Source of the DNA: Trissonchulus latispiculum | Lineage: Eukaryota > Nematoda > Enoplea > Enoplida > Ironidae | DNA: 64,000 nucleotides | Reading direction: 5' to 3' | Assembly (NCBI GenBank): GCA_030248195.1 | Contig: JASAND010022866.1 | Location: 1 to 64,000, forward strand | Part shown: piece after piece, positions 1-64,000 of the stretch | Numbering within the stretch: position 1 is the first letter of the stretch | Layout: the number at the start of each line of letters is the position of its first letter | The notes under the pieces: model-generated | Told to the model about the DNA's origin: nothing | What the model saw: the letters and a program-made list of their open reading frames with translations, nothing else | Database searches by the model: none | Made by a program: the position numbers and the translations under genes

Positions 1-1096
1 TTCTCTCTCTGCTCTCCCTATCTCCTGTATACAGTTTCTCCCCCTGTCTAAATATCCAGCGGGCCTTTGTATTATTTGGTACGTTAGCGGGGCTTCGCCC
101 ATTTAAATTGTTTGGTGAGTTTGTGTGTGTGTGTTAGTTTATTTACTGTATAACTGTTTGTTTGTCAGTTGGGCCTTCGCCCCCCTAAATTTATATACTT
201 GTTATATTTTATATCTGCTATATTTCCATAATACTTGTTGTACGTATTAAATATCTCCACTAGTTGTGTGTACTTTTGGTAGGTCTTACTGAGCTCCTAG
301 GTTAGTTTAGTGTTATTTCTGAGGTGAGCGGGTGTCACCCACTCACTAGGGCTATTTATTTGGCGAGGCTTCCCCGGCCGGCTCCTGCGCGGTTGGTGTG
401 TTATTCACTTGTGCCACGGTCTCCTCGCTTGAGTTGCTCTCGCGGGGTAACGGTACTTTTGTGTTAGGCTAGTTTCACTCTGGTACCGCTACAAAATCAT
501 TCATCATCATAATTATGTCATCGTCATCACTGCACACATGGCCTGCCCTTCAATTTCCTGGTTGAATCCCAGCTGGAATCGTTACCAACCCTTCGAAGTC
601 CTTGTACATTATGATGGCCTTCAGCAGGACTATTCTGAAAAATGTTCACTGGCGAAGCCTTTTTGATCCTTTGATTGATTGACTTTTGAGCTGCCACCAT
701 AACCGCACCCCACACCCCACTGCTTGTACTATATTTGGGCTTGTATTTTTATACTGCAACGTTAGACCAATCGCATCACTATACTTGCTGATCGTTGCAT
801 GACTCGTGTCACTTGTATCCGTTTTATAATCCACCCCCTAGTGCAACTTTGTACCATTTTTTACAATAGGAAGATTCTGAGAATTGTCGGAAGATTTTAA
901 TTTTGGGATAAAAATAAGCTAAAATCTAGATGTTGAGTGTGCGGATTATTAATTTATGTCTCTATTGTTTGCAGTTGTGCTTCGTGTTTCACTGAAACTC
1001 TTGAATCTGCGTATCAGTGCATCTAATTTGAAACTAATGAAAAAACAAACGAAACTAAGATTGTCACTACAGCACCTCCGAACCCGAAAAATTCGG
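1..1096. other. Gene-free left flank
   Basis: No coding exon, RNA gene or structured element could be supported here. The first 500 bases are rich in T, G and C with short direct similarities such as the repeated GGGCTTCGCCC-like and GGGCCTTCGCCCCCC motifs, which suggests an old transposon remnant. Open frames are short on both strands and lack splice-site support. Confidence 0.4.
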
Positions 1097-1168
1097 GCCC
1101 GAGGTGGGGATCGAACCCACAACCTTTGCCTGTCTAGGCCAACGCCGTACCGATTGAGCCACCCGGGC
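1097..1168 (-). repeat. tRNA-like sequence, likely SINE head or tRNA pseudogene
   Basis: Read on the minus strand this 72-nt stretch folds as a cloverleaf. The 7-bp acceptor stem GCCCGGG/CTCGGGC has one G-U pair, the T arm GTGGG-TTCGATC-CCCAC is perfect, and there are good A-box (TGGCTCAATCGG) and B-box (GGTTCGATCCC) matches. The D stem and anticodon stem each carry one mismatch. The loop CTAGACA gives anticodon AGA, which would be serine, but the short variable arm is class I and does not fit tRNA-Ser. A tRNA-derived SINE head or a pseudogene is therefore more likely than a working tRNA. There is no CCA. Confidence 0.55.
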
Positions 1169-3660
1169 ACAATCGAACAAAGCTTAAGTTGGAATTCGTT
1201 CCCAAACTGTAGTGACATTTTAGAAGACGCTTTCGCGCCAGCCCACACAGTCTGATGGGAGCAAACCTCTACCGTTTCAAACCGTAATGGGCAAGACAAA
1301 TGAAATAATAAATGAATAAACATTTGCGTTCCCTAACGAATTCTGTGTTTGCTAACTGAATGCGGCGTACTTCTGTGTTAATGTGACTAATGTCCTGCAC
1401 AGCATTGTGGAAGCTTTACTTTTTGTTTCTAATATGGAGATTTATACCCAAACTCCGTAATTCTCCCTTTCCAATTTTATAGCACAGATAATACACATAT
1501 GCAAGCGCAATTACATAATGGACACAACTGACGGGTGTCGGTCCACAATTCGGTTGCCTTCGCTCATGACAGCAAGACAGATTGGCTCCGTCTTTCGTGT
1601 CTGATGGTTACTTCCAATTCCGTGCAAAGATAAATGTTCCGGTTTCAACGATTTCAGTGTTCTGATGCCAGGTTCCTGCGATTTTAGAAATAAACTCCTG
1701 GTCCACCCTTCCTGAACCAAAAATTGCGTGACCATGTATATTAGTGATATGTCCCGCCTGAGGTCCCAAAATGTAATACTCTTCCCGATGAGAATACAGC
1801 AACAACGCAAACGGCAACTTTAATTCATGACACCACAAAGTAATAACTAACTACTAACGGCTGAATATCCTAAAGTAGTCGATCCAGGAAAACCCGAACT
1901 TGTAGTTTTCAAACTTCTTATAAGTTACACATCACATATTGAGAAAATCAGCAGGTTCCACTTATACGATTTTCTGTTTGCTTGGCTGAATTTGTTAATG
2001 GGTTTGCTTTTCGATTTATGGGTTCAAATTCTTGGGTTGGGTTTAATCCACCTAAAACCAAGATTTAGGCTACCCCATGAGTCCTTGAACAAACGCATAA
2101 GTCATGCTTATCATGAAAAGAAACGCGGAAGTTCAACGAAACTTCAAAAGCACAAAAAACAGCAGAATTGCACTTTGACAGAGTTGGGGGAAAAGGGTGA
2201 CTGTTCGTCAGTCTTCAGTTTGGGGTTGACTCGTCTACTGACCAGTCGTGCCTTGACTGTGTTTCTGATTGTGTTTTCTGTGGATAGACCGTGTGAGCCT
2301 GTCTGATTTGTGCGCTGAGCTGTTGAGCTATCAAGTTGACTATTTGTCTGTCGTTGACGGTCAGTCCCCATTCTCCATAGTCAGTCTCGTGTGTAATTCC
2401 TGGAACTTGGTCACCTGTCCTTTACTATTCTTCTTCATGGGCGGAATCATTTGTGTAACAATATCCATAGTTTTGTGTAACAATTGTCTAAAGTCATCTC
2501 CCGATTGTCGTTGACTCTTATGAGGAACTTCTGTAATTAGTGGCATTTAGTAATAGTGAATTGAAGTGATCCGAATCTTGTTATTCGTGAAAGTCGCCTG
2601 TTACCGAAACATAAAAATTTGTAAAATCAAGCCTGCTGAGCCTGAGCCTGAGATTTGACTCTATAGTTAGGGATTTGATCTGAGGTTCAGAGTGGATCAT
2701 TGTCTTAGTTACGGAAGCTTTGACTAGGTAGTGACAATAGTAAACTGATCTCAGAGTTTAGTGAGCGATCAGCTCACTATTAAGTTGTTTTAAGACAAGA
2801 ATTTGCCATTTGGTGCAGAATATCACGTTAATACCACTTTTCAGATTGTCTTTAGAATGTTTAAGTTTGCCCGACCCCCAAACTTGTGCAATAGTAAGGA
2901 CTGAGTTGAATAAAGTTTGATTATTGAGACCATACATGTGCTTTGGAGGGGGGGGGGGGGGTACCTCCAGAATCCGAATTTTTCTTTTGGGCAAAAACCC
3001 GGAAGAGTTCGGTTTTTCCGGCCGCCGGTTCACCCACCCCAGAACTTCTCCTCCTGCACATGTCTGATTGAGACTATAAATTGACCTCTCAGCTCCGAAA
3101 AAGACCTGTAACCAAACCTTTTTTACATTTATTATATAGCATACTCAATGATTTTGCAACATCGAGCAGCTATCAAATTTCTTTTACAAGGGGGAAATGG
3201 GCGTACTATTCTTTAGATATAACGAGATATTCTCCGGAGCCATGCCTGTTTTGCAATTCAGAAAACTGCCGGAATTAGTGGAAGAATACAGGTTAAAGAT
3301 TTGATGGAGTTTAGCATTTTTTATGGAATTTTACAGCATTAACTTCAATAATACTAGCTTTTGTAGAAACAATTGATGATTGAACAGGAACGTAGCAAGC
3401 TAGTCTTATCTGAAAAAACCGCTGAGCGGTTTCCTTGGATTGTCGCTGTCTTCCCTATAGGCAAGTGATTCATGTGCCCATCCGTAGTTAAGGTAGGAAT
3501 GATGGTGTGCCCATGAGTTTTACGTGGCAGTGTGTTATGTGCCCATATGCAAACAGAGACATCAAGTGGGTTTTTTGGCTGATGTAAAAGGGTGTGTTTT
3601 AATTGGGTATTGTTTATTAGTTATGTTGTAGTTAGGTGGTGGTTTCTTTGTCGATAATAA
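1169..3660. other. Gene-free stretch with a G-run
   Basis: I see no supportable exon here. Positions 2947-2961 hold an uninterrupted G run, followed at about 2985-3035 by a GC-rich piece with small inverted pairs (CCGGAA..TTCCGG), which looks like the end of a degenerate transposon. The remaining frames are short and carry no splice-site pairs. Confidence 0.4.
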
Positions 3661-3689
3661 AAAGAAGTACATTAAGATGTATCTTTTTG

Positions 3690-4745
3690 ACAAAAGTGTT
3701 TTTGTCAATGCATGTGCAGTTGTAAATACACTGTAGTTGGTTGTAAACGTCTAGGTCGAAATGTTTTTAAATGTGTTTTGTTTTGTTAGTTGATTGTAGG
3801 AGTGATAATGTATGTTTGTAAATTCTGTAGTTGTAATTTGTCAAGTACAGTACGTTTTGGTAATAAAATGAAATTGTTCATGTTGGTTATAGTAACATGT
3901 AGTAGTGTATTCGAAAGAGTTGTTGGAACTGTGTATTGTTGTAAGTAGAGTGTTTTGTTTATTGTGTAAAGATTGACTAGAAAACACATGCAGTGTAGTT
4001 GGTTGTAAACGTGTACGTCGAAATGTTTTTAAATGTGTTTTGTGTTGTTAGTTGATTGTAGGAGTGATAATGTATGTTTGTAAATTCTCTAGTTTATGCT
4101 ATTGTTTGAAAACTGTTTTTTGTGAAACGTATGTCCACTTATGATTATAGTACTGTACTATATGAAAACGTCGAAATGTTTTTAAATGTGTTTTGTTTTG
4201 TTAGTTGATTGTAGCAGTGATAATGTATGTTTGTAAATTCTCTAGTTTATGTTATTGTTTGAAAGCTGTTTCTTGTGAAACGTATGTCCACTTATGATTA
4301 TAGTACTGTACTATATGAAAATGTTGATGTTGGTTATAGTAACATGTAGTAGTATATTGTAAATAGTAGTTAGAACTGTGTACTGTTGTAAGTAGAGTGT
4401 TTTGTTTATTGTGTTTAGATTCACCAGAAAACAGATGCACTGTAGTTGATTGTAAACGTGTACGTCCAAATCTTTTGAAATGTGTTTTGTTTTGTTAGTT
4501 GATTGTAGGACTGATAATCTATGTTTGTAAATTGTGTAGTTTAAGTAGACTGTTTTGTTTATTGTGTTTAGATTCACCAGAAAACAGATGCACTGTAGTT
4601 GATTGTAAATGTGTACGTCGAAATGTTTTAAAATGTGTTTTGTTTTGTTGTACGTCGAAATGTTTTGAAATGTGTTTTGTTTTGTAGAAAATAGAGTAAG
4701 AAGTATGTTTTTCACAAAAGTGTTTTTTGTGAATGCATGTGTAGT
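3690..4745. repeat. G/T-rich tandem repeat array with micro-exon-like cores
   Basis: Units built around CGAAATGTTTTTAAATGTG, TTGATTGTAGGAGTGATAA and TGTTTTGTTTATTGTGTTTAG recur four or five times with variable spacing. At about 3972, 4420 and 4570 the acceptor-like TTTATTGTGTTTAG is followed by ATTCACCAGAAAACAG-type sequence and then GATTGTAAACG, which could be a donor. If these are exons they would be 33 nt long and phase 1-1. They may equally be repeats that merely look like splice sites. The same acceptor motif precedes the two duplicated exons at 4979 and 5511. Confidence 0.5.
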
Positions 4746-4978
4746 TTTAATTTTTGAAGTACAGTAGGTTTTTGCTATTGCATGTGTAGTTTTAATTTTT
4801 GAAGTACAGTAGGTTTTGGTAATGAAGTGTTTTTTCTGAAATTTATATGCAGTTATGACTATAAAAGTGTATTATATGTCATTTTATACAGTTTTATAGT
4901 AAGATGTAGTAGTGTATTGCAAAGAATAGTTAGGACTGTGTATTGTTGTAAGTAAACTGTTTTATTTATTTTGTTTAG

Positions 4979-5151
4979 AGTCAACACACAACGTACTGAG
5001 TCTGAAATGTGGTAGTGAAATGGTTCTTGTTCATTATATGAGTGATCAAGGTGGTGGAAATTTGGTTGGACTACGCAGCAATGAAATCACCAAAAACACA
5101 TTTTATGGACTATATACACTGTGCGAATTATATCTGCAATGCTTAAAATAA
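4979..5151 (+). CDS. Candidate terminal exon, copy 1 of a duplicated pair
   Basis: After an acceptor ending TTTGTTTAG, a phase-1 frame runs about 57 codons to TAA, immediately overlapping AATAAAT. The encoded segment contains LSLKCGSEM and RSNEI and aligns along almost its whole length with the exon at 5511-5671. The alignment has no indels in the shared part, and the frame stays open in both copies. No upstream exon with a matching donor could be fixed, so the parent gene is unknown. It is either the 3' exon of a small gene or a chance open frame in a duplicated repeat. Confidence 0.33.
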
Positions 5152-5510
5152 ATATCTAAATGGTAGTGTAAATATTGAAACACTATTACACAATAATGAA
5201 CACAACAAGTAGAGTAGGTTTTGCTAATAAAGTGTTTCTTGTGAAATTTGTATACAGTTATGACTACAAAAGTGAATTATATGAAATGGTAGATATTATA
5301 TTGTAACACTATTACACAATAATGAACACAACAAGTACAGTAGGTTTTGCTAATAAATTGGTTTTTGTGAAATTTGTGTGCAGTTGTGACTGTAAAAGTG
5401 TATTATATGATATCGTAGAGATTTTTTCTCGTAAGATGTAGTGGTGTATTGTAAACAATAGTTAGAACTGTGTATTGTTGTAAGTAAACTGTTTTATTTA
5501 TTGTGTTTAG

Positions 5511-5671
5511 ATTGGATACAGAGCGCACTGAGTCTGAAATGTGGTAGTGAAATGCTTTTTGTTCATTATATGAGTGATGAACGTGGTGGGAATTTGGTTA
5601 GACTACGCAGCAATGAAATCAGGAAGAAGACATTTCATGGACTATGTACACTGTGCGAATTAGATGTGTAA
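5511..5671 (+). CDS. Candidate terminal exon, copy 2 of a duplicated pair
   Basis: The acceptor is TTATTGTGTTTAG and the frame enters in phase 1. It encodes about 53 residues with the same LSLKCGSEM..HYMSD..GGNLV.LRSNEI pattern as the exon at 4979, ends in TAA, and is followed within ten bases by AATAAA. The distance between the copies is 532 bp and the intervening DNA is also similar, so this is a tandem duplication of an exon plus its intron. The function is unknown. Confidence 0.33.
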
Positions 5672-5699
5672 TGCTTATAATAAATATGTAAATGGTAGT

Positions 5700-8600
5700 G
5701 TAAATATTGTAACACTAACACAATGATGAACACAAGAATAATTGCTGATCTCAGTAACATAGCATTAGAACTAGTGTTAGGTGATTTTTTAGAACAGGAT
5801 ATCGCATTAATTTGCTTGGTCGTGGCTTAGTACTTGGTAAGCAAAGCGTTAGGGGTTCTGTTTAATGCGCAGTTCTAATAAACTCTTGTTTGTCTATAGT
5901 AAACGTTTGTAGGTAAAAGTTTAAAGTAATGTTTGTTTGGTAAAACTAAGTAAATGTAGGTAAAATATGTGGATAAGCAATTTTGAAGTAGCAATAAAAA
6001 TTGCTCAGTGGATTCTATATATTTTCTGCGTGGAGTAAGCTTTTAGATCCGAAATTCTTTGTCAGTATCGAAAAATTCAGAATCTATGTAGTTTCGGTTA
6101 ATGGTGGTCTTGTTACATATGAGATTGTAAATAGTTTGGTTCGTAAGTAAGATAACAAATGTGAGTTTGTTGTAAAAATCAATATCACGTTTTAATTTTT
6201 TTAAGTGATCAAGGTTTACAGAGACAGCTATCACATATTTATAATTTACATGATATATGTTAAGACGCTTAATAAGGAATTGGTTGTAAAGTAAGATTAG
6301 GAATGTCAGTTCGTTGTAAAAATCAATATGACGTTTTAGGTATTTGTTAAGTCATCAAGGTTTTGACAGCCAGCTATTACATATTTATAGTTTACATGAT
6401 ACGTGTTAACAGGCTTAATGAGGATTTAGTTGGTAAGTAACACTGTAAATGTGAGTTGGTTATAAAAATCAATATGACGTTTTAGCTATTTGTTAAGTGC
6501 TCAACATTTAGACAGCGAGCTATCATATATTTATAGTTTACATTATACATGTTAGGAGGCTAAATAAAGAAAATTTTGATACAAAGAAATTATTTCACGT
6601 GTGAAGCACGTTGAAACTCACACGTATCAACACATTTCAGCGCATCTACCGTAATCCTTGGGTTTGTTTTGATGTGGGTCTATTTAGATTACAATGTAAT
6701 ATATAGTGTGGCTGTGGTATATGTTGACGAGCTAGTGCAGAAGTGGTTATTTATTGTATTTATTGTTTGGGTTTGGTTCATAATGAATATGTTCAGGATT
6801 TGGACGTTTGTAGGAAAATGGATACGAAAACTAAACATGGAATCATATACAGGTAAGGGATAAAATAGCTTCTATTTGATAGTGATGTATATTAAAAGAA
6901 ATAGAAAAGAGCAGACAATGAAAATTGTAAAAATGATGAAGTGTTTTAAGGTTCTGCTGTTCTGACAAAAAGTATTCATTTGTATTTTGTATTAGTTACT
7001 TAAAAGCAACATATGTTAGTTTGTTTCTTGAAAGGCGATGATTTCAGAGCTTTCATGAGAAATAGAATTGAGAAATGAATTTGTGAAGTCGTTCTATACG
7101 TTCCTGAGACGTGTTGTAGAAAGGTATATGTGAAATTGTTTTCGAACACAACAATGGTACTCAGATGAATACTAATTGAAGGTTTAGTGAAACATATTTC
7201 TGATATTGAGTATATTTAAGTACTTAAACAAAAATTATGTTCAGCAAACGAGATAGATAGAAGGCGTTTCCGAAATCAGAAGTAGTCTACGTTTGAGATA
7301 GGTTGATTGTTTGATATTGAGAAAAGGCGGGGACAGTAAAAGTGTTAGTTTAAACGTGGTGTATGTATATATAGACTTGCGAAAGGATACCGAAAAGGGG
7401 GTAGTTGTGTTGGATTGCTATAGAGTTTGTTTTAAGCAAAGTGGATATAACTTTTCTTTAGAAATTCATATATGTATGTAGCGTAAATTTATTTATGGTT
7501 TTTCGTGTTGTGAACTGGGGGTAAAAACCTTCAAACTTTATGTGCATTTTTCTGAAACTTCTCTCCTTATATGTAAAATTTAAGCAGTGTACATATATGT
7601 AGTTTGACAAAGTTCTGCCTTATTCGCTTCCCTTTGCGTAAAATGGGGTTCAAAACACAAAAAATACTGAATGTTCGTTAAAAAGTTTACAATTTTTCCA
7701 TTCTTTTGTGAAAAGCTGTTTAAAAAGGGTTATCTACGGAAAAATAAGTTTCAAAACGCAATACCACTGATTTTTTGTGAGACGTATGTCGAAAAAGGTA
7801 TATTTTATGTGAGAAAAGCGCCATGTTTAGCTGGGAAACGTTGGATATGGTTTCTCTACATGTGTTTTGTAACATTTACGATTTTGAATACGTGCGGAAG
7901 CCAGTTGTTGAAAATGTAGAATTTTTGAAGCCCCCATCAAGCTACATTTGCTTTTTGTAGTGAAAGCTGTCTAAGTGGATAATTTTGGGTAGGGTTGGGG
8001 TACATGTATTCTTTAAAATTTACGATTTTACGTTTCGAACCCAGTTGTTCAAGATGTATAATTTTTCTGACTCCCCTCAAAGTACATTTGCTTTTTCTAG
8101 TCCGTCCCAACTGAAATAGATGATATGTCTATGGTGTTTTTTCAGACGTGACCGCAGCTCCGCAAGGAGTATAGGTTTTCTTTGTGGGAAATGGGAATAA
8201 AACGTTTGTAACTTTATATCCATTTTTGTGAAAGTTGTGTAGTAACATTTCCAAATTAAATGGTTTAAATACATCTAATCGTAAAAATTTCAGCCTTACT
8301 CCCTTCTACCTTCCTAAAATGGGCCTCAACACATTTCGTTTTTAAGTTCCTGTCCAACTAAAACAGGTAGTACTTTTACACCTAGGCAGAGTTGTGTAAT
8401 GGCTATGATTTTCTTTTTGTCAAATCGGAGTAAAAGCCTTCAAAGTTGATTTCTATTATACTTAAACTTCTGAGGTACCGTTTGAAATATAACCGGTGTA
8501 AATATATGTACTTTGAAAAACTTCTGCATTATTCTCTTCCCCTTCCGCAAAATGGGGTTAAAAGAAGAGAAAAAATGATCAATGTTTGCTGAAATCTTTG

Positions 8601-8760
8601 ACAATTTTCTTGACTACTGTACAAAAATGTCTAGAAACAATTTCGAAAGGAAAAAAGGAGAAAACGCAGTAACAGGGGGTTTTTGTTTGATTGATATTGA
8701 AAGAACTTCATTTGATTTGAAAAACGCTATGTTTAGCTACAAAAGTTTGGGCAGGGGTTG
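5700..8760. other. Gene-free, repeat-derived stretch
   Basis: The segment 6180-6560 contains three imperfect copies, about 130-180 bp apart, of a unit with TAAAAATCAATATGACGTTTTA, AGTCATCAAGG and ACATATTTATAGTTTACATGATA. From about 7500 to 8650 there are further loosely repeated segments with AAAATGGGGTTCAAAA and TACATTTGCTTTTTGTAG. No exon with convincing splice sites was found. The single open frame at 6669-6863 has no other support. Confidence 0.4.
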
Positions 8761-9560
8761 AGTACGTGCGTTGTTTAAAGTTGAGGGTTTTCCAGAAAAA
8801 CATTTAGCTACAACATTTTGAGTACGCTTTGGGTACGGCTACAAAAGTTTGGGTACGGGTTGGGTACGTGCGTTGTTTAAAGTTTAGGGTTCTTCAGAAA
8901 ACATTTAGCTACAAAAGTTTGGGTACGGTTTGGGTACGTGCATTGTTTCAAATTGAGGGTTTTTGATACGTGTACAACCGAGTTGTTGAAAATGCGCAAT
9001 TTCTGATTCCTTCCATGCCACATTGGGTTTTTGTGCTGCTGGCCAACAGAAGTGTCATGTTTCGCTGGAAAAGTTTGGGTACCGTTTGAGTACAAAAATA
9101 GTGAATGTTCCCTAAACAATTTACAATTTATGAATAATTTGGTTTTGTATTACATTGATGTCGAAAGAGTGTATTTGATTTGAAAAAACTCTATGTTTAA
9201 AGTTTAGGGTTTTTCAGAAAAATTTGCTTTTTGTGGTGCTCCCCAACAAGTGTCATCTTTAGCTGGAAAAGTTTGGGTACCGTTTCGGTACAAAAATACT
9301 GAGTGTTCCCTAACAAATTTACAATTTAGGAATAACTTGTGGTTTTTTATTCGATTGATGTTCAAAAAACTCCATTTGATTTGAAAAAACGCTATGTTTA
9401 GCTATACAAGTTTGGACACGGATTGGAGACGTGGGTTGTTTAAAGTTTAGGGTTTTTTAGGAAAAAATTTACCTACAACATTTTGGGTACGCTTTGGGTA
9501 CGGCTATAAAAGTTTGGGTACGGGTTGGGTACGTGCGTTGTTTAAAGTTTAGGGTTTTAG
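8700..9560. repeat. GGGTACG/TTTAGGGTTTT minisatellite
   Basis: The phrases AAGTTTGGGTACGGGTTGG, GTACGTGCGTTGTTTAAAG and TTTAGGGTTTTTCAGAAAA recur at irregular spacing, about six times between 8740 and 9555. Each phrase is 20-60 bp. The array is carried over in the duplicated block at 10403-11167. The TTTAGGG strings occur singly and are not telomeric arrays. Confidence 0.6.
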
Positions 9561-9732
9561 ATTATGTACGTATGGTATATGTACGTACACACTTTATATA
9601 CGATTATAAGAATATGTCGGTAGGCAATAGCGGTAATAGGCTCAATAGATAATGAAATGTGTGCAGTCTGGGTAGTCATCTAAAATTACGACTATGTACC
9701 TCCTCCTCCTCCCTGTACAAACCGAAGAAATG
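8973..9732. repeat. Segmental duplication block X, copy 1
   Basis: From ACAACCGAGTTGTTGAAAAT to AAACCGAAGAAATGC this block is almost identical to 10403-11167. The pair differs by a few substitutions and single-base indels, so the duplication is recent. Block Y follows it directly. Confidence 0.75.
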
Positions 9733-10395
9733 CCAGCACCTTGTGTAGCATACGTATATATACATTTTGTTCCACGGTATGCATCCAAAAAAGGTGCTGA
9801 ATGCACCGGCAATCGCGTTAAATCGATAATGAAATATACGTGTACTACATAATTGCTTGACAGTTTTCTTTGTTTGCCATTGTAGCGGGCACTAGCGCAG
9901 CCAGAAAAAAATTTCGGGGGGGGGAATGCAAAATTTTTGGGGGGCTCTGGGGGCTGAGCCCCCCAGAAGCTGAGAAATTTTTATATTGCGTGACCTTCGT
10001 GGATTTTTTATACACCATCGTTTGAAATTACAATAACATTTAAGAGGCAGTGCGTGTTCATGGTCCCAAATGATGCAGAAGCTAGTCAAACGACCCCTTT
10101 TAGGGTAATTGGTGTTCATTTTTTAATGCAAAAGACGTATTATTATGGTAAAGTACACTTATTTAGCGCCGAAGGCGTGACAATTTTTAGAGAAATGGGC
10201 GTTTTACACACGGCAGGAATGAAATTCCTGGGGGGCAGCACAATTTGGGAGGGGGGAATTTCCGCCATCCCGCCCCCCAGGCTACGCGCCTGGTAGCGGT
10301 GCAGGGGATGTCTGATAAAAACGTTTTCAATTCCTCGTTGCAAAAAATGGATAATTAGATATATGTGTACTACATACTTACCTGAAATGCTTTTT
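9733..10395. repeat. Segmental duplication block Y, copy 1, containing a TIR-type element
   Basis: This block is nearly identical to 12004-12670. Inside lies a sequence bounded by GCGCAGCCAG at about 9896 and CAGGCTACGCGC at about 10280. These are imperfect inverted repeats flanking poly-G, GGGGGGCTC and CCCCCCAG segments, as in a short non-autonomous DNA transposon. The open frames within it are repeat-derived: they translate homopolymer-rich sequence and occur in both copies. Confidence 0.7.
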
Positions 10396-10402
10396 ACACT
10401 TT

Positions 10403-11167
10403 GGTACAACCGAGTTGTTGAAAATGCGCAATTTCTGATTCCTTCCATGCCACATTGGGTTTTTGTGCTGCTGGCCAACAGAAGTGTCATGTTTCGCTGG
10501 AAAAGTTTGGGTACCGTTTGAGTACAAAAATAGTGAATGTTCCCTAAACAATTTACAATTTATGAATAATTTGGTTTTTGTATTACATTGATGTCGAAAG
10601 AGTGTATTTGATTTGAAAAAACTCTATGTTTAAAGTTTAGGGTTTTTCAGAAAAATTTGCTTTTTGTGGTGCTCCCCAACAAGTGTCATCTTTAGCTGGA
10701 AAAGTTTGGGTACCGTTTCGGTACAAAAATACTGAGTGTTCCCTAACAAATTTACAATTTAGGAATAACTTGTGGTTTTTTATTCGATTGATGTTCAAAA
10801 AACTCCATTTAATTTGAAAAAACGCTATGTTTAGGTATACAAGTTTGGACACGGATTGGAGACGTGGGTTGTTTAAAGTTTAGGGTTTTTTAGGAAAAAA
10901 TTTACCTACAACATTTTGGGTACGCTTTGGGTACGGCTATAAAAGTTTGGGTACGGGTTGGGTACGTGCGTTGTTTAAAGTTTAGGGTTTCAGATTATGT
11001 ACGTATGGTATATGTACGTACACACTTTATATACGATTATAAGAATATGTCGGTAGGCAATAGCGGTAATAGGCTCAATAGATAATGAAATGTGTGCAGT
11101 CTGGGTAGTCATCTAAAATTGCGACTATGTACCTCCTCCTCCTCCCTGTACAAACCGAAGAAATGCT
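10403..11167. repeat. Segmental duplication block X, copy 2
   Basis: Second copy of the block at 8973-9732, in the same orientation, with the same GGTACG minisatellite. The similarity stops sharply after AAACCGAAGAAATGC, where the first copy runs into block Y and this copy runs into unrelated sequence (TGATAAACG). Confidence 0.75.
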
Positions 11168-12003
11168 GATAAACGTATGGTATTATTTTCTATATATAGG
11201 TTTAGCGTTTACAGAACTTACAGCAGATACGTATGTAAGCAGTACACGTAGTAGCCTAAGTGAATAGTCAAAAATCTGCATAATAGGCTTTTCACGTTCA
11301 ATCATTGACAAGGACATTAACCAAAATGCATATAGTTTTTGCAACATTTACCACGAAGCAATTACACATAGGATTAATTATTTGTGCTACACGTTGTATG
11401 ATTTATAACTATAAAGTCAAAACAACGTAAATGTGCTAAGGAGACGTTTCAGGCGGACGTGTTGTATACGTATGTGGGTTTTTTATATTAGGTAGTGAGG
11501 TTATGCACGTATGCTATATGTACGTACACACTTTACATACGAGTATAAGAATATGTTGGTAGGCAATACAGGTAAAAGGCTCAATAGATAATGAAATATA
11601 TGTACTCTGTGCAGTTATGTCAAATTGGTAATGTTTTTCTGTAATTCTTGATTCGTGTCAAACATGTTGCTGTAAATATCTATCATATAGAGATTTGATG
11701 GCTTCTGCATCAGGAACATTTTGTCAAGAATCTTCATAATTGATTTTTATTAGTAAAAAGGTATCCTTGCAAGTTCTGTTAGCCGCACCAGTGCTAACCG
11801 CACCTTGTATATTTTATCATTTGTAACATGTGTATAGGGAGAAAAAGTTATGTAGAGGTAGTATACGTATGTATAAATTGTGTCTGAGATTCAATGTGAA
11901 AGTGTGTAATTGATGTAGTCGACATCTCTTAATCGATAATTAAATCTAGCTCTAGTATATAGTTAAATGAAATACGTGTTATAGAGTTGTATTTATTGTA
12001 ACT
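11168..12003. other. Unique spacer between duplicated blocks
   Basis: A short piece (about 11505-11600: GCTATATGTACGTACACACT, AATATGTCGGTAGGCAATA-like) repeats the end of block X in degraded form. Otherwise I see nothing coding or structured. Confidence 0.35.
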
Positions 12004-12670
12004 AGCAGCATCTTGTGTAGCATACGTATATATACATTTTGTTCCACGGTATGCATCCAAAAAAGGTGCTGAATGCATCCGCAATCGCGTTAAATCGATA
12101 ATGAAATATACGTGTACTACATAATTGCTTGACAGTTTTCTTTGTTTGCCATTGTAGCGGGCACTAGCGCAGCCAGAAAAAAATTTCGGGGGGGGAATGC
12201 AAAATTTTTGGGGGGCTCTGGGGGCTGAGCCCCCCAGAAGCTGAGAAATTTTTATATTGCGTGACCTTCGTGGATTTTTTATACACCATCGTTTGAAATT
12301 ACAATAACATTTAAGAGGCAGTGCGTGTTCATGGTCCCAAATGATGCAGAAGCTAGTCAAACGACCCCTTTTAGGGTAATTGGTGTTCATTTTTTAATGC
12401 AAAAGACGTATTATTATGGTAAAGTACACTTATTTAGCGCCGAAGGTGTGACAATTTTTGGAGAAATGGGCGTTTTACACACGGCAGGAATGAAATTCCT
12501 GGGGGGCAGCACAATTTGGGGGGGGGAATTTCCGCCATCCCGCCCCCCAGGCTACGCGCCTGGTAGCGGTGCAGGGGATGTCTGATAAAAACGTTTTCAA
12601 TTCCTCGTTGGAAAAAATGGATAATTACATATATGTGTACTACATACTTACCTGAAATGCTTTTTACACT
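12004..12670. repeat. Segmental duplication block Y, copy 2
   Basis: Near-identical second copy of 9733-10395, including the poly-G element bounded by GCGCAGCCAG and CAGGCTACGCGC. The similarity ends after TACCTGAAATGCTTTTTACAC, about 280 bp upstream of the first codon of the large multi-exon gene. Confidence 0.75.
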
Positions 12671-12950
12671 TTTGGTTGTTTGCGATAGTAGCGGGAGGGA
12701 TCTGTGATAAAAATATTTCAATGTGTCCTTGCAAAAAATTACTATTCAATAGAAAACCTCTGTCCAAAGTGTGTGGGTATCATTCCAATTTTTAAATAAT
12801 TTGTAAACCTTTCATTTTTTGATACTACAAAATTTTGTTCCAAATTTTAATAATCCATCGCTATTGTTAGAAAAATAGGGTAACATGTTCTACATTTTAC
12901 TATTTATTGAATTCCTTTTCATATTTTTAGGAGTTAATTTCATATATGCT

Positions 12951-27535
<14,585 letters not shown>

Positions 27536-28942
27536 TCTTACTATGGAGTCGTGGATATTTCAAAAAAGAACAATTGATGAACACAGTGAATTGAAATGTA
27601 ATTGCTCTTGTTTAATGCTTTGTCATAATGTTCTGTATACAAAGTGTAAATACAGTCCAGTCTATTGTTTTGGCAATATTGAAACATGTATATAACTGTT
27701 AGAATTGATTTGTTCTACAATTTCAAAATCTTCAACATCTTAATTGGTGAACACTAATCGCTGCAACACGTTCCGTACCAGCAGTTATAGTTACTTATAG
27801 AAATGTTTAAGACTACTTTAAAAATGTTTTGAAACGGTCACTATTCCATTTACGTGAAAAATGTATTGCTAAGAAGTTGCATTCGAAGGAGACTTTGTTT
27901 TTTTTGGAAAGTATAGAAAATATGAATATGAACAGTTAGGATAGTTTTTGCTATTGCTGAATTGGTTTAGAAGATTAAAGTTATTTAAACTAAAGTATCT
28001 AATTAAATGTATCTATGTGTGTCCAACACCATGTTCCATATATTTTTCCAATATTTGATAGATGTCAGTACAATTCGGTGTAATTCGTATCTTAGAACAT
28101 ATGACAATGTACAGCTGCGTCAAACATTGGTTTTGTTCGTTTTTGTGTTGTTACTAGCTGTCTCTAAATGCTCTGCGACCCGTACTTCTGAATGATGTGA
28201 TAGTTCACGTAACTTTCCTGCGCAGCAATGCCAGTATCGCTGGTATTCTGATTCCAGTACTGGTTAATACGTGTGAAAAGGAATTGCAATAGCTGCTTAT
28301 TTGTTTTTTATGCTGTTCTACATAATCGAAAGTAATAATTATAGTTTAGTGAAACAGCTTCTGCAAATTGTTTACAATTAATTCATGTTCTATGTGTTTT
28401 ACAGCGATGCAGTATCAACTTTGCTGTATAGTAAATGTATCAGTTTTTGTTGTAGACATTGTGTGCATATGTGTTCTATGGTTAAATATGTATCAATGTT
28501 TTCTCATTTATTCTTATAGAACTGAATATGTGAACAACAGTAGTTATTGTGAAACTAGGAGTCAGATGTTTTCTATGTTTTGAAAATGTGTTAAACATCA
28601 ATCTTCCTGCAACAATAAAACACGCTATAGCTGTTTTTAATTTATTTTTCACAATTTTGGTTATTGTTGAACATATGAATTAAAATTGTATACAACATGT
28701 TACAAAAATTTCGTTACATTGATTGGTATTGAAATGCATTGCTACGGTTAGTTATGTCCTGAGGACTTTTAATTACAGTAAATGTGTTACTTTATTTTTG
28801 TACATATTATGTGTATATATGTTTTAGTAAATCATTTCTGTTGAGTTTCAATCTTACTGCGAAAACAGTTATAACTTTAACATCGTTCAGTGTCTTATTC
28901 CAAATGAAAGGAAGTTTCTCCATTATCTCTGCTGAATATAAC
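27536..28942. other. Gene-free stretch
   Basis: AT-rich sequence with several short open frames whose translations are hydrophobic and Cys/Tyr/Phe-rich, as expected from T-rich DNA. I found no acceptor-donor pair that keeps a long frame. It probably holds the 3' UTR of the upstream gene and intergenic DNA. Confidence 0.4.
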
Positions 28943-30000
28943 AATTTTGCAATGCTCCTTCGTCTTATTGAGGATATAAAGGGCTATTTACGCTGCTACA
29001 GCTTTCACCAGTTCAACTTTGTTCAAATAATAATTTCCAATGGAACAGTTTCGCATAGTTTATGCTAATACAATAGAATTTAGTTTGCCTAAAGCTTCTT
29101 CTATGTTTCGCCAAAGTTTAGAATGCACGCAACAGCAGACTTACATTAATTAAAACACTTTGCATGCCCAAGCAAATTTGGACTGCTTTCATGGGACGCC
29201 GACGGCTTAACACACTACAGAAGGTTAAGGACGATCACTACACCTTACGCCCAACTACTATCTATTAAACATTTACGATGCACACGTAGGACGCCCCTAA
29301 ACTTTAATAGTGTTTAAACAGGACGCTCATTATTTCAGAAACCATGTTTTAACATAGGAGCCATGGCCCATATGTGGGCCATGCGCGTCCAGCAACAGGA
29401 TGCCCATGGCCCATATATGGGCCATGGGCATGCAAAGTGTTACAACAGTTCGTACAACAGTTTTTCGATTGAATTTTGCAATGCTTCTTCGTCTTATTGA
29501 GGACATAAAGGGCTATTTACGCTGCCACAGCTTGCAGCAGTTCAACTTTGTTCAAATAATAATTTCCAATGGAACAGTTTCGCATAGTTTATGCTAATAC
29601 AATAGAATTTAGTTTGCCTAAAGCTTCTTCTATGTTTCGCCAAAGTTTACAATGCACGCAACAGCAGACTTACATTAATTAAAACACTTTGCATGCCCAA
29701 GCAAATTTGGACTGCTTTCATGGGACGCCGACGCCTTAACACACTACAGAAGGTTAAGGACGATCACTACACCTTACGCCCAACTACTATCTATTAAACA
29801 TTTACGATGCGCACGTAGGACGCCCCTAAACTTTAATAGTGTTTAAACAGGACGCTCATTATTTCAGAAACCATGTTTTAACATAGGAGCCATGGCCCAT
29901 ATGTGGGCCATGCGCGTCCAGCAACAGGATGCCCATGGCCCATATATGCGCCATGGGCATGCAAAGTGTTACAACAGTTCGTACAACAGTTTTTCGATTG
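28943..30000. repeat. 529-bp tandem duplication
   Basis: Unit 1 (28943-29471) and unit 2 (29472-30000) run from AATTTTGCAATGCT to CAACAGTTTTTCGATTGA with only scattered differences. Each carries two palindromic GGCCCATAT motifs near its end. The open frames in each unit (around LLRLIEDIKGYLRC) differ by a few substitutions and have no further support as genes. Confidence 0.85.
29400..29431. repeat. Perfect 32-bp palindrome
   Basis: The sequence reads the same on both strands, centred on ATGGCCCATATATGGGCCAT. A shorter imperfect palindrome with the same GGCCCATATGTGGGCC core lies about 35 bp upstream. In the second unit (about 29929-29960) one base is changed (ATATGCGCC), breaking the symmetry. 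Confidence 0.9.
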
Positions 30001-31738
30001 ATTAGTGGCTATTGAAATGTTTTTGTTTACAAAAGGGTCACGAATAAAGGAGTTTCTCCATTTAATTCGAACACTAAACCGTTTTATGCGTACTATTTGT
30101 ATTCAATAATACAAGGCACATTGAGATTGCAAAATATTAACGTAGTGTTAGCAAAATATTGCCGTGAATCTTTGAAATGGACGTGTTAAATTTCTTCTCG
30201 GAACGAGTACAAATAATTAAATAACAAACTCAGGAACCGCGTAACCCATTTCTCGCATACATCCACGTACGTACGTTCTTAGGAAATTCGATTATTATCT
30301 GTCCTCCTGTTTTTATGTGCTCATTTCAGCGTGCGGTTACACTATTGACTGAGTTCGATGAAAGCGTACCTAATTTACGTTATATATTGTCAATAACAAA
30401 TTGTGGGCCGCAAAGCAGTAGAATGGAAACCAAAGTGTGGTGGTGTAAATTGACCTTTAAGTGGCGCTACACACAACAATCTATACTTGTACTAGTAACA
30501 TAGTTTGCCAACTGCAGTAAATATTTATAAGAACAGAATACGGAATCACTGTTTTAAATAATATGTCATTAGCGAACGATTAGTGAATACTATGTGAACT
30601 AATTGTCTAACAAAAACGTTAATCAGATGGTTATTGGGTACTACACAAGTTTACATTTAATTGTGTTTCCCTGTCTGATACAGTACGAACGTTCTGTTAG
30701 CAATTGTTGAGGATTCGGTTTTCTTTGTATTGGACGAGGAAATATAGTAGCTTTGCTGTTATGTGAACACAGTACCGGTTTGTTAGTCTTGGGGAAGCTG
30801 GTATACACTGCGTTTTGTAGTTTACGTCACAGTATGACTAGTACTAACTGAAAACTTTGTCACATAGCGTTTATTTATCAGTGTCTTCAATTGGTAGTTC
30901 CTTTTTCAGAAAGTGTTACTGAGGAACCAAAAAGTGAATGTTTTTTAAACAGAATTTTTAACAGGTGAATTCTCAAGTTAGCACTAAAATTACTACACAA
31001 GGGAAACAGTTACCATTATTAAAATGTGGTTAACATGTACTGTTTTAATAATATTATAACAAAAAAACATCTGTGAAACACTTCAAAAAATGCCCAAAAA
31101 ATACAATTAAGAGAACCGTGAAGTATGTCATATCTCATTGAAAAAACTGATAAGTTCAATTTCATTTTAATTTACTTATTCATCTGCAACGTCACTAAGT
31201 GTGGTTTTATCGACGTTTTACCACTTCTAAACTGTTTGTCTGCCGCAGCAGTTTTCGTTTGACTAAGACTATCTTCATTTTGTTATGAATACTTCTTAAA
31301 GTAACGAACTTGCTATATAGGATCTTACTTAATATGAGGAACGCTAAACATGTATGTAATATTACCAACGTTAATTAGGATTTATAATGAGTTTTTATCT
31401 GCTAATTATTGAATTACTCAATAATTCGCGTAAAGTCCAATGTATTCTATTGTTTGCACAATAATGGTATTACTGTTATAACCCTCTATATAGTAGATCT
31501 TAAAAACCACGTTTTTGTAACACTTCAGTAGTTACCCAAAACAGAGCTGCAACTGGGTCAGGGGGAGCCGCGGGATATAACTTTCGGCGGGTCATGGGGA
31601 TGGGTCAACTAAAGGAGTAGTATAACATTATTCTATATGTAAACGTAATAACTGTATAAGTATTATTTTTTAGACATTATACAGTATTATTGTATTCATA
31701 AAAGTTTCCTATCTCAAGAAGACAGTGCACTAGGAAAT
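30001..31738. other. Intergenic stretch with one weak exon candidate
   Basis: The only coding-like segment is 30330-30444: acceptor TCATTTCAG, then RAVTLLTEFDESVPNLRYIL and about 18 more codons to a possible donor TGGT|GTAAAT. It could be an upstream exon of the gene starting at 31739, but no join could be shown. At about 31548-31615 a GC-rich fragment begins CAGAGCTGCAACTGGGTCAG and resembles the end of the hAT-like element. Confidence 0.25.
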
Positions 31739-32602
31739 ATGGATTCGGAAGCTGACAATAAGATTACTACTCATGATAGTAATCATGGAAGGAAATTGCC
31801 TTCATCACACAATTCCATGCAACAATCTGTCTCTAATTCAACATGTCAAGCTATCAACATTCAGTCTTCTAGTTAGTCGACTACAATTATAACATGTATT
31901 TACTTCATATTATACCTTCGCCAAAATGAAAGACAACAAATAATTATTATGTTAATTACCGATGTTTCTGTAGTTGTGTAAATGCCACTGAACATTGTGA
32001 AGGCGTTTACTAATGCTGTTTTTGCTATTTTTGCGTAGATGATTGAAACCATCAGTAAATGTTAATATTATATATATGTGCGAATGATTAATTGCTCAAT
32101 TTTGCATCTTTAGACAATTCATCAACAGGACAAAGGACAACCATACCATTTGGATTCGATACATTTTATAGACGATATTTAGGCCAAGAAATTGGGAGCC
32201 GTTCATCAAGCAATGTTGGGAGTCACAATTCGGCACATAATGCTGACATTGGAAATGGTATAGAAATATTTAGTGTATACACTAACCGGAAATGAGACAA
32301 CAAAGATTGCGATTCCTATTTTGTGATATAATAAATTAGGAAATGGAGCTAGAAAATGCTGCATTGCAGAATGGGTTGCAGGATGTCAAATTGACATATG
32401 TGATGATATCTGTTTTTTATATTATGCAGAAAAGTTATTAGAACCGTTCCATTTCCTAATCATAAAATATCACATCAATGTTAAAAGGCAAACTAAATTT
32501 AATACTTGTGTAGAAACAGTTTAAAATTATGGGATAGAGTTGTAAAAAAGAGGAATAGTTTGATGTGAGGGGGAGGAGGGGGTTTTTTTGGTGTATATTA
32601 TT

Positions 32603-32636
<34 letters not shown>

Positions 32637-34225
32637 GGTGTGGAGGAGGGTAGGAGTGATATTAATCGTTGCGATAGTGAAGTGGTGTGAATTTAATATG
32701 AAATAAAAGGTCCTCATAGCAGCATGTACTGTGAATAGAATTCCGGTTTTTGTTACGGTTATTATCTTGTAAGTGTACCTGTAAACAACGTTTGCATTGT
32801 GTATGTTTAGTACGCGTTATGACAAACGAAGAACAGGAGGGATTGCTACCAAGCAAGCACGGAAATGTGCGAACCATTGAAGAAGAAGGCGTGGACCAAT
32901 TTTCCCTGAACCTGCACAATGTGCACCAGCACACTACAGCAAATATTAGAGACGGTAACAAATAAATTCATTGGAAATAAATATTCTATGAAACGTCACA
33001 TTTAATAGGAGGAAAGCATACAATTCGTTTTCCGTGAATTTGTTTGTAATATAAGCGTAGCACATAGTTCTGTTTTTTTATGATACTGTACACAATACCT
33101 ATTCAGAACAATTGAGTAAACATAGTGTTCAAAGTTTATTGGAACCAGTAATTGGATGTGCGACAAATGGAACAACCGATTTTAATGTATAATGTACAGT
33201 TGTGTATGTATTTATGAAATAGTATTTTGTAAATAAAAGACAGCATTATTATGTTCATTTTAGGCAACAATAACTACGCCCAGCGAGATACATTCAGCAG
33301 CAACCAGAGACATAGTATTATCAGCAATCGTCGAAACCGCTATACTATACATCATTCGCCGTACTGGCATTCAACTCGAACACAACTACCAACTGAAACC
33401 ATCACAGGAGGGCCAAGTCGGGACTTCAACCCTACTACTACAAGTGGCTTATTGCAACATTCTATTTCGCGTATTATTAACGTTGTGCCTCAACAGCAAC
33501 CCCATCTTACAACAAATGTGTCCATACATAATCAGTTATCACCACACCAGTTCCATAATCCTCCTACAGTTGCACAGTCGCCGTCAACACTCCTGAAGGA
33601 GGATTTTGCTACTGCCGTTGTTGTTTCTTCTACGCCTAGCATCACACACTCTGGGCGGCCGACGAGTACGCAGCCGACAGGAGGCGCGATTGCACAGTGT
33701 GTTAGTTCAGGGCAGGCGTCGTTAGGACTGCCACCGTTTGGTCAATTTGTACCAGCTGGAGTACCCCAAGTTTTAACATTTGGTGGCCCTCCTGTGACGG
33801 TTGTTTGTCCTACTCCACTATGGTTGCCACCATTTATCCCACCTCAATTGATGTCTGGCATAGTAGATTTTCGTAATGTTCCTGCAAACACTATCATCCT
33901 TATTAAACGACAATGGCGTCCTGCTTCCAATCAGGGGAACGAATTTCTGGTTCGAATGAAAGCTTCATGTCCTAACGGTGATCGTTGTAAAGTGCAACCA
34001 TTGGAAGAATGTAAAGAAAGTCCTGCTGTTGTTCCATCTCCAAGCCGATTTTTCTATTGGGGAAGCAATGATAATAAACGCACCATAAAATTCGAGAACG
34101 CTCTCCTTCAGGTCCACGTGGGAATGAACAATCAAATTGGAGTAAGAGGACTTGTTGGGATTCCAGTGGATTTTTGCAATTTTTTGGAAGCGTTGGCAGG
34201 AGCACATTTGTTACAGTCGTATTAA
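31739..34225 (+). CDS. Four-exon gene A of the shared C-terminal-domain family (460 residues)
   Basis: Exons 31739-31871, 32114-32257, 32811-32954 and 33264-34225 join in phase 1 throughout and total 1383 nt. Residues 1 to about 325 are low-complexity (S, T, N, Q, P, H). Residues about 327-456 form the domain shared with the genes at 38222 and 47081: LWLPPFIPPQLM, DFRNVPANTIILIK, VPSPSRFFYW and GIPVDFCNFLEAL are its landmarks. The family is not one I recognise. The order valine-rich strand, basic loop, FFYW, then short strands resembles an SH3/Tudor-like barrel (inference). AATAAA lies at about 34481. The donor of exon 1 (TTCTA|GTTAGT) is next to an in-frame TAG, so an unspliced short form is possible. 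Confidence 0.7.
32604..32631. repeat. Poly-T tract
   Basis: Twenty-eight uninterrupted T's flanked by G-rich sequence (GGGGGAGGAGGGGG before, GGTGTGGAGGAGGG after), inside intron 2 of gene A. It may be the tail of an inverted retroposon, but no body was identified. Confidence 0.8.
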
Positions 34226-37200
34226 ATATACCGTGATGTTTGTAATGTATTCAGTAATGTGTTTGAGTGAAACAATGGGAGGAAGAAGTTTGTGGTTCGA
34301 TTATTTTTCATAATTGGTGGAAAAAGTCAGGTTTCACTTATGCCTTTAATTGTACGCTAAAATTGTTTTGTTTCTTCCTTAAGGTAGCAGCACTAGTGGA
34401 GCCAGCATGAATTAGTATATATGTAATCCAAAAACAGATATACTGTTACAATCCGTGCATACCATCAAGCCTTACTTGTTCTAATAAACTGCTTATCAGT
34501 AGTGTTTTTTATAATTTTGCAAATCCGATACCTTCAATACAAATGAAGATACAAAAGGTAACTTCAAGTGTGATTTATATTTGTCATCGTTTAATGGACA
34601 AATTCTATGTCTATCCATTTGTGTACGGACTAATACTACAGCGTTTCATTGTGAATGTTATGATGTTATATCAGTTATTGTTATAAACACGGAAATGATT
34701 TTTATACAAGTATTGACGCTACTACAATAATATTATAATTAGTGACTAGTTAAAATGCAAAGAAACGTCTGTATTATATGGTACAGAACCCGGTATACGC
34801 TGAAGGCTTACGTGTTTTCGTGAAGCGCTGATCAGTATTTGTTTTTTATAGTAGTGTCATTGCCATGCGTTGTGTATATCTCAATTAACGTTGTTAGTTT
34901 ATAGTAGGGAATGGGAAAAATACTAACAGTTCGTAACAAATCCTTTCTAGTATTCGTTTTCAAATCTTATGATCGCTTTCCTGAAAAGGTTACTATTTGT
35001 GAAATGGATATTTGTAAGTAATTAATGAACACATTTGATATTTTTGGATTTCTATACGGACTCATACGTATTAAAGTATTTAATTATAAACGCTACCGTT
35101 TCATATTAATTACTGTTATACAGAACGAAACAATACTTATACAAGTACTAATAGTACTCGGATTATATGACATTAGGTGACTGTTTAAACGCTGAAAAAA
35201 CAAGTTAATAAGATTGCTAAATTGGAAATTTAGCAAATACAATTTTCATGTTGTTGTAGTTAAAAAATTATCTTTCAATGAATACTATATTGTAAACATT
35301 GTAATGTACGCTATAGTTTAGTATTACTATTATACACGCTGTTTATAATGAACAACAAGTTGTGTTATTGTATTTGGTTGTACTGTTAACTGTGGAAATG
35401 AACTTCTTCGCAGTTCATTGATGTGTATGTGTCGATAGTAATGTTAGTCTTTGTAAAGGTTTATTGACAATAACAATATTACCAAAAAATATCATTAACC
35501 AGGATTTGCTATTACAAAACGCTTTACATGAAACGTGATGTAATATCATTGCAGAAGTACAGTCGGCTTAGCTCAGTCAGATTAAATGGAAGTTATTCTA
35601 ACAATACGTTGATACATCTGCTTTCAGCAGACAGAGAAAAAGGGTGGAATATGATTTATATGAGGCGTAAAATGTTGTCCTTATGTTCACTGGGACACAA
35701 TTTCCTTGACTAAACATGAACCAAAAATATTGTTTATTAAGTAATTCTCAAAATAAAAGTTAACATAATTGCAAATTCGAACGCAGTAAATTGCGATTAA
35801 CCATGTTATTATATGCATTGTCATCACTGTTATCGTTTACTACCTTATACTATCTAGTCTCATTGGGAATAATGATAGGCAATCATAATACGTGTAAATG
35901 TCTTTATGTATTGTGTACGTCAATGTATTTTGAATTGCGTATATGGTTACCAGCTGTAGTTTCTCGCAAACAAAAAACAGATACATACAGTTGATCCAAT
36001 TATCATCAGTAGTACTCTAATTTAATGGCAATTGTCTGCACGTTTAATATACACATATATATATTTTAATTCTGTTAGATTTAGTTGTTCTTTTCCGTGG
36101 TATTCACAAAATTTGCGTTGCAGTTATTGCATACTGTCATATTAATTATAGTACCCTAATTTCTTTTGTTCATATATAATTAATTGTGATATTTGTTGGT
36201 GGATTCGTTTGATTTGTTACTGGCATCTAATACTGAATGAATATGGGTGGTTAATATTACAATTTTTTGATTGGTCGTTAGTACTCATACTGTTTTAAAA
36301 ACAGCTATTTTGTCATCTACAGAGTAACATTAATAACAATTTGATATTTCTGTTTTGTATCTACCGTGTATTCTTATTACGAAGCTATAATAAGTAACCA
36401 TGATATTTCTCTGTCTGTGTATTTCTGTTGTGAAATAATGCATAATAATTGTATTGTATCAATTAATGTAAATGGTAATAGTTAATGAATATATGTAGTT
36501 AATACATTTGCAATTTCAAATTGGCTATTACTACTAAGAATATGTAGAAAATCGTGTCCATAGAATCTTGAACATTATATGAATACAAAATAGAAATGTT
36601 CGTTACGTGTGTACTATGTAGACTTTGAAGGAAGTTATAATAGATGTGAATAGCATTTCTATTTCTGTTCCAAGTACACAAAAAATTGTTTAACTGAGTC
36701 ATTTGTATTTGTTACTTTCATCATACAGTTAAATTATATTCTGAACAAAACATTAACAGACTACAGACACTGAAGAAGTCAGCATTAATAGTACATGGTA
36801 CGGTGTGTGTATCACTGTCAATTGGTCCTGTGTTACACGTAATTGTTTCTATTATTTTATGCTTTCGAATAAAGATATTTTAATGCAACGTTTTCAAATT
36901 TGTTTCGCAACAGTATGTTTCGAAAGCGTAATGTGTTCATTAAACGATATAATTTTAGAATTGTTATTGTATACAAATATGTCTAGATGATCATAAACCT
37001 GGCGGGGTTAACGTACCTATATTCATTAGATACTGAGAATACCCCTCCATCTTTAAAAGGTTCAATCCGTTCTCAATGAATGCTTCGTAGCAATTCCCAG
37101 TAGCAGAAAGTGATAAAAAACATCAGATCACCACAGTCAACTCCCCCCACACTATGTCTAAATAGGTGTTCGCGCTCAGTCTGTATAACTATTCTCCGAG

Positions 37201-37960
37201 GACTTTGGAATAGGGTTCCCCAATGTTACGGTGGCAACGGTTTTGCGATATAAGTCTTATCATGACACGATAGAGTTTTCTAATATTGAGGCTAATAAAA
37301 TACTATTACGTATTGTTAGAAACCCTTTCCGGCTCATCGAATACATGTTCAGTCAAAAAAAACGCGCTTAGATTAACAATTTTGCGCGGTATGCATAAAG
37401 CTAGTAACGCCGTCAGAAACACGCTTTAATTTTGATACAGTCCCTAACTACATGTTCACAATTTTTCACAACAATGATTTATGTTCATTGTTTTACAAAT
37501 TTTCCTAATATAATTCTAATTTTCTCACCGCTGTAAGTCGTCCTACTTCATTCAAATTATTTATGATAATTTTTATTTGTGTAAATGTAGGCAAAATAGA
37601 CCCTCTACTCCACTTACGTGTTTTCCCTAAGGTAGTCGCTGCACACTTGGATTATGAACACATTATGTTACCAAACACATAAGAACCTACCTGCAGTGTT
37701 AGATAGCAGTTCTGTGTTTCTGCGGTTGTATTCCAATATAGAATTATTGTCAATTTTGTGCCAAGTTTATTACTACTAATACAATGAAGACAGGTCATCC
37801 ATGATAACTAGTACAATTGAGCATAAGATTTAATGTGTGTAGTTAGTAATTAGTGTATTGTGGTTAAAATCTCAATTACGACTTTTTAGTGTAGAGCTTA
37901 CTGACTGAAACTACACCTGCACCATGTATTCACAGATACTGAAAGCAGGAACACGAGTTA
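34226..37960. other. Intergenic stretch, nothing well supported
   Basis: AT-rich DNA. A weak exon candidate at 35555-35666 follows TATCATTGCAG, encodes KYSRLSSVRLNGSYSNNTLI and 17 further codons, and ends at C|GTAAAA; it does not join a neighbour in phase that I can show. Other open frames are short and T-rich on one strand or the other. Confidence 0.3.
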
Positions 37961-37974
37961 TCGCCAAAACAGTT

Positions 37975-38125
37975 ATTTCCTATTCTTTTGCGGGTATTTT
38001 ACGGGTATCACTTCTGTCGGGCCCAGAAGTCCCCCGGAGCAGGGAGGAGGCTGGGGACCCCTTGTGTGGGGAGAGGTCCAGGCCGAGTAGGAAAAATGGC
38101 CCGCGACCAATTCTGAATAATGCTA
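37975..38125. mobile_element. Fragment related to the hAT-like MITE
   Basis: The sequence from TTTTGCGGGTATTTTACGGG to GGCCCGCGACCAATTCTGAA matches the 3' part of the element at 13962-14287 (TTGCGGGTATCAG.. to GGCCCGCGACCAACTCTG). A matching left end is not visible, so this copy is truncated or diverged. It lies about 100 bp upstream of the start codon at 38222. Confidence 0.5.
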
Positions 38126-38221
38126 TAATATAATGTTTTTATAGAGGGGGATTAATTATCCGTGGCTGCTATTGCGACACATACAGATTTGTCATATAGA
38201 CTTCATCAGAAAAAGGCAATA

Positions 38222-41200
38222 ATGGAATCGTCTGCTTTTTACAGTATGGACAGCACTAATTCAGGAGGAATTCAACAAGGGCAAAATACATTAGCCCGAA
38301 ATGATGAAGGCCCATTGCCAGACTTGAATCGCGAAGGTAATTAACCTTAAGTAAATTATCACAGAATGGTAATGTGCACATGTTAAATGTTTTCAGCACG
38401 AATGTTTTAATTTGAATTGTTTACATAAAACTTTCTTTGAAATTGTGCACAAAACATATGCACAATAATCACAGTCTGCAACCTTTATTGATGCGTGTTT
38501 TCGCAGCATGTCCTTGTTATCTAGTTGTCGTAACCCTAATTAGTATTCTAATAGTAATTGCTTCAGCACCACGGTACGGACAAACGAGTACTGGTAACAG
38601 TATACCAACCAATCACAATGCCGGATTGAATAGAGTTAGTATGACTGGTAAACGGCCTGCTGCGATAGTACAAGGTTCACGAAGCTGCCATCACGATTCT
38701 GGGCATGACCCGTCTACATCTACACAGGGGCCCTCCGCAGCTACGCTGCAAGCAAGTACGTATAAGTGCATCTTTAGGAAACAATACCAATGATCTAATT
38801 TAATGACGAGTTCTATTCCTACGCAATACGACAAGAAACTAGACTTTTGAAAACAGCACTTGCTTTCAATAATACATTGCGGCTTACTATCATGGACACT
38901 GGGCCCCGCCCTATGTGCAATAATTTTGAGGGCCTTTGTCTGAGTGGGTTCGTTTATTTTCCCTTAACTGCTAATTAGCTTCTCTGTTTCAATTACTTTG
39001 TTCTCTGCTTCAGTAAGTTTGTTGCACTACAGTTTACGTTTCCGTTCATTGCTTGCTACTTTTATATAAACTGAGAAATTATAATACGAAACATAAATAT
39101 GAAAATTGTATGTATACCGAAAAATAGTTTGCTACATTCGTGTCTCCAGCACGTTCACAAAGTATGACAAATTCGTGAGCACAGCAACGGATATTTACAT
39201 TATATGTATTATTTTCCTATTTCGAAATGTTGTGTTTTTACCCTTACTACGTGTTTAGTTAATGACAAATGAACTATTTCTGAGACATATTGTTTCTGAC
39301 TTAAATAAAGTTGTATAACAGAAACAGTTAAGTAATGTATGTTCATTGTAAACGCAGCTACTTATGGTTAAACTAAACTAAGTTCTTTGTGTATTATCTA
39401 ACTTAATTAACGGGATATAAACAATTGAAATTCATTTTTAACGACAAAAGTTTACAAAATAGTACCTCGCCTATATAGTTATTAGAGGAACCTAAAAAAT
39501 AAGATGACATTTTTCTGCTATTTCATAAGTTACCTTTATGATTCTTTACGGTGTTGATATTTCTATTTTTGAAGTATAAATTACAATATTTATGATGAAA
39601 ACAGTAATTTGGAAACGGAGAAATATAAGTCTAATAATAACTGCTTATTAATGGAACGAGCATTTGGTACATGTGTAATTAGTGTATTTTTCATTTAGTT
39701 AATGAGTTTTTGAAGAATTACCAGTACGTTGGAACGAGAATAACATCTCCTGTTCCGGGGGATATAAGTTCTATCCGAGGGCAGTATGAATCCATGATTC
39801 TCGACACCAGATCTGCCCCAGCTCCTGCAACTGCTGATACTAGTCCAATGATTCAGGAGACAACTGGCCTACTGCGAACAGGTAAAATGGCATACGTAAC
39901 AGGCACAATAATATATTTCGGTAACATATGGCTACCTTTGAATACATATATTGTTGTGAAGTCGTTCAGAAATCAGTTAACAGCTACAGTGAAATCGACA
40001 TTGCTTAGGATATTGCTTTTTGATATGGTTCAGTAGTTATACGAGATTTAGTATAATGAATAAGTTAACTGTTTTCTACTAAGGAAATTCGTATAACACG
40101 AGAAACATGTATGAAGGGGCTGGCACATTTCCTGAAATGGCCCGATTGAACTATGAAGCTAATACCTCCAGGCGATCGTTCCAACATCTGTCAAGCCAAG
40201 GGGCATCCTGTAGGCGAGGTATGTATGCTTCAGCACGATGTACACGTCAATACATTATTGCTTACTTGACATTTAATATTCGTTGTATTACGACGAACTA
40301 CCAATAAAATTACAGTGCAATCGGTAAGCACTGATGAGTATTGTTGGTTACATAACCTTCCAAAGAACTCTGAATTTGTTGTTATGTTGTAGCGCTACGG
40401 TTTGTCGCAGCAGACGAACAACAGAGCAGCTCTGCTGTCGTTTCGTTTAATCCAGAAGGCGAACGACGAAGTACAACAGACAGCACTTGGGAGTCAGGTA
40501 AATATATGAATATGTAGTTTCGGTTTATCCTTGCATTGGAGAGTGTTGGGAATACTTTAATAACTGCTTACATGCACGAAAAACTACCTGATTCTATTAC
40601 ATTGTTTTCCACTAACACTTGCAAAACATAAATGATTTTAGTTATTTCATATTTATCAACGAGTAACTATAATTTTTAGAAATCTATTTCTTTGAAAACT
40701 ATTTAGTAAAAGAACTAGTGTATTTCTGTTTTTTCAGACGACGCTTGGACTGGTTACAGGGAGTCTGCAGTATTCGAATTTGATGAACACTTCAGTAGCA
40801 GTTTAGGACGGCCACAATATGCAGTTACCACTGAATCAAGTAGGTACAGTAAACGTAGTTTCTTAATTTGTTATATATTTGCAATCTGTGGTTGTTGGTA
40901 CGTCTAACGCACATAAGAGTATAACATCAGGCATATTCTATGTATTATAAGGGTGTTACATTCGATGCGTGCTATCGGCTGCCCCCCCCCCATAAAATGT
41001 CAAAGGAATTCGCCTGCTATGTTTACATGCAACAGACGCACATTGAACCAACTGACTAGTTGTGTTTTCGTTCTAAAGCGTGCAAGCATAGCGCTGGAAT
41101 CTGCTTTGATGAGGTGGGTCTGATTTAGGGGGGGAAGCCGATAGCGCGCAGAGCATGTAGCGAGCTCGTAATACATAGCACATAACGGTTGTCATACTCT

Positions 41201-42267
41201 TATGTATTATGTACTGTTATTATCATTTATACATTATTATTTACAGTGTATATGTAGGGGTGCCAATCATGATAACTAAAACAATGTTTTAAGAGTATGT
41301 AATTTGTTAACTGGAATGTTAACGCGTCAAAGCAGTCATCTAATGTTTTTTATATTATCAATCATTTATGTTTATTCTACATAGTAACATTGAAATGATT
41401 ATGAATAATACTGTTATTTTAGGTAACATGAGTCATGGCCCGCTGAATACACCTGTAATTGCCAGTCCTGCCGTAGGATCCTACTGTAGTGGGACTAATC
41501 CGGTTTTGCAGGATCAGCCAATTCCGTCGACGGAATGTCATGGCGCACAGTGGCAAGGCCGTCAAGTTGAACCGATGACCTTTCGCCCCATTCAAAATCC
41601 TGATGACCATGATGCTGTTGTCAGTCGTTCGTCCAATGTCCAAGTTTCGCCGGTGGTACCCTCTCCAGTCAGAGTTACCTGTTCGTCGGGAATTTCAGCC
41701 ACTGAGGTTAACGTGGCTACGACGGGGAGATCCAATTTCCCTTTCCAGGGAATACTTGGACCGGGAAGAGCCGGTGTGCAAGGCTTTGTGCATCTGTTTG
41801 TCCAAGCTGTGGATCCCCGGGCTACTGAACCTGGTGCGACGAATCCGCGGTGCCGTCCTCCTGTGTGGCTGCCGCCATTCCTTGCTCCGCCACTGATGTG
41901 GGCTATTCGTGACTTCAGACAGGTTCCCCCTAATTCTATTGTTGTGCTGAAGTTTCGGAATGACTTAACTGGTCTGTACTCTAGTCGCTTCCTGGCCAAG
42001 GTGCAGACGTCCAGTATTGACGGAACATCGGCGGAGGTCTTCTGCCTGGGAGAGTCTACCGTTGTGCCAAGCATTGTTCCTGTGCCTTCTCGTTTTTTTT
42101 ACTGGCACTCTGTCGATGCTCCGCGAACCATATCACTTAATGAGGTGATGGTTCAGGTTAGTTTGGGCCCCAACAATGCCATTGGCCGTGATCCGGTGAT
42201 TGGGGTGCCAGTTGATTTTTGCCATTTTCTGGACGCGTTGTCCCGTTCCCATCTGCATGCGAACTGA
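38222..42267 (+). CDS. Seven-exon gene B of the shared C-terminal-domain family (557 residues)
   Basis: Exons 38222-38336, 38567-38755, 39699-39881, 40084-40218, 40393-40497, 40738-40839 and 41423-42267 all join in phase 1 and total 1674 nt. Residues 1 to about 420 are low-complexity, S/T/P/G-rich. Residues about 425-557 carry the shared domain (VWLPPFLAPPLM, DFRQVPPNSIVVLK, FLAKVQTSSIDGTSAEV, VPSRFFYWHS, GVPVDFCHFLDAL). An alternative acceptor at 38507 would add 20 hydrophobic residues in frame and is judged less likely. The last exon has a long competing minus-strand frame (41592-42074), but the domain match puts the gene on the plus strand. The last exon is more GC-rich than the rest. Its sixth intron contains a MITE. 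Confidence 0.75.
40899..41213. mobile_element. MITE copy 1, in an intron of gene B
   Basis: About 300 bp with inverted ends: ACATAAGAGTATAAC at 40911 and GTCATACTCTTATGT at 41191-41205. The body contains a C-run (41,0xx, GGCTGCCCCCCCCC), CATAGCGCTGGAATC and GGGGGGGAAGCCGATAGCGC. The same element occurs in the opposite orientation at 60544-60886. Confidence 0.75.
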
Positions 42268-43640
42268 ACAGTGGTCAAACAATCGAAGTTGTACGATTGA
42301 AGATTTTAAATTGATTTTGATATAATGAAATGTGTTGTACTGCAGTGCTTAGGTGCTCCTGTGAGAACATATAGTGTTTAATAGGAAGGTTAACTAATTC
42401 TTCCAGGTGTAATACTGCTTTTTCATTGAAACAAAACAATATGCAAGGACGCCGAAAACATTTCCTATTAAGTAGTGTAGCTAGAGAATTATATTTGATC
42501 TGTTTCGTATCGGATTTTAGTGTTGCTTGTACGTGTTGCTTTGTTTTGTTTTCTTGTATGTAGGAAATTCTAAGTTTGCAGTGATGGCTCAAAGTTAGAT
42601 AGCACTGTTAGTACTGTAGTACCTGTATTTACCTATTCATTGCTACAATAACATATGTTTGTGGACTTTATTGTGCATACGTAAAGCAGATACATACATT
42701 TTAACAGCCTTTGTTTATTGTTTTTGGTTGTGTGTTGTTAGCAGTGTGTTGAAGTGATCCAAATTCGTATGCAATAGCTGTAGTTTTGGTTGTTGTGCTA
42801 TGAATTTGTCAGTGGTATCGAATAATTACAATTTCACTGACACTAGATGATTTATGTAGCGCTGGCATTGTAATGTGTTGTATTTACCAAATATAGTATG
42901 CGTTTTGTAGTGGCCAGTAAACAGACCCATTGTAGTCAGTCTGTACTATTTTATGTTATATGTATTGTTTCTTCTTTCATCGTGTAATTGTGTGAATGAT
43001 TGTGTTTGTGTAAAGCTAGTGCGTTCATTACAATACCGGCAGGATTAAAGGTGGTATTATTTAAATACCGCGGATCGTGTGTATTTGTGTATGCAAACGA
43101 TTCTATTGACTAGTTCCGTTGAATTCAAGAATACGAGTAATTTTTCGCATTATTACTTCAGCGATTATATTGACATAGACACTGTTCCATATAATTTCAC
43201 CGTTAAAATTGAAGTTTGAAGGAGTTGTGTTTATTTAACGGAACAGGCGAACAACAGTAATATTTATAGTGAACGTGACCTTCTGAAACTTACTGCTACT
43301 GACAATAGTTGGATATAATTGTAATCAATTGTTGCATTATCCAATGATTTGTATACTTGAGTTACCTTGTGTATTGTTCTGCATTGTTATGTGACAACAG
43401 CCACTGTTGTAAGTACATTATCTGTAGATAATTGGACAGACGTAGAAACTGTTTATGTTGTCTTTTATTACCATACTGTGTACGCTTTATGGCTGCTAAG
43501 TAAAAACAGTACGTGGAACGTCGGTTTATTGTGACTGTTTCGCATTATATTGTTTTCTAATGTTCATAATCTGTATAAATTACGTGACAAACAGGAATCA
43601 CTATGATTTTATTTGTGGTTTCTCGGATCAGGGTCTGGGT
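42268..43640. other. Intergenic stretch
   Basis: AT/T-rich sequence with short open frames only, and no splice-supported exon. It probably contains the 3' UTR of gene B. Confidence 0.4.
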
Positions 43641-43654
43641 GGAATGCTTCCAAG

Positions 43655-45470
43655 CAACGGGGGGTATACTGCGAAAGTAGTAGGACTGATACGGGCCCAT
43701 ATTGGTGTTATGTGTGTTGTGTTACAATTTAGCTACATTTTATACGTTTTCAGTAAAGTACTTCTGCTGTTTACTAAAACTATTTGTTACAGCAAGGAAT
43801 GAAAAAAGTTCTGCAACCATTAACACTTATTAAACGTTGTGAAAACCATTATGACTGGCTCTTGCCACTCGTAAATGTATAGTCACTTGTTCATGTTGCT
43901 GACATTGCAACTGTCATATGATGTATTTTTAATTATTGCATATGGATTGTATTGTTGCAAGGTTACAGTACAGATGCAAGGTCTGTTCCTTGTGGTTTAC
44001 ATTTTATTGCTTTTTGTATCGGTGTAATCTGATATCAATAATATTTAAACATGCAAATAATGATTACTTTGGAAACACATATTAGGAATTATTACATCAA
44101 CGTAAGATTTGTATTTCAAATTTAAATGGTTTCTGAATGTTAAACATGTTCTTCAATTTCTTCATTTGTACCACTAAAAGATACCTGTGTTACAGGATTT
44201 ACAAAGAAATGGCATTATAGTTTTGAAGAAGTGTTCGTTTACTATTTCGTTATATTGGTGATACAGAATTGTCAATGTAGCTTATATTGTCAGTGAGCAG
44301 TGGAACTATTGTTTCTGTTTGGGCAACATGAATTTTTACTTGCGTTATTGCATACGTAGTTTTAATGTTTTTTATTTAGTATTTTCCTTTTTCACTGTTT
44401 TGTATTGTAACTTGTTTTTGGTGAGGGGATGAGGGTACGACGGAATAATTGAATTGCTAACATTCTGCACATGTGATTTTTCTGTTCTGCGTGACAAACA
44501 TAATGGCTGAGAACAACATAGTACTAAGCTGGAATGAATACTTTACTAATCACTCATCAAGGGGGGTATATTGTGAAAGTAGTAGGACTGGTACGGGCCC
44601 ATATTGCTTTTATGTCTGTTCTGTTACAATTTAGCTACACTTTATACGTTTTCACTAAAGTACTTCTGCTGTTTACTAAAAGTATTTGTTACAGCAAGCA
44701 ATGAAAACAGTTCTGCAAGCATTAACACTTATTAAACATTGTCTTAAGCATTATGACTGACTGTTGGCACTCGTAAATGTATATTCACTTGTTCATGTTG
44801 CTGACACTGCAACTGTCATATGATGTATTTTTTAATTATTGCATATGCATTTTATTGTTGCAAGGTTACAGTACAGATGCAAGGTCTGTTCTTTGTGGTT
44901 TACATTTTATTGTTTTTTGTATCGGTCAAATCTGATATCAATAATATCTAAACACGCAAATAATGATTACGTTGGAAACACATATTAGAAATTATTACAT
45001 TAACGTAACATTTGTATTTCAGATTTAAATCGTTTCTGAATGTTAAACACGTTGTTCAATTTCTTGATTTGTACCACTGAAAGATAACTGTGTTACAGGA
45101 TTTACAAAGAAATGGCATTATTGTTTTGAACAAGTGTTCGTTTACTATTTCATTATATTGGTGATACAGCATTGTTAATGTAGCTTATATTGGCAGTCAG
45201 CAGTGGAACCATTGTTTGTGTTTGGGAAACAAGAATTTTTACCTGCGTTATTGCATACGTACTTTTAATGTTTTGTTATTTAGTATTTTCCTTTTTCACT
45301 GTTTCGTATTATAACTTGTTTTCTGTGACGGGATGAGGATACGACGGATTAATTGAATTGCTAACATTCTCCACTTGTGATTTTTGTTTTCTTGCGTGAC
45401 AATATAACATAATGGCTGAGAAAAACATAGTACTAAGCTGGAATGAATACTTTACTAATCAGTCATGATG
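43655..45470. repeat. ~905-bp tandem duplication
   Basis: GGGGGGTATACTGCGAAAGT at about 43660 recurs as GGGGGGTATATTGTGAAAGT at about 44563. Similarity continues through TTACAGTACAGATGCAAGG and TTGGAAACACATATTAG-type strings to AGCTGGAATGAATACTTTAC at the end of each unit (about 44530 and 45435). The units differ by scattered substitutions and small indels, and neither keeps a long open frame. Confidence 0.8.
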
Positions 45471-47080
45471 AGATTAAATATCTTGTAAATTCTTAAAAGA
45501 TTTAAATCAAACAACGTTTATTTTGCGGAAAATGGATAAACCGTATTACTGGAATGCACTGTGTATGTGTTTGTTTATTATCAACTACTGCTTATATCAG
45601 ACATTGCGAGTGACCTGTGTTTAGCACGTGTTAAGCGGGCAGTGTTTTACAGCTGTACTGTGAAGTACGTTAATGAGGTCATGTACCTTTTTAACTGTTA
45701 TATTTTCCTATTCAGGTATAGAATAATTGATGTATTTTCGTATTCTGTTTTTTTTTCAATAAAAAGGTTTCGACCATTGTGTAATCCTAAGCCGTATATA
45801 CAAATAACAAAATGAAATATCGGAATACTTTTTAGAGTATGATTACAATTTGGGTATAGATAATAAATGTTCAGTAACAAATGAAGATTACAGATTTCGG
45901 TACTGAAACTTAGAAGTTACTGAAACAATAGAAACTACTTTTACTCAAATTAGCATTGTTTTATTTAATTTGTAACAACTGTTGAATTTTGAAACAACAT
46001 TTCTAGTTTTTTCTATAATGTTCTGTAAAAATTGTAGATTTAAACGAAAACTTTGTAAACAATGTTGTTGCTTGAACTTGCCTCCGACAATTGCATTTCC
46101 CGCAGACTGATCCTCATATTACGGTGTCGTCCCCACTAGTCCACTTCAAAGTTGGCAGTTGTTGTAACTTCCATCTAGTTAATATACTTCTACAGTTAAT
46201 ATTTGCTTTGAAAGCAGCGATACAAGGGTTCTGTCCTAATGACTAGAAATAATTTCAGTATGATAATAATTTTCAGCAAGGCTTTCAGGTTAAAATTTAA
46301 AAATTAATGAAACAATGAACGCTGTTTTTGTCATAATTTCCATGTTGTTATAAACATTACAACTACACTTACATAAGTGTAAAATATTTCGCCTACTTTT
46401 ACCTACCAATGTGACATTTCAAATAGAATGTTGAAATATAGAATAAATGTTGCCACATTTATCGTATGGTGCCATTAGAATTGACAACTACCAAAGTTTG
46501 AAATACGTAGAAATAGTTTAGAAGTAGTTAACATTTGACTGAAAAGTGTTTTTATACTTAGGGCTCATACTTACACAATACCTTAAACTGTTTTTGGTAA
46601 AGCAGTTGAAAGGAAAAACCTACACCGACATTATTTGAAATGAAAAGTAGCATTTGACAATTAAATTACAAGTGATTACTGAAACAATGCTGACGGAACA
46701 ACATATTTAAAATAGTAAGTAGAATCGTCGTAGAGAAGAATTAGTTCTTTCGACGAGACAACTACACATTTTGTTTACAAATTGGAAACAGTCGTTCCGT
46801 TCCAGTTTTCCGCAGTTCATAGTACAGTCTAAGTTTTCTGTATCCACATTTATGTTGTTTTCACGAAACAATTCAGTGTTTAGGGAAATATAGGGTTTTA
46901 TTCTGGTTTAGTCTGTCGTAGGCAAGACAGTCGTTGAAAACAGCGAGGATTACGTACTGTAGACAAGGAAACACTGACATTTTCATGTGTTCACTTTCCC
47001 AACTAGAAACAACGTTACATGAAAACGATTCTAATGTTCATTATTTAATTTTGTTGTAGAATAATCTTTATTAATTCAGT
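45471..47080. other. Intergenic stretch
   Basis: No exon is supported. The open frame at 45561-45815 is rich in Tyr/Phe/Cys, typical of T-rich DNA, although AATAAA occurs near its end. The stretch leads to an acceptor-like TTATTAATTCAG directly before the start codon at 47081. Confidence 0.35.
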
Positions 47081-47440
47081 ATGGAAACCGTATCCAATTT
47101 TCATGCACTTCCTAGCGATTGTGTATTAGTTCTAAAACATAGTTATCATCTGCCTACAGCGTATGCTAATCGTGTTCTTGCCCGCTTGCACGAATCTTCT
47201 TTGGATGGCCGTAGTTGTTTGGTTTGGGGTCTTCGTGAACATACCTACATCGTGAATCCAGCGTTACATGGACAAAGAATGTTCTTTTGGGTACATAATC
47301 GTTTGCATCGGCTGATACAAATTGAAGACGTGATTGGTGTCGTTAGTGATTATAATTGGGGAGAAGCTCAAGGGCGTCCTGTTATTTGCTTTCAGAAATA
47401 TCTGTGTGATTGGTTGGAATCTCTATCACTTTGCTATTAG
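47081..47440 (+). CDS. Gene C: stand-alone copy of the shared domain (119 residues)
   Basis: A single open frame from ATG, which follows an acceptor-like TTAATTCAG by one base, to TAG, with AATAAA about 75 bp downstream. It is essentially the bare C-terminal domain of genes A and B. LPSDCVLVLKHSY aligns with the VPPNSIVVLKF region, ANRVLARLHESSLDGRSCLV with SSRFLAKVQTSSIDGTSAEV, RMFFWVHNRL with SRFFYWHSVD, and FQKYLCDWLESL with FCHFLDALSRS. It lacks the WLPPF lead-in and the disordered N-terminus. It could also be the last exon of a longer gene, but the start codon is well placed. Identity to A and B is low, so the copies are old. Confidence 0.65.
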   Translation: METVSNFHALPSDCVLVLKHSYHLPTAYANRVLARLHESSLDGRSCLVWGLREHTYIVNPALHGQRMFFWVHNRLHRLIQIEDVIGVVSDYNWGEAQGRPVICFQKYLCDWLESLSLCY

Positions 47441-50400
47441 ACGAATTAGTACCTTTAACATTATCATTTTATGACTTTGATTTTATTGATACAGTCTAAC
47501 TGAGTCATTTTCAATAAATACGAAATAGTAGACAATCGTTGTATATATTAATGTATCCTGTTCGTTCATGTCAATATTAGTTTCGTTGTCCTATTTGTAT
47601 TTGTCAAATGTGACACAAAAATGAACATTCATAAATAAATGGTTAGAAAACATAATATATTTTCGATATGTATGTATATTCTAAAATTACAGAAATACAC
47701 TAAATAATGCTTTGTATGTTCATTGGAAAATATATCAAAATAGTGAACCATTACAGAAGTGCTTCAAAAATGAAACTATGCACCTGTAATTTGTAACACC
47801 GTTTTTTTGAACATACGTAATCTTTCTGTATCCATTTACTGATATCAGCACATGACAATTCTAAAATTTCGTATCGCTTAACAAGTATAGTAACGTTGAC
47901 TTAGCTATGTGTCCGCGACAAAAATCAATAATCTAAAATTTTTCTTTAGCGTGCATATATGTCATAGAAGTCCGAGCTGTATACTGTACCGAGTGCACGT
48001 GAAATGCACACACTTGTCACAATATTTTGTGTACTGCGTATGTACATATTTATATCAGTAACATGTAAGATATGTGATAATTGATATAGGATAAGAATAC
48101 AAGTTACATATAATTCTACAAACAAGTATTAACTATATGATACATTTTTATATGAGATTAAGTTTTGTAAACAAAACTATTACTTTTTGCATGATGTAAG
48201 ACACAATCATTACACGCTAGTAGCTATGAAAAATTAACTTTCAAACATCAGTTCATGTATTTGCCTTGTCATGTAAATTTTCAATGTTGCAATACAAACA
48301 CATCTTATAACATCATAATAACAATACATATTATAATAACAGAGATTGTAAGTTGTGTAGTTAGCTATCAATAGTTATACATTATGTGCAGTACATTATA
48401 TGTGTATATGGTAAAGTTGACTTAGCTATGTGTCAACGACAAAAATCAATACTCTGAAATCTTTGTTTAGTACACATATATGTCATATATCCTATATAGA
48501 AATCGTAGCTGTATACTGTAGCAAGTGCACGTGAAAATGCACACACTTGTCACAATAGTGTGTGTACTGCGTGTTTACATATTTACATCACAAGTTTTAT
48601 TTAGATGCAGTTCTTTTGCAACAGATTATATCTTGAACTGTTACTAATACACTGTAAAAACATACAAAAAATGCAGGCCTAATAGGTAGGGACTTTTTGA
48701 TGTTATACTAAGCAATCAGCAACAACTTTCTTTGCAACAGCACAGGTCAGATGAAGCAAGGGGGAACACTAATTAGAAATGCACTTTTAGTCATATAGAA
48801 AGTATGTAAACGGATTGTCTTAATTTCAGTATTTACAGTATTTATGATTCTGCTATAATTTCTAATTCAGAAATATTGCTGGCACAACGAAGTGCTACAA
48901 TAGTGAATTTCTTGTATCAATACACTAAGGCAGCATATGACAATTTGTGCAGACAAAAATAAATTCATTTTTCCCGATTAGTGAAGACAACGTTCCTGAA
49001 CAACAGAAATTGTACTAATGCAATTTTAATTGGCTACGAACACATTTGTTTCCGTAGGCAATTACTAACGTTTTCCAACATTTTAAAACATGTACTTAAG
49101 TATTCCAAACGATAAGTTTAATTAATAGGAGGGAAACTGTCCTAGTCATTTGTTCACATTTGTCATTTCAAGTTCCTCTACATATTTTTCGATGCCTAAA
49201 TTCTTCCCTTCCCTAACTGACGACATAACGCATAGCGGCGTCGACGAGGAGCAGAAAGTGGATCCTGATAGCATTTTCAAAAACGTGCCTTTTCACGGCG
49301 GCCCCCCCTCCGCTCCGTAAAGGTGCACGACGTTGAGATCGAAGTAAGCCAGTGTGTCTTTCTATATATCTTTGTTATGACCAGATAGTCCCACCTAAAA
49401 ATAATAATATTGCCAACCGCATTCGAAATGCAAGTTTACAACACACTTGTACACGTGCTTTGCTCTGATATATTCATACAGTGTACCACGTCTACATATT
49501 TGGTCCCTAAATTCCTCCCTTTCCTAACTGAACACATAACGGATAGCGGCGCCGAAAGTATGCACGTGTAATTTCGAACACCGTTTTTTGAAGATATGTG
49601 AGAATTGAGAATTTTAAAATTTCGTTGCGCTTAAAAATTGAAATTTTACTGTAAACACACATGCTGTAACCATTGTAGAGTAAGTAATGTAAGTGTACAC
49701 CTTCAAGTTTTCTAAACCAAAAGATTAGTTGTTGCATTATCTAAGATACACTGATTACACGCTAGTAGCTATCAAAAATGAAGTTTCGAACATCAGTTGA
49801 TATATTTGTGTTCTCATCTACATTTTAAATATTGTAATAGAAACACATGTTATAATAGCATAATAAGAATACATATTATAATAATACAAATTCTAGATTC
49901 TGTAGTTAGCTATCAATTCGTATACATTATGTGCACTAGATTATATGTGTATATGGTAAAGTTGACTTAGCTATGTGTCAACGAGAACAATCAATACTCT
50001 AAAATCTTTCTTTAGTGCGCATATATGTCATATATCTTATATAGAAGTCTGAGCTGTATACTGTACCGAGTGCACGTGAAATGCACACACTTGTCACAAT
50101 AGTCTGTGTACTGCGTGTTTACATATTTGTATCGCAATTTTTATTAAGATGTCATTCTTTTGCAACATCTTATATCCTCAACTGTTACTAATATAGTATA
50201 AAAAGAATTTGCGTAAAACTACAAATATAATGTATTATATTTATATTAACAGGATACAGATCAACAACAACATGTAACATATGCTATATTTGATATAGGA
50301 TAAGAATAATACTTACTTATAATTGTACAGACAAGTATTAGCTATATGACACATTTTTATATTAGATGAAGTTTTCCAAACAAAACTATTACTTTTTGCA

Positions 50401-52790
50401 TTATGTAAGATACAATGAGTAGAGGCTTGTAGCTATCAAAAATGAACTTTCAAACATCAGTTCATATATTTGTCTTCTTATGTAAATTTTCAAAGAAGCA
50501 ATAGAAACACATGTTATAATATCATAATAACAATACATATTATAATAACACAGATTGTAAGTTGTGTAGTCAGCTATCAATAGTTATACATTATGTGCAC
50601 TAGATTATATGTGTATGTGGTAAAGTTGACTTAGCTATGTCACAACGACAACAATCAATACTCTGAAATGTTTGTTTAGTACACATATATGTGATATATG
50701 CTATACAGAAATGGTATCTGTATACTGTAGCAACTGTACGTGAAATGCACACACTTGTCACAATAGTGTGTGTACTGCGTGTTTACATATTTATATTACA
50801 AGTTTTATTTAGATGTAGTTGTTTTGCAACAGCTTATATTCTGTACTCTTACTAATATAGTGTAAAAACATAAAGAACCATGCAGTCCCAATAGGTAGGG
50901 ACTCGTTCATTTTATAGTAAGCAATCAGCAAAACTTCGTTTATAAAAGTACAGGTCAGATGAAGTAAGAGTCGAGACAAATTACAAATGCAGTTTTAGTC
51001 ATACAGAAAATATGTAAACGAATTGTCTTAATTTCAGAATTTACAGTTTTTGTGCTTCTGCTGTAATTTAGCATTTAGAAATACTCCTGGCACAACAAAT
51101 TGCCAACCGCATTCGAAATGCAAGTTTAAAACAGAGTTGTACACGCGTTTTTCTCTGATATGACAAAGATTGGAAAATAAGAAACAAAACCAGCTCACAA
51201 TAATTCACAGGTTTTTTGGGGTCGGTTACGATGTCTATCACTTTCGTGTTACGCAAATGACTAGGCGTAACATTATAATTTGGTGAGTTTCCTTTTATTC
51301 ATACTGTGTAACACCTATACATATTGAATCCCTAAATTCCTCCCTTTCGTAACTGAAGACATAAGGCATAGCGCCGCCGACGGGGAACAAAAAGTGGATC
51401 ATGATACCATATCTTTTAAACGTGCAGGGCGCTAAGAACGAGTTAAGCCAGCGTCTGTTCTTGTACACGCCTTTTCCTCTGATATGACAAACATTGCGAA
51501 ATAACAAACAAAAGGAACTCAAAATAATTCACAGATGTTTTGTTTTTTCTTGCAATCTGTGTTACTTTCATCTTTCACAAATTAGTGCATGCTGTCAACA
51601 GGTTACACTAAACTAGCCTTACTGTTTACGTTGCCATTCTTTATATGTTCCCCATTTACCTTTAACGTGAATACTGTCTCAAAACTGAATGCAATAACCT
51701 TACCGGTCCACATTTAGAATAGAAACGCTGTGACATCTACAAAATTAACTTCATTAGGTATACAGATGATGGAGACTTTGCCAAGTGCACAGTGTATGGT
51801 CTGATGATGTAATCTATATATTCTCACTAACAACATCAGGCCGGACACTGGGCATTAGTTGTCAGTAATAAAGTAATATAATGAGCGATCAATAGTATTT
51901 GGAACAAATTGCCTAAAAATACAAATATAACTTATTACATTTACATTACCAGCATATACATAAACAGGAACATGTAACATATGTCATAATTTATATAGCA
52001 TCTTAACGCGAGTTACTTATAATTATACAAAAAAGTATCAACTACATGAAAAATTCTTAAATGAACTGAAATTTTGTAAGAAAAACATAGTACTTTTTCC
52101 ATTAGCTAAGAAACACTGATTACACGGTAGCAGTTAACAGAAATGGCCGTTGCAATATCACTTTATATATTTCTGCCCTCATTTGAAATTGAAGTCTTGT
52201 AATACAATCACATGTTATAATATCATAATAACAATACATATTATAATAATACAGCTTGTAGATTGTCTAGTTAGCTATGAATACTTATACATGATGTGCA
52301 ACACATCATATGTGTATATGCTAAAATTGACTTAGCTATCTATCAACAACAAAAATCAATAGTGTGAAAAATTTCTTTAGTGCACATATATGCCATATAT
52401 ACTTTTTCATATATGCAATATAGAAATTGCAGCTGGGCACTCTAAGAAGTGCACGTGAAATGCACACAATTTGTCACAATACAGTATGCACTGCGTGTTG
52501 ACAGTTTTATATCAGTACTTTGATGTAGATACAAATGTTGTGCAACATTGCTTATCTTGAACTTGTAGTTATATAGTGTAAAAACATAAAGAAAGATAGA
52601 GTCCTAAGAAGTAGTAACTTTGTTCCTTTTACAGTAAGCGAATACCAAACACTTTGTATGTGATAGAATAACTGAGGCAATGTTACCGTGGGCTGAAATA
52701 ACAAATTTATTGTTATTGATATATAAATCATGTACGCGCATCGTCATAATTTCTGTATTTGCCGTTTCTATGTTTCTGCTACAATTTGAA
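47441..52790. repeat. Non-coding region with about five copies of a GTGCACGTG-bearing repeat
   Basis: Copies of a roughly 200-bp core start near 47889, 48413, 49960, 50620 and 52320. Each has GTTGACTTAGCTATGTGTC, then ACACATATATGTCATATAT-like sequence, TGTATACTGTA, GTGCACGTGAAATGCACAC and GTGTACTGCGTGTTTACATA. Longer shared stretches (CATCATAATAACAATACATA, GCTAGTAGCTATC) extend the unit to about 530 bp for the first two. A second repeat with AACGCATAGCGGCG appears near 49230, 49540 and 51370. I found no coding exon. Confidence 0.7.
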
Positions 52791-52792
52791 CT

Positions 52793-53878
52793 TCACACAC
52801 TGCTGGCACTAGAAACTGTTACAACAATAAATTCGTTGTATCAACACTACATAATGATAACAGTTTTTTGCAATTGCATTTTTTAATCAGAAAACATTAA
52901 AACAGTATGATACACGGATTAAAAAATAACAGAAATGTTTTCAAAATTAACGGTTACAAATTCATTTTTTGTCATTTTACTTAGAAACGTTTATAGAGAT
53001 TTCTAATCTTCAATAGTTGTATACTTTCAATGTTCAATCTAATTTTAGTATGGATTTATGCAATATGATCAAGACAATTCAGATATTGACAACAGAACAG
53101 TGTCAATGCGAATGTGCTGAATTCGTTTGATTTTTTCGACATCTAACAAAAGCTGTACATTACCAACAGGCATTTAAAGATCAATGTATTGTGTGTGTAT
53201 TCGCATATGAGTATTCGTATCGTGGAGCTAGGTTTTATATTGTAACAGAAATTGACCATGTCGTAGATCTATATTTTGCCGTTCCTTGTCAATACAGATA
53301 TTTCTACGAAATTGTGCCTTTAAATCGTCAAGTTCACACACTACTGGCACTACAAACTGTTACAACAATAAATTAGTTGTATCAAGACTACATAATGATA
53401 CGAGTTTTTTACAATTGCATTTTTTAATTAGAAAAAATGAAAACGGCATGATACATAGATTAAAAAATAACAGGAACGTTTCCAAAATTAACGGTTACAA
53501 ATTTTTTTTTTCATTTCACTTATAAACATTTATACAGATTTCTAATCTTCAATAGTTGTATAGTACGTTTTAATGTTCAATATAATTTTAGTATGGATTT
53601 ATGCAAGATGATCAAGAAAATTCACATATTGACAAGAGAACAGTGTCAATGCGAATCTGCTGAATTGGTTGGATTTTTTCGACATATAACAAAAGCTGTA
53701 GATTACCAACAGGCATTTAAAGATCAATGTATTGTTTGTGTATTTGCATATGAGTATTCGTATCGTGGAGCTAGATTTTATATTGTATCAGAAATCGACC
53801 ATTTCGTACATCTATATTTTGCCGTTCCTTCTGAATACAGATATTTCTACGAAATTCTGCCTTTAAATCGTCCGTGTA
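52793..53878. repeat. 543-bp tandem duplication covering the 5' end of the PrimPol gene
   Basis: The segment from CACACACTGCTGGCACTAG at about 52793 recurs at about 53336 (CACACACTACTGGCACTAC). Similarity runs through the promoter-side sequence, the ATG and the first 280 coding bases. The first unit ends at AATCGTC and the second continues as the intact gene. Confidence 0.85.
53050..53329 (+). pseudogene. Truncated 5' copy of the PrimPol gene
   Basis: It starts with the same acceptor-like TTTTAG, one base and ATG as the intact gene at 53593, and matches its first 93 codons or so (MDLCNMIKTI, then VFAYEYSYRGARFYIV). A TGA replaces the GGA codon at about residue 27, and the copy breaks off just before the catalytic DFDF motif. 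It cannot make a primase and is a by-product of tandem duplication. Confidence 0.85.
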
Positions 53879-54750
53879 AACTGTTTTTTGATTTTGATTT
53901 CATTGGAAACACTAAGGAAGGAACAAAATTTGATAGACTATTCAGAGCTGCTCCTGCTCACATTCGTTGGATTGCTCACAGCATGATTGACAGTAGCCAG
54001 ATCGATGATACGCATTATACACTGCTGACGGCTAGCAAGCAGCACAAAATAAGTTATCATGCTATTTTCTCTGACCGAGTGACCTTTCCAAATATCATGT
54101 ACGTATCAAAGTTTGTGGAAAAACTAGCAATACGTGTTAATCCTGGATTGCAGCTATGGGATAATTCCGTCTACAAGCCTAATCAAAATTTTAGAGTTCT
54201 GTTTTCAACGAAAAGGCAGTGCTGGCGTCCACTACGATTAGTATCGCCTACTTCATCATCGGATGAAGTCATTTTCGTACAATCTTTAGTTGGTAATTAT
54301 ACTTGTGTTTGCAAACAGTCGCCCACATTCAGGTTCTGTGTACCAACTTTAAATAAGTACTGCTTGTCTACTATCAATTTATACGCTCGTAATGAAGACT
54401 CGGGGCAAGTCCGGTGCTCCACTTCTGAAAATTTACAAACTGTACCCAGTAATGAAAGACAACATTTTTCCTTACGGAACAATCATACCTACAACGATAA
54501 CACACATTACATTGATATAGCTTGTCTTCATCCTGTCATTAGAGAGCAATTGCGAAATATTTGTGACTTTGACAACATCAAGAGTATCAAATTGTACGGC
54601 AATAATTTAATAATCTTATTTCATAATTACCGTTTTTGCCCAATTTTGAAAAGACATCACAAAAGCAACCACAGTTATCTTGTTTATAACTGGAAGTCTA
54701 TGATATGGAAATGGAAATGTCATGGTGTTTCTTGTAAAGGCATACTATAA
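53593..54750 (+). CDS. PrimPol-type primase-polymerase (385 residues)
   Basis: A single-exon, complete archaeo-eukaryotic primase of the PrimPol group, which makes primers and extends DNA on a template. The catalytic landmarks are in order: KLFFDFDF (residues 97-103, acids D100 and D102), ISYHAIF with S154 and H156, and D190 in LWDNSVYKPNQNFRVLFSTK with R201 and K207. Near the C-terminus RFCPILKRHHKSNHSYLV (C349, H356) and WKCHGVSC (C376, C381) form the zinc knuckle typical of PrimPol and UL52-like primases. No helicase domain is fused. At 385 residues it is shorter than animal PRIMPOL. The start is the first ATG, one base after an acceptor-like TTTTAG; a broken copy lies just upstream and the transposase gene begins 354 bp downstream on the same strand. 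Confidence 0.88.
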   Translation: MDLCKMIKKIHILTREQCQCESAELVGFFRHITKAVDYQQAFKDQCIVCVFAYEYSYRGARFYIVSEIDHFVHLYFAVPSEYRYFYEILPLNRPCKLFFDFDFIGNTKEGTKFDRLFRAAPAHIRWIAHSMIDSSQIDDTHYTLLTASKQHKISYHAIFSDRVTFPNIMYVSKFVEKLAIRVNPGLQLWDNSVYKPNQNFRVLFSTKRQCWRPLRLVSPTSSSDEVIFVQSLVGNYTCVCKQSPTFRFCVPTLNKYCLSTINLYARNEDSGQVRCSTSENLQTVPSNERQHFSLRNNHTYNDNTHYIDIACLHPVIREQLRNICDFDNIKSIKLYGNNLIILFHNYRFCPILKRHHKSNHSYLVYNWKSMIWKWKCHGVSCKGIL

Positions 54751-55104
54751 AAATTTAGATATGTCGTTCAATGCTAATGTTTCGTTACTGAGGACACTAT
54801 TAAATTGTATATGTCATGCTTTTATTACTTTGTCATGTAGTTTTTCATTGATTTGTAGTGCAGGCGTAATTGCAGTAAACACAAAACATGGACTATTTAT
54901 TTTGATACAAACTTTGACAGCTGAAACTAGTAAATTCAATTTTGTAAGTAAACCTAAAACAAGACGCGTTTGGTTTTGTATTTGTCACTTACAATATGTA
55001 AGTCCATTAGTGCTTGCTATTTACGACAATACAAAGAACATTGTATGTTATGGTTTTTTTCGTTACAGACTTATGACTAATATCTTACTACTGATAATAC
55101 AATA

Positions 55105-58100
55105 ATGGCCTTATATGGAAAAATGGAATGGTCACTACTACGGAGTCAAGATTTTGTACCGCCTTATTGTCGCAAACAAGAAATCAGAGCAAATGAAACT
55201 GTTATAAATATTATTTTTTGGGATCCTTTATCTGCGTTCAATTTACAGCTGAAGTGTCCTACTCACAACAACTCCAATTTGATATGTGGATCCTGGTATT
55301 TCAGATCAAATCGACAACCAAGACTATTTTGGGATATCGAATACCCTGTCTTTGTAATACCTCGTATATATCATTGTAAACACAACAATTTTAAACATAC
55401 TATCCATTCAACGAATTTAGATATTTTAATTCAAACAGCCGCCGCCGGTCATTGTACTATATTACCATTGCACCGGTCCGGAATGACATTACAGTTCATT
55501 AAATTTTTGAGAATTCATTTTGGGAGGACTAAGTCGTTGACAGATATTGCCAGTATTGTAGAAGAACAATATCGTGCAAGTGGCTACACAGGACACAGTT
55601 TTCCTTCCATGTTTTATTTGAAATCATGGTTTTACTATGATTACCAGCTGAATTATCCTTCATGGGCCTTGAAAAAAGAGTGTAGCTATTGTGTCCAGTT
55701 TTCTCAAACTATGTATACGATTTCTATAGATCATACGTTCAAATTTAGTACTTCCATTGGATGCTATATAAATGGAGAATGGAATAAGCTATTTAATTCA
55801 TTGCTTACTGTACTGGATGGTTGTGGTATTTTACTGGGTGTTCAACTTTGTGATACTGTAAGTTACGACGAGGCGAAATCTTGCATAGTACAAGCAGCTA
55901 CTTACTTACGAAGAAGCGGAAAAAACGTAGATATAGTTACCGTCGACTGTTGCTGTGCAGCGAAACACAAGATCTACAAATTATTTGGATCCGGCGTATT
56001 GGTGAAACTGGATAATTTTCATGCAATTCAACGTCTTAGTAAATGCATTCCCAAAAACAGTGCGTATTTACGCGAATATTTGCTAGACTGCCGGAATGCC
56101 CTACGAGCGCCTGGTGATTATATGGAAAAACGACGAGCCTTCACACCAGCTTCCGATGTTATGCTACGTTCGTTTACGACATTCAGGAACAAGTGGCTTT
56201 ATAGTATGCAGGATGACCCAGAGACAGGCCAACGAAAACGTATTTTGAAAAGAGGAACCAAGAGAATATTTGATAATCTGACTGTTCACATTGAACGTGA
56301 TTGCTTAAGGTACTACATTTTATTGCATCAGTATGAATTGAAATCAAAACTTCACATTGAAGCATCTTTGGTTACCATATAACCGTAATTATATTTTGAA
56401 ACACATAAAGTGATTTTAGAATGTTAAATTTGTTCTACTAAGCAATCAAAAGTTATACACGTTGTTGTATTTATTTTCTACGGATATGGATCGGATCTTA
56501 TGGAAAGGCCAAATCACCTACCGAGCGGTGAGTTGGCAATGGACACGTTTTGGAATCACGACCACCCCCCCCCGCAGTTTTCCTGCCCCCCGTGTTTATG
56601 GTGAACTTTCAACAAATTTGAACTGAAATTTTACATAAATAAACAAAGTATTTCAACTGAAATTTAACTGAGATAAATAAACTCCTGCAGAACATCCATA
56701 TACACTGAATTGATAGGAACTAGTGTGAATTAAATTAATCGAGTTCTGATTAGGTGCATACAAATCTAATGAGAAAGGGTAAAACATTACTATCAATTGT
56801 TGACCGAACAATTATCGTCAAATTTTGACAGTTGCAATAAGGGGACGCTCAAGGGCCCTGAAGTGTACCAATTATCTAATCGTAAAATAAAAACGCCAAA
56901 TGTTCTAAATTACTATAGTTCATTGCTTTGTCGCAGATTGTATGCATAGTTAAAAGTGGTTACAGAAATAACCGTCGGCTATCGGCCATTTGGTGAGGAC
57001 TATTTGTCAGCAATTAAGTATATTTGGCGTTTACGTTTTGCAAAATTGAAAGCGTTCAAATGTAAAAATTATAACAAAAATTAAAGAGTACGTATTTACA
57101 GTACTTTGAAAGGGAATTAGTGAAACTTCAGCGCTCGCCAACATGTTTTTTAAGGCTCAACTAGACGACTAAGTTTATAGTTTGATCATTGCTGAAACAT
57201 ACGTGCTACCGACCCCATGTTATCCGATCATATTTTAATGGTCAATTGTACACACTGTCAATCGGTGATGCGGAAAAATCGAGCAACTCTTATCCCCGCA
57301 TCTCATTGTACCGTATTTAGCATCACTTAATGCGATCCGATCCACCGATTCCATTGATATCAGTACTATTTATATTTTCTAAACACAAGTGATACTTGGG
57401 TGATTGCTCATAGTATGTATTAAGAATGTTACATCTATCAATCATAATTCGACTTCTTATGTTTATAGTGGAATTCCTCCAGGCGTTGGAACTAGTCTAA
57501 ATGAATGTTTTCATGCATATATAAAGCGTAGCTGTATTCAATCTAAATCTCAATTTGGAATAGATATGGCTTTAGCCATCTTATCACTGCTTGGAGATAG
57601 ATGGAATCTGCGAAAACACAAATCGTGCGAAGGAATCATACAGGAAGTAGACGAACAACAAATTATGTATGAAACTCTAACAACATTAAAACGGAATATC
57701 CCACCTCAGTATGAAGGAAAGTCTGCTCTCCGTCAAAGATATTGGAAGGACCTTCTGTTTTTAGAACATGAATTAACTCAGCGAACCGTTTCTTTATCAG
57801 CATGCGCATCTGTGGAAAGATTTGAAACTGTAATGAACATGTCAACGTCTGAACCCCCGCCCGAATCAGCAAACCAGTCATGTTTTATATGGACTACGTT
57901 ACAAGAAGCAATCGCTTATGATATAGTTTGGAAAGATATTATTGACGGTTTTGTTTCTACATTTTGTGGTGATTTGGTATGTGACAATCTCAATGACATG
58001 CTTGCACAGTGTGGAAAAAAACCGTTGCCAAAAGGACAAGCTTTTGTGGATTCGCTTTCTGCATTCTTGTGGACTGAACAAAATTGGAATCGCTACATTG

Positions 58101-59047
58101 GATTTATGTGGACAATCATAGAGACTATGGCCATAGAAAATTGTTCCATGGAGTTATGGCCAAATCACATTGGCCAAGCCCAAATTCTCGCAGATTTCGT
58201 TGGAATTCCAGTACTTGTCATTTCTAATCATCCATCATATACGAAACTAATATTTTTACCTATCAGCTATAATTTTCTAAATGCCGATTGGGGTTGTTTC
58301 TTATTGCTGTGGGAAACTACTCTAAATAAATATTCCTGGCACTGGAATATACGGAAAAGCTTACTGCACAATGCTCTTGTCGGGCAAACGAACACAGCGC
58401 CGCTTACGTCTGTTTGTATCGATTTAGGTTTAATATCATGCCGTTGTAAAAATAGTTCCATAAGTAATTGTTGCGAGCCGGCCGGATTCCGTAGTAGCTA
58501 TGGGTGTAAATGTCCCTGTGCTGCAGTTGGAAAAAGTTGCTTAAACTGTCATTGTCAATTATGTGCAAATATGTCAGGTGCTCGGGTAAGCAGTCACGAT
58601 ATAACTATCTTAAATTCTGATTCCGAACACACTGATGACACAGCCTTAATCCAAGTTTGTTCTGAAACTGAAAACGACCACGATATTCCTCCAATTTTTC
58701 CTACGAAACCTGCTACTTATTGCGATGAATTAATTGCCCGTCCACGACTACAATCTATTCGAATGGATTACATCAAACCTAGTAACGTTAAATGGACTTT
58801 TTTTGAACAAATGTTCGCATGGACTATAATGCGCGAAGAACAGGGTCTACAACAACATTTCGATATACAACATCTGTGCCGAAAATACAATGACTGTCGT
58901 CAAAGTCTTCACCCTGCTGGAATACAACCGCCGTCGCGACAATTGGGCCAGTTTAGTTTTGTATTAAAGAACATGATTGAACGGTCAGAATGGGCGGGTG
59001 GGGCGGAATTTTCCAGTCCACTTATACAGTATTTACTTAAACAATAA
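55105..59047 (+). CDS. DDE transposase with OTU-like and Cys-rich zinc regions (927 residues)
   Basis: Two exons, 55105-56309 and 57469-59047, join in phase 2 (TTAAG|GTACTA to TTTATAG), giving ..CL-SGIPPGVGTSLNECFH... N-terminal zinc-ribbon-like CPTHNNSNLICG..YHCKH (51-93); RNase-H-fold core with D209 (TISIDHTFKF), D281 (DIVTVDCCCA), KLDNFHAIQRL (301-311) and E414 (SLNECFHAYI). Residues about 590-695 resemble an OTU protease (GQAFVDSLSAFLW, IGQAQILADFVGIPVLVIS, YSWHWN), but the expected nucleophile Cys is replaced in GQAF, so activity is doubtful. Residues 748-767 hold CKCPCAAVGKSCLNCHCQLC, a tesmin/CRC-like zinc motif. The arrangement recalls large eukaryotic cut-and-paste transposases of the Kyakuja-Dileera-Zisupton kind; exact superfamily not proven. 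All three acidic residues are present. Confidence 0.82.
56310..57468. other. Intron of the transposase gene
   Basis: A 1159-bp intron with donor GTACTA and acceptor TATGTTTATAG. It contains a C-rich piece at about 56560-56600 (CCACCCCCCCCCGCAG) that may be a transposon remnant. Reading through the intron instead of splicing would end the protein at TAA (56380-56382), leaving it without the catalytic glutamate. Confidence 0.7.
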
Positions 59048-59879
59048 TCATGCCTTATCCCAGCATTAATTTACATTATTACATACTTTTCTGTGTTCAT
59101 ACTACAAAGATGAGGGAAAGGGTGGATAAAAATTTTGTTAAATAGAAGAGTGTGTTTTTTTTTTTCGTACAACATTTATTTATATCAGCGTTCGCCTTTG
59201 AAATGAGTAATAGCAGTGATATATTGTTTTACTTTTTTTCCTAAATAAGACCTTTGCTCTTTCTGAAGTTCAGTTCATAGCGTAGACTACAGCTCAAAAT
59301 GAGAATGTGTTTTTCAGCTTCTATTCAGGAAAGCATTGTGACTGCTTTTGCTGATTCGGTTCTGTGAGTTAACCTTAACATGTAGTTAAGGTCTATCTCT
59401 GAGTAATTGTTTTAGTTTACGATTCGGCTATGAGTTCATTATGTGCAGTTTTTGTGATAGCTCAAAAATTATGATATCACTGTCGGGTAGACAACCGAAA
59501 ATTGGGATTAAATCTAGACAACGGGAAACTATTGTTTGCAAAACGAATCGAAAGAAAAAGCAAAACTTCGAGTCAAAGTAACACTGAAACTGAAATTATT
59601 AAACTGTACCTAATGAAACCTAAGCGGACATGCAGTATTTTGTTATGCCCACTAAAAGTCTAACTGCAACTGAAATTATTTTTTATCAAACAATAAAATT
59701 GAAATTGTTAGTGAAAGTAAAAGCGATTAGTAAAACAACAGTATTACAAATAAAGAAAAATGAAATTGCTAGGGAGATATATGATGTTCGTTGGTGTAAT
59801 TACAGTTTCTTTACGTCTTCGATTCTACGTTTTTTACTGTGTTTATAGTTGTCTATAATATCATTTCAGCAACGTACAA
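59048..59879. other. Spacer between transposase and ATPase genes
   Basis: Short open frames only. An acceptor-like TATCATTTCAG at 59859-59869 lies ten bases before the start codon of the next gene, so a 5' leader exon or trans-spliced leader may attach here. Confidence 0.45.
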
Positions 59880-62800
59880 ATGGCTACGCTAAAGAGGACC
59901 ATGGAATCCTCTAACAAGAGAAACAATAAAGTCCCCGTAAAAAATGCCAGCAACGCTATCTTAAACTTGGAAGAAGAAGTGTTAGAAGAACTATTTGTCG
60001 ACATGGCTCGGGTACCATATACTATGCAAGGCCTACTTAATTGCGATATTCTGCAGCAGTATTTGACTACTATTGCAGTTTCTAAATCTTTAAGTTCAAG
60101 TCATGTTTTGGCCGCATTGTTGGAACTTGGATTTTACATTGCGGGTGGTAAGAATTTGAAATATAAAATATCAATTTTCAGTATATCAAATTTATGAAGT
60201 CGACTATACGACATTTACTCAAACTACAGTTAACTAAAGCATTCTGTTGTGATACAAATACAAACGACACATGTGCTTATTTAGATACTCAAGTAGACGA
60301 CAGAGATATGGGACGAGGATATTCATCTCCACATACAACAGCTACCATTGTATTTGTATCTGGTCGCCCATCCGTTGGCAAAACTCGATCTATGAAACAA
60401 TTTTTCCGTGGCATCATTGAAAACTCACTGGGTTTGGATGAGTTTCATGACAGATGTATTACGTGGTGTACCACACAGGGTACGCAGAAACAACAGAAAG
60501 ATGTAAGAACAGTAATTACAATAAAGTTTAGTAAGTTGGTAAAATCAAGAGTACATAATACATAACAGTATGACAAGCGTCATACACTATGTATTATCAG
60601 CTCGCTACATCCTCCGCATGCTATGGGCTTACCCCCCCCCCTAAATCAGGCCCCCCTTATCAAAGCAAAATAGAGCGCTATGCTTGCACGCTTTACAACG
60701 AAAACAGAACTAGTCAGTTGGTTCAACGTGTGTCTGTAGCATGCAAACATAGCGGGCGAATTTCTTTCACATTTTATGGGGGGAGGGGTAGGTCGACAGC
60801 GCGCATCGGATGTAACAGCCTTATAATACATAGAGTATACCTGCTGTCATACTCTTATGTGTTATGTACTCTTGATAAAATGAAACGACAAAACGCCTCA
60901 AAAAATGTGTTTCTCTATAGACACGTAACTTCAGATACGGTATTAACAAAAGCAATTTGACAACACAATAATAACAATTATAAGAGTTATACATGTTATT
61001 TTCAGTTGTTGAAATCAACCAAAGATGGAACGGTATTCTTAGTATCTGATGAATTTCTCAATACGGCGTCAGCTTTAGCAAAAAGTAGCAGTGGAGGAAC
61101 GAGAGAAAGTTTCGGATGGTTAAATCAAGTTTGGTCCGATTTTTCAGGGAGTTCCGTTTTTAAAGGGACTGAACATATGAAACCAATAAAAGCTCCGATA
61201 CACGTTTATGGAGGTGTATCTAATCGCGGTCTCCTACAAGTATATCAAGAAGCGAAACAATGCGATGGATTCTGGGACAGGTAAAACAACACTTATAATG
61301 AAATACGCAGTAAGGTCTGCTTTCAATAATATGGCACCTACATGCTAGCATGCCAACGCCTCCGCTTCATCTTGTGGGAAATCCGTATCTCATTAAGTTA
61401 CCCCTCCAAATGCCGGTTTATTACATAAGTGCCTACATTCTATTTTCACAGCAACAATCACCTGTTCTGCGCGGATTTCACGTATCATACGACTGCATTC
61501 CCGTTAAATAGATGTATGATGCTTCAATTGACGAATGATAGATCATATTTCTGGGGAAGAAGCGTTGTTTAGCGAAGCAACGACTCCAACATACGCAATT
61601 CTCGTAGTACCTACTTCTTTCCACGGGCCTGTTGTCCTATTTTATAATTTTAATACTATGTGCCATTCACTACATAGGTTGAATATATCACGTGCTATCG
61701 CCAAATTGTAATGTAAAATATACGGAGTATATCAATATATCTGTTAGAATCGGTATATGTTACAACTACTACATATTGATATTATATGATAATAACGTTT
61801 GTAGAGTCGTCCTGTTTCCTGCTGTCACAAAACTATACAAAAATGCTGAACGAGATAAAGCCGATGCAGTACTTCGACGGCAATTTAGTCAGTTGACACT
61901 AGAAGAAGCGTTTAAGAAATTGTGGATGTTTCATCAGAAATTGTAATGTGCTTACATTTGTAATTGGTTTCATAATTATGATATACTGCATGTCCCAAAA
62001 ATGATAGACCATTTATTACATTTATACTATGTTTCCTTAACATCAATATTTATTTTCAATGTAGTTCTTGCATTAATAAAAAAGCTCAAATTATTAAATT
62101 GTTGTAATCTCAATGTTTACATTATTTTATATTATAGGCCAAACAACCGCAATTATTTTTTGGGAACAGAAGCATGTAGACTACTACGAAACCACTACGA
62201 CAAAATGGTAGATACCATTAATATCGATATAGATTTAGGGAAACCATATGCTAACAATCCGAAATGCCTTGAAATAGCAGTACGGCTTGCTGTATCGCTT
62301 CACATTATGGAATATGTCGTCCAGAGCATGGCAGGAGTGACACAAGAGCAATATACCTTTGAACTTAGTTCACACAATTTGTCGGATGCGATCTCCATTA
62401 TCAATCAAAGTGAACATTGGAAATTATGTGCTTCCAGGGTAAACGTTTCTTATACTGAAATGCATAATTGTTTCTGCATGCTACACATTGTAACGGTGAT
62501 GTAGTATTCAATATTCCTGACGTCTGTGCCGACAAGTGACCGCTAGCACCAGGAACGAATAGTTACTTACTTAGTTAATTAGGTTCTATTCCGAGTTGAA
62601 AATAGATTAATTATTGTTGACCATGACCGCCCCATGGCCGGCGGCAGCCGTCAATGCCACCGGCGACGACTGTGGTCACAGCCCACATGCACATTGTGTC
62701 ACCACGAAATGTTCCGTTATTGAGCTTTAAATTCCTACGAAAATGTACTGTTTTCCTATCATTAAGGTTTTTTGTCTATTTTCACGATCGCTCAACAAAA

Positions 62801-63155
62801 AGTTACAAACAAATTAGATTTCTGTAATGAGTATGTTTTTTGAAATTGTTTAATAAATGAAGAAGGTTATCATTGTCAGTAAAATGTAAATTTTATTCGA
62901 TTACAGTCTTCAAGTTTGAATTGTTGGTTATTGCAAACAAGCGGAAGCAAAAAACCTAAAAAAAGTCCTCGGCAAGTGCCCGGACAATTCTGTGTAAAAG
63001 TGTTTTCTAATTGGTTGCATGAGCTCAGCGAAGTCCGTCTGCAGAACTGCAGTTGGGAATATGAAGATTTGATTTTTTTCGCTTCTGTGCTGCGTCGTTT
63101 AAGTTCTCCTCAGTTGAACTTTACGACCACAACTTGTCAACATGGTCGACTTTGA
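59880..63155 (+). CDS. P-loop ATPase, DUF3987-like primase-helicase partner (497 residues)
   Basis: Exons 59880-60147, 60240-60502, 61006-61280, 61805-61942, 62138-62438 and 62907-63155 join in frame (1494 nt) and end in TGA. Walker A is GRPSVGKT (131-138), Walker B FLVSDE (188-193), a sensor-like APIHVYGGVSNRGLLQ precedes DGFWDR (264-269), which continues VVLFPAV in the next exon. CLEIAVRLAVSLHIMEYV in exon 5 is the helical C-terminal motif seen in DUF3987-type proteins, which partner primases in replication of mobile elements. An ATP-driven helicase or replisome role is inferred. The exon 2 acceptor (AACTAAAG) is the weakest join, chosen because it alone keeps phase. The Walker A and B exons are separated by an intron containing a MITE. 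Confidence 0.72.
60544..60886. mobile_element. MITE copy 2, in an intron of the ATPase gene
   Basis: About 340 bp with inverted ends: ATCAAGAGTACATAATACAT at the left and ATGTGTTATGTACTCTTGAT at the right. The interior matches copy 1 (40899-41213) on the opposite strand, including the C-run, CGCTATGCTTGCACGCTTTA and CATGCAAACATAGCGGGCGA. The open frames through it are not genes. Confidence 0.78.
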
Positions 63156-63701
63156 AGTAACTTAGTGATTGCTAACATGAATGTTATTCATTAATATTTA
63201 TATCACTGGAAAGCTATAAACCTGGTCTATTCAACTCTATAAATAGTTTGTTCTGATTTTGCACTACGGAAAAGTTAGAAAATGTTTGTCAAATTTTAAA
63301 ATTTACAAATTTTAGTGTCCTTCTTAAAATTTACTTATTAATGAAATAACATACGACGAAATTCTTTATATCATGGGATAGAGCATGTGAAGAAGTTTGG
63401 AACGATGTCAATATCAGATAATAATGTTTATCGTAGCAATCAGTAACTAAGTTCAAAGGACACCTTGTTGAGTGGTCATGGTCATAAAGTTGACGAGATC
63501 CGAAATGTCAATACATTGTAACGCAAAATGCGGTTTCAAAGCCAAAATGCAAACACGAAGGAACACGTTTAAGGACTTTGTTTCGTTTCGTGTATTTTTA
63601 ACTTGTATAGATATACTAATGTAATTTTGTACGAAATTAGCTGAATATTACAAAATAGCTTCCTGCGTTTTACATTAAACAGAGTATTTGTTCTGTTATA
63701 G
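63156..63701. other. Spacer after the ATPase gene
   Basis: AT-rich, with no exon recognised. It ends in the acceptor TTCTGTTATAG of the next candidate exon. Confidence 0.4.
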
Positions 63702-63878
63702 TTATTTGCCGTACTGGGGACCACAATACGAGTGAAAAGGCCTATTGATCATAAAGCAGAAGTTTCTATTTTACAAAGAGTACATACCAAAGCAGCCGAA
63801 TTTGCAGGAGGATTTGTAGTCGCTCACGTTTTACGGGAAAATGCAAGCAATCGAATGAGACAGTTGTATGGCAACAAA
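63702..63878 (+). CDS. Candidate internal exon of a gene running off the window
   Basis: A 59-codon phase-0 segment between TTCTGTTATAG and AAA|GTAATT, beginning LFAVLGTTIRVKRPIDHKAE and containing QRVHTKAAEFAGGFVVAHVL. A further acceptor (TTTGTTGCAG) occurs at 63972-63981, near the window end. It is either an extra 3' exon of the ATPase gene (which would need the TGA at 63153 to be bypassed by an earlier donor that I could not identify) or an exon of the next gene. No domain was recognised. Confidence 0.35.
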
Positions 63879-64000
63879 GTAATTCCTCTTTTCTAGTTCA
63901 TACTTACATATATGTGAACATTGTGACATCTGTATTTGTAATTGGAATTTTGTCGATTTTTATAATTATTCTTTGTTGCAGTGCAGTAGCAAAAAACACA

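Follow-up and report, generated by a model that had tools for sequence, protein, structure and literature searches.

A probable family of giant, intron-bearing DNA transposons with a PrimPol, a putative DDE-type transposase and a DUF3987-type ATPase in the nematode Trissonchulus latispiculum

Introduction

Three genes, predicted to encode a PrimPol-like primase-polymerase, a DDE-type transposase and a DUF3987-type ATPase, follow one another on the + strand of a 64,000-nt stretch of T. latispiculum DNA (hereafter the window; positions 1–64000 of contig C15494, which is 70,496 nt long). Do they belong to a single mobile element, and if so, to which kind? A sequence-only reading had proposed that the genes, placed at 53593–63155, mark a large transposon that replicates itself. 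The proposal was followed up in the window's own genome (734 Mb in 21,732 contigs), from which all evidence was drawn. The shared orientation of the genes and every residue named in that reading were found exactly as given. The genes are intact here, they recur and diverge together and are under selection, and copies share a precise left boundary. We consider it likely that the three genes are the core of a family of giant DNA transposons of eukaryotes (this copy probably measuring 62 kb or more) that bear introns and carry accessory genes upstream. Whether this family is a new superfamily with an undescribed transposase, self-replicating with its PrimPol and DUF3987 helicase and neither virus nor Polinton, we judge to be an even question.

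The core genes

The PrimPol gene (53593..54750, + strand) has 385 codons in one exon and encodes a UL52-type zinc finger. The protein had been described as complete, and its frame is indeed open and contains DFDF at residue 100, SYH at 154, D190/R201/K207 and the zinc ligands C349, H356, C376 and C381. D100, S154, H156 and D190 are invariant in all 12 copies aligned, residue 102 is D in 11 and E in one, and C349, H356 and C376 are invariant with C381 nearly so. The copies therefore contain the AEP motifs DxD/E and SxH and the third acidic residue, and the element's PrimPol has the zinc finger C-x6-H-x19-C-x4-C. A profile built from the 12 copies matched human PrimPol (7jk1; E 1.2e-20) and a plant PrimPol-like protein, P0001 (E 5.3e-18), which carries PF03121 (Herpes_UL52). 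The plant protein was the only match of this profile among 1413 candidates from 5.8 billion proteins; hhalign aligned the two with a probability of 98.95 over 334 columns, covering most of the length, zinc finger included. None of the 12 individual copies matched PF03121 or any other Pfam primase family, a single PrimPol sequence found no relative among the 5.8 billion proteins, and a search of phage records with PrimPol found none either. Its sequence assigns the element's PrimPol to the eukaryotic type, with a UL52 zinc finger. It resembles human PrimPol (CCDC111) in its catalytic motifs and in the spacing of its zinc finger, a spacing also seen in P0001; it differs in being multicopy, 385 aa long and part of what is probably a mobile element. 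The family raises the question of gene exchange between cellular and mobile PrimPols.

The second gene is predicted to comprise two exons on the + strand. Exon 1 (55105..56309) encodes a cysteine-rich N-terminus, D209, D281 and D303xxH306, and exon 2 (57469..59047) encodes E414 (GVGT..NE..H), an MSL2-like CXC cysteine cluster and a C-terminal domain. Joined over a 1159-bp GT-AG intron, they would give a protein of 927 aa with no internal stop; the splicing of this gene and of the ATPase gene was predicted from sequence. The motifs IDHTF at 208, VDCC at 280 and NECFH at 413 place the D209/D281/E414 triad precisely where the sequence-only reading had it. D209 is present in nine of ten aligned copies (N in C7965), D281 in all ten and E414 in all nine. 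Matches to known families are few: the CXC cluster matched weakly (E 0.0087), MSL2-CXC of Pfam was weakly matched by five of nine exon 2 copies (best E 0.026) and DUF6729 by two of ten exon 1 copies (best E 0.0072). KDZ transposases have cysteine clusters too, and the KDZ Pfam model had no match at E up to 1 among ten exon 1 and nine exon 2 copies. The same copies matched no Pfam transposase family, exon 1 had no match in the PDB, and its profile found no relative among the 5.8 billion proteins. Its conserved D, D and E residues, from which the class assignment is drawn, make the gene a putative DDE-type transposase.

The ATPase gene was modelled as seven exons on the + strand at 59880..60147, 60240..60502 (Walker A GRPSVGKT), 61006..61280 (Walker B SDEF, and GFWDR), 61805..61942, 62138..62438 (RLAVSLHI), 63702..63878 and, past the window end, 64095–65327 of the contig. 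The predicted protein, spliced over six GT-AG introns, has 884 aa and no internal stop, with GRPSVGKT at 131, SDEF at 191, GFWDR at 265 and RLAVSLHI at 364; by eye, its tail resembles a winged helix. The Walker-type ATPase and the intron-bearing structure of this and the transposase gene, both part of the original proposal, are borne out by these models. Its cluster end at 63155 is not, as the last exon of the model runs to 65327. The ATPase of copy C7490 scored 37.6 bits against DUF3987 (PF13148), above the curated Pfam cut-off of 27. Three of eight ATPase copies matched DUF3987 at E up to 1, and the copies in the window, C10541 and C10544 did not. With at least one of the eight passing the cut-off, the assignment of the predicted protein to the DUF3987 type holds. 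Profile comparison, which the sequence-only reading had suggested together with AlphaFold, upheld its PrimPol and DUF3987 assignments, and a single-sequence AlphaFold model of exon 1 of the transposase (pLDDT 34.9) gave no usable evidence on an RNase H fold. As a separate observation, an ATPase intron contains a MITE-like inverted repeat with 98-nt arms (60544–60876).

Recurrence and joint evolution of the core

Searches of the genome retrieved at least 95 PrimPol, 79 transposase and 57 ATPase exon 3 matches, the last count including the window's own; these places are not all independent, as near-identical contigs may be haplotypes. Of 61 transposase matches used for neighbourhood analysis, 46 have a PrimPol no more than 40 kb away on their own strand, either 1.1–6.9 kb upstream (41) or 22–24.5 kb downstream (5), and 15 have none in that range. 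By the same measure ATPase exon 3 lies downstream in 38, and both partners are present in 33. By chance, about 0.005 PrimPol neighbours would be expected per transposase match, or about 0.3 for all 61. The cluster is thus more than a chance arrangement, since it recurs in dozens of genomic places, and neither outcome that the sequence-only reading had named as refuting it, a lack of co-occurrence or a chance nesting of different elements, was seen in this genome.

Ten copies besides the window, picked as the best PrimPol matches, were fetched for comparison. PrimPol is followed by transposase exon 1 in all ten, transposase exon 2 is present in nine (missing in C19236), and ATPase exons are present in nine, the contig of C3539 stopping before them. 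The distance matrices of the three genes are strongly correlated (r 0.91–0.98, pairwise, 6–10 copies). Between C7490 and C8207, dN/dS is 0.018/0.087 (about 0.21) for PrimPol, and 0.020/0.122 and 0.011/0.114 (about 0.16 and 0.10) for the transposase exons. The ATPase exons range from about 0.02 to 0.54, with two at 0.008/0.352 and 0.016/0.376 and weaker constraint in exon a (0.091/0.168); the higher dS in some of them suggests recombination between copies. Between the window and C19236, dS is saturated. These comparisons support the view that the three genes are one evolutionary unit and have co-diverged under purifying selection.

Two observations fit a single unit less well: the 15 transposase matches with no PrimPol in range, and a different gene order in five copies. 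In C10408, C8830, C2299, C9729 and C5838 the transposase comes first and PrimPol follows after 22–24.5 kb, with the ATPase after PrimPol in four of the five and several ORFs in the gap of C2299, the one that was read. C3762, C7404, C18085, C10408 and C3459 each carry the same gene as an inverted pair on one contig, some of them equal-scoring; these are either genuine palindromes or products of misassembly.

Element boundaries and accessory genes

A probable left terminus of the element was located at 3460..3724 (+ strand), far upstream of the core. Its first bases are GGCAAGTGATTCATGTGCCCAT. Contig C12695, which is 95% identical to the window in accessory gene B (see below), matches the window from position 3464 only, and its first 1697 bases have no match to window 1–3463. 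With window 3300–3900 as query, 11 other contigs were found, the leftmost match of each starting at window 3459–3472. In nine of the 12 aligned rows, window included, GGYRAGYR stands directly before ATTCATGTGCCCAT. These nine rows have eight different flanks, C10045 and C8141 sharing theirs; of the remaining three, C13293 has a small deletion, C961 is diverged and C3057 is not in register. A common boundary in different flanks is the pattern of independent insertions of one element. Position 3460 therefore probably marks the element's left end. The ATPase gene ends 62 kb further on, which would be a minimum size for the element, and the mobile unit probably extends far beyond 53593–63155, the interval originally given for the cluster. 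Near this end, many related repeats occupy window 3500–12700 and 21800–25800, with strong GC skew at 4–8 kb. A 268-aa open frame at 19284–20090 appears helix-turn-helix-like by eye, with no Pfam match above cut-off.

Upstream of PrimPol, at distances of 19.8, 11.7 and 6.5 kb, are three paralogous ORFs on the + strand, named accessory genes A, B and C. Gene A (33233..34225) has a conserved C-terminal domain (33842–34210) and is 44% identical to B over 135 aa; gene B (41344..42267) contains the conserved domain at 41887–42264; gene C (47075..47440) is a shorter paralogue with 32% identity to B (E 3.6e-12). Gene B has no Pfam match and 20 matches in its own genome, itself included. Members of the family stand upstream of PrimPol and on its strand in the window (three), C19236 (three) and C8114 (two), and C18684 has two matches that precede ATPase exon 3.

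The left end and genes A–C could instead belong to one element and PrimPol, transposase and ATPase to another adjoining it, which we consider unlikely. None of the 11 other left-end contigs has a match to PrimPol, transposase or ATPase; ten of them stop less than 30 kb past this end and would not extend to PrimPol at the spacing seen in the window (50 kb). The eleventh, C12695, lends weight to the two-element reading: it has the left end and A, B and C, followed by about 21 kb beyond gene C with no core match. This copy may have lost its interior, or the left end may be that of an adjacent element. Most core-bearing loci, moreover, have no A–C match at E 1e-3. The other ten of the 20 matches to gene B lie on C12695, C4643, C3899, C5626 and C12985, contigs that have no core match. 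As C12695 lacks the core, the left end is tied to the core by the window and by the A–C members that accompany the core in C19236 and C8114. The recurrent same-strand position of A–C upstream of PrimPol in these three loci argues against two elements, as do the two members in C18684 and, in C2299, a paralogue family between transposase and PrimPol that is weakly alignable to A–C (hhalign P 8e-4, probability 24.7).

On the other side, no right end was found in the window's contig or in the fetched copies. No terminal inverted repeats were found between the left end and the contig end, a span outside which the right end would lie, and no convincing inverted pair was found to flank the fetched copies; several repeat pairs in C19236, the best of them 67% over 169 nt, were provisionally taken for dispersed repeats. 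With the left side alone located, no target duplication was found. C3459 was considered as a source of ends and rejected: its match to the contig of the window continues up to 70216 (of 70496), and its PrimPol is rearranged, so that it gives no clear right end. The comparison of copies for shared ends, as the sequence-only reading had advised, thus yielded a precise boundary in unrelated flanks on the left, and neither a right end nor inverted repeats. Coding-looking exons of a further gene were noted by eye downstream of the ATPase (C15494:68588–70191, L027); the element would continue there.

Relationship to known systems and proposed mechanism

No paper on an element combining PrimPol, transposase and DUF3987 ATPase was among the matches listed in our literature search, which covered few preprints or subscription journals and did not include Repbase. 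Its nearest counterparts are Polintons, Teratorn, the giant KDZ transposons and prokaryotic AEP-DUF3987 elements; from each it differs in some feature, either tested here or described. Helitrons, Polintons and Teratorn are described as eukaryotic transposons carrying replication enzymes (PMC6431247). Polintons/Mavericks are likewise giant eukaryotic DNA elements, with their own replication enzyme and a DDE integrase (PMC6431247). The present family differs in having PrimPol, a DUF3987 ATPase and a transposase without Pfam match, and no family B polymerase or retroviral-type (RVE) integrase was found among the ORFs scanned, which are part of the element's. The KDZ giant transposons of Ectocarpus resemble it as giant DNA transposons with accessory genes, and PMC12477816 does not contain the word primase. 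As for prokaryotes, mobile elements of bacteria and archaea may encode an AEP primase as a fusion with DUF3987 or another putative helicase domain, and the All3500 family of the PrimPol-PV1 supergroup consists of such prokaryotic fusions of an AEP primase with a DUF3987-type putative helicase (PMC5862659). Here the two are separate genes, the ATPase being spliced and the PrimPol being of the eukaryotic type with a UL52-like zinc finger.

Teratorn, a piggyBac element fused with a herpesvirus, is a giant mobile element that unites a DDE transposase with primase and helicase (PMC6431247). It is 180 kb long and largely herpesvirus-derived; in the present family the transposase copies have no piggyBac match in Pfam, and the ORFs scanned include no viral structural gene. 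Teratorn offers a precedent for reading the present locus as an endogenised lineage of large DNA viruses with primase, helicase and integrase rather than as a transposon, and a multigene unit of probably more than 60 kb whose AEP primase and helicase-like ATPase resemble viral replication modules is in keeping with that. We nevertheless hold a viral origin to be improbable. The genes are spliced, IMG/VR holds no relative detectable with the PrimPol, transposase exon 1 or ATPase profile, and the ORFs scanned, again part of the element's, gave no capsid or packaging match in Pfam.

A host multigene cluster spread by segmental duplication and not itself mobile would account for the introns, the purifying selection and the about 30 kb of homologous DNA in C7490 and C8207, which share it to the limits of the fetched sequence and so provide no ends. 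It is very improbable, given the common left boundary with different flanks, the high copy number and the broken copies. A chance nesting of different elements, for which the repeat-rich window might speak, is scarcely credible in the face of the co-occurrence, selection and correlated distances described above.

For a giant transposon, the reading that we prefer, a mechanism can be proposed. The transposase would bind the element ends and join element DNA to new sites; the ATPase would unwind the element DNA, on whose opened strand PrimPol would lay primers or short stretches of DNA; and host polymerases may extend these products, so that the element is copied around transposition. The PrimPol/ATPase system would then do the job of the protein-primed PolB in Polintons. 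The transposon part of the original proposal gains from the recurrent unit, its matching divergence, selection and the probable left end, and self-replication is what we infer from the gene content. A nucleic-acid-primed polymerase and primase with a suitable integrase have been suggested to allow elements of unprecedented size (PMC6431247). The present family comes close to that design, since a single unit of probably more than 60 kb contains PrimPol, a transposase and an ATPase of helicase type, and provides a testable, apparently non-viral model for transposon self-copying.

Sequences upstream of PrimPol

Just upstream of the PrimPol gene (53050..53337, + strand) sits a partial, broken copy of its 5' portion, with one TGA. 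It is 81–84% identical to the first 93–96 residues of PrimPol, and the duplication forms a 300-nt direct repeat (93% identical, spacing 543). Farther away, three copies have a conserved block 1.2–1.8 kb before PrimPol. It was considered as a left end and rejected, as it consists of a tRNA-Glu and a 185-nt structured sequence (z -2.54). This tRNA-Glu(CTC) block lies at L013 1015–1428, L017 8575–9001 and L015 8016–8200, the tRNA being called in two of the three. Its identity is 96–100% among copies that share only about 64% of their gene sequence at the DNA level, and shorter relatives (about 92 nt) of its sequences occur on further contigs.
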